A DNA stretch of 64,000 nucleotides, taken from the NCBI RefSeq assembly GCF_900110455.1, contig NZ_FOIS01000005.1:1-64000 (forward strand), in the 5' to 3' direction. Below are positions 1 through 64,000 of this stretch, one piece after another. Within the stretch, counting starts at the first letter, position 1. Each line of letters begins with the position of its first letter. Origin of the DNA: Natrinema salifodinae. GTDB lineage: Archaea > Halobacteriota > Halobacteria > Halobacteriales > Natrialbaceae. Position numbers and translations under genes: made by a program. Under the pieces are notes generated by a model, which saw only the letters and a list, made by a program, of their open reading frames with translations, made no database searches and was not told the origin of the DNA.

Positions 1-62
1 GTGTACGCACCAAGGCAACGAGGTGTTGAGCCCGCGAGCACTAACTGATCGAGCCACACACT
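1..62 (+). rRNA. 23S rRNA, 3' end (partial)
   Basis: The first about 60 bases match the conserved 3' terminus of haloarchaeal 23S rRNA (…gaggtgttgagcccgcgagc…). The 5' part lies outside the window. The exact mature 3' end is not certain. A strong hairpin follows at about 86-108 (ctgg..cccg GAAA cggg.ccag), probably part of the processing region behind the 23S gene. Confidence 0.9.
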
Positions 63-150
63 CATACACTACATCGCATTGGATCTGGTACCCGGAAACG
101 GGTCCAGGCGCGAACTGGACTACACGTACACTACGGTCTTTGACACACCA

Positions 151-189
151 CCGATTATGGTCTACTCACGGTTCGATTCCGTGAATCGG
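151..189 (+). ncRNA. tRNA-like mini-helix in the 23S-5S spacer (5S processing element)
   Basis: The spacer just before 5S rRNA folds like the acceptor and T arm of a tRNA. CCGATT (151-156) pairs with AATCGG (184-189). CACGG (167-171), a 7-base TTCGATT loop and CCGTG (179-183) form a T-arm stacked directly on the 3' acceptor strand. The 5S gene begins two or three bases later. In Haloferax volcanii a tRNA-like element in this place lets tRNase Z cut the 5' end of pre-5S rRNA. The same role is inferred here from position and fold. Confidence 0.75.
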
Positions 190-191
190 CA

Positions 192-312
192 TTGAGGCGG
201 CCACAGCGGCGGGGTTCCTCCCGTACCCATCCCGAACACGGACGATAAGCCCGCCTGCGTATCGGCCAGTACTGGAGTGCGCGAGCCTCTGGAAACTCCG
301 ATTCGCCGCCAT
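192..312 (+). rRNA. 5S rRNA
   Basis: This is a complete 5S gene of about 121 nt. The conserved haloarchaeal blocks are visible: ggcggccacagcgg near the 5' end, cccgtacccatcccgaacac in the middle, agtactggagtgcgcgagcc, and the closing gccgcc that pairs with the 5' ggcggc. It is the last gene of the rRNA operon. No tRNA-Cys follows, unlike in many haloarchaeal rRNA operons. Ends are estimated from helix I pairing and may be off by one or two bases. Confidence 0.95.
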
Positions 313-335
313 CCACTCATACTCTCCATCCATTC

Positions 336-376
336 CCCCTCGCCAGCCACCGCTCCGGTGGCCGTGAGGGGTTTTT
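336..376 (+). terminator. Terminator-like hairpin with T-run after the rRNA operon
   Basis: cccctc (336-341) pairs with gagggg (366-371), and gccaccg (346-352) pairs with cggtggc (356-362) around a ctc loop. Five T residues (372-376) follow at once. In archaea the T-run itself is the main termination signal, so the hairpin plus T-run is a good candidate for the end of the rRNA transcript. The 360 bases between here and moeA are AT-rich and show no convincing gene. Confidence 0.6.
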
Positions 377-707
377 GCATATTTGCAATATTATTTTACT
401 GTCTTGGGAAGATCCTGGTAGCAGTACACGTTGCGCTCGTGCAGCCGACGGCGAACTGCTGCCTGATCTCTCTGCTTTACATACCTTCCAATGTAATAAT
501 ATATTACTAGATAACATCAAATTTGCCACCAAGGTAAAATAATAATAATTGACGGGATTACAGTCGGAACGTAATCTGGCTAAATCACAATCACCGGAAT
601 ACGCCCTACTGAAAGTGGTAATTTATTGCTCTTGAATGGATCACGTCCTGCCAGCGATGCTGTACGAATACGAAGCCACAACAGACCGTTCTCACGAAGA
701 CACACAG

Positions 708-718
708 TGTTTTAACAC
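708..718 (+). promoter_or_regulatory. TATA-like box of moeA
   Basis: tgttttaacac is centred 27 bp before the ATG at 740. This is the spacing expected for a leaderless haloarchaeal transcript, so it favours ATG 740 over the in-frame GTG at 719. Confidence 0.45.
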
Positions 719-739
719 GTGGTACGAAATACCGTATCT

Positions 740-1966
740 ATGGGGTGTAATAACGAGGACTTCCTCTGGAGAGAAAGCGCTTCGGAACAGGTCTTGGACC
801 TTCGATACACGTTCCTTTCGTCGCTCGAATCCGAGTCGGTTTCCATCGATTCGATTTCCGGACGAGTCATAGCTGAACCGATCGTTGCTGCCCGTGACGT
901 TCCCGAGCACGATTTTGCGACGATGGACGGATTCGCGTTCGATGTCACCGACGCGTATCCCTTGACCCTTGGTAGCCGTGAGGTCTATCCGGAAGACGAA
1001 CCACCCTCCCTACAATCGGGGGAAGCGATCCGGGTCGCAACGGGAGCACCGATCCCCGAAGAAGCGAATGCAGTGTTAAAACGCGAAGACGCGTCCATCG
1101 ACGACGGAGTAGTACGAGGACCGGACATCGAACCTGGGACGTACACGTACGAACGCGGAAGTAATATTAGCGAAGGTGACGTTCTTTTCGAATTCGGTGA
1201 TCGGCTCTCGGCCAAGGACGCAATTCTCTTGAGCGATTTGGGACACGAGCGTATCGATGTCGTCGAACGATTTTCGACCGGCGTTCTCGCGACGGGAACG
1301 GAAATACATGAGGGAAAATCGCGGGATCTCGATTCACCCATGCTCGCCGGACTCGTCCGTTCGTGGGGCCACGAAGCGACTTACGAGGGGTCCGTTCCCA
1401 ACGAGTACGATCGCGTCAAGTCGGCGATCGATCGCCTGGCGAGCGAATACGACGTGGTCGTGACGACCGGGGGGACAAGTGTCGGCCACAAAGATCACGT
1501 CGTTCGAGCAGTGGCCGATCTCGGTTCGGTTCTGTTTCACCGCGTTCGCATCCGCCCCGGGAAGCCGATCGCGGTTGCTCGCCTTCCAGACCACGAAGCG
1601 GTCGTCTTCGCCATTCCCGGAAAACCGATCGGCGCTCACACGGTCGCCAGTCTCGTGATGCGGCCGTTTTTCACCGGTGACTCGAAAGCCCCGACGGTGA
1701 AGGCGACGCTCGAACGCGCGGTCTCTCTCGGTCCTGACGGATTCGAGTACGCGGTTCCCGTAACGGTGACCGACGAAAACGGGGACCGACGCGCAATGCC
1801 GCTCGGGCACGTCGACTCGCCGCTTCGGATCTACGAGGAGCAGTTCGATCCGAGCGTCCTGTCCTCGAGTACGCGTGCGAGTCGGGCGGATGGGATCGTG
1901 ATCACGCGGGCGTCACTCGCAGCGGATGAGCGTGTAGATGTCGTCCCCTATTCTGCGATCGAATGA
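740..1966 (+). CDS. moeA: Molybdopterin molybdenumtransferase MoeA-like
   Basis: This 408-aa cytoplasmic protein of the MoeA family inserts molybdate into adenylated molybdopterin. Visible family marks are the DFATMDGFAF segment near residue 60, the VATGAPIPEEANAV segment, the MogA-like core with VVTTGGTSVG, and RIRPGKPIAVA followed by FAIPGKPIGAHTV. In the last block MoeA usually has PGNPVS, so GKPIG is divergent. An in-frame GTG at 719 is possible, but ATG 740 fits the TATA-like box better. Its stop overlaps mocA by 4 bp, so the two are cotranscribed. The pairing with mocA suggests it serves xanthine-dehydrogenase-family enzymes, such as those encoded downstream, rather than general cofactor supply. 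Confidence 0.88.
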   Translation: MGCNNEDFLWRESASEQVLDLRYTFLSSLESESVSIDSISGRVIAEPIVAARDVPEHDFATMDGFAFDVTDAYPLTLGSREVYPEDEPPSLQSGEAIRVATGAPIPEEANAVLKREDASIDDGVVRGPDIEPGTYTYERGSNISEGDVLFEFGDRLSAKDAILLSDLGHERIDVVERFSTGVLATGTEIHEGKSRDLDSPMLAGLVRSWGHEATYEGSVPNEYDRVKSAIDRLASEYDVVVTTGGTSVGHKDHVVRAVADLGSVLFHRVRIRPGKPIAVARLPDHEAVVFAIPGKPIGAHTVASLVMRPFFTGDSKAPTVKATLERAVSLGPDGFEYAVPVTVTDENGDRRAMPLGHVDSPLRIYEEQFDPSVLSSSTRASRADGIVITRASLAADERVDVVPYSAIE

Positions 1967-2619
1967 TGTTCGAGGAGCCCCCCATCGTCGATGTGCCGTC
2001 CGTCGAAGAGGGGACAAACGAATCGACCGCAATCCACGGTGTCGTTCTGGCAGCGGGGACGAGCAGCCGGTACGGAAGGTCGAACAAACTCCTGGAATTG
2101 ATCGACGGCGACCCGTTGGTCTGTCATGCAGTGGCATCGTTCGTCGAGTCCCGACTCGCGAACGTGACCGTCGTACTCGGACACGACCGCGAACGCGTTC
2201 GAGCGGCGCTTCGGGAGTACGACGTCGCGTTTCGATACAACAGATCCTACAAGCAGGGACAGAGCGCGTCGGTACGAGAAGGAATCGAAGCCGCTCGCGA
2301 GGCGAGCGCCGACGCCGTCATCTTCGGTCTCGGAGACATGCCGAACGTCTCACCCACAACGGTCGATGCGCTCGTCGAGAGCTACGAACGGGGGGACGGG
2401 TCCGCGCTTGCGGCCGGGTATGATGGGTCCCGAGGAAACCCGGTGTTGTTCGACTCGCAGCACTTCGATGCGCTCGGTTCCGTAACGGGGGATATCGGCG
2501 GACGGGATATCCTTCGGAACGCCCCCGATGCCGCGATCGTCGACACGGCCGATCCCGGCGTTCTCCGCGATATTGATCGGCCGACGGACCTGAAAAACGG
2601 AGAGTACGATGCTGACTGA
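1963..2619 (+). CDS. mocA: Molybdenum cofactor nucleotidyltransferase (MocA/MobA family)
   Basis: This 218-aa NTP-transferase fold protein has the signature GVVLAAGTSSRYGRSNKLLE at about residues 26-45, where MocA/MobA proteins bind the nucleotide and metal. FGLGDMP near residue 125 is the metal-binding aspartate loop. RGNPVLF and GDIGGRD are typical of MocA rather than MobA. MocA attaches CMP to molybdopterin, giving the cytosine-dinucleotide cofactor used by bacterial xanthine-dehydrogenase-type enzymes. In E. coli mocA (ygfJ) sits in the ygeW-uacT purine region. Here it overlaps moeA by 4 bp. A guanylyltransferase role cannot be excluded from sequence alone. Confidence 0.85.
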   Translation: MMFEEPPIVDVPSVEEGTNESTAIHGVVLAAGTSSRYGRSNKLLELIDGDPLVCHAVASFVESRLANVTVVLGHDRERVRAALREYDVAFRYNRSYKQGQSASVREGIEAAREASADAVIFGLGDMPNVSPTTVDALVESYERGDGSALAAGYDGSRGNPVLFDSQHFDALGSVTGDIGGRDILRNAPDAAIVDTADPGVLRDIDRPTDLKNGEYDAD

Positions 2620-2718
2620 TCGATAGTCGAAGACGGTCGGAGACCATCTCTCGACCCGGTATCGGCTTCGCTTCCGCTCTCTACGGTAGAGCGGGAATTC
2701 CCCTTGCCGAGCGCCGCG

Positions 2719-3525
2719 CTATGGCTCGGGTTCGTCCTCGTCGATGTACAGACTTCGCCGGAAGAGAAGCGGCATGAGCGATTCTTTCCCCAAAATCTCC
2801 GTTTCCGGGCTCTCCACGTCGCTCTTGTACCGCCGAATCCTGTACGAATCGAGTTCGTTTCGATTCTCGGTGACACGCTCGAGGACCTCGAGGACGTCTC
2901 CACTCACTTCGTCACGATACGTTTTCCCGACCTCGATCCCGATGACTGGGACGTCGGTCGGCCAGTCCCAGTCGAACGTGTGGACGTACTGACCGAATTG
3001 CCAAACGAGGTGGTCGAGATCGATATCGTCATCGGTGACCTCCGTCGCCAGCTGTTCGAGCTTCCGATCCCAGTAATTGATCACGCACGCTTTGAGATCA
3101 TCCTGTAGCGTGTCGTCGACGAGTCGCTGTTCGATCGGGTACCCGATCTCGATCCCGACGATCGCGTACTGATCGAGACGCGTAAGGCAGCGCTGGCACT
3201 CCATCTCGTAGACCGGTATTCCGACCGGATTTTCGACCGAGAGATGTGCGATCTCTTTGCCGCAGTTCGGACACCAAAGAAACAGCACTCCGTTGTCAAC
3301 GTTCGTCAGCTCATCGAATACGGTTAAATCGTCGAATTGCTTTTCTTCGGGTAACTGGTCGGCATCTTCCGGCTGTTGGCTCGATGTGGCAGCGTTCGCA
3401 AACTGTGCCAATTCGTGATCTTTCAGCAATGATTTAATAACCGAATCGTGAGAAGAATGCGATTCCTCTTCCTGAAGCTCCTCCAATCGTTGTTTCGTCC
3501 AGTCCCGTATTCGGATCGTAGCCAT
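2719..3525 (-). CDS. Haloarchaeal protein with ribbon-helix-helix-like N terminus and zinc ribbon
   Basis: This 268-aa protein has no assigned function. I chose the ATG giving MATIRIRDWTKQ; an upstream in-frame ATG would add eight residues. Residues 1-45 (TIRIRDWTKQRLEEL … SVIKSLLKDH) look like a short ribbon-helix-helix or CopG-type segment. A CPNC … CQRC pair with 22 residues between (about 87-114) should bind zinc. The rest is acidic with a conserved-looking block ending in LLFRRSLYIDEDEPEP. The architecture suggests a DNA- or RNA-associated protein. It lies alone, convergent with mocA. Confidence 0.7.
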   Translation of the reverse strand: MATIRIRDWTKQRLEELQEEESHSSHDSVIKSLLKDHELAQFANAATSSQQPEDADQLPEEKQFDDLTVFDELTNVDNGVLFLWCPNCGKEIAHLSVENPVGIPVYEMECQRCLTRLDQYAIVGIEIGYPIEQRLVDDTLQDDLKACVINYWDRKLEQLATEVTDDDIDLDHLVWQFGQYVHTFDWDWPTDVPVIGIEVGKTYRDEVSGDVLEVLERVTENRNELDSYRIRRYKSDVESPETEILGKESLMPLLFRRSLYIDEDEPEP

Positions 3526-3648
3526 TGCGTATATGCTCTGTGTTATCACGCATAATTGTTACTCCGCCACCACGTCCCTGATCTGCCAAATCGCTGTGAA
3601 CCTGGCTGATTCCGTTCCCTTTCCCATCCAAAGCCGGCGCCAGGCGTA

Positions 3649-3831
3649 TCAATCGTTCGTGTATCGTCGCGTGACATATCCTGCGATACGGTTCCGTACC
3701 CGCTTTGATTCGACGTGAGTCAATTTCTCGACTTTCGTTTTGTTCTCTTCGAAGTCGGCTGAAAACGCATCGGGATACCGATCGAGGAGCGTATCGCCGA
3801 TTGTAATGATGGTCTCTGAGTCGTCGGACAT
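3649..3831 (-). CDS. S17e-like ribosomal protein paralogue 1
   Basis: This 60-aa protein carries the ribosomal protein S17e signature: [17 protein letters not shown] followed by a [13 protein letters not shown] tail. Canonical haloarchaeal S17e starts with a basic MAIKPAYVKK-like segment. Here the N terminus is acidic ([10 protein letters not shown]), so it is a diverged paralogue rather than clearly the housekeeping gene. The frame is open further upstream, but the extension is not family-like. The start gives the right length, and a TATA-like attattgtg lies about 30 bp upstream. A second S17e-like gene lies 1.7 kb away on the same strand. Confidence 0.8.
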
Positions 3832-4066
3832 CTTGGTGTGATAACTCATGCCAAACACAATAATGTTTGCCGCGCGAGACGCAACTACGATTCCCGTTCT
3901 CGATCGTTGGAGTAAACGCTTCGTATACGAACTGAATACAGTTCTCGACGACGTGCTCGCGGTCTGTTCGCAGACGCTGTCGTACACCGAAGGATCCGCT
4001 AGGGGGTTACCGCTACCGATATTTTGATTAGAACAGGGAGGAACCAATGGAATGGTATAGTCTGTC

Positions 4067-4309
4067 ATGCCCTTGCGAGTCACTGTTTCCCCGATCGAAT
4101 CGATTTCGTCGAGGACCACCGTTTGCCACGTCGACGAACTGTCCGAGGAGGCGAAATCGTATTTCTTTCGAATCGTTCGCGAAGATGTCCCGGTCGCTGT
4201 AGAGTCTCACGTTGCGACCGAGTTCTCCCGGTGGGACGTCGTCAAGTTCACCGATTACTACCGCGTTTCGGTAACGAATTCCAGAACGAGCGATCACGTC
4301 ACTGCGTGA
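4067..4309 (+). CDS. Small haloarchaeal protein of unknown function
   Basis: This 80-aa protein has a conserved-looking core ([18 protein letters not shown] … [11 protein letters not shown]) and no membrane segment or cysteine motif. It runs opposite to S17e-like gene 1, from a divergent promoter region, and ends 80 bp before the convergent gene that stops at 4391. Codon use matches the neighbours and the frame is sensible, so I take it as real. I do not recognise a function. Confidence 0.55.
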
Positions 4310-4390
4310 AGGGGACTGCCGACTCGCGGGCCGCGGAAAACGCGAACGCCAAAGCCGCCTCTGTATTCGATGAGTTATGAAGACCCAGAT

Positions 4391-5317
4391 TCAGTTAGCC
4401 GTCGGATCCGCGTCATGGATTCGTTGCACTACCGCCTCGAGGGTGATTTCGCCACGCTGATCGGTGATCCTTCCGGTGACGAGATCTATGACTCCGAGTT
4501 CGGCTAGCAACCGCCGAGTCTGATCGTGATCGAGACCGAGTGCGGTTTTGACTTCGGAGACCGTCCTCGACTGATCGAGCACCGCCGTTAGCTCGGCGAC
4601 GGTCAGCCCCTGCGGAACGCCGAGGCCGTCAGCGACGAGGGAGTCGTTCTCGTCGAGATCGACGCTTGCCAGAAGGTCCGCTACGCGCTGATCCCCGAAA
4701 TCCGATTTCTTCGCTTCTTCGTCCGGTTTCGCGTCCGGTTCCCTCGTCATCACCGAAGCCTCATCTGCGGAGTTCGCGGCATTCGATGCTGTTCCCTCCT
4801 CGGTGTCGTCCGATTGGCTGTCTCTTTCGCCCGCCGTTTCTTCCGGATCGTGTATGCCGTGTTTGATCATGTACCGCCGGACCGTTTCGGACGTGACGTC
4901 GACGTCGAGTGCCGCGGTCATCGCCGTGAACGTGTCGTATTCTTGGTATACCGCTTCGAGCGCTTTCGGATCCTTGTACGGAGGAGTTCCGGCCGCCGAT
5001 GTGACGGTCCCTTTTCCACCGCTCGCGTTCCCCCCGAACGAGTAGGTATCCAGCGAACCGTTATCGCGAGTCGGTATCGAAAATTCGAGAGTAACGTCGA
5101 CGTGTCCGTCGGTCAGGTCCGCGTTCGCGGCGTCGATGGTAATATCATCGTTGACGTGGCCCTCGTCTAGTATCGGCACGCCGACGTTCACTCGGGCAGT
5201 AACGGCCTCCGTTCCCACCTCCGTCTCTGCGAGAGCCACGCTTCGGATTTCTTTCTCCGTTCGCTCGAGACCTGCCAGAATCTCGGCTAATTCCCCGATC
5301 GCGGCGCTGATCGACAT
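4391..5317 (-). CDS. Acidic protein with two predicted HTH segments, unknown function
   Basis: This 308-aa protein has three parts. Residues 1-100 hold a beta-rich domain (SISAAIGELAEILAGLERTE …). Residues 110-155 contain a helix-turn-helix-like stretch (AMTAALDVDVTSETVRRYM). A very acidic, low-complexity linker (about 160-215) leads to a C-terminal winged-helix-like part (LTVAELTAVLDQSRTVSEVK … QTRRLLAELGVIDL). It lies between the two S17e-like genes, upstream of the SMC/rdfA operon and on the same strand. The layout resembles a haloarchaeal DNA-binding regulator or chromatin factor, but that is inference only. Confidence 0.65.
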   Translation of the reverse strand: MSISAAIGELAEILAGLERTEKEIRSVALAETEVGTEAVTARVNVGVPILDEGHVNDDITIDAANADLTDGHVDVTLEFSIPTRDNGSLDTYSFGGNASGGKGTVTSAAGTPPYKDPKALEAVYQEYDTFTAMTAALDVDVTSETVRRYMIKHGIHDPEETAGERDSQSDDTEEGTASNAANSADEASVMTREPDAKPDEEAKKSDFGDQRVADLLASVDLDENDSLVADGLGVPQGLTVAELTAVLDQSRTVSEVKTALGLDHDQTRRLLAELGVIDLVTGRITDQRGEITLEAVVQRIHDADPTAN

Positions 5318-5486
5318 ATGGGTTTGTTACACAACCACACACTATGGTGTGGTCGAATGGGTGATATTTGCCTCTTGTTTTCGCGCTCCGAGCCGTCGTT
5401 CGTCGTAGTCGTGAGATGGCGTCGAGCAACGGGAGCGGACCGGCAGACGTCAAGCGTTCTCGCGAGGAATCTCTCCGATCGCCGCG

Positions 5487-5669
5487 TTAGGACGAGCGCT
5501 TTCGACGAGTGATGTATCCGGCGATACGGTTTCGGAGGCGGGTCGAACCGACATACGTCATCTTTTGTACAATTTCCTTGTTCGTATCGAACTCGGTCGT
5601 GAACGCCTCGGGGTATTGCGTGAGAAGCCGATTGCCGATGTCCATCACGTCTTCCGGATCGGACGCCAT
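5487..5669 (-). CDS. S17e-like ribosomal protein paralogue 2
   Basis: This second 60-aa S17e-like protein has LLTQYPEAFTTEFDTNK and RLRNRIAGYITRR. It is clearly related to the copy at 3649-3831 but diverged over most of its length outside the C-terminal NRIAGY block. The N terminus (MASDPEDVMD) again lacks the basic leader of canonical S17e. A TATA-like box (gtatttatgc on the minus strand, 5698-5707) lies about 30 bp upstream. It may be a regulatory, stress-specific or moonlighting S17e variant. Confidence 0.8.
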   Translation of the reverse strand: MASDPEDVMDIGNRLLTQYPEAFTTEFDTNKEIVQKMTYVGSTRLRNRIAGYITRRKRSS

Positions 5670-5862
5670 TAGCGTGACTACATACCATCGAAAATTGCAT
5701 AAATACTTTGTTTGCGGTCCGACAGCGGATCAAAAACGAAGCCGGAATCGGGGGACAGTATCACGATCGATTCCGCGCTGTGCCACGCGACGTGTCGTCC
5801 GGCCTCCGATTCGATCCGCCGAACATCGAGAACTGAAGTCGAATTCGATCGATTCCGGAGGA

Positions 5863-7656
5863 TTACTCCGCGTCGGCCGTCTCTCGGCTCGCAACCGACC
5901 ACTCCGTCGGATCGATCGTCTGTCCGTCGATCGTCGAGTGTTCGGGATACGTGGTGAACACGAGGTATTCGGTCCGCTCGTCCAGGTACTCGACGAGCGT
6001 GTGGAGGTTCTCGTCCGCGAGACTTCCAACGCCGTCTACGAGCATGAGGGGGACCGTCTCGTCGACGTCGAACGACTCGTATCCGGCGAGCGCTGCGATG
6101 AATCCGATCAACTCGAGTTCTCCCTCGCTCAGCGCGTCGAGGCTCGCCTCGCGACCGTCCCGAGCCACCACGAGATCGAAATCCCCAGTCAGGTGGGCCG
6201 ACTCGAATCCGGTTTCGAAGCGCTCGCCGATCTCCTGGATCGACTCGGTGAACTCCTCTCGCGCTTGGTTTTTGATTTCCTGCTTTCGGGACCTGAGATC
6301 CTCGATTTCTCGCCGAATCTCGTTGCGCTCGTCCTTGAGGAGTTCGATCTGTTCAGCGCGCGATTCGAGCTCTTCGAGTTCCGACCGCGCGTCTTCTAGT
6401 TCCGCCTCCCGATATTTAATTTCGCTTTCGACGTCGGTAATCTGATCGACCGCTTCGTCGACCGACTCGCTAAGCGCTTCGACGCGTTCGTCCGCCCGAT
6501 CGAAGCGTTCCCGGGCCTCTTCGAGGCTCTGTTTTCGATCGGCGAGTTTCTCTTCGAGATCCTCGATTTCGGTCTCCACGTCCCGCTTTCGGCGCCGTGC
6601 TTGCGCGCGCTCCTCTCGCCGCGCCTCGAGTTCTTCGACGCGGTCACGACGGGATTCGAGCTGCGCCCGCCGCTCGCTGATTTTCTCTCGAAGGGCGTCG
6701 AGGCGTTCCTCGAGTGCCTCGCGATCCGCATCCGAACCGCACGTCCAGCAGACGACGGTATCGCCGGTCAGCTCCCGATTGACGTCGGTGATGAGGTCGA
6801 GCTTGTCCTCCTGGAGAATCATCTCGTTAGCCGAGTAGACGTTTTGCAACACGTCGATAGCCTGCTTTACCTCCCGGAGTTCCTCGCGAGCGGTTTCCAG
6901 TTCAGCCTCGACGGAGTCGTCTTCGTCGATCACGATTTCGTCGAGTTCCGACCGCCGCTCCGCTAGCCGAGTTTCGATTCGCTCGATCGCTTGCGTGAGC
7001 CGTTCGATTTGGCTTTCCGCCTGGCTGCGCTCCGCCTGTGCCTGGCTGAGTTCGCCCTGCACCGAATCCGAGCGGTCCTCGTCGTCGGTCGTTGCTGCTG
7101 AGAGGTCCGTCCGTCGTTCGCGGAGCTCTTCTACTTCGGTTTCGAGCTGCGTGACCCGCTCTTGGATCGACGGGAGTCGCTTGCTCGCCTCGTTCGCCTG
7201 CGCCAGTTCGGAATCGATCTGGTCCCGCTCTCTCTTCAGCGCCGCGATCTGCGCATCGATATCCTGGAAATCGAGCGGGCGGAGAAGAACGTCTTCGAGG
7301 TTTGCTCCTTCTCGAACCGCCTGGCGAACCTCGTTTCGCTCGCCGAGACACGCGAACAGTGAGGCTCGAACGACGTCGTACTCGCTCTCGAGGTACGGCG
7401 TTCCCTCGGTGCTCACGCTGCCGTTCGCGCTGCGGAGCGCTACCTCGACGTCCTTCTCGGGGGTTCGAAGATGAACGTGTCCGGACGCTTCCCCTTCCGT
7501 CAGCGTCGCCGCCGTGCCGAGACCCGTTTTGATCGCTTCGATGAAACTCGATTTGCCCTGCCAATTCGATCCTTTGACCGCGTTGAGGCCCGTCTCGAGC
7601 CGTGCGCTCCCGTCGTAAATGCCCGCGATGTTCTCGATATCGATTTTCCACGTCAT
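5863..7656 (-). CDS. Archaea-specific SMC-related ATPase, partner of RdfA
   Basis: This 597-aa protein has the layout of a Rad50/SMC ATPase. Residues 1-45 hold the N-terminal half with a Walker A variant (KGSNWQGKSSFIEAI). Long coiled coils occupy about 130-270 and 310-465, separated by a Rad50-like zinc-hook CWTC near residue 315. The C-terminal half has a signature-like DALSEGELELIGFIAALAGY and a Walker B-like VPLMLVDGVGSL. It matches the haloarchaeal 'archaea-specific SMC-related protein' encoded next to rdfA. It overlaps rdfA by 4 bp and is translated after it. Its role is not settled; a link to cell shape or chromosome organisation is inferred from RdfA. Confidence 0.88.
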   Translation of the reverse strand: MTWKIDIENIAGIYDGSARLETGLNAVKGSNWQGKSSFIEAIKTGLGTAATLTEGEASGHVHLRTPEKDVEVALRSANGSVSTEGTPYLESEYDVVRASLFACLGERNEVRQAVREGANLEDVLLRPLDFQDIDAQIAALKRERDQIDSELAQANEASKRLPSIQERVTQLETEVEELRERRTDLSAATTDDEDRSDSVQGELSQAQAERSQAESQIERLTQAIERIETRLAERRSELDEIVIDEDDSVEAELETAREELREVKQAIDVLQNVYSANEMILQEDKLDLITDVNRELTGDTVVCWTCGSDADREALEERLDALREKISERRAQLESRRDRVEELEARREERAQARRRKRDVETEIEDLEEKLADRKQSLEEARERFDRADERVEALSESVDEAVDQITDVESEIKYREAELEDARSELEELESRAEQIELLKDERNEIRREIEDLRSRKQEIKNQAREEFTESIQEIGERFETGFESAHLTGDFDLVVARDGREASLDALSEGELELIGFIAALAGYESFDVDETVPLMLVDGVGSLADENLHTLVEYLDERTEYLVFTTYPEHSTIDGQTIDPTEWSVASRETADAE

Positions 7657-8315
7657 GACTGTTCGTTCGTGCTCTCGGTCGTCTCGCCCTCGCGATCGCT
7701 GTGACGCTCACAGACGTAACCCCGCTCCACGGCGACGGTAAGCGGGACCCGCGTCGGACACTCGTCGCAGTGTAAGTGAAGCTGTACTTCGACCGACGAG
7801 GAGGAGACGCCGTCGAGTTCCCCTTTGGTCGCGAGCGAACTGAGTGCTTCGTCGACCTTCTCGATGACGACCTCCTGTGCGACGGCGATGCTGTTGCGTT
7901 CCCAGTCCGTGCGCGCGGTCGCCCGCTCTTTAGTCCCGTTCAGACATTCCGTGAGGTGTTTTTTCATCGTTCCCCAGGAAACCATGTCGCCGTGTACCTG
8001 CTCGCCGTCGATTCCGACCGCAGATAGCCGTTCGATCGTTTCCTCGCGTACCAGTTCGTCGTCAGCGGTCAGCGCCTGGTAGTCGCCGTCGAGCTGCGAT
8101 TCGATCGATTCGCGACCCTGCTCGTCGTAAACGCGCTTGAGGAGTCGTTTGTTGAACCACTCGGTTATCGTTCGATAACCGACTTCGGAGTGGCCGTCCG
8201 TTCCTCGCCAGCGCGCGAGAAGGCCGGCATTCAGCGACTCGTGGCGCGGATCGGCTGACTCGAGACCGTATCGATCGATCGTCGCGTCGACCTTGCAGCC
8301 CGGATCGGGAGACAT
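7653..8315 (-). CDS. rdfA: Rod-determining factor RdfA
   Basis: This 220-aa protein matches haloarchaeal RdfA, which in Haloferax volcanii is needed for the rod cell shape. Visible features are a predicted N-terminal HTH-like region (YGLESADPRHESLNAGLLARW … GYRTITEWFN), a helical middle, and a C-terminal zinc-type segment with CDECPTR and YVCERH that could form a Cys3-His site. A TATA-like box on the minus strand (8341-8350) lies about 30 bp before the ATG. It is the first gene of a two-gene operon with the SMC-like ATPase. Confidence 0.85.
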   Translation of the reverse strand: MSPDPGCKVDATIDRYGLESADPRHESLNAGLLARWRGTDGHSEVGYRTITEWFNKRLLKRVYDEQGRESIESQLDGDYQALTADDELVREETIERLSAVGIDGEQVHGDMVSWGTMKKHLTECLNGTKERATARTDWERNSIAVAQEVVIEKVDEALSSLATKGELDGVSSSSVEVQLHLHCDECPTRVPLTVAVERGYVCERHSDREGETTESTNEQS

Positions 8316-8340
8316 GTATCAAAAATAATGCAAGGCGCTA

Positions 8341-8350
8341 CATAAAACTG
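8341..8350 (-). promoter_or_regulatory. TATA-like box of the rdfA-SMC operon
   Basis: On the minus strand this reads cagttttatg, centred about 30 bp before the rdfA ATG (first base 8315). Confidence 0.4.
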
Positions 8351-8437
8351 ACTGTGCGTGTACGAACCGTAGCGAATACGGCTCCCTGGGGCGTCGAGAC
8401 TGCGTAATTCCGGTCGAAATCGAACCGCAACCGGAAT

Positions 8438-8525
8438 ATACGCCCTAAGGGTGTAAATGATGCGTGCTCATTCGCTGGTCACCGAGCCAGAACTTCACTC
8501 AAATACACACCCTAAGGGTATACAT
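8438..8525. repeat. Two copies of a palindrome-cored motif, possible operator
   Basis: Two 21-base copies of the consensus ayacRccctaagggtRta occur at 8438-8458 and 8505-8525, 67 bp apart. Each has CCCT/AGGG arms around a single A. The 369-base gap between rdfA and the SsnA-like gene contains nothing else I can identify. The repeats lie about 120-210 bp upstream of the rdfA start, so they could be binding sites for a dimeric regulator of that operon. Confidence 0.5.
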
Positions 8526-8684
8526 CAAACGGGATGCCGGCCGAGACGTGGCGGAAAACGACCCGCACCCTCTCTCGAGACGAACCGCCGACTCCGAACG
8601 TCGTACTGGGTAGCTTCCCGAACGAGTCCGGAACGGTCGCGTCCGGGGATTCATGTCGCGTACCCGCTCCGCGATGTAACGCCG

Positions 8685-9983
8685 CTAGATCCGCTCCCAG
8701 AGGTCGGCGCTTGCCGCCCCGACCGCATTCAACTCCGCATCGTCTACGGCGTGTACACCCTCACTGCGTTCGTAGACGATGTCTCCGTCGATGATCGTCC
8801 GGGAAACGTCGGCGCGACTCGCCGCGCTGACGACGTAGTACGGTGCGCTCTCCGGCCGAACCGGGTTCGGTCCGAGATCGAGCGTTACGAAGTCACCTCG
8901 CTTCCCCGCTTCGATGCTGCCGATGCGATCGTCCATCCCCATCACGGTCGCGCTGCCGATCGTCGCCCACTCCAGCGCGGTCGCCATGTCGAATCCGCTC
9001 GGATCGTTCTTCTTCAACTTGTGAATACCGACGGCGGTCCGCATCGTTTCGAACATGTCCGGGTCCCACCCGTCGTCCCCGATTCCGATCGGTATTCCCT
9101 CCTCTCGCATCTTCTCGACGTTTGCGATCCCGACCGCGTTGTTCGTATTCGAGTACGGATTGTGCGCCACGGCGACGTCGTTCTCACCGAGCACCTCGAT
9201 CTCCTCGTCGGTCGCGTGAACGCAGTGTGCGGCGATGACGTCCGCGTCGAAGAACCCCATCGATTCGAGCGCGTGAACGGGGCGCTCGCCGTACTCCCTG
9301 ATCGATTCGTGGACGTCCACCAACCCCTCTTCGAGGTGTATCTGGATCGGCCGGTCGTCGTCGGTTGCGCGAGCGACGCACTCTCGCACGACCTCGTCGG
9401 GGTTCGTAAATAGCGTGTGAAGGCAGTAGTGGCCGGTCACGCGGTCGTATTCGTTTTCCCGGTCGCGAACGAACCGCTGGTTTTCCTCGATTCCGTCGAA
9501 CGCCTCGTCCGGCGAGTTTCGCGCGGTCGTCTCGAACGCGATCAGACCGCGAATCGGCGTCTCGGCGACGCCCTCCGCCACGGCGTCTAGCGCTCCCGGG
9601 AGGGTGTTCGGTCCGGAGTAGTTGTCGCAGAACGCGGTAACTCCACCCTCGAGCATTTCCTTGCACGATCCGAGCGCCGAGAGGCGGGCGTCCTCCGTCG
9701 TGAACGCCTCGTCTACTTTCCACCAGATGTCGACCAGCGCTTCGTAGAAGCTTCGCGGCGACGCCGAGATCGGAGCGCCGCGGAGCGGGAGCGCGTACAT
9801 GTGCGTGTGGCAGTTGACTAGCCCGGGGATCACGACGTCGTCTCTGGCGTCCACGGCGTCCGGATCCGAGGCGTACCCGTCCGCGATCTCGACGATTTCG
9901 CCGTTCTCCACCGTGACCTGTACCTCCTCTCTGACCTCGCGCTCGTCGTTCATCGTGACGAGCGTCCCGGCATTGAGTATCAC
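8685..9983 (-). CDS. ssnA: SsnA-like amidohydrolase (aminohydrolase of the purine/selenium cluster)
   Basis: This 432-aa amidohydrolase of the cytosine/guanine-deaminase (ATZ/TRZ) group has its metal ligands visible: HTH near residue 60 (VNCHTHMY), the IHLEEG histidine, AAHCVH, and the aspartate in IGIGDDGWD. Family members deaminate or dechlorinate heterocycles, and SsnA proteins lie beside selenium-dependent molybdenum hydroxylases in enterobacteria and enterococci. The start is GTG at 9983. It is transcribed away from the allantoinase-like gene. The substrate is not predictable; an oxidised purine or ureido product is likely from context. Confidence 0.82.
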   Translation of the reverse strand: MILNAGTLVTMNDEREVREEVQVTVENGEIVEIADGYASDPDAVDARDDVVIPGLVNCHTHMYALPLRGAPISASPRSFYEALVDIWWKVDEAFTTEDARLSALGSCKEMLEGGVTAFCDNYSGPNTLPGALDAVAEGVAETPIRGLIAFETTARNSPDEAFDGIEENQRFVRDRENEYDRVTGHYCLHTLFTNPDEVVRECVARATDDDRPIQIHLEEGLVDVHESIREYGERPVHALESMGFFDADVIAAHCVHATDEEIEVLGENDVAVAHNPYSNTNNAVGIANVEKMREEGIPIGIGDDGWDPDMFETMRTAVGIHKLKKNDPSGFDMATALEWATIGSATVMGMDDRIGSIEAGKRGDFVTLDLGPNPVRPESAPYYVVSAASRADVSRTIIDGDIVYERSEGVHAVDDAELNAVGAASADLWERI

Positions 9984-9992
9984 ACAGTGTGA
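9980..9992. promoter_or_regulatory. Perfect palindrome at the SsnA-like start codon
   Basis: TCACAC-A-GTGTGA is a perfect 13-bp palindrome that overlaps the GTG start codon of the SsnA-like gene, close to the expected transcription start of a leaderless gene. It is a candidate repressor operator. Confidence 0.35.
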
Positions 9993-10086
9993 CTCACTGC
10001 CAATTCACAAAAACCTGTCTCCGATCGACGGCGGCCGGACCATCGTCTCTCGCTCTACCGGTCCGTTGCGGGGCGTACGCACCTGA

Positions 10087-10096
10087 ACTGTTATGG
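10087..10096 (+). promoter_or_regulatory. TATA-like box of the allantoinase-like gene
   Basis: actgttatgg is centred 29-30 bp before the ATG at 10121, supporting that start and a nearly leaderless transcript. Confidence 0.35.
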
Positions 10097-10120
10097 GAGT
10101 GCCGCGTGAGAATGTGACCC

Positions 10121-11485
10121 ATGACCGATTGTCTCGTCGAAAACGCACGCCTCGTTACGAACGCGGGTCTCAGGCCCGGTTCGATCGCGATCGAAAACGG
10201 AGCGATCGCGGAAATCGGCCCCGCGCTTTCGGTGTCGAGTGCCGATGCGGAGACGGTCGTGCAGGCCGACGGAATGGTCGCACTCCCCGGCGCGGTCGAC
10301 GTTCACACCCACATGCACGATCCGGAACTGTTTCCGGACGACATCGATTTCGCCACGCAGACCGAGAGCGCCGCGGCGGGCGGCGTAACGACGGTCGTCG
10401 AATTACCGACGCAGTCACCGGTCACGACTCCGGCCGACCTCGGTGCCAAACGGGACGTCTGCGAGGACCTCGCGCACGTTGATTTCGGCCTGGTCGCGGG
10501 GAACTTCGAGGACTTCGAGGAGAGCGAAGTCGACGTCGATGGCTTCATCGATGCCGGCGTTCCCGACTTCAAGACATTTACCGCGGACCCGTACCGCGCC
10601 GACGACGGGACGATCCTCGACCTCATGAGTGCGGTCGGAGACGCCGGCGGAACGGTTCGGGTCCACTGCGAGACGCAAGCGATCCTCGATCGCGCCCGAG
10701 ACGATCTCGAGGGGACGGATCCGGAGCTGTACCCCCGATCTAGGCCGCTCGAGGCGGAACTCGAGGCAATCGGTCGCGTCGGGTGGTTCGCGGAGCGCAC
10801 CGGCTGTCCGCTCCACGTCGTTCACGTTACGAGCGGGAGCGGCGCTGCGATCGGCGACCGGTTCAAGTCCCGCGCACGCGTGCCGGTCACGCTCGAAACC
10901 TGCCCGCAGTATCTCGCGTTTTCGCGCGAGGACGTGTCGTCGCTCGGCCCCTTCCTGAAGGTCAACCCGAGCCTGAAGTCCCCGACGGAGGTCGATCGGC
11001 TCTGGCAGGCGGTACGCGACGGGACCATCGATCTCGTGGCGACGGACCACTTCCCGACCCACCGAGCCGACCGCGAGCGAGGATGGGACGACATCTGGGA
11101 GCCGTACGCCGGGTTGCCCGGCGTCGAGACGATGCTCGAATTCCTCGTCAGCGAGGGCATTCACGAGGGGCGAATCTCGTGGCCGCGGTTGCTCGAACTC
11201 GTCTGCGCGCGACCGGCTCGGGAGGCCGGACTCTATCCCCGAAAGGGTTCGCTCGCGGTGGGGACGGACGCCGATATCGTCCTCGTTCGGGACCGAACGT
11301 ACGAGGTTTCGGCGGACGAGCTCGCGTACAACGGCGACTGGACGCCGTACGAGGGCCGGACCTGGAGCGCGCGCGTCGACACCGTCATCGCCGGCGGTGA
11401 GCTCGTCGCGCGCGATCACGACGTCGTGGCAGAATCAGGCGACGGGTCGTTCCTCCCGCGAGGGCCAGGCGCGGCGGCCGAGTGA
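10121..11485 (+). CDS. Allantoinase / hydantoinase / dihydroorotase family hydrolase
   Basis: This 454-aa cyclic amidohydrolase has its binuclear metal site visible: DVHTHMHDPE near residue 60, the carboxylated lysine in PDFKTFTAD near residue 150, VHCET, HVVHVTS and the aspartate in VATDHFPTH. The C-terminal YNGDWTPYEGRTW block is typical of allantoinases and dihydroorotases. In this island the best guess is opening of allantoin or another hydantoin-like purine product, comparable to HyuA or AllB. Pyrimidine dihydroorotase is less likely given the neighbours. Dihydropyrimidinase remains possible. Confidence 0.85.
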   Translation: MTDCLVENARLVTNAGLRPGSIAIENGAIAEIGPALSVSSADAETVVQADGMVALPGAVDVHTHMHDPELFPDDIDFATQTESAAAGGVTTVVELPTQSPVTTPADLGAKRDVCEDLAHVDFGLVAGNFEDFEESEVDVDGFIDAGVPDFKTFTADPYRADDGTILDLMSAVGDAGGTVRVHCETQAILDRARDDLEGTDPELYPRSRPLEAELEAIGRVGWFAERTGCPLHVVHVTSGSGAAIGDRFKSRARVPVTLETCPQYLAFSREDVSSLGPFLKVNPSLKSPTEVDRLWQAVRDGTIDLVATDHFPTHRADRERGWDDIWEPYAGLPGVETMLEFLVSEGIHEGRISWPRLLELVCARPAREAGLYPRKGSLAVGTDADIVLVRDRTYEVSADELAYNGDWTPYEGRTWSARVDTVIAGGELVARDHDVVAESGDGSFLPRGPGAAAE

Positions 11486-11527
11486 GGGGAGGTAAGCGGC
11501 GGGCCAGGCGTCCGGTTCGGAACCCGA

Positions 11528-13258
11528 TCAGTCGGTGGCGCCCGTCGTCGCGGTTCGAAGCGCGTCGGCGTCGCTCAGGTGAGAGAGCAGCGTTTCGTGT
11601 AGCGGTCCGTTCGATCCGATCAGTTCGTTTCTCGCGTCGAGCTCGGCGGTCGGGTCGTAGGGCTGTCCGTCGGCGTTCGTCACGGTCGCGCCGGCCGCGC
11701 GGGCGATGACGAGGCCGCCGGCCACGTCCCAGGGGTACGTGTCGTACTCCCAGACGGCGTCGACCGTTCCGGCCGCCAGGTAACAGAGATTGAGCGCGGC
11801 CGAGCCGAGTCGACGGACCCCTCGCGCTTCGTGATAGGTGTGCGAGAGGAACGTGCCGTCGGGATCGTACCCCGAGAGCAGCATGCACTCGTCGAGTGCG
11901 GTCCGATCGGTCGTCGAGAGCGGGTTGCCGTTGAGGGTCGCGCCGTCGCCCGCGATCGCGCTGAACAGCTCGTCGGTTTCGGGCGCGTAAACGACGCCCA
12001 CGACGGGGTCGTCGTTTTCGAGTAACGCGATCGAGATCGAGTAGTTGGGGTTGCCGTGAGCGAAGTTCCCGGTGCCGTCCAGCGGATCGATCAACCAGGT
12101 GTGCTCGCACTCGCCGTCACTCGGCCGTTGGACGGACTCTTCGGAGCGGATTCCGTGGTCGGGAAACTCGCTTTCGATGACCGTCGTGATGATGTTCTCG
12201 GCTTTGTAGTCGGCTTCGGTAACGATATCGGACTTGTCAGTCTTGTACTCTATCGATTCCGTCTGCCCGTGTAGTTCGCGAAGCGGTTGCCCGGCCGCGC
12301 GGGCGGCCTCTTTCGCGACGTGTCGCGCGCTGGAACGCACGTCTTCGTGCGGAGGCTCGCGTGTTTGGGTTCGGGTTCGGACCCGCTTCGAGCCGACGTC
12401 CGCGTTGCCGTCGCGAACGCCCCAGCCCAACTTCTCGGAGACGGACGTGAAGAAGTCGTCGTCGTAACTCGTGGTAACGACGAACGCGGGCGTTTCGGCA
12501 CCTTCGATCGTAACCGTCGCGTCTTCTTCGAGGGTCGCCTGTGCGCGCCCGCCGTCGACGAGCAGGTTCGCCGGTCCCGCGGAAACGACTCTGATCGTCG
12601 TTTCGGCGTCGACGACGAGCGGTCGGACGCCGAGCCGGTGCGTGTGCAGCGGTACGATCTGGAGCGATTCGTTGTTCCGCGGGTAGTGGATCGGCCCGCC
12701 GGCCGACAGGGAGATGCCGGTCGATCCGGTCGGCGTCGAAACGGCGAGTCCGCTCCCCTCGTATTGGCCGATGAACTCCTCGTCGGCGAACACCTCGAGC
12801 CTCGTTATCTTGCGGTCGACCGGGTTTTCCGGCGGGACGTGTTCGATCATCACGTCGTTGATCCCGGTGCAATCGACGTCGGCGGCGTCGACGTGTAACT
12901 GCTGTCGCTGATCGATCCGGGCCGTTCCGCGGACTGCCTCCTCGAGCGCATCGGTGAGGTCCCCCGGCGAGACACTCGCGAGAAACGCGAGCGTGCCGGC
13001 GTTCACGCCGAGAATGGGGATTTGCTTGGGGCTGAACTGGCGCACTCCTTCGAGGTACGTTCCATCGCCGCCGAGCGTGACGCCGAGGTACTCCGTTCCG
13101 GGATCGTAGACCGGATCGATGTCCTCGCCGACGCCGACGGCGTGGACGGGAACGTCGTGCGACCGCCCCCACTGTTCGACAGTTCGCAGTTCCTCGTCGC
13201 TGTCCGGACTGACGAGGACGAGTATCTCTTCCGTCGTGGCTAACCGTCTTCCGATCAT
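11528..13258 (-). CDS. Fused NAD kinase - inositol monophosphatase/NADP phosphatase family protein
   Basis: This 576-aa two-domain protein starts with an NAD kinase domain (about 1-285) that has the LGGDGT loop at 62-67, GVNAGTLAFL, and VSTPTGSTGISL. The C-terminal half (about 300-576) is an inositol-monophosphatase-type phosphatase with EES, DPLDGTGNFAHG and WDVAGG metal motifs. Archaeal IMPase-family enzymes can act as NADP phosphatases, and a reverse-order fusion is known in Methanocaldococcus (MJ0917). The protein could set the NAD/NADP balance. It stands alone on the minus strand; the 409-bp upstream gap contains only a possible TATA-like box at about 13360-13369. Confidence 0.88.
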   Translation of the reverse strand: MIGRRLATTEEILVLVSPDSDEELRTVEQWGRSHDVPVHAVGVGEDIDPVYDPGTEYLGVTLGGDGTYLEGVRQFSPKQIPILGVNAGTLAFLASVSPGDLTDALEEAVRGTARIDQRQQLHVDAADVDCTGINDVMIEHVPPENPVDRKITRLEVFADEEFIGQYEGSGLAVSTPTGSTGISLSAGGPIHYPRNNESLQIVPLHTHRLGVRPLVVDAETTIRVVSAGPANLLVDGGRAQATLEEDATVTIEGAETPAFVVTTSYDDDFFTSVSEKLGWGVRDGNADVGSKRVRTRTQTREPPHEDVRSSARHVAKEAARAAGQPLRELHGQTESIEYKTDKSDIVTEADYKAENIITTVIESEFPDHGIRSEESVQRPSDGECEHTWLIDPLDGTGNFAHGNPNYSISIALLENDDPVVGVVYAPETDELFSAIAGDGATLNGNPLSTTDRTALDECMLLSGYDPDGTFLSHTYHEARGVRRLGSAALNLCYLAAGTVDAVWEYDTYPWDVAGGLVIARAAGATVTNADGQPYDPTAELDARNELIGSNGPLHETLLSHLSDADALRTATTGATD

Positions 13259-13633
13259 AGCTGGATCCGATGCTAACCGTTGTTCCGGTCCGCCTGGCTA
13301 TCGGCGTCGGCGGACGCGCTTGCGTATAGTTAGCACCTGACCAACCCGATGCCGTCTTCTCTTATAAAAATTGGGCGGTGTGGGACTCGTTGCGGCCGAT
13401 GTGGCGTCTCCCGTGTCGTCTTCCACGAAATGTGCCCCGTTTCCAAACGCGACGACCGTTCGGTAGGACCAGATCCGCGATCGGGCTCGGAGTGCGTCTG
13501 CGCGGGAACGGAGCGGTACGCGTCGCTGCGTCCGCGTCCCGGCCGAGAACGATTCGGCAATGCATCGTCCGTTCGATGCACGCAGCGTATACGCGAGCAC
13601 AAGTCAGGGTGTGAGGGATGTTTTCACGGGGCG

Positions 13634-13643
13634 AGTATTTATG
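13634..13643 (+). promoter_or_regulatory. TATA-like box of the threonine-synthase-like gene
   Basis: agtatttatg is centred 30 bp before the ATG at 13668 (a second in-frame ATG is at 13674). Confidence 0.4.
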
Positions 13644-13667
13644 TGAGATCCCGACTTTGTACGCTCT

Positions 13668-14927
13668 ATGGCGATGGAGCACGTTACCACGCTCGAGTGT
13701 ACCATTTGCGAGAGAGAGTACGATCCGGACCAAATCATCTACACGTGTCCGGAACACGAGGGGGTCAAAGGGATCCTCGAGGTGACGTACGATTACGACG
13801 TCATCCACGACAACTTCGACGCCGACCTCGACGGCCGCATTTCCAGCCAGTGGAAGTACGAAGCGTTCCTCCCGGTCGACGACGACGCCGACGTCGTGAC
13901 GCTCAACGAGGGCGGGACTGATCTCTTCGACGCGCCGAACCTCAGCGAGGAACTGGGCGTCGAGACGCTCGTCAAAGACGACGGCCGGAATCCGACCGGG
14001 TGCTTCAAAGACCGCGCGAGTTCCATCGCGGTAACGAAGGCGAAACACGCCGGACGAGACATCATCACGTGCGCCTCGACCGGAAACGCGGCGGCCTCGT
14101 TATCGGGCTACGCCGCCCGAGGCGGCCTCGACTGTCGAATTTTCGTCCCCGGCGACGCCCCCTCGGGAAAGCTCGCACAGCCGTTGGTCTACGGCGCCGA
14201 CGTGCTCGCCGTCAACGGCTCGTACGACGAAGCGTACGATCTGAGCGTCGAGGTCACCGACGAGTACGGCTGGTACAACCGCAACGCGGCGATCAATCCG
14301 TTCCAGGTCGAAGGGAAACGTACAGTCGGCCACGAACTCGCCGAACAGTCGTCGGTTCGCGGGGAGGTCCCCGACTGGGTCGTATTCTCGATGGGGGACG
14401 GTTGTACGATCGCCGGCGCCTGGAAAGGATTCCGCGAGTTTTACGACCTGGATTACGTCGAGGACACGCCGAAAATGCTCGGCGTCCAGGCGGAAGGCGC
14501 GTCCGCGATCCACGACGCGTTCCATAACCACGACGACGTCGACGAGATCGCCACCACGCTGGCCGACAGTATCGCAGTCGGCCGACCGCGGAACACGATC
14601 AAAGCCTGTCGGGCGCTCGAGGAGAGCGGCGGCACGTCGCTGCTCGTCACCGACGAGGAGATTCTCGAGGCCGAGAAACTGTTGGGAAGCACCGAGGGAA
14701 TTTACACCGAACCGGCCGGCGCAACGCCGCTCGCCGGGGTCAAGCGCGCCCTCGAGGAGGGTGTCATCGACGCCGACGAGACGGTGGTCGTCAACTCGAC
14801 CGGGTTCGGACTGAAAGACACCGAGAGCGCGAAACGCGCCACCGGTGACGTCGTGCGGATCGATCCCGAGATCGCGGAAGTGGAGCAGCGGTACGACGCG
14901 GCGGAGCCCGCTGCGGCCGACGACTGA
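13668..14927 (+). CDS. PLP-dependent enzyme of the threonine synthase family
   Basis: This 419-aa fold-type-II PLP enzyme has an N-terminal zinc-ribbon-like segment with Cys11, Cys14, Cys27 and His30 (CTIC … CPEH). The PLP lysine is Lys114 in NPTGCFKDRAS, and STGNAAASLSGYAARGG and VFSMGDGCTIAGAWKGF follow as cofactor-binding loops. The best general match is threonine synthase. Its place in a purine island next to amidohydrolases recalls E. coli ygeX, a fold-type-II ammonia-lyase in an equivalent cluster. An ammonia-lyase on a diamino- or ureido-amino acid is therefore an alternative. The exact substrate is open. Confidence 0.78.
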   Translation: MAMEHVTTLECTICEREYDPDQIIYTCPEHEGVKGILEVTYDYDVIHDNFDADLDGRISSQWKYEAFLPVDDDADVVTLNEGGTDLFDAPNLSEELGVETLVKDDGRNPTGCFKDRASSIAVTKAKHAGRDIITCASTGNAAASLSGYAARGGLDCRIFVPGDAPSGKLAQPLVYGADVLAVNGSYDEAYDLSVEVTDEYGWYNRNAAINPFQVEGKRTVGHELAEQSSVRGEVPDWVVFSMGDGCTIAGAWKGFREFYDLDYVEDTPKMLGVQAEGASAIHDAFHNHDDVDEIATTLADSIAVGRPRNTIKACRALEESGGTSLLVTDEEILEAEKLLGSTEGIYTEPAGATPLAGVKRALEEGVIDADETVVVNSTGFGLKDTESAKRATGDVVRIDPEIAEVEQRYDAAEPAAADD

Positions 14928-15104
14928 GCGCCGCGAGGAAAGCGTCAGTGCGCTCCTTCGCCGTTTTCCGGCCGACGGAGTCGTCTCGGCAGCCATTCTT
15001 TCCGCGATCAGCGGCCGAATCGCGATTCGACCGCGGGACCGGTTCGAAGCGGAGGCCGAACCGAAAACAAGGAGCGAGTACCCGAACTGCGCGTCAGGCA
15101 GCGC

Positions 15105-16142
15105 TCAGCGGTATCCGTCGGCAAACTCGTCGATCATGAGCTTCGGATCGTCACCGAGCGGATACAGGATCGGACAGAGACAGCCGTTCTCGGCGTACTC
15201 TCGGACTTTCTCGCGACACTGCTCCGGTCGGCCGCTCGCGGTCAGTTTGTGGACGACTTCGTCCGGGATTAGCTCCATTCCCTCCTGAATATCATCCTTG
15301 TCCGCCGGCCAGCCGCCGATCGCCTCGCCGACCTCGTCGATGAGGTCCTGACTCACGCCGCTCGCCTTCATGATGTGCGGTTGCTGTCCGAGGTACTGGG
15401 TGATCAGCTCTCGCGCGTTGTCCAGCGCCTTCTCCTCGTCGTGGTCCATCGAACAGACGACGAGTTGCGGTCGATCGATGTCCTCGAGGGACCGGTCCGA
15501 CCGATCCAGTCCGGTCTGGAGCGCATCGAGCGCCTTCTGGTTGTACTCGGGGCTGACGAGATAGTTCAGGAGAGCGCCGTCGGCGAAGTGCCCGGTCAGT
15601 TCTAGCATCTTGAAGCCGGTGGCCCCGACGAAGACGGGGACGGTCCGCGGTCCGGAGTCGCCGTGGACGACGTCGAGTTCGATGTCACGGACGTTGACGT
15701 GTTCGCCGTCGTAGGTCACGTTTTCCATGTCGAGAAGCTGCTTCGTGACCTCGACGCACTCGCGCATCGCCCGAAGGGAGTTCGATCGATCGACCCCGAC
15801 CTTTTCGGCCAGCGGATCCCACCAGGCGCCGATTCCGCACATGATCCGATCCGGACCCGCCAGCTCCTCGAGCGTGCTCATCGTCTGCGCGATGAGGGCG
15901 GTATTTCTCGTCCAGTTGTTGATGACGCCGGACCCGATCTTGATGTCGTCGGTGACGGCGGCGTACGCGGCCATCGGGGTGATGGCGTCGCGCGCGAGCC
16001 GAGATTCGGCCTGCCAGACCTCGTCGAACCCTCGCTCTTCGGCGTACTGGACCAGCTCCATGTTCTCCCGAATCGAGTGTTTATCCTGAAGGTACAGGCC
16101 GACTCTGTCGCTCCCATCGCTTGCCACGTGACTGTAGCTCAT
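15105..16142 (-). CDS. LLM-class flavin-dependent oxidoreductase (luciferase-like)
   Basis: This 345-aa TIM-barrel oxidoreductase belongs to the luciferase-like family that includes F420-dependent methylene-tetrahydromethanopterin reductase. Visible marks are [20 protein letters not shown] near residue 35, [34 protein letters not shown] and [16 protein letters not shown] chose the ATG giving [10 protein letters not shown] because a TATA-like box lies about 30 bp upstream (16171-16180); two more in-frame ATGs lie 7 and 20 codons earlier. Haloarchaea use F420, so an F420 or FMN cofactor is likely. The substrate is unknown. It lies between the PLP enzyme and the D-aminoacylase-like gene. Confidence 0.82.
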
Positions 16143-16170
16143 GGAATCGACCACAAATAGCATTTCAAGT

Positions 16171-16180
16171 GATAAATAAT
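16171..16180 (-). promoter_or_regulatory. TATA-like box deciding the LLM oxidoreductase start
   Basis: On the minus strand this reads attatttatc. Transcription should begin near 16148, just before the ATG at 16142 and downstream of the two earlier in-frame ATGs. Confidence 0.45.
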
Positions 16181-16332
16181 TGTGGGGAATGGTGGCATAC
16201 AACTCACTTCGGCGTTCGAACGCTCTCTCTGGAGTCTCTCGGGCAGCTATCGAACGCCGGTGCGTGGAGACTGATCGACGCCGATCTCCGAATGTAAATG
16301 TGCCACACGCCTGTCGGCCGTGATCCTGAACT

Positions 16333-17970
16333 TCAGAACGCGCGGCGGGAACGAGGGGGTCGCGCCGGGCCGTCCCACTCGTCGACCGAGCGGAGCACGG
16401 CGCCGTTTCGAACGCCCGTCGGTTCGCCGCTCTCGACGGCGATCCGGCCGCCGACCAGCACGTACTCGAAGTCCTCCGTCAACCGGTACGGTGATTCGTA
16501 CGTCGGTCGCTCGACGATGTCGTCCAGGTCGAACGCCACTAAATCCGCGACGTAGCCCTCTTTGACGTAACCGCGATCGGGAAGACCCAGGAGATCTGCA
16601 GGGCGCCCCGCCGCTTTGTACGCCGCGAGTTCGGGCGACAGCACCTCTCGTTCCCGGACGTACCGTTCCAGAATCCGCGGGAACGTGCCGATCGCACGCG
16701 GATGCGGTTTTCCGCCGAAAATACCGTCGCTGCAGAACGTCCCCCGCGGATCGGCGAGGAACCGCTCGATGTCGTCCTCGGACATGATGAAGTCGGCCAT
16801 CGTCACGTCGAGTTGCTCTTCGACGAGGAGGTCACACATCGCGTCCACGGGCTCGCGGTCGCGGTCGGCCGCGATCTCCGCGATCGTCTCGCCCTGGTGC
16901 GTCCCGCTCGCCGTTCGCGTAACCAAGATGTTCTCCCACGTGCCGGCCGCCCGGGCGAGATTTTCCCAGTCGCCTGGTTCGTCGATGTCCGCGGCGATGC
17001 GGGTCCGCGTCGCATCGTCGGCGAGCCGATCGAGTATCGCTTCCGTCTCGCCTCGGCGCGCCCACGGCGGTAACAGCGCCGTGAGCATCGTCGATCCCGC
17101 CGTGTAGGGATACTGATCGAAGGAGACACGCTGGCCGCGCGCCTCGGCGTCGTCGAACAGGGAGCGGACCGCTTCGGAGTCGCCCCAGTTTTGCTCTCCC
17201 CCGACTTTGAGGTGCGAGACGTGAGCGTCGCACCCGCCGCGGTAACAGATATCGAGGAACCGCTCGACGGATTCGACGACGTAATCGGTTTCGTTCCAGA
17301 CGTGCGAAATCATAAACGAGTCATACTCGCCGAGCGTCTCCGCGAGCGCTTCGAATTCGGTATCGCGACCGTAGGAGCTCGGGGGGTAGATCATTCCCTT
17401 CGACAGTCCGAACGCGCCCGCTTCCACAGCCGCCGCGAGTTCGTCCCGGAGCGTCTCGAGTTCGTCGCCGTCGAGCGGGCGATCGTCGAACCCGGCCAGC
17501 AGCGACCGCAGGTTGCCGTGCGGGGCGTAGAAGGCGCAGTTGACGGCCGGGTCGGCGTCCGCTAACTCGTCGAGGTACCCCTCGACGGTCGTCCACGGCC
17601 AGGGCTCGTCGATCGTCCCGTCGAGCGACTGAATCCGGCTCGCCCACTCCCCCGTGAGGGCCGCCGGAACCGGCGCGACGCTGACCCCGTCTTGTCCGAG
17701 CACCTCCGTCGTTACGCCCTGCGTCACCTTTTCGGCCGCGTCGGGCTTGTCGAAGAGGCGGAGCTCGGAGTGAGCGTGCATGTCTATGAACCCGGGAGCC
17801 AGGTACGCCCCGTCGAGGTCGACTTCGCGGTCGGCGCCGGCGGGCTCCGGAGCGATGCGACGGATTCGTCCGTCGGCGACGAGGACGTGGGCGGTGAACG
17901 CATCGCCGCCGCTCCCGTCGAGGACCCGGGCGTTGCGGAACTCTAGCGATCCCGTGCTAACAGACGGCAT
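16333..17970 (-). CDS. N-acyl-D-amino-acid deacylase family amidohydrolase
   Basis: This 545-aa amidohydrolase matches D-aminoacylases. It has [14 protein letters not shown] (the HxH metal ligands near residue 65), [33 protein letters not shown], and a C-terminal block with [20 protein letters not shown]. The usual metal-binding cysteine motif GxCG is GQDG here (residues 92-95), so this position is Asp. That substitution marks a subgroup whose substrates are not settled. In this island it may remove an acyl or carbamoyl group from an amino acid formed in purine breakdown. It is divergent from the M20 gene. Confidence 0.82.
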
Positions 17971-18063
17971 ACCGATCGTATCGTGTAATGGAGATTTGAT
18001 TCTTTTGGTCGTCTCACTCCCGCATATCCCGCGATCGATCAGTCGTCCCGACTGACGCCGGAA

Positions 18064-18073
18064 TGTTAAAGAC
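18064..18073 (+). promoter_or_regulatory. TATA-like box deciding the M20 hydrolase start
   Basis: tgttaaagac is centred 28 bp before the ATG at 18096. An in-frame ATG at 18063 would overlap this box, which argues against it. Confidence 0.45.
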
Positions 18074-18095
18074 TGTCGATCCGGTGTGTGGTGCC

Positions 18096-19328
18096 ATGGC
18101 AGACGTGACGATCGACGAGCAGCGGTTTCGACAGCGGTTCGACGAATTCAACGAGATCGGAGCGACCGACGCCGGCGGCGTCGACCGACCGACCCTCTCC
18201 GACGAAAACAAAGCGGCACGGGATACGCTGGTCGAGTGGTTTCGCGAGGCGGAACTCGACGTGCGCATCGACGAGATGGGCAATATTTTCGGCCGGCGCG
18301 AGGGACGCGACCCGGACGCGTCGACCGTCCTCTTCGGCTCGCACGTCGACAGCCAGTACAACGGCGGCCGATACGACGGCGTCGTCGGCGTCCTCGGCGC
18401 GCTCGAAGCGATCGAAGCGTTGACCGACGCCGGGATCGAGACGGACCGGCCGCTCGAGATCGTCGCGTGGAGCAACGAGGAGGGCGTTCGCTTTCAGCCG
18501 GACATGCTCGGGAGCGGCGTCTACACCGGCGTCTTCGATCTCGAGTACGCCTACCGGCGCGAGGACAAGGACGGGAAGCGATTCGGCGACGAACTCGAAC
18601 GCATCGGATACAAGGGTGAGGATCCCTGTGAGCCGGGCGACCTCCACTGCTACTTCGAACTGCACGTCGAGCAGGGGCCGTTCCTCGAGCAAGCCGACCT
18701 GAGCGTCGGCGTCGTCGAAGGCGTCTTTGGGTTTTCGTGGATGAACGTCGCGTTCGAAGGCCAGGCGAACCACGCCGGTCCGACGCCGATGACCATGCGC
18801 CGCGACGCGTTCGTCGCCACGGCGGACGTGACGAAGGCCGTCCGCGAGATCACGGCCACCGAAGGAACGGATCTCGTCGGGACGGTCGGCAGCGTCGACG
18901 TCTGGCCGAATTCGATCAACGTTATTCCCGAACGCGTCGAGTTCACCATCGACTGCCGCTCCTACGACAACGCGGTCGTCGACGCAGCCGTCGAACGCGT
19001 TCAGGACGAAATCGCGTGGGCCGCCGAACGGGAGGGACTCGAGTACGAGTTCGAAGAGATCATGCGCGTCGACGCGGATCCGTTCGACGACGAATGCATC
19101 GAGACCGTAGCGGAAGCGGCCGACGAAGCCGGCTGCGAGTACACGCGGCTCGTTAGCGGTGCGGGTCACGACGCTAATTACCTCAACAAGATCGCACCCA
19201 CGAGCATGATTTTCGTCCCGAGCGTCGACGGCATTAGCCATCGAGAGAGCGAGTATACCGAATGGGAGGACGTCGTCACTGGTGCGGAGGTCCTCCTTCG
19301 TGCCGTGCGAAAGCAAGCCACCGCCTGA
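18096..19328 (+). CDS. M20 family N-carbamoyl-amino-acid / allantoate amidohydrolase
   Basis: This 410-aa zinc or manganese hydrolase belongs to the HyuC/AllC/AmaB group. Metal ligands are visible in GSHVDSQYNGGRYDGVVG, SNEEGVRFQPDMLGS and HVEQGPFLEQ, with the last histidine in GISHRESEYT. The dimerisation domain has NHAGPTPMTMRRDA. Family members hydrolyse allantoate, ureidoglycine or N-carbamoyl-L-amino acids, releasing CO2 and ammonia. This is the expected step after an allantoinase or hydantoinase, which the island also encodes. Specificity within the group cannot be read from these motifs alone. Confidence 0.88.
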   Translation: MADVTIDEQRFRQRFDEFNEIGATDAGGVDRPTLSDENKAARDTLVEWFREAELDVRIDEMGNIFGRREGRDPDASTVLFGSHVDSQYNGGRYDGVVGVLGALEAIEALTDAGIETDRPLEIVAWSNEEGVRFQPDMLGSGVYTGVFDLEYAYRREDKDGKRFGDELERIGYKGEDPCEPGDLHCYFELHVEQGPFLEQADLSVGVVEGVFGFSWMNVAFEGQANHAGPTPMTMRRDAFVATADVTKAVREITATEGTDLVGTVGSVDVWPNSINVIPERVEFTIDCRSYDNAVVDAAVERVQDEIAWAAEREGLEYEFEEIMRVDADPFDDECIETVAEAADEAGCEYTRLVSGAGHDANYLNKIAPTSMIFVPSVDGISHRESEYTEWEDVVTGAEVLLRAVRKQATA

Positions 19329-19375
19329 GTCGCATCCTCGATCGGCGCGGCGAGTCCGTCGTCAACAGTAGCAAT

Positions 19376-19385
19376 CATTTTAATT
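19376..19385 (+). promoter_or_regulatory. TATA-like box of the second deaminase gene
   Basis: cattttaatt is centred 27 bp before the ATG at 19407. A GAGG Shine-Dalgarno-like stretch about 7 bp upstream also supports this ATG over the one at 19392. Confidence 0.4.
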
Positions 19386-19406
19386 CCGACCGTGATTAGA
19401 GGACGT

Positions 19407-20741
19407 ATGATACTATCCGGAACGGTAATCGCGGACTCCGACAACGTCATCGACGACGGAAGCGTCGTCGTCGAGGGGTCCCGAATCGAAGCGGTCGGGC
19501 GACGCGACGAGCTCGTCTCCGCGTATCCGAATCACGAGGAACGGACGTACGATATCCTCCTTCCCGGACTCGTCGGCGGTCACATCCATTCGGTTCAGAG
19601 CCTCGGCCGCGGGATCGCAGACGATTCGGAACTGCTCGACTGGCTCTTCGACTACATCCTTCCGATGGAAGCGTCGCTCTCGGCCGAGGAGATGGAAGTC
19701 GCGGCGAAGCTAGGATACCTGGAACTCATCGAGAGCGGAACGACGACGTGTATCGACCACCTGTCGGTGAACCACGCGGACCGCGCGTTCGAGGCCGCCG
19801 GCGAAATCGGGATCCGCGGCCTCCTCGGGAAAGTCTTGATGGACAGGCGGTCACCGAACGGGCTCGCCGAGGAGACTGACGACGCGCTCGCCGAAACGGA
19901 ACGGCTCATTCGGAAGTACCACGGATCGTTCGACGACCGCATCCGGTACGCGGTGACGCCCCGCTTTGCCGTCTCGTGCTCCGAGGAGTGTCTCCGCGGC
20001 GCCCGAGAGCTCGCGGACGCGTACGACGGCGTTCGAATTCACACACACGCGAGCGAGAATCGCAGCGAGATCGAGACGGTCGAAGACGACACCGGGATGC
20101 GGAACATCCACTGGTTGGACGAAGTCGGACTGACCGGGGACGACGTCGTGCTCGCTCACTGCGTCTGGACCGACGAGAGCGAACGCGAGGTGCTGGCCGA
20201 GACGGGAACGCACGTGACCCACTGCCCCTCGTCGAACATGAAACTGGCGAGCGGTATCGCCCCCGTCGTGGACTACCTCGACCGGGGGATAAACGTCGCA
20301 CTCGGGAGCGACGGCCCGCCGTGTAACAACACGCTCGATCCGTTCACGGAGATGCGCCAGGGGAGTCTCCTCCAAAAGGTCGATCGGCTCGACCCGGTCG
20401 CCGCACCGGCGAAGGTGCTGTTCGATATGGCGACGATCAACGGCGCGAACGCCGCCGGTTTCGACGACCTCGGCGCCCTCCGGGAGGGGTGGCGCGCGGA
20501 TATCATCGGCATCGACACCGGGGTGACGCGCGCGACTCCGCTTCACGATCCGCTATCTCACCTCGTTTTCGGGGCTCACGGCGACGACGTCGTCTTCACG
20601 ATGGTCGACGGTACCGTCCTGATGGACGACGGCGAAGTGACGACCGTCGATGCCGATGCTGTCCGCGAACGGGCCGCCGACGTCGGCCTCTCTCTCGAGG
20701 AGTACCGGCAGGAAGCGCGCAAGGTGAAGCCTAACCCGTAA
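19407..20741 (+). CDS. Amidohydrolase, guanine/adenosine-type deaminase group
   Basis: This 444-aa amidohydrolase of the TrzN/AtzB/guanine-deaminase group has metal ligands in GGHIHSVQSL, the histidine in IHTHASEN, VLAHCVW, and the aspartate in LGSDGPPCNN. HCPSSNMKLASG is a strong family block, and the C terminus keeps the usual composite beta domain (VDGTVLMDDGEV). Deamination of guanine, an aminopurine or a deoxyadenosine-like compound is plausible. The presence of adenine deaminase and xanthine-hydroxylating enzymes nearby favours a purine base. Substrate is inferred. Confidence 0.82.
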   Translation: MILSGTVIADSDNVIDDGSVVVEGSRIEAVGRRDELVSAYPNHEERTYDILLPGLVGGHIHSVQSLGRGIADDSELLDWLFDYILPMEASLSAEEMEVAAKLGYLELIESGTTTCIDHLSVNHADRAFEAAGEIGIRGLLGKVLMDRRSPNGLAEETDDALAETERLIRKYHGSFDDRIRYAVTPRFAVSCSEECLRGARELADAYDGVRIHTHASENRSEIETVEDDTGMRNIHWLDEVGLTGDDVVLAHCVWTDESEREVLAETGTHVTHCPSSNMKLASGIAPVVDYLDRGINVALGSDGPPCNNTLDPFTEMRQGSLLQKVDRLDPVAAPAKVLFDMATINGANAAGFDDLGALREGWRADIIGIDTGVTRATPLHDPLSHLVFGAHGDDVVFTMVDGTVLMDDGEVTTVDADAVRERAADVGLSLEEYRQEARKVKPNP

Positions 20742-20761
20742 CGGCCGCCGACCGCCGACCA

Positions 20762-20771
20762 AGAATTAAGA
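20762..20771 (+). promoter_or_regulatory. TATA-like box deciding the TusA-like gene start
   Basis: agaattaaga is centred 28 bp before the GTG at 20795. This favours GTG 20795 over the in-frame GTG at 20780. Confidence 0.4.
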
Positions 20772-20794
20772 CGCTCTCCGTGCTATCCTCTCTC

Positions 20795-21064
20795 GTGCAC
20801 GTCGACGTCAGCGGCACGGTCTGTCCGCTCCCGGTACGCATCGTTCGCCGCTGTCTCGAGGAACTCGAGACGGGCGAGGAGCTCGTCGTCACCGGCGATT
20901 ATCCGCCGGCCGAGCGGAGCATCCGCCGCACGTGTCACAGACACGGCTACGCGGTCGCCGCTGCCGACGACGGAACGAGTGACGACGCGGAGACGTTTTC
21001 GCTCCGCATTCGAGTGACCGAGCAAGCAACGCTGTCCCCGGACGGATCGGTATCGAACCGGTAG
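20795..21064 (+). CDS. TusA/SirA-like sulfur carrier protein 1
   Basis: This 89-aa protein has the TusA fold signature: HVDVSGTVCPLPVRIVRR, with the active cysteine in CPxP. GDYPPAERSIRRTCHRHGYAV follows, with a second conserved-looking Cys. TusA proteins carry a persulfide to enzymes such as TusBCD or to cofactor-maturation proteins; YedF-type relatives go with selenium metabolism. It closely resembles the TusA-like protein at 36180-36452. It lies between the deaminase gene and the first molybdenum hydroxylase operon, which points to delivery of sulfur or selenium for the active site. The start is GTG 20795. Confidence 0.82.
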   Translation: MHVDVSGTVCPLPVRIVRRCLEELETGEELVVTGDYPPAERSIRRTCHRHGYAVAAADDGTSDDAETFSLRIRVTEQATLSPDGSVSNR

Positions 21065-21137
21065 CCGCTCGGCCGGTGACCGCCGCGACGTCGTTTCAGC
21101 CGACGCCGATCCTCCCGTCGTCCGATCCGTCGTCGCG

Positions 21138-23600
21138 TCATTCTTCTCGGCGCTCTCGACGTTCGATCGCGTCCCGGACGTCGGCCGGAGTGATCGGTAA
21201 CTCGGTCAGCCGCACGCCGACCGCGTCGCGGATGGCGTTGCTCAGCGCCGGCGGAACGCCGTTCGTCGGTAACTCGCCGATGGACTTCGCGCCGAACGGG
21301 CCGGTCGGCTCGTGGGTCTCGACCAGGATCGTTTCCATCGGCGGGTGATCCGTCGTCCGAGGCATGCCGTACTGACGGAATCCCTTGGTCTGCGGCGTGC
21401 CGTCCTCGTCGAACGCCAGGCCGCCGCTCGTCGCGTATTCGAGACTCATGTGTTGCCCGCCCTCGACCTGTCCCTCCGCAAGGGCCGGATTGATCGCGAC
21501 GCCGCAATCGGCGGCGTAGGCCAGCTTATTGATGTCGAACTCGCCGGTTTCCCCGTTCACGGTGACGTCCACGAACTGCGCGCCGAACGGCGGGGGACTC
21601 TCGTCCGTCGAATGGTGGCCGTCGCCCATGATCTGTTCGCGCTCGTCGTGGCCGTACGTCGCCTCGTACCCGAGCTCCTCGAGCCCGACGCTCGCTCCCG
21701 TCTCCTCGCTGTACACTTCGCCGTCGCCGGTTTCGAGGTTCGCTTCCGGTTCCTCGAGGAGTTTCGAGCCCCAGTAGAGGATGCGCTCTTTGGCGTCCTC
21801 GGCTGCCTTCTTGACGGCCGTCCCGCTGATGTACGTCGTCGAGGAGGCGTACGAGCCGTAGTCGAACGGCGTAATATCGGTGTCCGACGACGTGACGACG
21901 ATTTCGTCCGGGCGACAGCCGAGTACTTCGGCCGCGATTTGGGTGAACATGGTGTCGTTGCCGGTCCCGGTGTCGACGCCGCCGACGTGGAGGTGAAACG
22001 AGCCGTCCTCGTTCATCTTGAGCTTAGCCGCGCCCAGTTCTCTGCCGGCGACGCCGCTGCCCTGCGCACACATCGCCATGCCGACGCCGCGATAGAGGTG
22101 AGCCGCGTCGGGTTGCTCGAGATCGTCCCAGCCGATCGCCTCCTTCCCGCGTTCGATGCACTCCTCGAGGCCGCACGAGCGAATCCGTCGAGCGAAGCGG
22201 TCGTCGTCCTTGAGAATGACTGACGCGGTGTCGAGATTGCCCTCCCGAATCGCGTGTCGACGCTTGAAGTCGACGGGATCGAATCCGAGGTCGCGGGCGA
22301 CCTCGTCTACGTGCGCCTCGACGGCGAAGTGGCCTTGCGGGGCGCCGTACCCCCGCATCGCGGCACCCATCGGGAGGTTCGTGTGGACGACGTCGCCCTC
22401 GAACCGGAGGTTCGCCACGCGCGGGTACAGGGGGAGGGCCTTGGTTCCGACGTTCGAGGCGACGGTCATCCCGTGAGTGCCGTAGGCTCCGGAGTTCGAG
22501 CGCGCGTAGAGGTCCATCGCGACGAGATCGCCCTCGTCGGTTACCGCCGTCCTGATGCGCATTCGCATCGGATGGCGCGACCGGAGCGCGGAGAACTCCT
22601 CCTGCCTCGTCATCTCGAGCTTGACCGGCCGCTCGGCTTCGAGGTGGAGCGCGAACGTGATCGGCTCGATCGCCATCTCCTGTTTCGACCCGAACCCGGC
22701 GCCGACGCGCGGCTTCTCCACGCGAACGTCGCGGATCGGCACGTCGAAGACGTGCGACAGCTGGCGCCGCGTGTGATTCGGGACCTGCGTCGCCGTGATA
22801 AACGTGTAGCGCCCGTCCTCGTCGGTGTACGCGATCGTCGTGTGCGGTTCGGGGACGCAGTGCGATTGATACGGCGTCTCCAGTTCGGTTTCGTGAACGT
22901 GGACGTCGTCGCGCTCGAACGCGGCCTCGACGTCGCCGATCTCTCCATCGAAGCGTGACTCGACGTTTCGCTCGTACTCCGCCCCGCTCTGTGCGTTTTC
23001 GACTTCGTCGTCGTCGAAGAGCCGCGGCGCGTCCGGGTCCGTCGCCGCTTCGACGTCGAAGACGGGCTCGCGTTCGTCGTACTCGACGTCGATCGCTCGA
23101 GCGGCCCGGTCCGCGAGTTCGCCGGTCTCGGCCGCGACGGCCGCGATCGGATCCCCGACGAACCGGACGTGCCGTCTGAGGACCCGCATGTCCCACGGGC
23201 TCGGTTCCGGATAGGACTGCCCGGAACTCGAGTACAACGTGTCGGGGACGATGTCGTCCCAGGGCGTGACGACCGCGTAGACGCCGTCCATCGCTTCGGC
23301 CTCGCTCGTATCGATCCCCGTCACATAGCCGTGGGCGATCTCGCTGCGGACGACTTTACCGTGCGCGAGGTCGGGGAACCGGCGGGCATAATCGGCTGTG
23401 TATCGTGCGGCTCCCGTGACGATCTTCCGAGCGTCGTCCTTTTCGACGTCCTTCGAGAGGTTCACCCGCTCGTCTCCGCTCGTCCGGTCGTTCTCCGGTT
23501 CGTCACGGTCTCCCGGGTACTGCTCGGGGTCGGCGCTCCGTGCGGCGGCCGCTTCGACGTCGCGTTCCTCGGACTGCCGCGGCTCGTCCGGCGTACTCAT
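21138..23600 (-). CDS. Molybdenum hydroxylase large subunit 1 (xanthine dehydrogenase family)
   Basis: This 820-aa molybdopterin-binding subunit has the family motifs in order: CoxL-like N domain (KVVRSEIAHGYVTGID), GAGFGSKQEM, AMRGYGAPQG, VDTGTGNDTMFTQIAAEVLG, and FGAKSIGELPTNGVPPALSN with the catalytic glutamate in IGEL. Residues 1-55 are a charged, low-complexity leader. It overlaps its iron-sulfur partner by 4 bp. Enzymes of this family hydroxylate purines or N-heterocycles with water as oxygen source. Neighbouring selD/yqeC/yqeB suggests a Mo centre with labile selenium. It resembles subunit 2 (24321-26765) over its full length. The substrate is likely a purine. Confidence 0.9.
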   Translation of the reverse strand: MSTPDEPRQSEERDVEAAAARSADPEQYPGDRDEPENDRTSGDERVNLSKDVEKDDARKIVTGAARYTADYARRFPDLAHGKVVRSEIAHGYVTGIDTSEAEAMDGVYAVVTPWDDIVPDTLYSSSGQSYPEPSPWDMRVLRRHVRFVGDPIAAVAAETGELADRAARAIDVEYDEREPVFDVEAATDPDAPRLFDDDEVENAQSGAEYERNVESRFDGEIGDVEAAFERDDVHVHETELETPYQSHCVPEPHTTIAYTDEDGRYTFITATQVPNHTRRQLSHVFDVPIRDVRVEKPRVGAGFGSKQEMAIEPITFALHLEAERPVKLEMTRQEEFSALRSRHPMRMRIRTAVTDEGDLVAMDLYARSNSGAYGTHGMTVASNVGTKALPLYPRVANLRFEGDVVHTNLPMGAAMRGYGAPQGHFAVEAHVDEVARDLGFDPVDFKRRHAIREGNLDTASVILKDDDRFARRIRSCGLEECIERGKEAIGWDDLEQPDAAHLYRGVGMAMCAQGSGVAGRELGAAKLKMNEDGSFHLHVGGVDTGTGNDTMFTQIAAEVLGCRPDEIVVTSSDTDITPFDYGSYASSTTYISGTAVKKAAEDAKERILYWGSKLLEEPEANLETGDGEVYSEETGASVGLEELGYEATYGHDEREQIMGDGHHSTDESPPPFGAQFVDVTVNGETGEFDINKLAYAADCGVAINPALAEGQVEGGQHMSLEYATSGGLAFDEDGTPQTKGFRQYGMPRTTDHPPMETILVETHEPTGPFGAKSIGELPTNGVPPALSNAIRDAVGVRLTELPITPADVRDAIERRERREE

Positions 23601-24142
23601 CGGCGCCGATCACCCTTCGATGCGGCTTCCGTCGGGTTCGCTCCGCAGTCGCCTGCGTAGCCGCCGTCTGCGGTACCGCTTTGCGACCGCATGCGATCCG
23701 ACGCCTCCAACACCGCTTCGACGATTTTCTTGTAGCCGGTGCACCGACAGAGATTGTCCGAGAGCGCCTCCCTCACTTCGGCCTCGTTCGGCGAGGGGTT
23801 CTCCTCGAGGAGCGCTTTCGATCGCATGATCATTCCGGGAATGCAAAACCCACATTGCAGCGCCGAGTTATCGACGAACGCCCGTTGGATCGGGTGCAGG
23901 TCGTCCTGCGTGCCGAGCCCCTCGATCGTCTCGACGGCCGCTCCGTCGGCCCTCGCGACCGGCGTCACGCACGCCATCGCCGGTTCGCCGTCGACCTGAA
24001 CCGTACACATTCCGCACGCACCGGTGTCACAGCCTCGCTTCGCACCGGTGTACCCGTTTCGACGCAGCACGTCCAGGAGGAGGTCGGACTTCGATGCTTC
24101 GAACCGCCGCTCGGAACCGTTGATCGTACAGTCTATGTGCAT
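23597..24142 (-). CDS. Molybdenum hydroxylase [2Fe-2S] small subunit 1
   Basis: This 181-aa subunit has both clusters intact. The plant-type cluster uses GCDTGACGMC plus the Cys in AMACVTPV; the second uses CGFC and the NLCRCTG pair. The usual length is about 150-170, so a short charged C-terminal tail of about 25 residues is extra. I chose the ATG giving MHIDCTING rather than the one three codons earlier. It is the first gene of the S1-L1 pair, overlapping L1 by 4 bp. No FAD-binding medium subunit is encoded here. Confidence 0.9.
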   Translation of the reverse strand: MHIDCTINGSERRFEASKSDLLLDVLRRNGYTGAKRGCDTGACGMCTVQVDGEPAMACVTPVARADGAAVETIEGLGTQDDLHPIQRAFVDNSALQCGFCIPGMIMRSKALLEENPSPNEAEVREALSDNLCRCTGYKKIVEAVLEASDRMRSQSGTADGGYAGDCGANPTEAASKGDRRR

Positions 24143-24320
24143 GGCATTCACTCTCGAGAGGGTCGCTAACGCTAGTCTATCACATGGTGTCGCCTAAATA
24201 ACTGTCGAGGTTTTTGCTCTGCACCGGTCCGTAAAAAATAGCTTGCTGACGGTTGGCAACCGGTTGTGGACGGTCCGAGAAAACGAAGCGGCGATGCCAC
24301 ACCGCATCCGCGAGGCCGGT

Positions 24321-26765
24321 TCAGCCGTCGTCTTCGAGGGCGGTTCTGATTTTCTCCGCGGTAATCGGCATGTCGGTGATTCGGACGCCGACCGCCTGGC
24401 GGATGGCGTTGCTCAGCGCCGGCGGGACCGTGTTGGTCGGCACCTCTGCGACGGACTTCGCGCCGAACGGACCGGTCGGCTCGTGCGTTTCGACCAGGAT
24501 CGACTCGATCGTCGGCGTCTCCGCGGCCGTCGGCCAGTCGTACTCGTCGAAGCTCGTTACGTTCGCCTGGCCGTCGTCGTCGAACGTGATGCCCTCGCAG
24601 ACGGCCATCTCGTAGCTCATGTGGTTCGCCCCTTCGGCCTGGCCTTCCGCCATTCCCGGGTTGATCGCGACCCCGCAGTCGACCGCGACGACGAGTTTGT
24701 TCACGTCGAATTCGCCGGTCGCCTCGTTTACGGTGACGTCCGCGAACTGTGCGGCGAACGGCGGTGGGCTCTCTTCCGTACAGTGGGTCCCCTTGCCGAG
24801 GATGTGCTCGCGCTCGTCGTGACCGTAGGCGGCTTCGTAGCCGATTTCCTCGAGTTCGACGCTCGCATCCGTCTCCTCGCTGTAAACCTCGCCGTCGCCG
24901 GTTTCGAGGTTCGCTGCCGGCTCCTCGAGGAGCTTCGAGCCCCAGTGGAGGATCCGCTCTTTGGCGTCCTCGGCGGCCTTCTTGACCGCCATGCCGCTGA
25001 TGTACGTCGTCGAGGAGGCGTACGCCCCGTAGTCGAAGGGCGTAATGTCGGTGTCGGCGGATTTGACGACGATGTCCGTCTCGTCGCAGCCGAGCACCTC
25101 GGCCGCGATCTGCACGAACGCGGTGTCCGCCCCCGTCCCGATGTCGACGCCGCCGACGTGAAGGTGGAACGAGCCGTCCTCGTTCATCATGAGCTGTGCG
25201 GCGCCGAGTTCGTCTCCCGCGACGCCCGTTCCCTGTGCCGAGAGCGCCATGCCGATTCCGCGGTGGCGGTGCTCCGCGTCGGGCTGCTCGCGGTCGTCCC
25301 AGCCGATCGCTTCCTTCCCGCGTTCGATGCACTCGTCGAGCCCGCACGAACGGATGCGACGCTCCGCGCCTTCGCCGCCCATCATGCCGGCGATCTCGTC
25401 GAGATCGCCGACTTCCATGTAGTTCTGCTGTCGGAACTCGATGGGATCGAGCCCGAGGTCGCGGGCGACCTCGTCGAGGTGACCCTCGAGCGCGAGCGTC
25501 CCCTGGGGGGCGCCGTAGCCGCGCATCGCACCGGTTTGCGGCGTATTCGTGTGCACGATGTCGGCCTCGAACCTCGCGTTCGGCACCTTCGAGTACAGCG
25601 GCATCGGCTTGCTCCCCACGTTTCCCGCGACCGTCATTCCGTGGCTTCCGTACGCGCCCGTGTTCGAGAGGGCGTACAGATCGATCGCCTCGATGGACCC
25701 GTCGTCGGTGATCGCGGTTCGAGCCCGCACTTTCATCGGGTGGCGCGAACGCATCGCGTAGAACTCCTCCTCGCGCGTCGCCTCGTAGATCACGGGTCGA
25801 TCGGCCGCAATCGACAGCGCGAGCGGAATCGGCTCGACGACCATCGCCTGTTTTCCGCCGAAGCCGCCGCCGACGCGGGGCTTCGAAACGCGTACGTCGC
25901 GGATGGGGATGTCGAACAGGTGCGCCAACTGGCGGCGCGTGTGGTTCGGCACTTGGGTGCTCGTGACGAGCACGTACCGATCGTCTTCGTCGGTGTACGC
26001 GAGCGAGGTGTGTTTCTCGATCTGGGCGTGGGACTGCCGGATCGTCTCCCACTCGGTCTCGTGGACGTGAACGTCGTCGCTGTCGAGGGCTGCATCGACG
26101 TCGCCGATTTCGCCTTCGATGTGGGACATCCGGTTGCGGTCGTAGTCGTGCCCGACGATTTCGTTCTCGACCTCGTCGTCCGCGAACAACTGTGGAGCGT
26201 CCTCGGAGTAGGCCTCCTCCGGATCGAGCACGTAGTCCGCTTCGTCGTACTCGACGTCGACGCGCTCCGCCGCGGCGCGGGCGGTGTCGGCGTCTTCCGC
26301 CGCGATTGCCGCGATCGGGTCGCCGACGTACCGGACGTGCTCGTTGAGCACGTTCATGTCCCACGGGCTCGGTTCGGGGTACGACTGGCCCGCGCTCGTG
26401 TACTTCGAGTCGGGGACGTCGTCGGACCACGGCGTCAGGACAGCGTAGACGCCGTCCATCGCTTCGGCCTCGCTCGCGTCGATCTCCGTCACGTAGCCGT
26501 GGGGGATCTCGCTCCGCACGACCGAAGCGTGTGCGAGGTCGGGAAACCGCTTCTCGTAATCCGCGGTGTACTTCGCTCGACCGGTGACGAGCTTTGGATC
26601 GTCGTCTTTCTCGGCCGGACGCGAGACGCTGGCTCGCTCGTCGGGCGCCAGGTTGTTGTTCTCCGGTTCGTCCCACTCGAGGGGGTGGTCCTCGAGTTCG
26701 CGGGATTCCTGCTCCGGTTGCGATGCGGTACCGCCGTCTGGTTGTGGATCGTCTGCGTCGGTCAT
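24321..26765 (-). CDS. Molybdenum hydroxylase large subunit 2 (xanthine dehydrogenase family)
   Basis: This 814-aa subunit is parallel to large subunit 1 and keeps GGGFGGKQAM, AMRGYGAPQG, VDIGTGADTAFVQIAAEVLG and FGAKSVAEVPTNTVPPALSN with the catalytic glutamate in VAEV. The N terminus again has an acidic, low-complexity leader of about 55 residues. I chose the ATG at 26765, which sits 4 bp after the small subunit stop; an earlier ATG at 26813 would overlap it by 44 bp. Differences from subunit 1 around the active site suggest another substrate in the same pathway. Confidence 0.9.
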   Translation of the reverse strand: MTDADDPQPDGGTASQPEQESRELEDHPLEWDEPENNNLAPDERASVSRPAEKDDDPKLVTGRAKYTADYEKRFPDLAHASVVRSEIPHGYVTEIDASEAEAMDGVYAVLTPWSDDVPDSKYTSAGQSYPEPSPWDMNVLNEHVRYVGDPIAAIAAEDADTARAAAERVDVEYDEADYVLDPEEAYSEDAPQLFADDEVENEIVGHDYDRNRMSHIEGEIGDVDAALDSDDVHVHETEWETIRQSHAQIEKHTSLAYTDEDDRYVLVTSTQVPNHTRRQLAHLFDIPIRDVRVSKPRVGGGFGGKQAMVVEPIPLALSIAADRPVIYEATREEEFYAMRSRHPMKVRARTAITDDGSIEAIDLYALSNTGAYGSHGMTVAGNVGSKPMPLYSKVPNARFEADIVHTNTPQTGAMRGYGAPQGTLALEGHLDEVARDLGLDPIEFRQQNYMEVGDLDEIAGMMGGEGAERRIRSCGLDECIERGKEAIGWDDREQPDAEHRHRGIGMALSAQGTGVAGDELGAAQLMMNEDGSFHLHVGGVDIGTGADTAFVQIAAEVLGCDETDIVVKSADTDITPFDYGAYASSTTYISGMAVKKAAEDAKERILHWGSKLLEEPAANLETGDGEVYSEETDASVELEEIGYEAAYGHDEREHILGKGTHCTEESPPPFAAQFADVTVNEATGEFDVNKLVVAVDCGVAINPGMAEGQAEGANHMSYEMAVCEGITFDDDGQANVTSFDEYDWPTAAETPTIESILVETHEPTGPFGAKSVAEVPTNTVPPALSNAIRQAVGVRITDMPITAEKIRTALEDDG

Positions 26766-26769
26766 GGTC

Positions 26770-27273
26770 TCACTGTTGCGGTCGGTCGCCGCCGTCGGTC
26801 GCGACGGCCCCATCGCCGTTCAGTCGATCGGCGGCGTCGAGGATCGCCTCGACCGGTTTCTGATAGCCCGTACACCGACACAGATTGTCGTCGATCGCCT
26901 CCCGAACCTCGGCTTCGCTCGGGTTCGGAGTCTCATCGAGCAGTTCCTTCGCCTGGATGATCATCCCCGGAATGCAGAACCCGCACTGGACCGCGAAGGT
27001 ATCGACGAATGCCTGCTGGATCGGATGCAGGTCGTCCTGCGTGCCGAGGCCCTCGACCGTCTCGATCGTCGCGCCGTCCGCGTCCCGAGCGGTCTCTCCG
27101 CAGGCCATCACGGCGTCGCCGTCGAGGAGCACCTTCGAGGCGCCACAGACGCCCCCATCACAGCCACACTTCACGCCCGTGTATCCTTCGCGCCGCAGAA
27201 CCGACGCGAGATCGTCGTCCGGGGCCGCTTCGATCGCTTTCGGTTCGCCGTTTACGGTTAGATCGAGCTGCAT
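26770..27273 (-). CDS. Molybdenum hydroxylase [2Fe-2S] small subunit 2 with an altered cluster ligand
   Basis: This 167-aa subunit has an intact second cluster (CGFC and NLCRCTG). In the plant-type cluster the expected Cys-x4-Cys-x2-Cys reads CDGGVCGAS, so the third ligand is Ser. An extra Cys lies two residues before the first (KCGC). The fourth ligand (VMACGET) is present. The DNA is unambiguous (TCG). The enzyme may bind this cluster with Ser or the shifted Cys, or may have lost it. It is the first gene of the S2-L2 pair and is divergent from the AzgA-type permease. Confidence 0.88.
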   Translation of the reverse strand: MQLDLTVNGEPKAIEAAPDDDLASVLRREGYTGVKCGCDGGVCGASKVLLDGDAVMACGETARDADGATIETVEGLGTQDDLHPIQQAFVDTFAVQCGFCIPGMIIQAKELLDETPNPSEAEVREAIDDNLCRCTGYQKPVEAILDAADRLNGDGAVATDGGDRPQQ

Positions 27274-27651
27274 GCTGCTCCCTCTTGTAAGTGTGTGACT
27301 AGCATACTGGTCGTAGTGTACGTTGCGAGACAGCGGTACAAATATTTTTGCCGCATCACCCGCGGTGCGGATCGACCCACCCGTTTCGACGGTGGTTTCG
27401 AACATTACACGCCCGTCCCGCTATGCGCTATGACGAATCTTTTCGACCTCGGCCGTGTGGAGATCGCACTCCTCGGAGGAAGCGACCCGACATCGGCGAA
27501 GATCTTGCGCTCCGTGGCCTCGAACGAGCGGTCATCTTCCTCACAGTGACGGGGGACAGTCTCTACCGACATGTGTCGCCGACCAGGCGGCGTTTGCCAC
27601 GGTGTGGCGGAATGTGCGAATCCGTGTGGAACGAGCGGGTACCCTGGGAAA

Positions 27652-27661
27652 CTATATAACG
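27652..27661 (+). promoter_or_regulatory. TATA box of the AzgA-type permease gene
   Basis: ctatataacg is centred 27 bp before the ATG at 27683, a textbook leaderless arrangement. The 409-bp divergent region (27274-27682) must also hold the promoter for the S2-L2 operon. I see no other gene in it. Confidence 0.5.
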
Positions 27662-27682
27662 ATATGTCATAACACACCTCGC

Positions 27683-29119
27683 ATGTCGGATTCGACTGGC
27701 ACGAAATCGCGACTGGCGGGGTACTTCGGGTTCGAGGGGACGAGAGCGTGGCTGGCGGAGTACTTCGAGTTCGAAGAACACGGAACCGACTTACAAACCG
27801 AGTTGATCGCCGGGACGACGACGTTCCTCACGATGTCGTACATTATCGTCGTCAACCCCGCGATTCTGTCGCAGGCGATCCAGATAGAGGGATACACCAC
27901 GCAGGCGGTGTTCCAGATGATCGCCATCGCGACCATCCTGTCGTCGGTAGCCGGTATTCTCGTGATGGCACTGTACGCGAACCGGCCGTTCGGCTTAGCG
28001 CCGGGGATGGGATTGAACGCCTACTTCGCGTTTACCGTCGTGATACTTCTCGGCGTCCCCTGGCAAACGGCGCTGGCCGCAGTGTTCGTCGAGGGAATTA
28101 TTTTCGTGGTGATGACGGCCGTCGGCGCGAGACGGTACATCATCGAACTGTTCCCAGAACCGGTCAAGTTCGCCGTGGGCGCGGGTATCGGGTTGTTCCT
28201 CCTGTTGCTTGGGCTGATCGAGATGAACGTCATCGTTTCGAGCGATGCGACGCTGGTCCAGTTGAACGACGTTGCGACCGACCCGATCGCACTCGTCGCG
28301 CTCGCGGGGCTCGCGTTTACGTTCGTGCTTTACGCGTACGACGTCACCGGGGCGATCATCGTCGGAATTCTCACGACGTCGGTCGTCGGCTGGGTACTCA
28401 CGCTCGGCGGGGTCGTCGAACGGGGGGTACTCGCACCGGAGCAACTCTCCTCGGCACAGTACGACATCACGCCGCTAGTCGGTGCGTTCATCGAGGGTTT
28501 CGCCCGGATCGAACCGGCGACGTTCGTTCTGGTCGTGGTCACGTTCTTCTTCGTCGACTTCTTCGACACCGCGGGCACGCTGATCGGCGTCTCGCAGTTC
28601 GGCGGCTTCCTCGACGAGGATGGCGATCTGCCCGAGATGGACAAACCGCTGCTGGCCGACGCAGTCGGCACGACGTTCGGGGCGATGGTCGGGACGTCGA
28701 CGGTGACGACCTTCGTCGAGAGTTCGACGGGAATCGAGGAGGGGGGCCGAACGGGGATGACCGCGCTCACCGTCGGCGTCCTGTTTCTGCTCTCGCTGCT
28801 TGCCGTTCCGTTGATTACCGCGATTCCGCAGTACGCGTCGTATCTCGCGCTGGTCGTCGTCGGAATCATCATGCTGGAGGGCGTGACGGACATCGACTGG
28901 GACGACCCGGCCTGGCTGATTCCGGCCGGACTCACGATAACCATCATGCCGCTTACTGCTTCTATCGCAGACGGCCTGGCGGCGGGGATCATCAGCTATC
29001 CGATCATCAAAGCGTCGGCCGGCGAAATAGGCGACGTTCGACCCGGTCAATGGGTGCTGGCCGGAGCGTTCGTCCTTTACTACTACGTTTCCGCTGGCGG
29101 CGTGCTCTCCGGAGCGTGA
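27683..29119 (+). CDS. NCS2 purine permease, AzgA/GhxP type
   Basis: This 478-aa membrane protein has about 12-14 hydrophobic segments. The N-terminal TDLQTELIAGTTTFLTMSYI and NRPFGLAPGMGLNAYFAF blocks are diagnostic of AzgA-like hypoxanthine/guanine/adenine permeases, as are FFFVDFFDTAGTLIGVS and GTSTVTTFVESSTGIEEGGRTG. It probably imports purine bases with protons or sodium. It heads a plus-strand set with a second permease and adenine deaminase, which links uptake directly to deamination. Confidence 0.9.
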   Translation: MSDSTGTKSRLAGYFGFEGTRAWLAEYFEFEEHGTDLQTELIAGTTTFLTMSYIIVVNPAILSQAIQIEGYTTQAVFQMIAIATILSSVAGILVMALYANRPFGLAPGMGLNAYFAFTVVILLGVPWQTALAAVFVEGIIFVVMTAVGARRYIIELFPEPVKFAVGAGIGLFLLLLGLIEMNVIVSSDATLVQLNDVATDPIALVALAGLAFTFVLYAYDVTGAIIVGILTTSVVGWVLTLGGVVERGVLAPEQLSSAQYDITPLVGAFIEGFARIEPATFVLVVVTFFFVDFFDTAGTLIGVSQFGGFLDEDGDLPEMDKPLLADAVGTTFGAMVGTSTVTTFVESSTGIEEGGRTGMTALTVGVLFLLSLLAVPLITAIPQYASYLALVVVGIIMLEGVTDIDWDDPAWLIPAGLTITIMPLTASIADGLAAGIISYPIIKASAGEIGDVRPGQWVLAGAFVLYYYVSAGGVLSGA

Positions 29120-29279
29120 GTCACCGAGTTTCGGCCGGTAATCGGTTCCATCCCACTCTCCAATGTGGAACATATGTGTTTATATTATCGCCGGATGCGG
29201 ACAAATGATGGAAATTACTCAGGATATTTGACTAAACGATCTCTCCACAAAGCTTTATGACGACACGCAAGGATTTGCA

Positions 29280-30677
29280 ATGTGTTATCCCATGTCACCC
29301 AACGATGGGTCCATCGACCTGGCGTACGAACTAGAAGACAAGCCGCCGATGCCGAAGGCGGTTTTACTGGGACTGCAACACGTGGCAGCGATGTTCGTGC
29401 CGACGATCGCCGTGGCGATCATCGTCGCAGGTGCGATCGGAATCGGGTCGGGCGATACGACGTATCTCATACAGATGGTCCTTATCTTCTCCGGATTAGC
29501 GACGCTCGTGCAGGTGTTTCCGATCGGACCGGTCGGCGCCCGCCTTCCTATCGTTATGGGGTCGAGTTTCGCGTTCGTCGGTGCGGCGATATCGATCGGC
29601 GGCCAGTACGGGCTCGACGCGGTGTTCGGCGCTATCGTCATCGCGGCTCTGGTCGAAGTCCTCATCGGCTGGCAGTACAAACGAGTCAAACAGCTGTTCC
29701 CGCCGTTAGTCACCGGGCTCATCGTCATGATCATCGGCCTCTATCTCATCCCCACCGGGATGGACTACGCGGCCGGCGGCGCCGAAGCGGCCGATTACGG
29801 CGCGGTGCATCACCTCGCCCTCGCGGCGCTCGTCTTGGGGATCACCGTCGGCATGAACCTCTTTATGGATGGGGTGTGGCGCATCCTCAGTATCCTCATC
29901 GGCATCGTCGTGGGCTACGCCGCCGCTATCGCGATCGGTATCGTCGATTTCGGCGCGGTGGCGAACGCGAGTTGGTTCGCGCTCCCGCGGCCTGGTCGCT
30001 TCGGATTCTCGTTGGAGCCGATCGCGATACTGACGTTCGTCGCTATTCACATCACGGCGGCGATCGAATCGATCGGCGATATGTCCGGCATCACGGCGGC
30101 GGAGGGCCGTAATCCGGACGACAGCGAGATTCGCGGCGGCCTGATCGTCGACGGTCTCGGGAGTTCGCTCGGCGCCGTCTTCGGCGCGTTCCCGCTGACG
30201 ACGTTCTCTCAAAACGTCGGGATCATCAACTTCACCGGCGTGATGAGCCGGTACGTGGTGGGTATCGGTGGCGTCGTTTTGCTCGGGCTCGGATTCATTC
30301 CCAAGGTCAGCGCCGTCGTCGCGACGATTCCCGACTCCGTTCTCGGCGGCGCGGTGCTGGTCATGTTCGGGATGGTGATGGCGAGCGGTCTTCGACTCAT
30401 CTTCCTGAACGAACGGATGAACCGGCGCAACATGGTCATCATCGCCGTCTCGATCGGTCTCGGTCTCGGCGTCGAACTGCGACCCGAGATATTCGAGTCG
30501 ATGCCCCAGGGCGTCGACATCTTCTTCGGTAACGCGGTTATCATGACCGCGATCGCGGCGGTCCTCCTCAACACGCTCGTCCCGCGTCCGGACGGCGACT
30601 ACGACGTGGGGCTCGAGGAACCGATCGACGGTGACGATCCGTCTCCGCACGACCCGTCCGTCGTTCAGGAAGACTAA
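29280..30677 (+). CDS. NCS2 permease, uracil-xanthine (UraA/XanQ) type
   Basis: This 465-aa membrane transporter of the nucleobase-cation symporter 2 family has LGLQHVAAMFVPTIA at the N terminus, GPVGARLPIVMGSSFAFVGA, and the family signature region IGDMSGITAAEGRNP … GLGSSLGAVFGAFPLTTFSQNVGI. XanQ/UacT-type members import xanthine or urate. The start may be ATG 29280 or ATG 29292; a TATA-like ctttatgac at about 29250 fits either. An acidic cytoplasmic tail ends the protein. It lies directly before adenine deaminase. Confidence 0.9.
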   Translation: MCYPMSPNDGSIDLAYELEDKPPMPKAVLLGLQHVAAMFVPTIAVAIIVAGAIGIGSGDTTYLIQMVLIFSGLATLVQVFPIGPVGARLPIVMGSSFAFVGAAISIGGQYGLDAVFGAIVIAALVEVLIGWQYKRVKQLFPPLVTGLIVMIIGLYLIPTGMDYAAGGAEAADYGAVHHLALAALVLGITVGMNLFMDGVWRILSILIGIVVGYAAAIAIGIVDFGAVANASWFALPRPGRFGFSLEPIAILTFVAIHITAAIESIGDMSGITAAEGRNPDDSEIRGGLIVDGLGSSLGAVFGAFPLTTFSQNVGIINFTGVMSRYVVGIGGVVLLGLGFIPKVSAVVATIPDSVLGGAVLVMFGMVMASGLRLIFLNERMNRRNMVIIAVSIGLGLGVELRPEIFESMPQGVDIFFGNAVIMTAIAAVLLNTLVPRPDGDYDVGLEEPIDGDDPSPHDPSVVQED

Positions 30678-30804
30678 CCATGCACGCGACGCGCCAAACC
30701 AGGCGGAGTCCACACTGGACGGATCCGATCGATCGCCCGTCGATCCGGCCCGCTCCCGCCACAACGAACGACCGCGCGAACGAACGCGGGGGTCGGACGG
30801 ACGC

Positions 30805-32475
30805 ATGAACCGCGTCGACACACTCGTTCGGGGGTCGCTCGTCAACGTCAATACCGGTGCGATCGAGGATCGAGCGATCGCCATCGACGACGGTACCGTG
30901 GTCGCGCTCGAGGAGCGGCCGGCGGAGCGAGAACTCGAAGCCGAATACGTCGCTCCGGGGTTGATCGACGCACACAAACACGTCGAATCGAGCATGGTCA
31001 CGGTGCCCCAGTACGGCGAGGCGATGCTCCCCCGCGGCGTGACGAGTGTCGTTCACGATCCCCACGAGATCGCGAACGTCCTCGGTGCCGACGGCGTTCG
31101 GGCCGTCTTCGAAGATGCGACGAAGACGCCGTTGAAAGTACGGTTCAGCGTCCCCTCGAGCGTTCCGGCGTCGGGGCTGCAGGATAACGGAGCGACGCTC
31201 GACGCGGCGGACGTTACGGCGCTGCTCGACCACGACCACGTCGTCGCGCTCGGCGAGGTGATGGATCTGCCCGCGCTCGTCGAGGGCGAGACCGATCTTC
31301 ACGCGAAGATACGCGCCGCTCGAGAGCGAGGGTTGACCGTCGACGGCCACCTTCCGCAGGTGAGCGGATCGGATCTCCACGAGGCCGCACGATACCTCGA
31401 TACCGATCACGAGTGCATCACCGAAGCCGAAGCCCGCGAGAAGGTCGAGCTCGGGTTCCGAGTCTTCCTCCGAGAGGGGTCGTCGTCGAAGAACCTGGCC
31501 GATCTCGTCGGGCTCGTCGACGACGTCCCGACGCGTCGGCTCTCGCTGTGTTCGGACGATCGTGACGTCGTCGATCTGGTCGAAAACGGCGGCGTCGACT
31601 TCGCGGTGCGGAAAGCGATCGACGAGGGCGTCGATCCGATCGAAGCCGTCCAGATGGCGACGCTGAACACGGCCGAGTGCTACGATCTGCCGTTCGGTCG
31701 GATCGAGCCGGGCGCGCCGGCCGATCTCGTCCTACTCGAGGACCTCGAATCGTGGTCCGTCAAGCACGTACTCGTCGACGGCCGGATCGACCCGACGAGT
31801 ACCGATCGCGAGCCGTCGCCGACCGCACTCTCGACCCGGACCGTCGATTTCGACCCCGTTACGGGCAACGACGTGGCGATCGAGGCGGCGAACTCGGCGT
31901 CCGAGCGCGCCGAGGTTCGCGTTCTCGAACTCACCGGCGGCATTCAAACCGGACGCGCGGAAGCGACCCTCCCCGTCGTCGACGGCGTAATCCGACCGGC
32001 GCTCGACGAGGACGTGCTTCCGCTCGCGGTCATCGAACGACACGGTCGCGACGGCGGTATCGGCTGCGGATTCGTCCGCGGACTCGGCCTCGAGCGCGGC
32101 GCGATCGGTTCGACGGTCGCCCACGACGCGCACAACTGTCTCGTCGCCGGCACCGAGTACGACGCGATGGCACGCACTGCGAATCACCTCCGAGAAATCG
32201 ACGGCGGTATCGCCGTGTACGATCCGGACCGGGACGGCGAGGGGATCACGGCATTACCGCTGCCGGTCGCGGGGCTGATGTCCGACGATCCGCTGTCGGT
32301 CGTCTGCGAACGGTTCGAAGCAGTCGTCTCCCGCGCCGCGGACCTCGGACTCGGACGCCACGGGCTGATGACGCTCTCGTTCCTCGCTCTGGAGGTCATC
32401 CCCGAATATCGGTTGACGAACCGAGGGCTCGTCGACGTCGAACGCTGGGAACACGTCGACGTCGTCCTCGAATGA
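30805..32475 (+). CDS. ade: Adenine deaminase
   Basis: This 556-aa metalloenzyme converts adenine to hypoxanthine and ammonia. Key motifs are PGLIDAHKHVESSM, GVTSVVHDPHEIANVLG, VDGHLPQVSG, LCSDDRDVVDL and, near the end, GCGFVRGLGLERGAIGSTVAHDAHN. The second metal ligand position in the N-terminal HxH motif is kept (HKH). The ATG at 30805 was chosen because it begins the family-like MNRVDTLVRG. The length matches bacterial Ade. It follows the permease gene by 127 bp, and no convincing TATA box lies between, so cotranscription is likely. Confidence 0.92.
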   Translation: MNRVDTLVRGSLVNVNTGAIEDRAIAIDDGTVVALEERPAERELEAEYVAPGLIDAHKHVESSMVTVPQYGEAMLPRGVTSVVHDPHEIANVLGADGVRAVFEDATKTPLKVRFSVPSSVPASGLQDNGATLDAADVTALLDHDHVVALGEVMDLPALVEGETDLHAKIRAARERGLTVDGHLPQVSGSDLHEAARYLDTDHECITEAEAREKVELGFRVFLREGSSSKNLADLVGLVDDVPTRRLSLCSDDRDVVDLVENGGVDFAVRKAIDEGVDPIEAVQMATLNTAECYDLPFGRIEPGAPADLVLLEDLESWSVKHVLVDGRIDPTSTDREPSPTALSTRTVDFDPVTGNDVAIEAANSASERAEVRVLELTGGIQTGRAEATLPVVDGVIRPALDEDVLPLAVIERHGRDGGIGCGFVRGLGLERGAIGSTVAHDAHNCLVAGTEYDAMARTANHLREIDGGIAVYDPDRDGEGITALPLPVAGLMSDDPLSVVCERFEAVVSRAADLGLGRHGLMTLSFLALEVIPEYRLTNRGLVDVERWEHVDVVLE

Positions 32476-32531
32476 GCCGACGCCCGCTCCCGACCGCTCT
32501 CGTTCCGCGCCAGGCCTTGTGGGACGCTAAC

Positions 32532-32541
32532 TCTTATTATC
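32532..32541 (+). promoter_or_regulatory. TATA-like box of the dsrEFH-like / xdhC-yqeB operon
   Basis: tcttattatc is centred 28 bp before the ATG at 32564, so the four-gene maturation operon probably has its own leaderless promoter. Confidence 0.45.
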
Positions 32542-32563
32542 GTTCTCTCCGAATCGAGTACGT

Positions 32564-32935
32564 ATGATCCACCTCGGGGTCTTACTCACCGGCAGCCCCT
32601 TCGACAGCGAACGGTGGCGGACGGCCTACGAACTCGGGCGGGCCGCCCTGAACGCCGGACATGCGGTGACGTACTTCCACTATCTCGACGGCGCGTACGT
32701 ACCGGTGACCGGCCAGCACCTCCCCGACTGTTCGGACGCGGGCCTGTACGACGAGATGCCGACGGAGAAGTTCCAGGAACTGATCGACGACGGCGCCGAG
32801 GTCATCTGCTGTGGACTCTGCGTGAACGCGCGGGGGATCGACGCCGACGCCGAGTATCCCGACGGCGTCGAGGTCGGTCTGCTGCCGGACCTCGCGGACA
32901 TACTCGGCGACGCGGACAGGGTGATCTCGCTATGA
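32564..32935 (+). CDS. DsrE/TusD-like sulfurtransferase subunit
   Basis: This 123-aa protein of the DsrE/F fold begins MIHLGVLLTGSPFDSER, typical of TusD/DsrE. A cysteine-rich segment near residues 80-90 (ICCGLCVNARG) contains the likely persulfide-carrying Cys in the CVNARG position. TusD/DsrE relays sulfur from TusA. It overlaps the next gene by 4 bp. Its partners here are DsrF- and DsrH-like genes, the XdhC-YqeB fusion and nearby selD, so it may relay sulfur or selenium to the molybdenum cofactor. Confidence 0.8.
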   Translation: MIHLGVLLTGSPFDSERWRTAYELGRAALNAGHAVTYFHYLDGAYVPVTGQHLPDCSDAGLYDEMPTEKFQELIDDGAEVICCGLCVNARGIDADAEYPDGVEVGLLPDLADILGDADRVISL

Positions 32936-33285
32936 AACGAGAGGTCGTCGTCCTCCTCACGCGAGCGCCGTACGGTCGGGTCCACGTGCCGGAAGGGCTT
33001 CGGGCTGCGCGCGGCGTCGCGGCCGGGTTCGATCGCCACGACGTCTCGGTCGTCTTCACGCAGGACGGCGTCTACGCCGCCCGAGCGGACGTCGATCGAG
33101 ATGCGCTCAACATGACGGACCACCTCGACGACTTCGCCGAGGAAGGCGGCGACCTGTTCGTCGACGAAGCGTCGATGACCGAGCGCGACGTTGCGCCCTC
33201 GGTCATCGCCCCGGACGTCGCCGTTCGACCAGGCGAAGAGATCGTATCGATGATCGACCAGGCGGATCACACCCTCGACTTCTGA
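32932..33285 (+). CDS. DsrF/TusC-like protein
   Basis: This 117-aa DsrE-fold protein (MKREVVVLLTRAPYGR … GVAAGFDRHDVSVVFTQDGVYAA) corresponds to the TusC/DsrF position in a DsrEFH set. It has no cysteine, as expected for the structural rather than catalytic subunit. It overlaps the DsrE-like gene by 4 bp, and the DsrH-like gene starts 2 bp after its stop. A heteromeric complex of all three is inferred. Confidence 0.75.
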   Translation: MKREVVVLLTRAPYGRVHVPEGLRAARGVAAGFDRHDVSVVFTQDGVYAARADVDRDALNMTDHLDDFAEEGGDLFVDEASMTERDVAPSVIAPDVAVRPGEEIVSMIDQADHTLDF

Positions 33286-33287
33286 CG

Positions 33288-33533
33288 ATGCTCTATCTGA
33301 TCGACAAACCGATGGCGGAGATCGGCCTCAGAACGGCAGCGAACGACGCCGACGGGACGATCGTGCTGATACAGGACGGGGTCCTCCTCGATCCCGATCT
33401 CGACCGACCGACCTACGCGGTCGCCCAGGACGTCGAGAAGCGCGGCGTCGCCCTTCCCGATCGAATCGACACGATCGCGTACGCCGAACTCGTCGACCGC
33501 CTGGCCGAGGAGGAGGTGAAAAGTTTCGTATGA
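33288..33533 (+). CDS. DsrH/TusB-like protein
   Basis: This 81-aa protein (MLYLIDKPMAEIGLRTA … TIVLIQDGVLLD … DRIDTIAYAELVDRL) fits the small TusB/DsrH subunit. The cysteine found in many DsrH proteins is absent. Its stop overlaps the ATG of the XdhC-YqeB fusion by 4 bp, so production is coupled to that maturation factor. Confidence 0.72.
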   Translation: MLYLIDKPMAEIGLRTAANDADGTIVLIQDGVLLDPDLDRPTYAVAQDVEKRGVALPDRIDTIAYAELVDRLAEEEVKSFV

Positions 33534-35107
33534 CGATCTTCGACCGCGTGGACGAACTCGTCACCCGGGGACGCCCGGCCGCGATGCTAACGATCGTCGG
33601 AAAAGACGGAAGCGCGCCGCGAGACGTGGGCGCGAAGATGCTCGTCACCGACGACGGCGAGCACGGCACGATCGGCGGCGGGACGGTCGAGGGGCTCGCC
33701 GTCGACGAAGCCCGCGAGGTCCTTCGCGGCGACGCCGAGCCCGGCGTCCGGACGTACGAACTGCGCCCCGGTGGCAACACCGGGATGGTCTGTGGCGGGT
33801 CCATGGACGTCTTCGTCGATCGCATCCGCGGGCGTGCGAGACTCTACGTCGCGGGCGGCGGCCATATCGCGGTCGAACTCGCGGCGATGGGGCGGCAACT
33901 CGGGTACGACGTCACGGTCGTCGACGATCGCGAGGAGTACGCGGCGCCGGAGCGGTTCCCCGACGGGGTCGACGTCGTCCACGGCGACTACGGCGAGACC
34001 CTGTCCGAACTGCCGATGACGTCGGAGACCGCAGTCGCCGTCGCAACGCGGAGCGGGACGTTCGACCGCCGGGCCGTCGCCGCCGCGCTCGACGGCGAGG
34101 CGGGGTACGTCGGCGTCGTCGCGAGCGAAACGAAGGCGGAACACATCTTCGACTCGCTGCTCGAGAACGGCTACTCGCGCCGAGCGCTCGTCCGGGTTCG
34201 GGCCCCCGTCGGACTCGACCTCGGCGGCGGCGGTCCGGAAGACGTCGCGCTCTCGATCCTCGCGGAACTGCACCGCGACCGCTACGACGCGAGCGGCGAC
34301 CGCGCGACTCGACACGACCTCGAGGACCTCGTCGTCGTCCGCGGCGGCGGCGATCTCGGGAGCGGCGTGGTCTACCGTCTCCACCAGGCGGGCTTTCCCG
34401 TCGTCGTCACCGAGACGGCCGAGCCGACCGTCGTCCGCCGGGCGGTCGCCTTCGGGGCGGCGATGTACGAAGACGAAATCGCCGTTCAAGGCGTGACGGG
34501 CCGTCGCGCGGACGACGTCGACGACGCGCTTGCCGTCCTCGAAGACGGTGCGGTGCCGGTGCTCGAGGATCCCACCGCTAGCGTTATCGACGTCCTCGAT
34601 CCCGCGGTCGTCGTCGACGCGATCATGGCCAAAGGGAAGACGGACACCGGTACCAGGCGAGACCTCGCGGACGTCGTCGTCGGTCTCGGACCCGGCTTCG
34701 AGGCCGGCGAGAACGTGGACGCGGTCGTCGAAACGGATCGCGGCCACGAGCTTGGACGCGTCATCTACGACGGAACGCCCACTCCGTACGACGGCGAACC
34801 GGGCGAGCGACGGGGGTATACCCACGAACGCGTCCTTCGGGCGCCGAGCGACGGACGCTGGTCGCCGTCGGTCGAAATCGGCGAAATCGTCGAGGCCGGT
34901 TCCGTCGTCGGTCGCGTCGACGACGATCCGGTCACCACCGAGATCGACGGACTCGTTCGCGGGCTCGTTCACGACGGCGTCTCCGTTTCAGACGGGGCGA
35001 AGCTCGGCGACGTCGATCCGCGAGAGGACGTCGACTACGCGAAGATTTCGGATAAAGCCCTCTGTCTCGGCGGCGGTGTCCTCGAAGCGGTGCTCAAGCT
35101 CTCGTAG
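33530..35107 (+). CDS. XdhC-YqeB fusion, selenium-dependent molybdenum hydroxylase maturation factor
   Basis: This 525-aa protein joins two families. Residues 1 to about 245 are XdhC/CoxI-like (GKDGSAPRDVGAKMLV, IGGGTVEG, GNTGMVCGGSMDVF, LYVAGGGHIAVELA). XdhC binds molybdenum cofactor and accepts sulfur for the Mo centre before insertion into apo-enzyme. Residues about 262-525 are the YqeB/EF2563 family (VVVRGGGDLGSGVVYRL, IMAKGKTDTGT, DVVVGLGPGFEAGENVD, ISDKALCLGGGVLEAVL), a marker of selenium-dependent molybdenum hydroxylases. The fusion would place cofactor sulfuration or selenation in one polypeptide. It is the last gene of its operon and convergent with selD. Confidence 0.9.
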   Translation: MTIFDRVDELVTRGRPAAMLTIVGKDGSAPRDVGAKMLVTDDGEHGTIGGGTVEGLAVDEAREVLRGDAEPGVRTYELRPGGNTGMVCGGSMDVFVDRIRGRARLYVAGGGHIAVELAAMGRQLGYDVTVVDDREEYAAPERFPDGVDVVHGDYGETLSELPMTSETAVAVATRSGTFDRRAVAAALDGEAGYVGVVASETKAEHIFDSLLENGYSRRALVRVRAPVGLDLGGGGPEDVALSILAELHRDRYDASGDRATRHDLEDLVVVRGGGDLGSGVVYRLHQAGFPVVVTETAEPTVVRRAVAFGAAMYEDEIAVQGVTGRRADDVDDALAVLEDGAVPVLEDPTASVIDVLDPAVVVDAIMAKGKTDTGTRRDLADVVVGLGPGFEAGENVDAVVETDRGHELGRVIYDGTPTPYDGEPGERRGYTHERVLRAPSDGRWSPSVEIGEIVEAGSVVGRVDDDPVTTEIDGLVRGLVHDGVSVSDGAKLGDVDPREDVDYAKISDKALCLGGGVLEAVLKLS

Positions 35108-35158
35108 CCGAGCTCGAGCCGCCGCCGACCGTAATTCGCGTTCGAGGACGAGGGTTCG

Positions 35159-36193
35159 TTACCTTCCTCGGGAGATCCGCTCTATCGTCGGGTCGACGAA
35201 CGTCACGCCGTCGCCGGCCGTTACGCGGCCGACTTCACGGTGGAAAACGCCGGCAGTGGTCAGCGACGCCTCGAACTCGTCGGTGCGCCGTTCGGGGACC
35301 GACAGCAGCAGTCCGCCGCTCGTCTCCGCGCTCTCGCCGTCCTCGAGCCCGTAGCCGAAGAGCCGCGAGAGTTCGAGCGTCCCGTCGATGAGCGGGAGAC
35401 GCGTGAGTTCGACGCCGACGCCGGCGTTCGCTGCGAGGTGACGCGTCTGTCCGAGGAGGCCAAAGCCCGTGATATCGGTCGCGGCCGTCGCGAACTCGCG
35501 AGAGGCCGTCATCGCCGCTCTGTTCGGCGTCGTCATCCACGCGAGCGCCTCGTCGGCGATGGCCCGAACGGGACGGGTCGCCGTTTCGGTGATCGTCTCG
35601 GCGAACTCGCCGTCCCGCACTCGATACGCGCCCATCGCCGCCTGCGTTCCGAGTGGTTTCGTCAGGTAGAGGCGATCGGACGGTGCGGCCCCGCCCGTCC
35701 GCAGGAGGTCCTCCGGCGGCGCGGTCGCGACGACGGTTCCGCCGGCGATCGGCCACGGATTCGTGATCGTGTGGCCTCCCGCAACGACCCCATCCATCTC
35801 GTCCACTGCGTCGACGATGCCGCGCAGAATTTCCGTCCCGGCGTCCGCTACCTTCCGCGGAAGTCCCAGAACGACCAGGAACGTGAGATCGTCACCGGCG
35901 CCCGTCGCGAACGCGTCGCTTGCGGTGTTACACGCCGCGACGCGGCCGAACTCGTACGGATCGTCGACGATGGGCGTAAAGAAGTCGGTCGTCGTCACGA
36001 GACAGCGATCGTCGGCGATTGCCCGGGCGGCCGCGTCTTCGCCGACGCCGAAGCGGAGTTCCTCTTGTGTCTCCGTCAGCCCGACGTCCGCGAGCAGCGA
36101 TTCGAGGTCGCCCTGTCCGACCTTACAGGAACAGCCGTGGAGTTCGGCGTACTCGGTCAGGGCCGGCGAGGGATCGCTGCTATCGTCGGTCAT
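35159..36193 (-). CDS. selD: Selenophosphate synthetase SelD
   Basis: This 344-aa ATP-dependent enzyme makes monoselenophosphate from selenide. The active-site segment HGCSCKVGQGDLESLL holds Cys21, Cys23 and Lys24, matching the catalytic Cys-x-Cys-Lys of SelD proteins (no Sec or UGA codon here). Other blocks are TTDFFTPIVDDPYEFGRVAACN, SDAFATGA, GGHTITNPWPIAGG, TKPLGTQAAMGAY and ATDITGFGLLGQ. I chose ATG 36193, which overlaps the TusA-like gene by 14 bp. No SelA, SelB, tRNA-Sec or SelU is present, so its product probably serves the molybdenum hydroxylases. Confidence 0.93.
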   Translation of the reverse strand: MTDDSSDPSPALTEYAELHGCSCKVGQGDLESLLADVGLTETQEELRFGVGEDAAARAIADDRCLVTTTDFFTPIVDDPYEFGRVAACNTASDAFATGAGDDLTFLVVLGLPRKVADAGTEILRGIVDAVDEMDGVVAGGHTITNPWPIAGGTVVATAPPEDLLRTGGAAPSDRLYLTKPLGTQAAMGAYRVRDGEFAETITETATRPVRAIADEALAWMTTPNRAAMTASREFATAATDITGFGLLGQTRHLAANAGVGVELTRLPLIDGTLELSRLFGYGLEDGESAETSGGLLLSVPERRTDEFEASLTTAGVFHREVGRVTAGDGVTFVDPTIERISRGR

Positions 36194-36452
36194 CGTCCTC
36201 CGCTCGTCGACGGCTTCCGGCGGCTTCCGTCGGCCGAATGAGCAACTCGAAGCCGCCGTCGCGGTCCTCGGACGGCGGCCGGTCCTCGACATCGTATCCG
36301 TGTTTCGTACACGTTCGACGGAGATTGCGCTTCGCCGGCGGGTAATCGCCGCGGACGAGCAATTCGTCGTCCGGTTCGAGGTCGGACAGCCGTCGACGGA
36401 CGATGAGAGCGGGACGCGGGCAGACCTCCCCTGTGACGTCAACACACTCCAT
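36180..36452 (-). CDS. TusA/SirA-like carrier protein 2, paired with selD
   Basis: This 90-aa TusA-like protein has MECVDVTGEVCPRPALIVRR with the active Cys in CPRP, and GDYPPAKRNLRRTCTKHGYDV. It is closely related to the copy at 20795-21064. The gene overlaps selD, and both probably come from one transcript starting near 36452 (TATA-like box 36474-36486). TusA-domain proteins of the YedF type accompany selenium metabolism in bacteria. Here it may hand sulfur or selenium between SelD, the DsrEFH-like proteins and the XdhC-YqeB fusion. Confidence 0.82.
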   Translation of the reverse strand: MECVDVTGEVCPRPALIVRRRLSDLEPDDELLVRGDYPPAKRNLRRTCTKHGYDVEDRPPSEDRDGGFELLIRPTEAAGSRRRAEDDDRR

Positions 36453-36473
36453 ACCTCCTCGTACTCCGTCTCC

Positions 36474-36486
36474 GCGAATAATTGTG
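36474..36486 (-). promoter_or_regulatory. TATA-like region of the tusA-selD operon
   Basis: On the minus strand this reads cacaattattcgc, centred 28 bp before the ATG at 36452. Confidence 0.4.
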
Positions 36487-36616
36487 TCGCTGCATCCGTT
36501 ATCCTTCAGTCGCTGGTACGGGAACCGCCGTCGTCGGCGCTTCGAGCACTGCCCGCCGCCGAACGGACGCGTCAGTTCGTCGAAACGCTCATTCCGGTCG
36601 CTCGCGAAGAACGGGT

Positions 36617-37375
36617 ATGAAGCTCGCCGCTGCGCTCGGTCTCGGCGACGATGAACTGGTCTCGTTTGTCGGCGCCGGCGGCAAAAAAACCGCCATGGGC
36701 CAACTGATCGCCGAGGCGAGCGACCGCGGGCTGGACGCGGGATACACCACTTCGACCCACATGCCCCCGCCGCCAGACCTCCCGCTCGTCCTCGCTCCGC
36801 CGGATCACGTTCGGGACCGACTCGACGAGGCGGAATCCCCGGTCGCGTTCGCGCGCGACCGCGTAACGGATCCGAAGCGCGTCGACGAAAAAGTACGAGG
36901 GTACTCCCCTCCGGTAGTGGACTCGTTATTCGAGGAGCGCTGCTTCGACTGGCTGCTCGTCAAGGCCGACGGCGCCCGGATGCGTGAATTCAAAGCTCCG
37001 GGCCCGGACGAGCCGCCGATTCCGCGGGCGAGCACCTGCGTCGTTCCGGTAGCGTCCGTTCGAGCGGCCGGCCGACCGCTTACGGACGACGTCGTTCACC
37101 GCGTCGACCGAGTCAAGCGGTGCGTCGATATCTCGGCGGGCGACGTCCTCACCCCGGAGCACATCGGGACGGTTCTCGCGCATCCCGATGGAGGGCTGAA
37201 ACACGTCCCCGACGGTGCGACGGTCGTGCCGCTCGTGAACAAAGCGGACGACGCGACCCTCGAGAACCGTGCAAACCGAATCATCTCGACGGCGCTCGAG
37301 CACACTTCGCGATTCGATCGCGGTCTCCTCTGTTCGTTTCAGGAAAACACGTTGAAAATCATACGGGAACGGTGA
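36617..37375 (+). CDS. yqeC: Selenium cofactor biosynthesis protein YqeC
   Basis: This 252-aa protein has the YqeC marks: a P-loop-like FVGAGGKKTAMGQL near residue 18, VKADGARMREFKAP, and ASTCVVPVASVRAAGRPL. YqeC occurs with YqeB and SelD in genomes with selenium-dependent molybdenum hydroxylases; its chemical role is not known, but a nucleotide-dependent step in making the selenium-containing cofactor is likely. The ATG at 36617 begins the family-like sequence. It is divergent from tusA-selD and ends the island. Confidence 0.9.
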   Translation: MKLAAALGLGDDELVSFVGAGGKKTAMGQLIAEASDRGLDAGYTTSTHMPPPPDLPLVLAPPDHVRDRLDEAESPVAFARDRVTDPKRVDEKVRGYSPPVVDSLFEERCFDWLLVKADGARMREFKAPGPDEPPIPRASTCVVPVASVRAAGRPLTDDVVHRVDRVKRCVDISAGDVLTPEHIGTVLAHPDGGLKHVPDGATVVPLVNKADDATLENRANRIISTALEHTSRFDRGLLCSFQENTLKIIRER

Positions 37376-38642
37376 AAGAGATGCCACTTCGTCACACCGT
37401 CCGCACCGTGAAATACGCCTTAATCCGTCTGGCCGGTATCGAACGCTTTCGCCACGGTATCTCGCCACGCGGTCCAGAGCGAGGCGCGTCGACCGACTGC
37501 TGGCGCTCTCGACCCGCCGCCGAGTACGGGAGTGGTGCTTTCCTGAATACTGCCAGAAAATGGTTATTCCGAGGTCGGAACCCCAAAGTAAAATAACTCT
37601 GTCATCATATATACTGGGATTGCCGGGATATAGAATTGCAAGTATAGAGCAAATCCAAAGGTCCAACGTCCCTGCGTAATGTCGCGGATCCTTAGCGGCG
37701 GAACACCGCTTCAATCGTCGTATTTCCCGCTTCATATCACCGATCATCGAATTCTCCTCGGAATCGCGCTTCCGTCGGTGATCGCGTGCGTTCGATATTC
37801 CCGCTTGGCCGTCGAGAGTCGGCTCGTCTACTCGAGTGAACCCGACCGAAAAGTCGTTTCACAGCTTCACGATGCGTGTCGTCTAACACTCTACTTCGCA
37901 GATCGAGGAGTCGATCGAGCACCAGAGAATTGTGACATTCATACAATATAGGTAACGATAATACTTCCTCTAGAAGCGTACTGGTTTCCCTACTGATATT
38001 AGCCTGGAACTAGTTACAGGACGTTCATTACTGCTTTCTGGTCGGTGACTAATCCGGTCGCTCCGGTTACCTAGATCGAGGTGACTAGTAGGTGCCGTTA
38101 GATGGAGAACTCCCATCTCACGCGCAGTTATTTCACCGATAGTCGATAGTAGCTATCCAGTTAGCCTATCTGATTAGTATAACCGGTGGGGGAATCGAAT
38201 ACGTGATCGAGAGCCCTTCAGCCGCCCCAGAACGACACTGCTATCGAATGGCGGGTCCGCTGGAACGGGGGTACTCTGGTTCGTCTCGAAATCGAGCCGC
38301 CGAAGGTGCTTCCAACCGTGTCCGGCTGCCGGTGTCGATTCAGTAACGCGCCTGGTACTCGCTCTCGTCAGTGAATTCGTCGCCGACCGGTGATGGCTCG
38401 CTCGCGGGAAGGGACGCCGCGATAGCATCGCGCTCGCGCTCGTCGGCGTCGCATCGGTCCCGGTAGCACGCAGCGTCGCTCGTATCCGGCCCGACGTGTC
38501 GATTGCCGATGCCGTCGACTGCCGCCGCTTCGACCTCGATCGGTTCGCCTGTAATCGCCCACAGCTGTTGTTCCTATGGTACTTTTCGCGCGATCGATAC
38601 GTCGAAATTCAAGTGGGAGCGAGCGGAAGTGAATACGAGACC
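37376..38642. other. Gene-poor region of about 1.27 kb at the island's right edge
   Basis: I see no convincing gene here. The base composition drops (many AT-rich stretches at 37570-37680 and 37950-38170), the short reading frames lack family features, and no tRNA, repeat array or insertion sequence is recognisable. It marks the border between the purine/selenium island and the following genes. A degraded mobile element or an unrecognised RNA cannot be excluded. Confidence 0.4.
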
Positions 38643-40304
38643 ATGCGTGTCTCCTATCAACATGCAAACGTTCACAGCGGCAACGAGTCCACACTCCTTC
38701 GATTTACGACTGCCGAGGGGACACGCGCGTGCGTTCTCGTCGATGCGGGCACCGGCGTCGACGTCGATTCACTGCTCGCGGACGACGAGTATCTGAACGC
38801 GATCCTCCTCACGCACGCTCATATCGATCACTACCGGATGCTCGCGAAAAACGTTCGACACAACGCGCCGATTTACGCGTCGCCGGCGACGGCGACCGTC
38901 CTCGAACAGGCACTCCCGGAGGCACGGAAGGATAACGACGTGGGGACCGTCTCGGACGCCCTCGACGCGCTCGAACCGATCGACGACTGGACGTCGATTC
39001 TCGCATCCCTCGAAGTCCGTCCCGTCTCCGCGGGCCATACACCCGGCGCCGCGGGCTTCGTACTCCGCTTTCGCGACGCGAACGCGGCTGACGGACTCGT
39101 GAACGGCGAGCAGCATTTACTCGCGACCGGCGACTTCACGACCCGCCCCTGTGCGGGCTTCCCGGGCCTGGCGACGGCCTATCCGTTCGAGATCGATGCC
39201 GTGCTCCTGAACGTTTCGACCGACGACTCCTATGCGACCGCTCTCAACGATTCGTTGCGGACGGTGCTCGAGCACGCGTACGCCGGCTCGCGGGTCGTCG
39301 TCGCGACGAGTTCGCTGACCGGCGTTCACTACGCGACGCTCGTCGGACGCGTTACGGCGGCCCTCGATCGCGACCTGCCGCTCACGCTCGTCGGCCAGGC
39401 TGCGAAATTGTACGAGGCGCTCGGTCTGGACGTTCCCGGCGTCGAGACGGAGCGGGTGTTCGAGCGACCGACGGCGGTACTCGAGCAGGGGGGTGTCACG
39501 ATCGCCGGTCCGGAGACGCCGACGCGGGGGAGCGCGTCGCACCTCCTGAATGCGATCGAAGACGACCCCGCCGCCGTCTTCGTCCAACTCGCGACGGGCG
39601 ATACTGAGGCGGTCTCGGACGTGCGATGTACGACGGCGGCCGTCGAACTCCGTAATCACCCGTCTCTGGAGACGATCGACGATCTTGTTCGCGACCTCGT
39701 ACCGAAGCAAGTCGTCGTTAAACACGCGCGTGGGGACACTCTCAATCGGTTCCAGCGCCGTTTCGATCACTGTTTCACGTGGGGAACGAACGACGAGGAC
39801 ATCCACCGGCTCTACGAGGCGGGGGAGTGGCTGGCCCCGGGCTGGATCGCAGAGTCGACCGCCACCCGGATTCGAACGCGTCAGTGGGAGGCAGTTCAAA
39901 CGCGATCGATCGACGCCGACGTCGCCGTGCCCGCCGTACAGCGGCGTTCCGTCGACCTCGGAGCGGAAGGCGTCGATCTCGAGCCGCTCGAAAGCGCGTT
40001 CGCTCGCGGATCGGCGGATCCCTATGCGGCGTCGGCGACCGAGGCGGCGTCTCCGACGCAGCCTGCGCCGGAGACGGACACCTCGAACGACGCGGACGAG
40101 TCGATCGAGGCGGAACTCCTCGACCGTCTCGAGACGATCGAGTCGAAACTCGATCGAGCCGCGAACGAGGAGGGGGAGACCGTCCGGGCTCGCGTCCTCA
40201 CCGCCGGCGACGGAGAGCAATTCCTGCGACTCGTAGACCAGGCCGACCTCGACGCCGGAGCGGTCGTCGAGATCACGATCTCCGCTTCCGACTCCCGCCA
40301 GTGA
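38643..40304 (+). CDS. MBL-fold metallohydrolase, possibly beta-CASP-like
   Basis: This 553-aa protein has a metallo-beta-lactamase domain (about 1-200) with the zinc motif LTHAHIDHYRM and further ligands in SAGHTPGAAGF and LATGDFTTR. The middle (SRVVVATSSLTGVHYATLVGRV …) resembles a beta-CASP insert of RNA nucleases. The C-terminal 90 residues are acidic with a short coiled coil (ELLDRLETIESKLDR) and a small beta-rich end domain. Haloarchaeal relatives are annotated as MBL-fold hydrolases or exonucleases; nuclease activity is inference. The ATG was chosen at the start of family-like sequence. Confidence 0.75.
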   Translation: MRVSYQHANVHSGNESTLLRFTTAEGTRACVLVDAGTGVDVDSLLADDEYLNAILLTHAHIDHYRMLAKNVRHNAPIYASPATATVLEQALPEARKDNDVGTVSDALDALEPIDDWTSILASLEVRPVSAGHTPGAAGFVLRFRDANAADGLVNGEQHLLATGDFTTRPCAGFPGLATAYPFEIDAVLLNVSTDDSYATALNDSLRTVLEHAYAGSRVVVATSSLTGVHYATLVGRVTAALDRDLPLTLVGQAAKLYEALGLDVPGVETERVFERPTAVLEQGGVTIAGPETPTRGSASHLLNAIEDDPAAVFVQLATGDTEAVSDVRCTTAAVELRNHPSLETIDDLVRDLVPKQVVVKHARGDTLNRFQRRFDHCFTWGTNDEDIHRLYEAGEWLAPGWIAESTATRIRTRQWEAVQTRSIDADVAVPAVQRRSVDLGAEGVDLEPLESAFARGSADPYAASATEAASPTQPAPETDTSNDADESIEAELLDRLETIESKLDRAANEEGETVRARVLTAGDGEQFLRLVDQADLDAGAVVEITISASDSRQ

Positions 40305-40418
40305 CACCGCCGTCGCGACCGTACAGCGGAGACGAGAACCGCAAGCACGGTCGGGTCGCGACCCCGCGAGAAATACGTTCGTCGATGTTACCTGTCCGAA
40401 GGAGTGGGCGTCCGCTCG

Positions 40419-42443
40419 CTACGTGTCACTCGCCGCTGACAGTGTAAACGCAAACGTCGAACCGTCGCCTGGTTCGGCGGTAACCCAGATCTCACCGCCG
40501 TGTCGTTCGACGATCCGCTCGCAGAGCGCGAGCCCGATGCCCGTCCCGTTGTGTTCGTCTTGGCCGTGGAGGCTCTGGAATACCTCGAAGATCTGGTCGC
40601 TGTATTCGGGATCGATTCCGATGCCGTTGTCGCTGACCGAGAGTACCCACTTGGCGCGGTCTTTAGAATGCCGCTCGGCCGAGACGTGAATGCGAGGCGG
40701 CTCGTCCCCGCTGTATTCGATGGCGTTGTCCAACAAGTTCTGGAATACCTGGCGTAACTGCCCGCGATCTCCCGCTACGGTGGGCAAGGTGTCGGAAGTC
40801 ACCTCACCGCCGCTTTCTTCGAATCGAAGCTGGAGATCGTCCAGAACGTCCTCGAGGACGGCGTTCAGATCGACCGGTTCGAAGGGATCCCCGTCCGTCT
40901 CGATACGAGAGTAGGCAAGCAAGCCATCGATCATCTCCCGCATCCGATTGGCCCCGTCGACGGCGAATTGGAGGAATTCTTTCCCCTCCTCGTCGAGGTC
41001 GCCGTCGTACCGACGCTCGATGAGTTGTAGATAACTCGATACCATTCTGAGGGGCTCTTGAAGGTCGTGAGAGGCGGCGTAGGCGAACTCCTCTAAGCGC
41101 TCGTTGGAGGCCTCTAACCGTTCGATCAGGTTCTCTAACCGCCGTTCGCGTTTCACCCGCTCGGTGACATCCGCGAACAGTACCCCGACCTGCTCGTCCG
41201 TCTCGTCACCGACCGGAAACGCGTAACACTCCAGCACTCGTTCCTGCGTCACGAGTTCGCGCTCGAACTTGACCGGTTCGTCGGTCCGGACGACACGTTC
41301 GTAGATCTCGGACCACTCTTGGAACTCTTCCGACACGACCTCTCTGAGCGTCCGGCCGGTGACGTCTCCGATGCCGGTGTGTTCTTCGAAGGCCGGGTTC
41401 GCCTCGATATAGCGGAAGTCCGTCGGTTTTTCTGGGGGCGTATCGACTTTTTCGATGACGCAGTACCCTTCCGACATCGACGTGAACAAATCCCGATAGC
41501 GCTCTTCCCGTTCTCTGATCTCCTGCTCGCGTTGCTTGCGCTCGGTGATATCGGTGACCGCACCGTGCATCCGGACCGGCTGGCCGTTTCCGTCGTATTC
41601 GACCTCTCCGCGGGAGACCATCCACATGAGGTCTCCGTCCGCGTTTCGAACGCGGTATTCGGCGCTGAACACGCCGGTCTCTAACGCCCGTTCGAGTTGA
41701 TCCCAAATTTCGTCTCTATCCTCGCCGGGAACCGGTTCGAAGAACGCCTCTATCGGTGCGCCCGTCGTCACAACCTCCGGATCCATCCCGTACGATTCCG
41801 CGAGAAATTCGTCCGCAGTGAAGACGTTCTCTTGAACGTCCCATATCCAAAGCCCGATCGATGCGGCGTTCGTCGCAACGTTCAGTTGCGCCTCGCGCTC
41901 GCGAAGCTGCTGTTCCTTTTTCGCGCGCTCGATCGCCGCTGCGAGGATATTCGCGGCGCTTTGAACGAAGTTGGCCTCGTGCGTCGTGAACTCGCGTCGG
42001 TCGGACGTGTGCGTTCCGAGAACGCCCCACGGATCCTCGACGGACCCGATGATGACGCTGATGCCGCTGACCACGTCGTGGCTCGTGAGCAGTTCGGGAC
42101 CGGAGAATCGCTCCTCATCGCTCAGATCGTCGACGATGACCGGCTCTTCGGAGATGAGCGTATAGCCGGCCTGGGAGTCGCGATCGGTCGGTACGGTCGC
42201 ACTTCCGACCAGGCCCTCGCGCCACCCGACACCCTGTCGCAGAAAGACCTCGTCGCCGTCCGGCAGCAGTTCGAGTACCTTGCAGTACTCGTTGTCGAGC
42301 GTATCGGCGACAGCCACCGTTACATCGTGCATCAATTGATCGAGATCATCCGTCTCTAACGCCTGCTGACCAAGCTCCAAAATGACCTGCTGCTGACGTA
42401 TCTGGGCCTGTATTTCGGGGGCCGTTGCCGAGGGCGATCCCAT
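40419..42443 (-). CDS. Orphan cytosolic GAF-PAS-PAS histidine kinase
   Basis: This 674-aa sensor kinase has no membrane segment. Domains in order: GAF (about 20-170), PAS (195-305, TNAASIGLWIWDVQEN), PAS (318-430), a short coiled linker, HisKA with the phospho-accepting His in ASHDLQEPLRMV (about 465), and HATPase with VFQNLLDNAIEYSG, DNGIGIDPEY and GTGIGLALC. No response regulator is next to it, which is usual for haloarchaea. Its catalytic half is very similar to that of the kinase at 54216-57236. Signal and partner are unknown. Confidence 0.9.
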   Translation of the reverse strand: MGSPSATAPEIQAQIRQQQVILELGQQALETDDLDQLMHDVTVAVADTLDNEYCKVLELLPDGDEVFLRQGVGWREGLVGSATVPTDRDSQAGYTLISEEPVIVDDLSDEERFSGPELLTSHDVVSGISVIIGSVEDPWGVLGTHTSDRREFTTHEANFVQSAANILAAAIERAKKEQQLREREAQLNVATNAASIGLWIWDVQENVFTADEFLAESYGMDPEVVTTGAPIEAFFEPVPGEDRDEIWDQLERALETGVFSAEYRVRNADGDLMWMVSRGEVEYDGNGQPVRMHGAVTDITERKQREQEIREREERYRDLFTSMSEGYCVIEKVDTPPEKPTDFRYIEANPAFEEHTGIGDVTGRTLREVVSEEFQEWSEIYERVVRTDEPVKFERELVTQERVLECYAFPVGDETDEQVGVLFADVTERVKRERRLENLIERLEASNERLEEFAYAASHDLQEPLRMVSSYLQLIERRYDGDLDEEGKEFLQFAVDGANRMREMIDGLLAYSRIETDGDPFEPVDLNAVLEDVLDDLQLRFEESGGEVTSDTLPTVAGDRGQLRQVFQNLLDNAIEYSGDEPPRIHVSAERHSKDRAKWVLSVSDNGIGIDPEYSDQIFEVFQSLHGQDEHNGTGIGLALCERIVERHGGEIWVTAEPGDGSTFAFTLSAASDT

Positions 42444-42608
42444 TCTATCACCTGTGTTTCGACCCAGTTCATAAAGTCTCCCGATTACGTTGGGGCCGTC
42501 GAATCCCCAGAGGTCTTCGTCGGAGACGTACTCGGATGAGGGACAACGTTATCTCCGCTCCCGGCCCCGAATCGACTGCGGGCTTGGCAACCATTGCCGC
42601 TCCGTATC

Positions 42609-42818
42609 ATGAAACAAGAGACCTCCACCGACGCGGCGAACACGTTCGAGTGCGAACTCGCGGATCTCATCGCAACCGCATTCGGTCACGGGACCGACGT
42701 CGAAGGCGTCTGGGACGTCAGGTTCCCGATCGCCGACGCCCCTCACTGGTCGGTTACGATCGAGAGACACGAGACCGATGACGAATCTCCCTATACGCCA
42801 GAGCTCCTCGAGGAGTGA
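42609..42818 (+). CDS. Small acidic haloarchaeal protein
   Basis: This 69-aa protein ([20 protein letters not shown] … [23 protein letters not shown]) has the look of a conserved haloarchaeal small protein with no known role. Composition matches real halophile proteins (many D/E). I use the ATG at 42609 rather than an in-frame start five codons before. It is divergent from the histidine kinase. Confidence 0.55.
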
Positions 42819-42969
42819 CCGGTAGCGGAACTTGAGCATTTGCTTTCTAGCTACGTTTGCATACAACAAAGGTTATGTGTGTGTCCACCAGATACCAGGA
42901 CGTACTCTGCTGAAGTCGCGACGTGAGACAAGGTCGGTCGGCAGCGCGTAGGTAAAGTACGTCGATATC

Positions 42970-43323
42970 ATGAAGCCGCAAACACGCAACTCCCGGAAAG
43001 CAGAGACCGATACCACGGACATCTCCCCGACGCAGCTGTTTACGGCCTTTGCAGCAAAGCGACGGCAGCACGCGCTCGCCTACCTCGCTCAGAAACCGGC
43101 GGCGATCCAACTCGGCGATCTCGCCGAGTATATCGCGCTCAAAGAGGACGATCCGTCGTACGACCGGTATCAGCGTATCCTCGTCGATCTGCACCACAAC
43201 CACCTGCCACACCTCCGCGATGCAAGACTAGTTTCCTACGATGTAGAGACCGAGTTGCTGGAATTGGCGGTCGATCGGGACGTGGTCGCACCGTACCTGC
43301 GACTCGCCGAACGCGAGGAGTGA
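42970..43323 (+). CDS. Winged-helix protein of the haloarchaeal DUF7344 type
   Basis: This 117-aa protein has one helical DNA-binding domain: SPTQLFTAFAAKRRQHALAYL, AIQLGDLAEYIALKED … RYQRILVDLHHNHLPHL, and a C-terminal wing DARLVSYDVETELLEL. This pattern fits DUF7344, a very common haloarchaeal HTH family thought to regulate transcription. No operon partner is clear. The 692 bases that follow (43324-44015) contain nothing I can identify. Confidence 0.72.
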   Translation: MKPQTRNSRKAETDTTDISPTQLFTAFAAKRRQHALAYLAQKPAAIQLGDLAEYIALKEDDPSYDRYQRILVDLHHNHLPHLRDARLVSYDVETELLELAVDRDVVAPYLRLAEREE

Positions 43324-44015
43324 TCGGTCTCGGGGCGTGTACGCCCCGCACAGCAGTATTCGGGCGGCAGCTCGAGCGGTAACACGAAGTTCGATTCCTT
43401 CTCGATTCGATATTCTCGAGCAGTCGCTCGGTGTCCGTCGCGAAGGAAGGGGAGGGGCGAAACACGGTGACGAGGGTGGCACTATTCCCAGGTGATTCGT
43501 CACCGCAGACATTGTGGCTGCCTGAAATCGGGTAAACGAGAGTGAACCGTGTCGGTCAGCCGCCGATGCCACTGGCAATATCTATTTCCAATAGTAAAAA
43601 TCTGCGGGTGGTGGTTACGATAGTACTGAAACAGCCCGTCCGGAGGAAACGGTGCTAGAAATTTCCGGACGCTGCAATCGATTCTATGTGGGAAATAACG
43701 TAATAGGCGACGGGAGTAGATGGGGCCGGCGAGGAGGTGCGTCGATCGTCGCTGACCGACTCGAAATATCACCTCGCTCGATGCCACGACCGGCTCGGTC
43801 CACCGTCGCGATCACGGGTTCGCCCATCCGCAGTGACACACCATTCGGCAGATGGGCTCCGATGTCGGCCTTTCGACGGCGTTTTTGACGGCTCACTTCG
43901 CTTAGCGGCAGCGATCGGTCAATCGGGGGTCTCCTGCGAGAACGGTACCGGTACTCCGCGTCGTTATTGGACTGGCCTCGTCGTCCCTGAGCGAGACCGC
44001 CGAACGCGGAGCGAC

Positions 44016-45191
44016 TCAACTCGGAAGCCGTCCGCTCCGCTCGAGGAGGACGAGGACGGCGATCGTCCCTCCGAGGAGGAGAGCGGCGCTGCCGAACACC
44101 CCGTCGTAGGCGTGTCCGCGTTCGAGGACCAGGCCGATGGCGAACGAACCGAGTGCTTGCGTGAGCATCCAAACGGAACTGAACACGGCGTAGGCGCTGC
44201 CGCGTGTCGAATCCGGAAGCGTATCGAGGAGGTACGTGTCCGTGGCCGGAAACAGCGCGTGGATGACGAAGCCGACGATCCCGGAGAGCAGCGTCAGTGC
44301 GACCAGGCCATCGACCAGCGTCAAGGCGAGGAGGGTCGCGGAGAATGTCCCGACGATGCCGAGCAGATACGGAACGTACGGGAGTCTGTCGGCGAGATCG
44401 CCACCGAAGTAAAACGCGGGAATGCCGGCGGCGAAGACGATCGTGAGCATCATGCCCGCCGCTCGATCGGAGAGTCCTTTCGACTGCATGTACAGTTCGT
44501 AGAAGTTGAAGACGCCCTGCCAGACGAACGATGCCGCGCCGACGATCAGAAGCGCCGTTACGATGAGCCGCCACTCCGAAAGCGCACCGGCGATGAAGTC
44601 GCGATCGCCCAGCCCCGCCTGCGGCATACTCGTCTTCCGGGCCGTGAGCCACGTGTAGGCCGTTACCAGTGCCGCACCGGCGGCGATCGCCCACAGTGAG
44701 AGTCGCCAGTCGACGAAGAGTGCGAGGACGACGAAGGGTGCTGCAATCACCGCGGCGATCTGGTTTGAAGCCCCGTGGATACCCATGACGCGTCCGACGC
44801 GCATCGGATACAGTTCGCTCAACAGGGGGTTCGCCGAGACGAAGTACACGCCGGAGGCGATACCCATGAGGAAGGCGCCGCCCATGAGGTGTCGGACCGT
44901 CGTCGCCGTCGCGGCGATTCCGGATGAGGCGGTGAGAATCAGTCCGGATCCGATCACGACGCGGTGTCTCGGGACTTTCGTGAGCAGCCAGCCGGTCGGC
45001 AGCCGAGGGGATGCGCTTCCGATCCACGCGAGCGTTACGATAAGTCCGGCAGTCGCCTCGCCGATCGCGAACTCGGCGATAAACACGTCCAAAAGCGGTG
45101 CGAAGATAATTCTCGCCAGGTTAACGAGAAAGACGAGTCCACAGAGGGAAACGAATAGTCGTGCGCGTGCCACGGTCGCTATTTCCGACAA
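44016..45191 (-). CDS. MFS transporter
   Basis: This 391-aa membrane protein has about 12 hydrophobic helices in two halves of six. After helix 2 comes WIGSASPRLPTGWLLTKVPRHRVV, close to the MFS loop 2-3 motif, and SGVYFVSANPLLSELYPMRVGRVMG and PATDTYLLDTLPDSTRGSAYAVFSS are typical. There is no clear substrate clue; drug, metabolite or osmolyte export are all possible. The neighbouring PadR genes could regulate it, since PadR proteins often control efflux pumps. Confidence 0.85.
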   Translation of the reverse strand: MSEIATVARARLFVSLCGLVFLVNLARIIFAPLLDVFIAEFAIGEATAGLIVTLAWIGSASPRLPTGWLLTKVPRHRVVIGSGLILTASSGIAATATTVRHLMGGAFLMGIASGVYFVSANPLLSELYPMRVGRVMGIHGASNQIAAVIAAPFVVLALFVDWRLSLWAIAAGAALVTAYTWLTARKTSMPQAGLGDRDFIAGALSEWRLIVTALLIVGAASFVWQGVFNFYELYMQSKGLSDRAAGMMLTIVFAAGIPAFYFGGDLADRLPYVPYLLGIVGTFSATLLALTLVDGLVALTLLSGIVGFVIHALFPATDTYLLDTLPDSTRGSAYAVFSSVWMLTQALGSFAIGLVLERGHAYDGVFGSAALLLGGTIAVLVLLERSGRLPS

Positions 45192-45245
45192 GCGGTCTCA
45201 AGCGTTCCGAATCGGAGCGACGGCTTCGTCTCACAGCTCTCCTCC

Positions 45246-45474
45246 ATGAGGGTAGTGAACTCCATACAGGATTCAACGAGCGCCTGGCGAGGGAGCCGTC
45301 CCGAACGCGGAGCAGATATCGACACCTTCGAGCGTGCGTCTCATCGTGAAGCCCGAACTCCCCCATGTCCAGTCCGGATGGGAGGGCAGTGCCAGCGAGC
45401 ATGTACAGCAGGTCTCGTTGCCCCTCCGAGGTCGTCCACGGTCGTGACCGCACGGTTGCTATAGCGTTCGCCAT
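45246..45474 (-). pseudogene. Remnant of a PadR-like regulator
   Basis: On the minus strand the frame SEGQRDLLYMLAGTALPSGLDM matches the start of the PadR genes nearby (GFQRDLLYVIAGQDEPHGLAI), but the similarity then ends. A short GRLPRQALVES in another frame resembles the PadR GRLYPNLDxLVE helix. This suggests a frameshifted, decayed copy between the MFS gene and the intact PadR gene. The match is short, so the call is tentative. Confidence 0.4.
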
Positions 45475-45701
45475 CTCGCTTGGACACGGTCGGAAGCCGG
45501 CTCACCTGACCGGAAGCCGACTCAATTAGCGGTCGCTTTCCGGTCTTTCTGCTACCCACTGCTCAAAATCGAACTGCGAAGCCGCGAACGAACGGCAGTA
45601 CGTGGAGAGTCACTCGTCGATTCCGAGCAATGCAGGCGACGGTAGAGTGTGTCAATAATTCGGCGCTGGCAATCGAACTGCTACGGCTCCGATTCTGCGA
45701 G

Positions 45702-45977
45702 CTATTCGCCGACGTACTGATTTTCCCACTCTCGACGGGCCTCGAGTTCACGACGGCCGCGGGCTGTGACCGTGTAGTAGTTCGTCCGGCGATCGAGTTG
45801 CCCTTTCTCGACGAGGCCCTTTTCGACGATTTCATCGAGATTCGGATAGAGGCGTCCGTGATGGATCTCCTTCTCGTAGTAGTCCTCGAGTTCCTCTTTG
45901 ATCGCGAGTCCGTGTGGTTCATCTTGCCCGGCGATCACGTACAGCAGATCTCGCTGAAAACCTGTGAGATCGTACAT
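45702..45977 (-). CDS. PadR family transcriptional regulator 1
   Basis: This 91-aa winged-helix protein starts MYDLTGFQRDLLYVIAG and continues HGLAIKEELEDYYEKEIHHG, GRLYPNLDEIVEKGLVEKG and RTNYYTVTARGRRELEARREW, which is PadR throughout. A longer open frame exists upstream, but the ATG at 45977 gives the family start. It is a close paralogue (most residues identical) of the gene at 63300-63593. Targets are unknown. Confidence 0.9.
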   Translation of the reverse strand: MYDLTGFQRDLLYVIAGQDEPHGLAIKEELEDYYEKEIHHGRLYPNLDEIVEKGLVEKGQLDRRTNYYTVTARGRRELEARREWENQYVGE

Positions 45978-46404
45978 ATCTGAATTGCAGTCTGTTGACG
46001 TATAAATATTCCGGGATAGGATGAAGAAAGGATATAGCGAATGGCATCTACGACTGGTCGATGTCTCACCGCCCGGCAGAATCCGTCGTGACCTCCCAAT
46101 TGATGATTTTGAAATTACCGGTTCCCGGTCATTTAATACAGCGGTACCACGGCGGGGCTTGACACACATTTTCCCAAGCGCTACTGTCAACGCATATGAT
46201 GGTGCCGGCTGGCTCGATATCCGTGCCGACAGCCTGCCACTGAGAACTCCGTCCGAGTCTCTTTCTCGGTAACTGCCAATCGACCTCTCTCCTTCAACTC
46301 ATCGTCCGCTGACGGACCGAGCGTACGACTCCATTCGATTTGCCGTCCCCCGTGAAGGATGTGCCATGATAACAATTATATGTTTTACACACCTTCGAAC
46401 GAGT

Positions 46405-46650
46405 ATGTCGACGAACCAGGCGGACGGGAAATCTCGCGCGGAGAACCCGGAGGAAGACGTCTCGTACCCGCTTCTCGTTCTCCAGGTGAGCCTCACGGCA
46501 CTGCTTCTCTTCATGATCGTGGGATGGGGAAATCTCACTCTCAACGCCTTCCTTGATCCGGATCGGGTGGTCACCGAGTTCTTCTGGGCGCTTCCGTCCC
46601 TGTTCGGGGTCGCCGTGGTCCTTTTACTCAGCACCTACCTATCCAGGTAG
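46405..46650 (+). CDS. Small two-helix membrane protein
   Basis: This 81-aa protein has a charged N terminus (MSTNQADGKSRAENPEED) and two hydrophobic helices (LLVLQVSLTALLLFMIVGW and FFWALPSLFGVAVVLLLSTY). It has no recognisable family. The next 328 bases (46651-46978) contain no gene I can support. Confidence 0.55.
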   Translation: MSTNQADGKSRAENPEEDVSYPLLVLQVSLTALLLFMIVGWGNLTLNAFLDPDRVVTEFFWALPSLFGVAVVLLLSTYLSR

Positions 46651-46978
46651 TCACCCGCCCCTTCGTCCTCGTCGCGAACCAACCCGATTTCCCTCGCCTG
46701 GTCGAAGTAGTCGACGGACGACAACCACGATACCGCTAGCAACTGCGTTTACCAGGGAGGTGTCTTGTGAGGTCGCACATCGGGAGCGTTGCTGTCCGAC
46801 GCCGAGAAACCAGCGTGTCACGAACGGTCGACTAACACGTCCTTGTGCGCGCCGGTCGTACTAGCTTCGTATCGTACGAAAGCAAGCGCTCGGATCGCGG
46901 TGTGCGTAGCGATTCCCCGTTCACGAGAGTACGCTCTCCGACCGAAAATAACGCGTACTCTCCCTCTATCCGGCAATC

Positions 46979-47923
46979 TCAGCTGAACGTGCCATCTAGC
47001 GCCATCGCATGCTCATCGTAGTACGCATAGAGGTTTTGCGGGGCGGTATACCCCCCACCGTAGTGACCAACGGGCCCGTTCGAGTCGATAATATTCTCGT
47101 CGAGGTCGACCGTGAACCGCAAGTCCTGACGATCGTAGATGAGGTCGTCGTCGAGCCAGTATTTCACGACACCGTCGTTGTTCGCCTCGCCGTTACTCAC
47201 CGTATTTACGCGAACGTAATATTCGAACTCGTACCAGCGACCGGGGTGGATATCGACCTCCTTCACGACGTAGTCGTTTCCGTCGATGATATAGTCGTGA
47301 TCCTGCGATTTGTCCATGTGGTACGTGTACGAAAGCAGGTTGTACGGCCCGTCTGAGGTGGTACCCTTACTCGAGACGTACATCCGATTGCTCCAGCCGT
47401 TCGTCCCGTCCGGTTCTCCGCCACCGGAGTTCCCGTCCGGATCCAGGGCCATCGCACAGTTCCAGAGCCGGCAATTGGCGACGCTTCGACCGCTCATGTC
47501 CCAGTTGCTGTTGAGCGCGAAGGTGACGCGCGTGTTGAGCTCGAGTAGTCCGTCGTCGAACTCGTAGTGGGTGCTGATTCCCCAGTGTTCGTCCTCTTGA
47601 ACGGCGAGTTGGAGCGAACTATCTCCGGAATACGTCGGACTGGATACGAGTGAGAGATTATCTCCTGAGCCGTTCGACATCCGGTAGATCTCGTCCCAAC
47701 TATCGTACCCGTCGTAGTTGAGGTAGATCTCTTCTTTCGGCTCGGAACCGTCCGCCGATGCTGCGACATCGTTCGTTGCGCCTGGTATGCCGAGCAAACT
47801 ACCGACACCGACGAACCCGCCGACTTGGAGTGCTTTACGGCGGCTAATTCCGGCTGAAGATCCACGTTCGGCTGCGTTACCTTCACTTTCCGCATCTGAC
47901 TTCGGGCAATTTCTGTTGGCCAT
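46979..47923 (-). CDS. Tat-exported polysaccharide-lyase-like protein
   Basis: This 314-aa secreted protein starts with a Tat signal: the twin-arginine SRRKALQVGG followed by a hydrophobic GFVGVGSLLGIPGAT and an A-x-A type cleavage region near residue 55. The mature part is acidic, with DGLLELNTRVTFALNSNWDMSG, a GRWYEFEYYVRVNT block and DGVVKYWLDDDLIYD. This resembles concanavalin-like polysaccharide lyases (PL14/PL20 type) that act on alginate or glucuronan. The match is by pattern only. I prefer ATG 47923, four codons inside the longest frame. Confidence 0.65.
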   Translation of the reverse strand: MANRNCPKSDAESEGNAAERGSSAGISRRKALQVGGFVGVGSLLGIPGATNDVAASADGSEPKEEIYLNYDGYDSWDEIYRMSNGSGDNLSLVSSPTYSGDSSLQLAVQEDEHWGISTHYEFDDGLLELNTRVTFALNSNWDMSGRSVANCRLWNCAMALDPDGNSGGGEPDGTNGWSNRMYVSSKGTTSDGPYNLLSYTYHMDKSQDHDYIIDGNDYVVKEVDIHPGRWYEFEYYVRVNTVSNGEANNDGVVKYWLDDDLIYDRQDLRFTVDLDENIIDSNGPVGHYGGGYTAPQNLYAYYDEHAMALDGTFS

Positions 47924-48211
47924 CTCCAACACCATCGGGAACGTATTAGGACTGACCTATAGAGGTACCGCAATTTAGTATCACTATACGATAGTTTTCC
48001 ACACGAAACAGTTGCTACTAAGTCAAATGATGGCCGTGAAGGCGGTAATGTCGGACTCGTTGAAACCCCCCGGCTGGTGATAGATTTCAACGGGTGTGCT
48101 GCGGACGGGGCACGTTGCGGGCACAGGCCCATCTTCATTTCAGAGGTATTCAGGACGAGGACGAACGGATACAACAGTACTGTTTTACCATCCGTTTCGC
48201 AAATTAGAACA

Positions 48212-49294
48212 ATGACAGAACAGCGTTCGTCGGAAACCGAGGACCGAAAAGACGACCACCTCCGAATCGTCCAGGAGCGAGACGTTGAAACCTCAGGAAC
48301 GGGCTTCGAAGACGTCCAGCTCGTCCATGAAGCGCTTCCAGAACTCCATTACGACGCTATCGATCTGTCCGTCGAGTTTCTGGGACACGAGCTATCCGCT
48401 CCGATCTTCATCGAGAGCATGACTGGTGGACATCACAACACCACAGAAATCAATCGGGCGCTAGCTCGCGCTGCCAGTGAGACGGGCATCGCTATGGGGC
48501 TCGGAAGCCAGCGAGCCGGTCTCGAACTCGACGACGACAGCGTCCTCGAATCGTATACCGTTGTGCGTGATGTCGCGCCCGACGCGTTCATCTACGGCAA
48601 TCTCGGCGCTGCACAACTTCGAGAGTACGACCTCGAAACGGTCGAGCGCGCAGTTGAGATGATCGAGGCAGACGCGCTCGCAGTCCATTTGAATTTCCTT
48701 CAAGAGGCTACCCAGCCGGAAGGCGACGTCAACGGCCGAAACTGTCTGACGGCCATCGAACGAGTCGCGGAGGACCTCTCGGTGCCGATCATTGTCAAGG
48801 AAACGGGCAACGGGATTTCCGGAGAGACTGCTCGAAAGCTGGCCGCAGCAGGGGTTGACGCTATCGATGTCGCCGGAAAAGGCGGCACGACGTGGTCCGG
48901 GATCGAGGCCTACCGCGCAGCTGCCGCGAACGCGCCGCGACAGAAACGAATTGGCACGCTGTTCCGGACGTGGGGAATACCAACCGCTGCAAGCACGATC
49001 GAGTGCGTAGCCGAACACGACTGCGTGATTGCGAGTGGTGGTGTCCGGACTGGATTAGACGTAGCAAAAGCGATCGCGTTAGGTGCAGTCGCCGGCGGCC
49101 TGGCGAAGCCGTTCCTGAAACCGGCCACAAATGGGTCGGACGCTGTCATCGAACGAATTGAGGACCTGATTGCCGAACTGCGGACGGCAATGTTCGTCAC
49201 CGGGTCAGGGTCGATCGCGGACCTTCAGCAAACGGAGTACGTTTTGCAGGGAGACACGCGCGAATACGTCGACCAACGGACCAGCAGCGAGTAG
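48212..49294 (+). CDS. fni: Type 2 isopentenyl-diphosphate isomerase (FMN-dependent)
   Basis: This 360-aa FMN/NAD(P)H enzyme interconverts IPP and DMAPP for archaeal isoprenoid lipids. Marks: [71 protein letters not shown], and [19 protein letters not shown]. The ATG at 48212 was chosen because it starts the family sequence. Base composition appears less GC-rich than in the island. It is followed by a strip of decayed genes, so this end of the chromosome looks unstable. Confidence 0.92.
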
Positions 49295-49446
49295 CAGCGA
49301 TCTTTTTCGGCGGTCGATCCCGCTGCAAGACGGTTATCGTCAGCGTCGCCTCCACCACGCGCGAAATACACTCTCTGGCCTTGGTTAGACGCGGAACGAG
49401 CACAGATTTCTTTCGCTACTACTGTTACGAACCACTATTCAAGTAA

Positions 49447-50004
49447 ACTGCTTATCAACTATCTCAAATTCTATCAGTAATCCCGAACGAGAGCGGTACG
49501 AACTCGGAGTCGCGGAAAATATACTCGCTCCGCAGAGAAGGCGACGGACCACGGTCGATTCCGTTCGTCGCCGCAAAGCACGTTGGCGAGGGATTGATTA
49601 TGCGCTCGGAACGCCGCGGCGGCCAGTTCCGCTGGCGTTTGCTCGTCGACGATACAGTAGCAGAGATGCACGACGAAATCCGTAGCAATCTTCGAGACGG
49701 GTTGTCCGTCACCGTTGAACGACTCGGAGAACCCCCGTGCCTACTCGAAGACAGTCGCGTACAGAGTAACCTCACACCCGAATAGAAGTCAGCGCTCGAA
49801 GCCGCCATTGAACACGGGTACTACGAGGAACCGCGGCAGTATTCGGTCGCCGAGATTGCGGACGAGATCGGCGTGCCGAGTTCGACGTTTCAGTATCGAC
49901 TTAATCGGGCCGAAGCGCGGTTGGCACAACAGTTCGCAGCGGATACGGTGAACGTCGACGGTGACGCCGCTCTTGACCCTGCGGACATCGAGTTCATTCG
50001 GTGA
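49447..50004 (+). pseudogene. Bat-type HTH (HTH-10) regulator interrupted by an in-frame TAG
   Basis: The plus-strand frame reads SNLTPE-stop-KSALEAAIEHGYYEEPR, then YSVAEIADEIGVPSSTFQYRLNRAEARLAQQF, the C-terminal HTH of Bat-type (bacterio-opsin activator-like) regulators. The usual sequence is LTPEQ. TAG at 49783-49785 therefore replaces the expected CAG Gln codon by a single C-to-T change. Upstream the frame is open back to 49447 (…IPFVAAKHVGEGLIM…) but has no good start codon, so the N terminus also seems lost. Confidence 0.7.
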
Positions 50005-50088
50005 ATGCACTGTACCCCTCACTGGCTATGGCTCCTTGGAATATTTCGAAATAAATCGTAACTCGCTGATCACCGAATGCACTCTTGT

Positions 50089-50851
50089 ATGCCAACGAAT
50101 TCTGAAATCGATGTTCGTCTCGTCCGGAACGCCACTGTCCTCGTGACCATCAATGATACGACGTTCCTCGTCGACCCGATGTTCGCGTCACCGGGTGACA
50201 TCCCGACTGTAACGGATAGCCCGGAGGCCCCGGAGTTCCTCGAGACGGCGAACGAACAGCGGAATCCGCTCGTCCCGATGCCCGACGTTGACCTGTCCCA
50301 TGACGCCGTGGTCGTCACCCACCGCCATCCGGACCACTTCGATGAAGCGGCGAAAGAAGAACTCGAGGCGGACGTCCCGCTGTTCTGTCAGTCAGCGGAA
50401 GCGGACGCCTTCGCCGACGAGGGCTTTACCGACGTCCGACCTGTCGATGCGAGGTATCGTTTGACGGCGTCACCATCCACCGGACGCCTGGTCGCCACGG
50501 GCACGGAGAGTTAGCCGAGGGAATGGGACCTGTCTCCGGGTTCGTCTTCGAAGCCGACGAGACGCTGTACATCGCTGGTGACACGATCTGGTACGAGCCG
50601 GTCGAGCAGACGCTCGACCGATTCGAGCCCGATATGGTCGTCCTCAACGGCGGCGAAGCACACAGTTCGAGCAGGGCGAACCCATCACGATGGGCGTCGA
50701 GGACATCTCTGCTGTCCGCGACGCCACTGACGCCACGGTCGCCGTCGTTCACATGGAAGCCATCAACCACTGCCACCTCACGCGTGACGAATTGCGGTCG
50801 GAGACTGAGGACGTCCACGTTCCCGAAGACGGGGAGCAAATCACTCTGTAG
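50089..50851 (+). pseudogene. UlaG-like MBL-fold hydrolase with two frameshifts
   Basis: The gene starts normally (MPTNSEIDVRLVRNATVLVT …) and carries the metal motif VVTHRHPDHFDEA. Near 50445-50452 the frame shifts: the protein continues as SFDGVTIHRTPGRHGHGELA and FVFEADETLYIAGDTIWYEP. Near 50659-50664 it shifts again at a CACA repeat and continues as QFEQGEPITMGVEDISAVRD to EDGEQITL-stop at 50851. Joined, the three parts give one full MBL-fold protein of about 250 residues. The gene is recently inactivated unless these are sequencing errors. Confidence 0.82.
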
Positions 50852-50973
50852 TCATCGGTCGAACGAAATCCGTAGTACCTGACAAGTTCCCGCGGAGTAC
50901 CGCGATCTGTTCAGCGAGTGCGACGCGGCGGAATTTAATGCATCTTCGGAGCGTGAGCGGACGGTGACGCCCG

Positions 50974-51684
50974 TCAGGGTGTTCGCTGTCCAGTTCCACG
51001 CGACCGGGTGTTCGATTCGGAAGACACAAGCAACTCTTCGCTTGATCGGCTGTCTCGAGTCGAGCTATCGACTCGTCCGGCACACGCTGTTGCGCTCCGA
51101 GAGTAGCTCATAAACAGCCGCCTGCCGGCGCGTTCGTGGCGCATCCCCATGATTTCGGCCATCGGTGCGAACGAGGCCATCGCCGTACTGTCGTCGTCGA
51201 CGTGGCACTCGCAGCCCGCGGTAATCACTGCCTCGAACTCTTCGAGCACCGACTGGATCTCGGTGTGTCCGAACCGTCCGAGCCGCTGTGCCGCACCGAG
51301 CAACCCCGTGACGAACGAGTACGCGTGCGAAAGACAGCTCTCGAGTCGCGAGAGACCACGCTCGGCGGCGACAACTCCGAAGACGACGGGGTAGTGGCCA
51401 GGCGTCGCGTCATCCTCTATCGCGTCGGCGAAGGCGGCGGTGAACTCCCCGTCTTTGAGTCGGCGGTCCGGCGAGGGCCGCACCGTCTCGTTCGGCGCGC
51501 CTGGCTCACCGCCGTCGGCCGCGGGTGCCGTCGCGTCGGCCTGGTCTCCGCTGGCGGTTTCGCGTTCTTCGCCGCCAAGTGCAGTTTCCGAAACTGAGGC
51601 GGTCGCGTCCGGACCCAGGAATGCACAGAGCTTCGCGCCCGCTTTCGTCGAACTTTCGCGGAACGGCGGTATCCCCGACTCCAG
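50974..51684 (-). pseudogene. ureF: Truncated urease accessory protein UreF
   Basis: The minus-strand frame contains an unmistakable UreF C-terminal part: FTAAFADAIEDDATPGHYPV, LSHAYSFVTGLLGAAQRLGR and MGMRHERAGRRLFMS (ending at 51105). Upstream, FRESSTKAGAKLCAFL continues the family match until a TAA at 51685-51687. About the first 80-100 residues of a normal UreF are missing. The normal stop after RLFMS is also lost, so the frame runs on to 50974 with unrelated sequence. No other urease gene is visible, so this is a relic of a lost or moved urease cluster. Confidence 0.78.
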
Positions 51685-51689
51685 TTAGT

Positions 51690-52858
51690 CTCGCCGTGTG
51701 GCTGTCGAACCGGTTTACCTGACCGCTGAGAGGTGAACTCGGTGGCAGCGATCGCGTTCCGAGGCCCGCCAGGCGAGAGTTTCGACGACAGGGTCTTTCG
51801 GACTATCGACTAACCGGCTGTTTTCACGTTGTCTGCGGGATGTCGTCTCAAAAAGACCGCGGCGGGAAGGTGGAATGTCGAACGCCAACGACGAGGTTTG
51901 GCAACGGCCAGTCTGACGATGGTGGGGGTGGGTGCTGGCGATTGAATCGCGGTCTGTCGCGCGTGGGCGAGCGCGACAGTCGAATCTGTTCGTGCGAGCG
52001 TTATCAATTTCTTCCCGATTCCCAGTTCATTCGAACCGTGGTGTGTCTTTGTTACCGCGATCGCTATACAGCAGCGAGCGAACGGCTCGCCTGGTCGACC
52101 GGGACCGGACGGGACGATCGTCCGTATCTTCGGAACGCCTCCCTCGATACTACTGAACCGGTGTTTGAACCTGCGGCTGCGAGCCGTGCGTTCGCTCGGT
52201 TACTCGAAAGGGGCCAGGTCGACGAAATCGACGTGACTCCGCGCGACGATGCCGGAAACCGACGCGTGCCGACGCCTGTCGACGCGTGTTCCATTCGAGG
52301 GCTGCTCCACCCTCTGTCCCCCCCCTACTCTGCCGCAGGAGCGGCCGAAAAATGCGAATCCGGTGGTCTCGATCGACGATTTCGGTTCGACTCTCAGAGA
52401 CCAGGCGAGCCGATCCGACAGCCGCAGGGCGAGACGACGTGTTCCATCGGGCCGCGCGTGGTCACCAAGACCGCGCGCGAGCCACACCGCGGACAGACCG
52501 GCAACGACGAGTCCTCTCGATCGTCCGACGCCGACGGCTGCTCGCTCATGGGCACCTCGAACGGTGGTCTTCCAGAGCGACAGTTGTTCGAGTGCGAGAC
52601 GACTCTCGTGCGAGACGTTTATATCTCGGTAGGATGAACGTAAACATGGCTTGCAAACCCTCGCGGGTTGGAAGCCGCGTCTCGGGTGGTGCAACACCCG
52701 GGGCATTTCGGCGCATGCCCCCTGCGACCGTTTGGAGCGCGACGTCTATTTTGATTGTAGGTTGGTATACACTTATAATATCGGGGTTTGCTACGGTAGA
52801 AAGGAAATCTGATCGTGGAAGTCTGCATCTTCATCGTCGCTTGCGCACCCGTTTGAAT
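51690..52858. other. About 1.2 kb without a supportable gene
   Basis: Long reading frames exist on both strands (for example 51840-52637 plus) but are rich in Arg, Ser and Cys and match no family, which is typical of shadow frames in GC-rich DNA. The region continues the decayed strip begun at 49447. No insertion sequence is recognisable. Confidence 0.4.
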
Positions 52859-52887
52859 ATTTGAGCCGAGAAAAATTATTTGAGCCG
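52859..52887 (+). promoter_or_regulatory. Direct repeats flanking a TATA-like box, likely autoregulatory operator
   Basis: atttgagccg occurs twice (52859-52868 and 52878-52887), 19 bp apart or about two helical turns. The TATA-like aaaaattatt (52871-52880) lies between and overlaps the second copy. The ATG of the HTH gene is at 52909, so the transcript is probably leaderless. A regulator bound to these repeats would cover the TATA box and repress its own operon. Confidence 0.5.
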
Positions 52888-52908
52888 GCGGAGACAAGGG
52901 TTACTACG

Positions 52909-53448
52909 ATGACCGAGTCGAATCACGAATCGTGGACGGCGACCACGAGCGGGCGCGAGCGCGTCCGACACGTCGTCGAGTTGTTGGACGAACCGACACC
53001 GGTACAGGAGATCGCCGACCGCGCAGACGTCTCGCGGGCCACAGCCGACGATGAACTACAACGGCTGAAAAGCGACGACTGGGTCACTGAAACAACGATC
53101 GACGGGACAAAAGCGTACGACCTGAACCCCGTTCGAATGCTCTTCGACGAGGTGACCGACCTGATCGAGGAGCACACGCGCGACGAACTGGAGAGTCGGC
53201 TCACGGAGCTAACGGCGGACCGGGAGGAACTGGCGGCGGAGTACGACGTCGGCTCGCTTTCCGAGTTTCGGGAGCGACTCGTCGAAGACGAGTTGTCGGC
53301 CGCCGAACTTCGCGAGCGCCGCAATGTGATCGCCACGTGGGAGTCGATCAACACGGAACTCGGGCTCGTGAAGCACGCCCTCCAGCTGTACAGTGATGTC
53401 GTCGAACTCTCGTCGCCCGGGACGGACTCGAACTCGACACTCGCCTAA
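52909..53448 (+). CDS. HTH protein of the haloarchaeal DUF7342 type, possible antitoxin
   Basis: This 179-aa protein has an N-terminal winged helix (RVRHVVELLDEPTPVQEIADRADVSRATADDELQRL) and a long helical C-terminal half (DLIEEHTRDELESRLTEL … YDVGSLSEFRERLVEDELSAAELRERRNVIATWESI). This matches the haloarchaeal family I know as DUF7342. It overlaps the next gene by one base (TAATG). Pairs of this kind recur in haloarchaea. With direct repeats over its promoter it behaves like an autoregulated antitoxin. The function is inferred. Confidence 0.68.
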   Translation: MTESNHESWTATTSGRERVRHVVELLDEPTPVQEIADRADVSRATADDELQRLKSDDWVTETTIDGTKAYDLNPVRMLFDEVTDLIEEHTRDELESRLTELTADREELAAEYDVGSLSEFRERLVEDELSAAELRERRNVIATWESINTELGLVKHALQLYSDVVELSSPGTDSNSTLA

Positions 53449-53957
53449 TGGTCGTTTTTCTCGCTAACCGAACCAACTTGCAGAGCAAGCGGCTCCACGA
53501 CCGCATCCGGACTCGGCTCAGCGACGAGTTCGATACCGTTCAACGACGGCGCGCCGAACCGCGCGAAGCCGGCCAGTACCGCGTCGTCGGGGAGGTGAAC
53601 CCGCGGCGGTACCTCGACGACGCCGAGTATCCCGCGACGACTGCCCGGGTTGAGGTGGGATTCCAACTGCAGCCGAACGACTCGTACGAGTACTACTGGT
53701 TCAATTGGATCGAACCGGACCGAAGCACATTGGTCGGCTGGCACCAGGACGATACGCACGCCGATCTCGGGCCAGTTCATCGCCAAGTGAACGACGGCTC
53801 GGAGGCTATCGACCAGCAACGGGCCCGATTCATCGACTCGCACCCGCTCGATGTCGTAGAACGCAGACTCGGCGCCCTCCCGGCTGTACTCTCGGCCGTC
53901 GAGTGGGACGGCGAGCGACCCGTTGGATTCGACCCGACCGTCGCCGCGGTCGAGTAG
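53448..53957 (+). CDS. Partner of the HTH protein, possible TumE/DUF6516-like toxin
   Basis: This 169-aa acidic protein begins MVVFLANRTNLQSKRLHDRI. A central block YEYYWFNWIEPDRSTLVGWH … THADLGPVHRQV recalls the Y-x-Y-x-W … H pattern of TumE/DUF6516 toxins. LDVVERRLGALPAVLSAVEWD ends the core. Translation is coupled to the upstream HTH gene by a one-base overlap. The resemblance is by pattern only, and 'haloarchaeal protein of unknown function' is the safe call. Confidence 0.55.
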   Translation: MVVFLANRTNLQSKRLHDRIRTRLSDEFDTVQRRRAEPREAGQYRVVGEVNPRRYLDDAEYPATTARVEVGFQLQPNDSYEYYWFNWIEPDRSTLVGWHQDDTHADLGPVHRQVNDGSEAIDQQRARFIDSHPLDVVERRLGALPAVLSAVEWDGERPVGFDPTVAAVE

Positions 53958-54215
53958 TCTACTACCGACGTTCGTTCCGATCCCGTCCAGAAGACACGCT
54001 CACTCCGGAATAATCGACCGCGCTCAGGGCGACCAATCAGACACGGCAACTGAGGGAGGACGGAACCCGCTTCTTTGCTCGACGAAGTGATGAAAGACGG
54101 TCGCGGAGCCGATTCGCCAGGCAGCAGCGCCCGACGGAAACGGAAACCGCGATGATATGTCGCTTTGCTCTCCCACCTCTATCGGGCTCGAACGGCCGAT
54201 CGACGGTCTCGCCGG

Positions 54216-57200
54216 TCAGGCATCTCGTAGCGTAAACGAGAACGTCGAGCCCTCGCCTGGTTCGGAGTCGACCCAGATCTCGCCGCCGTGGCGCTCGACG
54301 ATCCGCTGACAGAGCGCCAGGCCGATCCCGGTGCCGGGATGTTCGTCGCGACTGTGGAGCCGTTGGAAGACGTCGAATACGCGGTCCTGATCGTCGGGAT
54401 CGATCCCGATCCCGTCGTCTTCGACCGAGATGACCCACTTTCGACCGCGCCGGTCGGCGTCGATGCGAATTCGGGGCGGGTCGTCCCCGTTGTACTCGAT
54501 CGCGTTGGAGAGCAGATTCTGGAAGACCTGACGTAACTGACTGCCGTCCCCTCGGACGCGGGGGAGGTCTTCGACCGTGATCTCGGCGTCCGTTTCTTCG
54601 ATCTGTAGCTGTAGGTCCTCGAAGACGTTTTCGAGGAGGGAATCGAGATCGAGCGGTTCGAGCGGGTCGCCTTGCGTTTCGACCCGCGAGTACGCGAGCA
54701 GCCCGTCGATCATTTCGCGCATTCGCTCGGCGCCGTCGACGGCGAACTCGAGGAACTCCTCGCCGTCCCCGTCGAGGGCGTCGGCGTAGCGGCGCTCGAT
54801 GAGTTGGAGATAACTCGAAACCATCCGCAGCGGTTCCTGTAGATCGTGGGAGGCCGCGTAGGCGAACTGTTCGAGCCGCTTGTTGGACTCCTCGAGTTGC
54901 GAAATCGTCTCCTCGAGTTTGCGCTGGTACTCCTTGCGTTCCGTGATGTCGTGGGCCATCGTTACGCCAGCGAAGACGTCGCCGCGGGTGTCGGTGATCG
55001 GCACCGCGTGGAGCACCCATTCCCGCCCCGCATAGGAGAGTTCGACCGATCGATCCTCGCCCTCGAGCGCGGCCCGAAGCGCCGGTTCGAGCGCGTCGTT
55101 CGTCCCGTCGGGCCAGACGTCGTCGAAGTTGTTTCCTATGAGGTCGACCGGTTCGAGGGGAATCTCCTCGAAGCCCTTGCCGGCGGCCAGCGTATACTCG
55201 AGTTCGTGATCGAACAGGGTGACGATCCCGTTCGGGAAGTACTCGGCGAGGGTCCGGTAGCGCTGTTCGGACTCCTCGAGTTGCCGTTCGCGCTTCTTTC
55301 GCTCCGTGATGTCCCGATCCGACACGACGATCGAGACGACGTCGCCGTCGTCGTTCGTGACCGGTCTGAAGACGCCGCTGAGCGTGTACCATTCGCCGTC
55401 CGGCCTGGTGAGGTCCGCCTCGAAGTTGACGTACTCACCGGCCGCCGCGCGCTCGGTCCACTCCCTGACATCGGATTGGATGCCGTCGTCCCCGTTCCAC
55501 CACGGCGTCTCCCAGACGGGCTTTCCGGTCACGTCGTCGCGGTCGGCGTCGACGTACTCCATCGCCGTCCCGTTGATATCGAGCACCGTTCCGTCGGGTT
55601 CCAACAGGTTGACGAGGATGTTCGGATCTTCGAAGATCGCTTCGAAGCGCCGCTCCGTCTGTTCGAGTTCCCGTTCGCGCTCCCTCCGTTCGGTGACGTC
55701 CCGGAAGTACACCGAGATACCGGTCTCGGAGGGGTATAGGTTCGCTTCGACGCGGAAGTCGAGCGTGTCGTAGTAGAGTTCGTAGCTGGTCGCCTCCTGG
55801 GTCTCCAGTGCCGTGTGGAAGGCGTTCCAGACTTCGTCGATTTCGGCGGCGCTGGGGAACACGTCCCAAAGGCGCTCGCCGAGCAGGTCGTCCGCCGAGT
55901 GCTGGAGGAGTTCCGCGGCGCGATCGTTGACGTGGGTGAACCGAAACTCGTCGTCGACCGCGTAGAACGCGTCGGAGATCCGCCCGAGGATGCGCTGGAG
56001 TTCGCTTTCGAGCTCCTGCTCGTGCTCCCAGCGATCGGTCATGTCGCGAGTTACCTTCAGGTAGCCCTGGTGGGTGCCGTCGGCGTCTTGGAGCGACGTG
56101 ATCGTGACGTTCGCCCAGAACCGGGTCCCGTCCTCGCGGACGCGCCAGCCCTCGTCTTCGACGGAGCCGTTCTCGGTCGCGCTCGCCAGGTTCCGTTCGG
56201 GAACGCCGGCCGCGCGATCCGCGTCGGTGTAGAACGTCGAGAAGTGCTCGCCGAGGATTTCCTCCCGATCGTAGCCCTTGATCTTCCGGGCCCCTTTGTT
56301 CCAGCTAATGACGTGGCCCTCAGTGTCCAGCCGGAAGATGGCGTACTCCTCGACGGCGTCGACGAGCGACTGAAACTCCGCTTTGCTCTCCTGAAGGGCG
56401 CCTTCCGACTCCTTCTGGTCGGTGATGTCGTAGTAGAGTTCGACGCGGCCGCCGGCGAACTCCCCCGATTCGATCGGTTTGCTCTGATACTCGAGCTTCC
56501 GGTCCGCCAGCTCCGCTCCGTCGCCGGTGATCCGACACTCGAAGGAGTCGATGTAGCGACCCTCGTCGTACGCTGCTGCGACCGTCTCGGCGAACGAATC
56601 GGGGTCCGCGAACCGAGTCTTGATCGCCTCGTCGATGACCGTTCGGTTGTCTCGCCCGACGAGGGCCTCGCGATCGAGACCGAAGTACCGCTCGATGGTC
56701 TCGTCGGCCCACGCGATTTCGAAGTCCGAATCGAGAACGACGGCGCCGATGTCGGCTTCGTCGATGACGCTCGTGATCGACTCGTACGATGCCACCGCGG
56801 ATTCGACCGTGTCCCGCCGACGCCGTCTCTCGGATCGGTCGCGAACGACGCCGATCGTGCCCCGAAATTCACCGTCTTCTAGCAACGGGTTCACGCGAAG
56901 GTCACAGGGGATTTCCGTCCCGTCGGCGGCTCTAACGACGAGTTCGAAGCTCGCGACCTCGTCGGCGGTCGCGTCGGTTCGCTGTGCAATTTCGCGTTCG
57001 ATGCGTTCGAGATCGGCATCAGCGAGGAGAACCGAGACGTGTTCGCCGACGAGCTCGTCGCGCGTGTACCCGGTCGTCTCGACGATGACGTCGTTGACCG
57101 CCACGAAGTGCCCCTCCCTATCGAGATGGTAGATCCCGTCGTCGATCGTCTCGACGAGCGTCTGATATCGATGGAGCGCGGTATCGTCGTCAGTATCACC

Positions 57201-57236
57201 CCGAAATAGACCCGTCGCGCCCGCTCGAGTACTCAT
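54216..57236 (-). CDS. Orphan cytosolic histidine kinase with six PAS domains
   Basis: This 1006-aa sensor kinase has no membrane segment. Six PAS-type repeats are visible at roughly 25-140, 145-260, 275-390, 395-510, 520-640 and 650-760, each followed by a PAC-like stretch, then a coiled linker, HisKA (ASHDLQEPLRMVSSYLQ, about 795) and HATPase (NLLSNAIEYNGDD, DDGIGIDPDDQD, GTGIGLALC). I chose ATG 57236 (MSTRAGATG) over one 29 codons earlier. The last 240 residues closely follow the kinase at 40419-42443. There is no adjacent response regulator. The 351 bases upstream (57237-57587) hold nothing I can identify. Confidence 0.9.
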   Translation of the reverse strand: MSTRAGATGLFRGDTDDDTALHRYQTLVETIDDGIYHLDREGHFVAVNDVIVETTGYTRDELVGEHVSVLLADADLERIEREIAQRTDATADEVASFELVVRAADGTEIPCDLRVNPLLEDGEFRGTIGVVRDRSERRRRRDTVESAVASYESITSVIDEADIGAVVLDSDFEIAWADETIERYFGLDREALVGRDNRTVIDEAIKTRFADPDSFAETVAAAYDEGRYIDSFECRITGDGAELADRKLEYQSKPIESGEFAGGRVELYYDITDQKESEGALQESKAEFQSLVDAVEEYAIFRLDTEGHVISWNKGARKIKGYDREEILGEHFSTFYTDADRAAGVPERNLASATENGSVEDEGWRVREDGTRFWANVTITSLQDADGTHQGYLKVTRDMTDRWEHEQELESELQRILGRISDAFYAVDDEFRFTHVNDRAAELLQHSADDLLGERLWDVFPSAAEIDEVWNAFHTALETQEATSYELYYDTLDFRVEANLYPSETGISVYFRDVTERRERERELEQTERRFEAIFEDPNILVNLLEPDGTVLDINGTAMEYVDADRDDVTGKPVWETPWWNGDDGIQSDVREWTERAAAGEYVNFEADLTRPDGEWYTLSGVFRPVTNDDGDVVSIVVSDRDITERKKRERQLEESEQRYRTLAEYFPNGIVTLFDHELEYTLAAGKGFEEIPLEPVDLIGNNFDDVWPDGTNDALEPALRAALEGEDRSVELSYAGREWVLHAVPITDTRGDVFAGVTMAHDITERKEYQRKLEETISQLEESNKRLEQFAYAASHDLQEPLRMVSSYLQLIERRYADALDGDGEEFLEFAVDGAERMREMIDGLLAYSRVETQGDPLEPLDLDSLLENVFEDLQLQIEETDAEITVEDLPRVRGDGSQLRQVFQNLLSNAIEYNGDDPPRIRIDADRRGRKWVISVEDDGIGIDPDDQDRVFDVFQRLHSRDEHPGTGIGLALCQRIVERHGGEIWVDSEPGEGSTFSFTLRDA

Positions 57237-57587
57237 AGTTCTTAGTCGGTGCTGACGGGGAAAAACCTCCCGCTGCTCTCCCAGTGTTCGTGCGTTGTAC
57301 GACACGTTTATAAAAAGACACAACAGCGCGTTCGTAGCGCGTTCGTACGCACAGGAGACGGTCCTCGAAATCTGTCTGGCGCACCCGGAAAGGGGATACG
57401 GATGTTGGTTGCGCCGTCCCCTGACGTCCCCTAATTGACCGGCCGAGGCCGTGTCTCACTCCCCGACCAGCCAGGCGGAGAGATCACGGCCGAGAACTTG
57501 AGGATTCGGGCCGAGTACAGGTCTCGAGAGTTCGGTATCGCATCTAGAGGTGTCCGTCGTACCGTGCCACGAAGCAGCGGACAGCCA

Positions 57588-57878
57588 TCAAACGCCGATT
57601 GTAGTCGCGCAGACCGGACAGTACCACGTTCCGGTCTTGCGTTCTAGATCTCGACGGCTTGTTGTCTCGAATTCGGAAACCTCGTTTCCACATCCGCCGC
57701 AGATATAATACGCGGAGAGACCGTCTGCGATGACGGTCAGTATCCAGCGTCCCACGTCCGCGAGTATTCCGAGCCCGAAGATGGCTAACAGCGCTCCTGT
57801 GCTCGCGACAAACGTCGGTATCAGCACGCGCACTGAGGGCGTCGTGATCGGTCGGGGAACGAGAGACGTCTCGCCCAC
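57588..57878 (-). CDS. Small membrane-anchored zinc-ribbon protein
   Basis: This 96-aa protein has two hydrophobic stretches (VLIPTFVASTGALLAIFGLGIL and VGRWILTVIADGLSAYYI) followed by a C-terminal zinc ribbon (CGGCG … CPVC) with 21 residues between. It would sit in the membrane with the ribbon on one side. Family and function are unknown; the start codon is not certain. Confidence 0.55.
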   Translation of the reverse strand: MGETSLVPRPITTPSVRVLIPTFVASTGALLAIFGLGILADVGRWILTVIADGLSAYYICGGCGNEVSEFETTSRRDLERKTGTWYCPVCATTIGV

Positions 57879-58216
57879 CGACCTCGAGTCCGTTAGTCCG
57901 TCGGTCGCCTGGCCGGTCAGGTTCAGATTAGCGAACAGCGTCGGCTGCGGTCGGCGAGTCGGCCGACGATCGGTCCACCGCGATGAAAATCGATTCGCGG
58001 ACGGGTTTCCGACGCCGACGGAGTCTTTATGCGGGTCGGTGTCCGAGAAAGAGATCCGACCGCGCTCTCGACCCGGATCGCCGACCGAGATTCCGAGGTA
58101 AGAATCTATGACATGCGAAGACTACGACTCGTCGCACCGAACGACTCGCGTCGACGCCCGGACGGCGTCTAGCGCTCTCCTCTTCGAGTACGGACACGCC
58201 GGGAGGGAGGGAGCCG

Positions 58217-58480
58217 ATGACTGACGGCCGCACCACGAGCGCGCTCGACCGCCTCAGCGCGGCGGTACGGGGTCGGATCGAGGACCTCCGCTGGTGGTAT
58301 GCGCTGCGGGTCGGCGGCGCTCCCGACTGCGCGGTTTGCGGTGACGATGCGGCGTGGATCGCCGAAGCGAGGAACGAACCGCGCTGCTTCAAGCACATCC
58401 CGAACGACGGGACCGATGCGATCCGCGACGTGCGACCCGAGGATTGCCTCACCGACTGGGACGAGACGACCGACACCTAA
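58217..58480 (+). CDS. Small protein with a zinc-finger-like CAVC … C-x2-H
   Basis: This 87-aa protein starts MTDGRTTSALDRLSAAV and has CAVCGDDAAWIAE followed by CFKHIPNDGTDAIRD, a likely four-ligand zinc site, and an acidic end. It has the look of a conserved haloarchaeal small protein. A possible 38-residue frame (58108-58224) overlaps its start, but I do not count it as a gene. The 895 bases to 59375 hold nothing I can support. Confidence 0.6.
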   Translation: MTDGRTTSALDRLSAAVRGRIEDLRWWYALRVGGAPDCAVCGDDAAWIAEARNEPRCFKHIPNDGTDAIRDVRPEDCLTDWDETTDT

Positions 58481-59375
58481 CCCGTACCTGAGCCGGCCGT
58501 CCGCCGAGTCGACCGTCACGACGGGAGAAACCAGGCTCGTCGATTGGATCTCGAAGTACACGCCACGTACCGCCCTGACGGACGTCTCGGCGAGTTTTCC
58601 ACCGCTCATTTCGAGTTCGAGTCGGCCGAGGTCGGTTCCTTGGTAGGTTGTCTCGGATCTTTTAGTCCGAGGACGGACCGGTGCCCCACCGTCGGGTACG
58701 AGCGACGCTCCCGCGGAGTTGACCTAACCTGATCGAGGGCTCGCGGAAACGGAGCGTCACGGGACCGATTCCATCAGCTGGTGGTTTCCAGAATACCAAT
58801 GGCCGTTTCCAGACGTGTTAGGCAGTCGAAATCGGCCAATAGAGTTAATCCGTGCCGGCATCGAAATGGCACCGGCGGCGGGAGGCGATTCGGTCGTCGT
58901 CGACCGATCCGAGACATCACCGCACCCGACGTCGTAACTGGGATCGTTCCAACGAGAGGCCATATCGTCACGATCTCAGATCCACCCACCGCTTCCGATT
59001 GACACACCGTTCGACGGTTGGGGACTCCGATGTCGGCCACCGGCCGGCAGTTTCCGCGGCCAACACACGTTGGAGACACTGGTATCAGTCCCAGCCTCGT
59101 ACGGAGAAATACGACAGGGCGCCACATCATCATCATCACCCGCGCCATACGCGCACGCTTCCCTGTCGTACCGTTTCGCTTCCTTCCAGTCCGTTCGATG
59201 AGCAACCGCCCGAATAGCGGTAGAGTCCCTGTCGATTACAGCCACCGCTCCGATCTGCGACGAGATTATCTCGCTTCGAGCGCCGTCGCTCCGGCCCGAA
59301 CTCGCTTCACGGGTCGGTTCCTCTCAACTGTGGAATAGTTATTTAGTGATCCGTCGCATCACTCCCACAGGAATC

Positions 59376-60416
59376 ATGGTGGCTGTTAGCAAATTACGGG
59401 AAATGTACGAGACCATGGTGACGGCGCGTCACTACGAGGAGCGGCTGCAGGAGGAATACCTCGAGGGGAAACAACCCGCGTTCGACATCTCCGCCGGGCC
59501 CATTCCCGGCGAACTCCACCTGGCCGCGGGACACGAGGCCTCCGGCGCAGGCGTCTGTCAGCACCTCCGGGACGACGATACGGTCACGGCACCCCACCGC
59601 CCGCACCACATCGCCATCGCGAAGGGCGTCGACTTAAAGCGAATGACGGCCGAGATATTCGGCCGACGAACGGGTCTCAGCAAGGGCAAAGGCGGCCACA
59701 TGCACCTCTTCGATCCGGACGTCAAGTTCGCGTGTAGCGGGATCATCGCCGAGGGGTGCCCGCCCGCGGTCGGCGCCGGCCTGGCCGCGAAGCAACGGAA
59801 CACCGACAGCGTCGCGGTCGCGTTCCTCGGCGAGGGTGCGATCGATCAGGGGGCGTTTCTGGAGTCGCTCAACCTGGCGAGCGTCCAGAACCTGCCGGTC
59901 GTCTTCGTCGTCGAGGACAACGACTGGGCTATCAGCATGCCGAAAGAGCGCGTCACGGACGTCGAAAACGGCGCCCAGCGCGCGGGCGGTTTCGACTTAC
60001 CGGGAACTCGAGTGGACGTCGACGATGCCGTCGCGATCTACGAGGCCGCCGGCGAAGCCATCGGCCGTGCCCGCGACAGGAACGGGCCCAGCCTGCTGGA
60101 GGTCCAGGTCCACCGGCGCATGGGTCACTTCATGGGTGACGCCGAGGGGTACCGTCCCGACGAAGACCAGGCGGCGGCCGAACGACGGGATTCGATCGAG
60201 CGACTCGAGAGCGACCTTCGCGCACACGACGTCGACGACGAGACGATCGAGGAACTGCGCGACCGGGCTCACGAGCGCGTCGAGGAGGCCATCGAGTGGG
60301 CGAAAGAGCAGCCCGAACCCGACCCGGACGACGCCTACGAGGATGCGTTCGTGAACCCGCCGTCCGGCGTGACCGATAGCGAGCCGTCGATCGCGGAAAC
60401 GGGAGGTGTCGACTGA
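59376..60416 (+). CDS. acoA: Thiamine-diphosphate dehydrogenase E1 alpha (acetoin/pyruvate type)
   Basis: This 346-aa E1 alpha subunit has PGELHLAAGHEASGAGVCQHL, HRPHHIAIAKGVD, GLSKGKGGHMHLF, and the ThDP motif GEGAIDQGAFLESLNLAS … EDND. AcoA-like sequences are closest by pattern, although pyruvate or branched 2-oxo acids are possible substrates. The ATG at 59376 was chosen (MVAVSKLREMYETM). Its stop overlaps the E1 beta ATG by one base. It is the first of three tightly coupled genes. Confidence 0.85.
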   Translation: MVAVSKLREMYETMVTARHYEERLQEEYLEGKQPAFDISAGPIPGELHLAAGHEASGAGVCQHLRDDDTVTAPHRPHHIAIAKGVDLKRMTAEIFGRRTGLSKGKGGHMHLFDPDVKFACSGIIAEGCPPAVGAGLAAKQRNTDSVAVAFLGEGAIDQGAFLESLNLASVQNLPVVFVVEDNDWAISMPKERVTDVENGAQRAGGFDLPGTRVDVDDAVAIYEAAGEAIGRARDRNGPSLLEVQVHRRMGHFMGDAEGYRPDEDQAAAERRDSIERLESDLRAHDVDDETIEELRDRAHERVEEAIEWAKEQPEPDPDDAYEDAFVNPPSGVTDSEPSIAETGGVD

Positions 60417-61468
60417 TGGCCCAACAGGAGAAGGATCGAGCGAACGACCGGCAGACGGACCGCTCGCTGACCATGAGTCGCGCGATGGTCGAGGCGATCG
60501 CCCACGAGATGCGCGAGAACGATGAGGTCTTCTACATGGGCGAAGACGTCGCGGATTACGGCGGCATCTTCGACAGCACCGAGGGCCTCCTCGAAGAATT
60601 CGGTCGCGACCGCATCGTGGACGTCCCCATCAGCGAGACGGCCTACATCGGCGCCGCCGTCGGTGCAGCCCAGGAGGGGATGCGGCCGATTGCCGAGCTC
60701 ATGTTCGTCGACTTCTTCGGCGTCGGCATGGACCAGATCTACAACCAGATGGCCAAGAACACCTACATGAGCGGCGGGACCGTGAACGTCCCGATGGTGC
60801 TCACGGCGGCCGTCGGCGGGACGTACAACGACGCCGCTCAGCACTCCCAGACCCTCTACGGGACCTTCGCTCACCTCCCGGGCATGAAGGTCGTCGTCCC
60901 GTCGACGGCCTACGACGCGAAGGGACTCATGCACAACGCCATCCGCGACGACGACCCCGTCGTCTACCTGTTCCACAAGCGGCTGATGGGGATCGGCTGG
61001 CTGCCGGCGCCGGACGGCCCGAAGACCGGCGTCCCGGACGACGACTACACGATCCCCTTCGGGAGCGCCGACGTCAAGCGCGAGGGCGTCGACGCGACCG
61101 TCGTCACGCTTGGCCTGCACGTCCACCGCGCGCTCGAGGCCGCCGAGTCGCTCGCCGACGACGGGATCGACGCCGAGGTGATCGACCTTCGGACGCTCGT
61201 TCCGCTCGATATCGACACCGTTCGCGAGTCCGTCGCGAAGACCGGTCGCCTGGTCGTCGTCGACGAGGACTACCGCTCGTATGGAGTCACCGGTGAGATC
61301 ATCGCGAGCGTGGCCGAGGACGGACTCGACGACCTCGAGGCCGTCGAGCGGGTCGCGCTGCCGGACGTGCCGATCCCGTACGCTCGACCCATGGAAGACG
61401 AGGTCATTCCGGGGACGGATGATATCACCGAGGCCGTTCGCGCCGTTCGATCGCAGGACCGAGAATGA
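60416..61468 (+). CDS. acoB: Thiamine-diphosphate dehydrogenase E1 beta
   Basis: This 350-aa E1 beta subunit has TMSRAMVEAIAHEMREND, YMGEDVADYGGIF, VDVPISETAYIGAAVGAAQEG, PIAELMFVDFFGVGMDQIYNQ and, near the end, VIDLRTLVPLDIDTV and VVVDEDYRSYGVTGEI. It forms an alpha2-beta2 E1 with the gene before it. A 4-bp overlap couples it to the lipoyl-domain gene. Acetoin dehydrogenase is favoured by overall similarity; the substrate is not fixed. Confidence 0.87.
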   Translation: MAQQEKDRANDRQTDRSLTMSRAMVEAIAHEMRENDEVFYMGEDVADYGGIFDSTEGLLEEFGRDRIVDVPISETAYIGAAVGAAQEGMRPIAELMFVDFFGVGMDQIYNQMAKNTYMSGGTVNVPMVLTAAVGGTYNDAAQHSQTLYGTFAHLPGMKVVVPSTAYDAKGLMHNAIRDDDPVVYLFHKRLMGIGWLPAPDGPKTGVPDDDYTIPFGSADVKREGVDATVVTLGLHVHRALEAAESLADDGIDAEVIDLRTLVPLDIDTVRESVAKTGRLVVVDEDYRSYGVTGEIIASVAEDGLDDLEAVERVALPDVPIPYARPMEDEVIPGTDDITEAVRAVRSQDRE

Positions 61469-61728
61469 GCGGGAGCGCCGACCGCGTCGCCGTCGATTCA
61501 GCCGACGCCTGGCCGGATGACGCGGACGAGGACGAAGGCGTCGTCGTCAATTGGTTCGTGAGCGAAGGGAGCGACGTCGAGGAGGGCGAGACCCTCTGCG
61601 AGTTCCAGGTCGAGAAGGTGAGCATCGACGTTCCGGCGCCGGTAACCGGTACGCTCGCCGAAATCACCCTCGACGAAGACGCCGAGTTCGAGAGAGGGGA
61701 ACCGCTCGCCTGGCTGCAACCCGAGTAG
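61465..61728 (+). CDS. Stand-alone lipoyl-domain carrier protein
   Basis: This 87-aa protein is a single lipoyl/biotinyl domain: VVNWFVSEGSDVEEGETLCE, then the modified lysine Lys51 in QVEKVSIDV and APVTGTLAEITLDEDAE. It has no E2 acyltransferase domain and no peripheral-subunit-binding domain, which a normal E2 would carry. It is coupled to the E1 genes by a 4-bp overlap. It probably accepts the acyl or hydroxyethyl group from E1 and works with an E2 or E3 encoded elsewhere. Confidence 0.82.
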   Translation: MSGSADRVAVDSADAWPDDADEDEGVVVNWFVSEGSDVEEGETLCEFQVEKVSIDVPAPVTGTLAEITLDEDAEFERGEPLAWLQPE

Positions 61729-61988
61729 CGTCCCGCGTTCTATCGGTTGGATCCCGCGCTGGGCCGTGCTGTCGAGCGGACTGGCCCTAGCGGGGTAACA
61801 GTGCTATTCGAATGCGCATTGCTCGGCTATTCCGGAGTGTCCAGTCGAGAAATCGATAATGCGGCAGTCAGCCCCCCGAAATTCGGTATGTCGTCGAATG
61901 TCCCTGTCTCTCACACGGGGGAGATATGGCCCGCCGAAATACCATGAGTTATATTATATGCCGATCTTATTACTCGAGTGAGTACGCA

Positions 61989-63143
61989 ATGGCAGATACC
62001 GAAGATCGAATCCGGACGACGCATATCGGAAGCCTTCCGCGACCCCCCGAACTCCTCGACCTCCTCACGAAGCGCCAGAACGGTGCGACGGTCGACGAGA
62101 CGGAGTGGGAAACCGCCGTCGCGGACGCCACGCGGAACGTCGTCGAGCGCCAGGCCGACGTCGGCCTCGACATCGCCAACAACGGCGAACAGCCCCGCGT
62201 CTCGTTCAACTGGTACGTCGCCGACCGGCTAACGGGAATCGGCGGCGAGCGCGAACAGGAACTCTGGGCCGATCTGGCGGAGTACCCCCACTACGCAGAG
62301 GAGACGTTTTCGACGGACGTCATCGATCTCGCGACGCAGCCGGCCGTCACCGGACCGATCGAGTACGACGGTCGCGACGCGGCCGAAGCGGAGGCCGCTG
62401 CGTTCTTCGATGCGCTGGACGACGCCGACGCGGATTTCGAGGAGACGTTCCTCACAACGGCGTCGCCGAGCATCGTGGCGACCACGCACGTAAACGAGTA
62501 CTACGACTCCCACGAGGCGTTCCTCTTCGCCATCGCGGACGCGATGCGCGAGGAATACGAACTGCTCGCGGAGACGGGTGCGACCCTGCAGATCGACGCG
62601 CCCGAACTCCTCACCATCGGCCAGACGGCGGCCTACGCGGACGAATCCCTCGAGGATATCAAGAACGCCACGCGCCTCCACGTCGAAGCGCTCAACGAGG
62701 CCCTCGAGAACGTCCCCGCCGAGCAAGTCCGCCTCCACACCTGCTGGGGCAGCTACGAGGGGCCCCATCACCTCGATACTGACCTCGTCGACCTCCTCCC
62801 GGAGATCTACGAGGCCGACATCACGGGGCTGAGTATCGAACAGGCCAACCCCCGCCACCAGCACGAGTACCGCGCGTTCGCGGAACACCCGCTGCCGGAC
62901 GACTGGACGCTGATGCCTGGCGTCGTCGACGTGAAGACGAACATCATCGACCACCCGGAGACGATCGCGGACCGTTTAGAGCGCGTCGCCGACGCGGTCG
63001 ACGACTCGACGCCGCTCGTTGCCGCTCCCGACTGTGGCTTCGGTACGCAGGCCGGCCTCGGGATGGTCGACCCCGAAATCGCGTGGGCAAAACTCGACGC
63101 GCTCGCCGAGGGTGCCGAGATCGCGACCGACCGCGTCTGCTGA
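61989..63143 (+). CDS. MetE-like cobalamin-independent methyltransferase (catalytic half only)
   Basis: This 384-aa TIM barrel resembles the C-terminal half of MetE: TTHIGSLPRPPELLDLL, LQIDAPELL, LHTCWGSYEGPHH with zinc His/Cys, LSIEQANPRHQHEY, VVDVKTNIIDHPE and the zinc Cys in APDCGFGT. Archaea often use such short forms, taking the methyl group from a corrinoid protein or methyl-tetrahydropterin. Related short proteins include epoxyalkane:CoM-transferase-like enzymes, so methionine synthesis is likely but not certain. The ATG at 61989 starts the family sequence; earlier in-frame starts are less likely. Confidence 0.82.
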   Translation: MADTEDRIRTTHIGSLPRPPELLDLLTKRQNGATVDETEWETAVADATRNVVERQADVGLDIANNGEQPRVSFNWYVADRLTGIGGEREQELWADLAEYPHYAEETFSTDVIDLATQPAVTGPIEYDGRDAAEAEAAAFFDALDDADADFEETFLTTASPSIVATTHVNEYYDSHEAFLFAIADAMREEYELLAETGATLQIDAPELLTIGQTAAYADESLEDIKNATRLHVEALNEALENVPAEQVRLHTCWGSYEGPHHLDTDLVDLLPEIYEADITGLSIEQANPRHQHEYRAFAEHPLPDDWTLMPGVVDVKTNIIDHPETIADRLERVADAVDDSTPLVAAPDCGFGTQAGLGMVDPEIAWAKLDALAEGAEIATDRVC

Positions 63144-63299
63144 CGCTCCGTCGATCCCGTCCGTTCCGGACGCGGAACGCAGACGGTTCGCCGAGAGCGA
63201 GACGGCAGCGCGCACAAAAAGACGATAAACGGATGCAGCTTGTGATCGATCCGACACTCCAGTCTGTCGGCCAGTTCGGTCCCAGCGGACGCGGTGCCG

Positions 63300-63593
63300 T
63301 TACTCCGAGTCCGAGAGTTCTTCGCCGACGTACTGGTCTTCCCACTCCCGTCGGGCTTCGAGCTCGCGCCGGCCGCGAGCCGTGATCGAGTAGTAGTTCG
63401 TCCGCTGATCGAGTTCTCCCTTCTCGACGAGCCCCTTGTTGACGACTTCGTCGAGATTCGGGTAGAGTCGCCCGTGATGGATCTCCTTCTCGTAGTAGCC
63501 TTCGAGTTCCTCTTTGATCGCGAGCCCGTGTGGCTGGTCCTGGCCGGCAATCACGTACAAGAGATCGCGCTGGAAACCGGTCAAATCGTACAT
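63300..63593 (-). CDS. PadR family transcriptional regulator 2
   Basis: This 97-aa PadR protein is nearly identical along most of its length to the one at 45702-45977 (MYDLTGFQRDLLYVIAG, GRLYPNLDEVVNKGLVEKG, RTNYYSITARGRRELEARREW) and ends in a short acidic tail (ELSDSE). The ATG at 63593 matches the paralogue's start; another lies seven codons earlier. The DNA of both copies is also similar (about 80-85 percent by eye), pointing to a duplication. Targets are unknown. Confidence 0.9.
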   Translation of the reverse strand: MYDLTGFQRDLLYVIAGQDQPHGLAIKEELEGYYEKEIHHGRLYPNLDEVVNKGLVEKGELDQRTNYYSITARGRRELEARREWEDQYVGEELSDSE

Positions 63594-63824
63594 ATCGGTA
63601 CTGTGTTCTATCACGGTATAAGGATAGCGAGACTGGATTCAATTCTGGCTATCTCCACTGGAGAAAACCATCGACAGTTTTCGATCCTTATTTGCCGCTC
63701 TACTTTCCTGCCGTTCCGCCCCGACCGCGATTCGTCTCCGAATGCTCCCCCGAGCCGCGGGCCGAGTCACGGTGAATGCTTAGTATTTTGGTAACAAATA
63801 ACGTATCTGGTCGTGGGATCAGCT

Positions 63825-64000
63825 ATGTCCGACAGTAGCCTCCGAGAAGAGCAGCAATCGATGAAAGAAGCGTACGAGGAAGACCCCGAGAAGGCACAGA
63901 TCAGCCTGTCGGCGAAAGGGGAAGAGCAGTCCGACGTTCGCTCCTGTCGCGTCGATATCGGTCGAGCGATTTACGAGGCCGAGCTCCACGAGGGGGCGGC
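63825..64000 (+). CDS. OsmC-family protein, 5' part (runs off the window)
   Basis: The first 58 codons are present: MSDSSLREEQQSMKEAYEED, then QISLSAKGEEQSDVRSCRVD and IGRAIYEAELHEGA. This resembles haloarchaeal OsmC-like proteins (peroxide reduction), with the two catalytic cysteines expected beyond the window. The call rests on the N terminus only. Confidence 0.6.
   Translation, partial: MSDSSLREEQQSMKEAYEEDPEKAQISLSAKGEEQSDVRSCRVDIGRAIYEAELHEGA

Follow-up and report, generated by a model that had tools for sequence, protein, structure and literature searches.

Comparative analysis of haloarchaeal genomes revealed that three genes coding for DsrE-, DsrF- and DsrH-like proteins, together with a tusA-like gene, are inherited together with the selD / xdhC-yqeB / yqeC trait of haloarchaea, of which they form an obligatory component. 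On balance, we lean towards considering them, from sequence comparison, as a chalcogen-carrier set dedicated to the maturation of selenium-dependent molybdenum hydroxylases, of which we infer the chalcogen carried, the direction of its transfer and its acceptor.

In the window (the whole stretch of 64,000 nucleotides that was analysed; Table 1), the dsrE/F/H-like genes are joined to xdhC-yqeB through ATGA overlaps, the tusA-selD pair lies on the opposite strand and yqeC is found beyond it. An earlier note on this DNA had described the three dsr genes as overlapping, which holds for dsrE and dsrF and not for dsrF and dsrH, since the latter are separated by a gap of 2 bp. It had rightly reported the 4-bp coupling of the dsr genes to xdhC-yqeB, which is the ATGA overlap between dsrH and yqeB, as well as the 14-bp overlap of tusA with selD, the location of a second tusA-like gene near the hydroxylase genes and the lack of any cysteine desulfurase in the window (12 PF00266 matches genome-wide, none on the contig concerned, C5). 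SelD, YqeB and YqeC are adjacent and all score above their curated cut-offs (TIGR00476, TIGR03309 and TIGR03172), the combination by which the Se-cofactor trait is recognised. Genes of molybdenum hydroxylases (two XdhA-like subunits and a [2Fe-2S] subunit) are present in the window and are near the block in most relatives. The flanks, including the adenine deaminase, permease and hydroxylase genes, are rearranged among the 30 genomes that have the block, and the second tusA-like copy falls outside the conserved core, few other 20-kb loci showing one (e.g. L039 and L048).

Table 1. Location and profile evidence of the genes discussed in the text
Feature	Position	Strand	Evidence and remarks
second tusA-like paralog, near hydroxylase genes	20780-21064	+	PF01206, 52.9 bits; CPLP, SIRRTC
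molybdenum hydroxylase large subunit, XdhA-like, likely client	21138-23600	-	PF02738, PF20256, PF01315; XdhA family, 652 bits (cut-off 780)
XdhA-like large subunit of a second molybdenum hydroxylase, likely client	24321-26813	-	profile matches
hydroxylase [2Fe-2S] subunit	26770-27405	-	PF01799
xanthine permease	29280-30677	+	TIGR03173, 443 bits (cut-off 414)
adenine deaminase	30631-32475	+	TIGR01178, 488 bits (cut-off 472.5); directly upstream of dsrE
dsrE-like	32564-32935	+	PF02635, 67.5 bits
dsrF-like	32932-33285	+	PF02635, 44.7 bits; 4-bp ATGA overlap with dsrE
dsrH-like	33288-33533	+	PF04077, 21.1 bits (cut-off 24.4); 4-bp overlap with yqeB
xdhC-yqeB fusion	33530-35107	+	TIGR03309, 351.7 bits (cut-off 220); PF02625, PF13478
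selD, selenophosphate synthetase, orphan	35159-36193	-	TIGR00476, 254 (cut-off 125); NF010705 above cut-off
tusA-like carrier	36180-36452	-	PF01206, 56.1 (cut-off 28.6); overlaps selD, on its upstream side
yqeC, selenium cofactor marker gene	36617-37375	+	TIGR03172, 178 (cut-off 73)

Among 391 haloarchaeal genomes, YqeB and SelD above their cut-offs and the DsrE ortholog are retrieved in the same 30 genomes, distributed over 9 genera and 5 families, and none of the 361 haloarchaea without the trait has this ortholog (Fisher p 1.4e-45 for the co-occurrence, a value inflated by shared ancestry). The Dsr-like genes are thus not found mostly without selD and yqeB, an outcome that the earlier note had named as fatal to its proposal, and the conservation beside selD that it had asked about extends to all loci: each of the 30 haloarchaeal loci with yqeB keeps the order dsrE-dsrF-dsrH-yqeB / selD-tusA / yqeC. 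The overlaps of dsrE with dsrF and of dsrH with yqeB are likewise invariant (30/30) and, with the gene order, place the arrangement beyond chance. The spacing of tusA and selD varies from -14 to +17 bp, so that the 14-bp overlap of the window is not a conserved feature. The 30 genomes are not independent, as megaplasmids probably transmit the block in one piece: it sits on secondary replicons in many strains, and among 72,556 plasmid records DsrE of this clade is confined to the 15 haloarchaeal ones that have YqeB, all of which carry it. This mobility would also suit dsrEFH being a mere passenger, caught in a mobile cluster and kept by linkage with no role in selenium metabolism. We give this explanation very little credence, considering that the block is intact in 30/30 loci, overlaps and cysteines included, despite the divergence of selD and yqeC to 54% and 44% identity, and that purifying selection acts on the three genes (dN/dS 0.07-0.17 for dsrE and 0.07-0.49 across dsrE/F/H, well under 1). 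Moreover, one genome (G129) lost the block together with SelD and YqeB, leaving a dsrE stump of 33 codons, and kept a hydroxylase gene.

In all 30 genomes with the block selD is an orphan in a search that covered SelU (TIGR03167) and SepSecS (TIGR03531), both found in 0/30. This orphan status and the absence of TusE/DsrC from all of them (PF04358, 0/32 genomes searched) suggest that the block serves selenium-dependent molybdenum hydroxylases rather than tRNA thiolation. The association of an orphan selD with TusA/SirA-like, XdhC-YqeB and YqeC genes and molybdenum hydroxylases corresponds to the selenium-dependent molybdenum hydroxylase trait published in 2008, including for Haloarcula (Haft and Self 2008; Zhang et al. 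2008; PMC2276186, PMC2432076). One of the founding examples of this trait, plasmid pNG700 of Haloarcula marismortui, has the same locus, in which three DsrE/F/H-like genes stand between the hydroxylase and yqeB genes; no discussion of these genes was found in the searchable literature on the Se-cofactor cluster. The claim that no such system had been described should therefore be restricted to DsrEFH, which appears to be the only new part of an otherwise known cluster. Selenium incorporation into molybdenum hydroxylases has been called the least understood route of selenium incorporation, and the evidence for a pathway role of YqeB itself is a single study, a genetic one carried out in C. difficile (PMC11448449).

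The three dsr-like genes are contiguous and follow the E(D)-F(C)-H(B) order of TusBCD/DsrEFH (PF02635, PF02635 and a sub-threshold PF04077). In these systems sulfur is carried solely on Cys78 of TusD/DsrE (PMC3397948), a subunit working with TusA, and a putative carrier cysteine of the haloarchaeal set likewise lies in the DsrE-like protein. Its CCGLC motif (Cys82, Cys83 and Cys86) is invariant in 30/30 loci, as are Cys11 (CPxP) and Cys48 of the tusA product. Cys83 of CGLC aligns with TusD Cys78, whose exact equivalent may be either Cys83 or Cys86, and the single-sequence structure model of DsrE-like (pLDDT 46) is unusable. No conserved cysteine was found in the DsrF- and DsrH-like proteins over the 30 loci, which leaves TusA and DsrE as the sole possible covalent carriers. 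The absence of an equivalent of DsrH Cys20, characteristic of the type I DsrEFH of sulfur oxidisers, and that of DsrC led us to reject dissimilatory sulfur oxidation (DsrEFH type I/II), on the basis of these two features. The equation of the set with TusBCD made in the earlier note stands for the three-gene arrangement and fails for equivalence, as the scores are far below the equivalog cut-offs of TusD (21.2 vs 89.25 bits), TusC (TIGR03010, 38.4 vs 94.15 bits) and TusB (TIGR03011, 23.4 vs 49.2 bits), which makes the label one of analogy. An ordinary TusABCD-type relay for tRNA 2-thiolation, lying beside selD by chance, would account for this distant similarity, but it is hardly credible and was rejected as the main role, given these scores, the absence of the terminal carrier TusE/DsrC and that of the DsrE ortholog from 361 of the 391 haloarchaea. 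Thiolation of tRNA in haloarchaea relies on the ubiquitin-like SAMP2/NcsA route. While known TusBCD/DsrEFH systems are associated with DsrC/TusE, dsrAB or tRNA thiolation, the present one is tied to selD and xdhC-yqeB. An archaeal pair of DsrE-type and TusA proteins transferring sulfur groups is known from Metallosphaera cuprina (DsrE3A-TusA, PMC4175335), but it transfers thiosulfate in a context of Hdr-like sulfur oxidation devoid of selenium genes, which the haloarchaeal block contains.

The candidate acceptor, XdhC-YqeB, combines a Moco-sulfuration chaperone domain (residues ~1-250) and a selenium-cofactor maturation domain (268-525). XdhC_CoxI (PF02625) and XdhC_C (PF13478) score above cut-off, and a fold search with the whole chain of its AF2 model (pLDDT 87.6) as query returned mostly XdhC and Rossmann matches, the XdhC part matching 2we7 with Z 19.5. 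Cys88, present in 30/30, may be the counterpart of Cys82 of R. capsulatus XdhC. Cys512 is invariant in haloarchaeal YqeB and occurs in 13/85 bacterial proteins, which excludes a haloarchaea-specific acceptor cysteine and leaves it as a candidate only; its absence from most bacterial YqeB counts against an account based on it as acceptor. In Rhodobacter capsulatus, Moco is sulfurated on XdhC by NifS4 (PMC2997495), XdhC being the platform where the terminal chalcogen is added, as its homologous domain could be here; the haloarchaeal locus differs by its lack of a desulfurase partner, the fused YqeB domain and the presence of SelD. This precedent, the missing desulfurase and the established role of TusA and DsrEFH as sulfur carriers (PMC3397948) would fit a replacement of the NifS4-type desulfurase by TusA-DsrEFH, placing a sulfido ligand on the XdhC-bound cofactor, which SelD/YqeB would then swap for selenium unless they serve the other hydroxylases of the cluster. 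We hold this sulfur route to be rather unlikely, because the DsrE ortholog tracks selD exactly (0/361 haloarchaea outside the trait) and G129 retains its hydroxylase gene without it.

A direct selenium relay is proposed instead, tentatively and with less assurance than the general role in hydroxylase maturation: a selenium-dedicated DsrEFH would pass protein-bound perselenide from SelD/TusA straight to the XdhC-YqeB-bound molybdenum cofactor. Selenium at the persulfide/perselenide level could be mobilised by a housekeeping cysteine desulfurase whose gene lies elsewhere, or stem from selenite after its reduction, and would be brought to SelD by Cys11 of TusA, which shares its expression unit with SelD. 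In a DsrEFH complex, DsrE alone would carry the atom on CGLC, with DsrF and DsrH as scaffold; the complex would dock on XdhC-YqeB, where Cys88 and Cys512 are candidate acceptors, and pass activated selenium to the cofactor held by the XdhC domain, the selenium cofactor being then inserted into the XdhA-like hydroxylases. Precedents exist for the TusA role with PA1006, a persulfidated TusA-like protein required for molybdenum homeostasis (PMC3568144), and for selenium delivery with PRDX6, which carries perselenide to SEPHS2 (PMC11327102).

In bacteria, the orphan-selD operon is sclA-selD-yedF-DUF3343-yqeC-yqeB, YedF/TusA being near yqeB in about a quarter of 80 loci; the haloarchaeal loci contain neither YedF nor DUF3343 nor SclA. 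YedF (TIGR03527) is a single fused TusA-DsrE chain, whereas haloarchaeal TusA and DsrE are separate and accompanied by DsrF- and DsrH-like partners. Reported absent in archaea, YedF has a CGxC motif in its DsrE domain (PMC5322559) and a genomic tie to selD, which parallel the invariant CGLC of haloarchaeal DsrE and the adjacency of tusA and selD (30/30). We thus read the haloarchaeal set as a possible equivalent of YedF that is split and built on DsrEFH, in which the invariant TusA cysteine and the DsrE CGLC would be the carrier sites, two genes doing the job of the fusion. Profile scores count against this reading: the tusA product matches TIGR03527 by its N-terminal part alone (28.1 bits vs 110), DsrE-like does not match it, and DsrE-like scores no better against the YedF DsrE domain (9-17 bits) than against TusD (15.8 bits). 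DsrEFH was found beside yqeB in 0/80 bacterial loci with haloarchaeal profiles, a weak negative since PF04077 misses even the DsrH of the window in a genome-wide scan; this model matched 8/52 yqeB genomes, a count taken over whole genomes. Two other archaea (G565 and G573) have YqeB and no DsrEFH within ~9 kb, the hit in G573 overlapping a lone DsrE-type ORF. These archaea and the bacteria without DsrEFH imply that it is not chemically essential to the Se-cofactor trait. The invariant CxxC of DsrE, the redox role proposed for YedF (PMC5322559) and the 4.5 log2-fold increase of TusAD transcripts in selenium-starved Methanococcus maripaludis (PMC11097638) would agree with a redox or selenium buffer, in which CGLC reduces or traps selenotrisulfides or selenide, for a safe supply of SelD or to limit selenium toxicity, with no hand-over to XdhC-YqeB. 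Such a function seems improbable, as the invariant translational coupling joins dsrEFH to xdhC-yqeB and not to selD.

If the direct selenium relay is correct, it would represent the first DsrEFH/TusBCD-type relay for selenium and supply the missing step from selenophosphate to the Mo=Se cofactor. The block, carried for instance by Haloarcula hispanica ATCC 33960, is small, invariant and genetically accessible in Haloarcula, and singles out two candidate carriers as well as two cysteines that may act as acceptors. It also suggests that the puzzling bacterial YedF could be the fused version of a carrier acting at this step, and may provide a context for the way in which TusAD of Methanococcus maripaludis responds to selenium (PMC11097638), on condition that the role of the two sets is related.

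The TusA- and DsrE/F/H-like genes of the window, which the earlier note had proposed to form a chalcogen relay to XdhC-YqeB, stand in the arrangement that it described, and its gene map proved correct on all points but one: dsrF and dsrH do not overlap, a 2-bp gap lying between them. In a profile search the DsrE/F/H-like proteins fell far under the TusD/TusC/TusB equivalog cut-offs. The upstream region is a purine-salvage/catabolism neighbourhood, where a second TusA paralog is convergent with an XdhA-like gene; such a separate copy occurs in only a few related loci.

Coordinates of the block and neighbouring genes in the window, and of the block relic in the haloarchaeal genome G129
Feature	Position	Strand	Remarks
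Purine neighbourhood	18063-32475		allantoate amidohydrolase family, 5'-deoxyadenosine deaminase, two XdhA-like hydroxylases, xanthine permease, adenine deaminase
Second TusA paralog	20780-21064	+	sequence close to selD-linked TusA (GDYPPAE, RRTC motif)
dsrE-like	32564-32935	+	broad Pfam family match
dsrF-like	32932-33285	+	broad Pfam family match
dsrH-like	33288-33533	+	Pfam family match just under cut-off
XdhC-YqeB fusion	33530-35107	+	YqeB over curated cut-off; dsrE/F/H-like genes lead into it
selD	35159-36193	-	over curated cut-off
tusA-like	36180-36452	-	alongside selD, opposite strand to yqeB
yqeC	36617-37375	+	over curated cut-off; past selD/tusA
Block relic	L074 (G129:C102) 2274-2513		33-codon dsrE stump continuing into unrelated sequence; hydroxylase gene alongside

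Of 391 haloarchaeal genomes, 30 had a YqeB (TIGR03309) above the cut-off, and the same 30 carried SelD over cut-off (238-277 bits; elsewhere ≤97 bits) and the DsrE ortholog (176-277 bits), for which the next match was the stump in G129 and all others reached ≤32 bits. Reading of about 20 kb surrounding each yqeB revealed the order dsrE-dsrF-dsrH-yqeB, selD-tusA on the opposite strand, then yqeC in 30/30 loci, with identical ATGA overlaps at dsrE/dsrF and dsrH/yqeB and a variable tusA/selD junction. The flanks also vary, some loci having adenine deaminase and permease upstream and others hydroxylases. The carriers are scattered within 9 genera and 5 families, with plasmid-borne examples in Haloarcula, Natrinema, Haloterrigena, Natronococcus, Halostella and Haladaptatus. 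The arrangement is not due to chance; the Fisher test of co-occurrence (1e-45) treats genomes as independent and overstates this independence, since the block probably moves as one unit. G129 lacks SelD and YqeB, and its dsrE has been cut down to the initial 33 codons, the adenine deaminase-permease flank being intact; the block was therefore lost together.

SelU and SepSecS were absent from all 30 carriers, leaving selD without other detected use (bacterial SelA was outside the search), and TusE/DsrC was likewise found in none. The block thus appears linked to selenium and not to tRNA, and the gene content strongly suggests a dedication of DsrEFH/TusA to the selenium-cofactor trait.

Cys11 (CPxP) and Cys48 of TusA and Cys82, Cys83 and Cys86 of DsrE (CCGLC) are invariant in 30 sequences, among which DsrF and DsrH have no conserved cysteine. 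In TusBCD/DsrEFH, sulfur is carried by TusD/DsrE Cys78 only, DsrH Cys20 being dispensable in vitro (PMC3397948); DsrE Cys83 aligns to TusD Cys78, and the cysteine pair matches the CGxC of YedF, the bacterial TusA-DsrE fusion. The dN/dS ratios were 0.07-0.17 for dsrE, 0.11-0.35 for dsrF and 0.21-0.49 for dsrH. XdhC-YqeB has two invariant cysteines, one within the XdhC domain (Cys88) and one close to the YqeB end (Cys512). The latter lies in SDKALCLGGG; at this position bacterial YqeB carries A, S, C or N, and it frequently has another cysteine about 9 residues upstream. Rhodobacter capsulatus XdhC has a conserved Cys82, and the Moco bound to this XdhC receives sulfur from the cysteine desulfurase NifS4 (PMC2997495). 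With a pLDDT of 87.6 the predicted XdhC-YqeB model is of good quality, and XdhC structures match its first half (Z 19.5). Residues 300-498, in the YqeB half, can in part be aligned to EutE/DoeB, a protein of ectoine utilisation (Z 11, 73 residues, 18% identity), a predicted likeness which may help explain the YqeB ligand.

Because TusA stands with SelD and DsrEFH with XdhC-YqeB, we propose that selenium would enter via TusA/SelD and exit via DsrE to the XdhC-bound cofactor. The genome comparison shows the dedication to the trait and the invariant carrier cysteines; we infer the cargo, direction and acceptor. The interpretation of the earlier note is thus supported in part, its exact relay weakly. 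The main alternative is sulfur as cargo. A redox or buffer role of the carriers comes next. In Methanococcus maripaludis, TusAD transcripts rise under selenium starvation, the cause being unexplained (PMC11097638).

The earlier note knew of no such system, which holds in part. Orphan SelD with TusA/SirA-like, XdhC-YqeB and YqeC was published for Haloarcula marismortui (Haft and Self 2008, PMC2276186; Zhang et al. 2008, PMC2432076), where the plasmid record has two DsrE-family genes and a ‘hypothetical protein’ separating yqeB from a hydroxylase; these papers use ‘DsrE’ a single time, and there it denotes a bacterial protein, none of the genes at this locus. No paper joining DsrEFH to selD/yqeB was found in the open-access literature, to which the search was confined. 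A 2026 paper defining type II DsrEFH in sulfate reducers does not mention selenium (PMC13293266).

The Enterococcus orphan operon reads sclA-selD-yedF-DUF3343-yqeC-yqeB. At 80 bacterial yqeB loci, haloarchaeal profiles detected no DsrEFH; YedF/TusA occurred in about a quarter and selD in a similar number, and SclA, DUF3343 and YedF were all missing from the haloarchaeal loci. Two archaea outside Halobacteria (L075, L076) carry YqeB, at least one with separate XdhC; neither selD nor DsrEFH was found within about 9 kb. Molybdenum hydroxylase and ABC-transporter-like genes lie nearby. The nearest DsrE relatives beyond haloarchaea (≤55 bits) come from organisms elsewhere in the phylum; at the loci inspected (L166-L171), archaeal DsrE-type genes adjoin ArsR-like regulator and transporter-like genes, several with DsrF/DsrH-type ORFs and none beside selD. 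Coupling of DsrEFH to yqeB is thus, in this sample, a haloarchaeal feature, and TusA and DsrEFH stand where bacteria have YedF. The parallel is a functional analogy, the sequence similarity between haloarchaeal DsrE and YedF being weak (9-17 bits).
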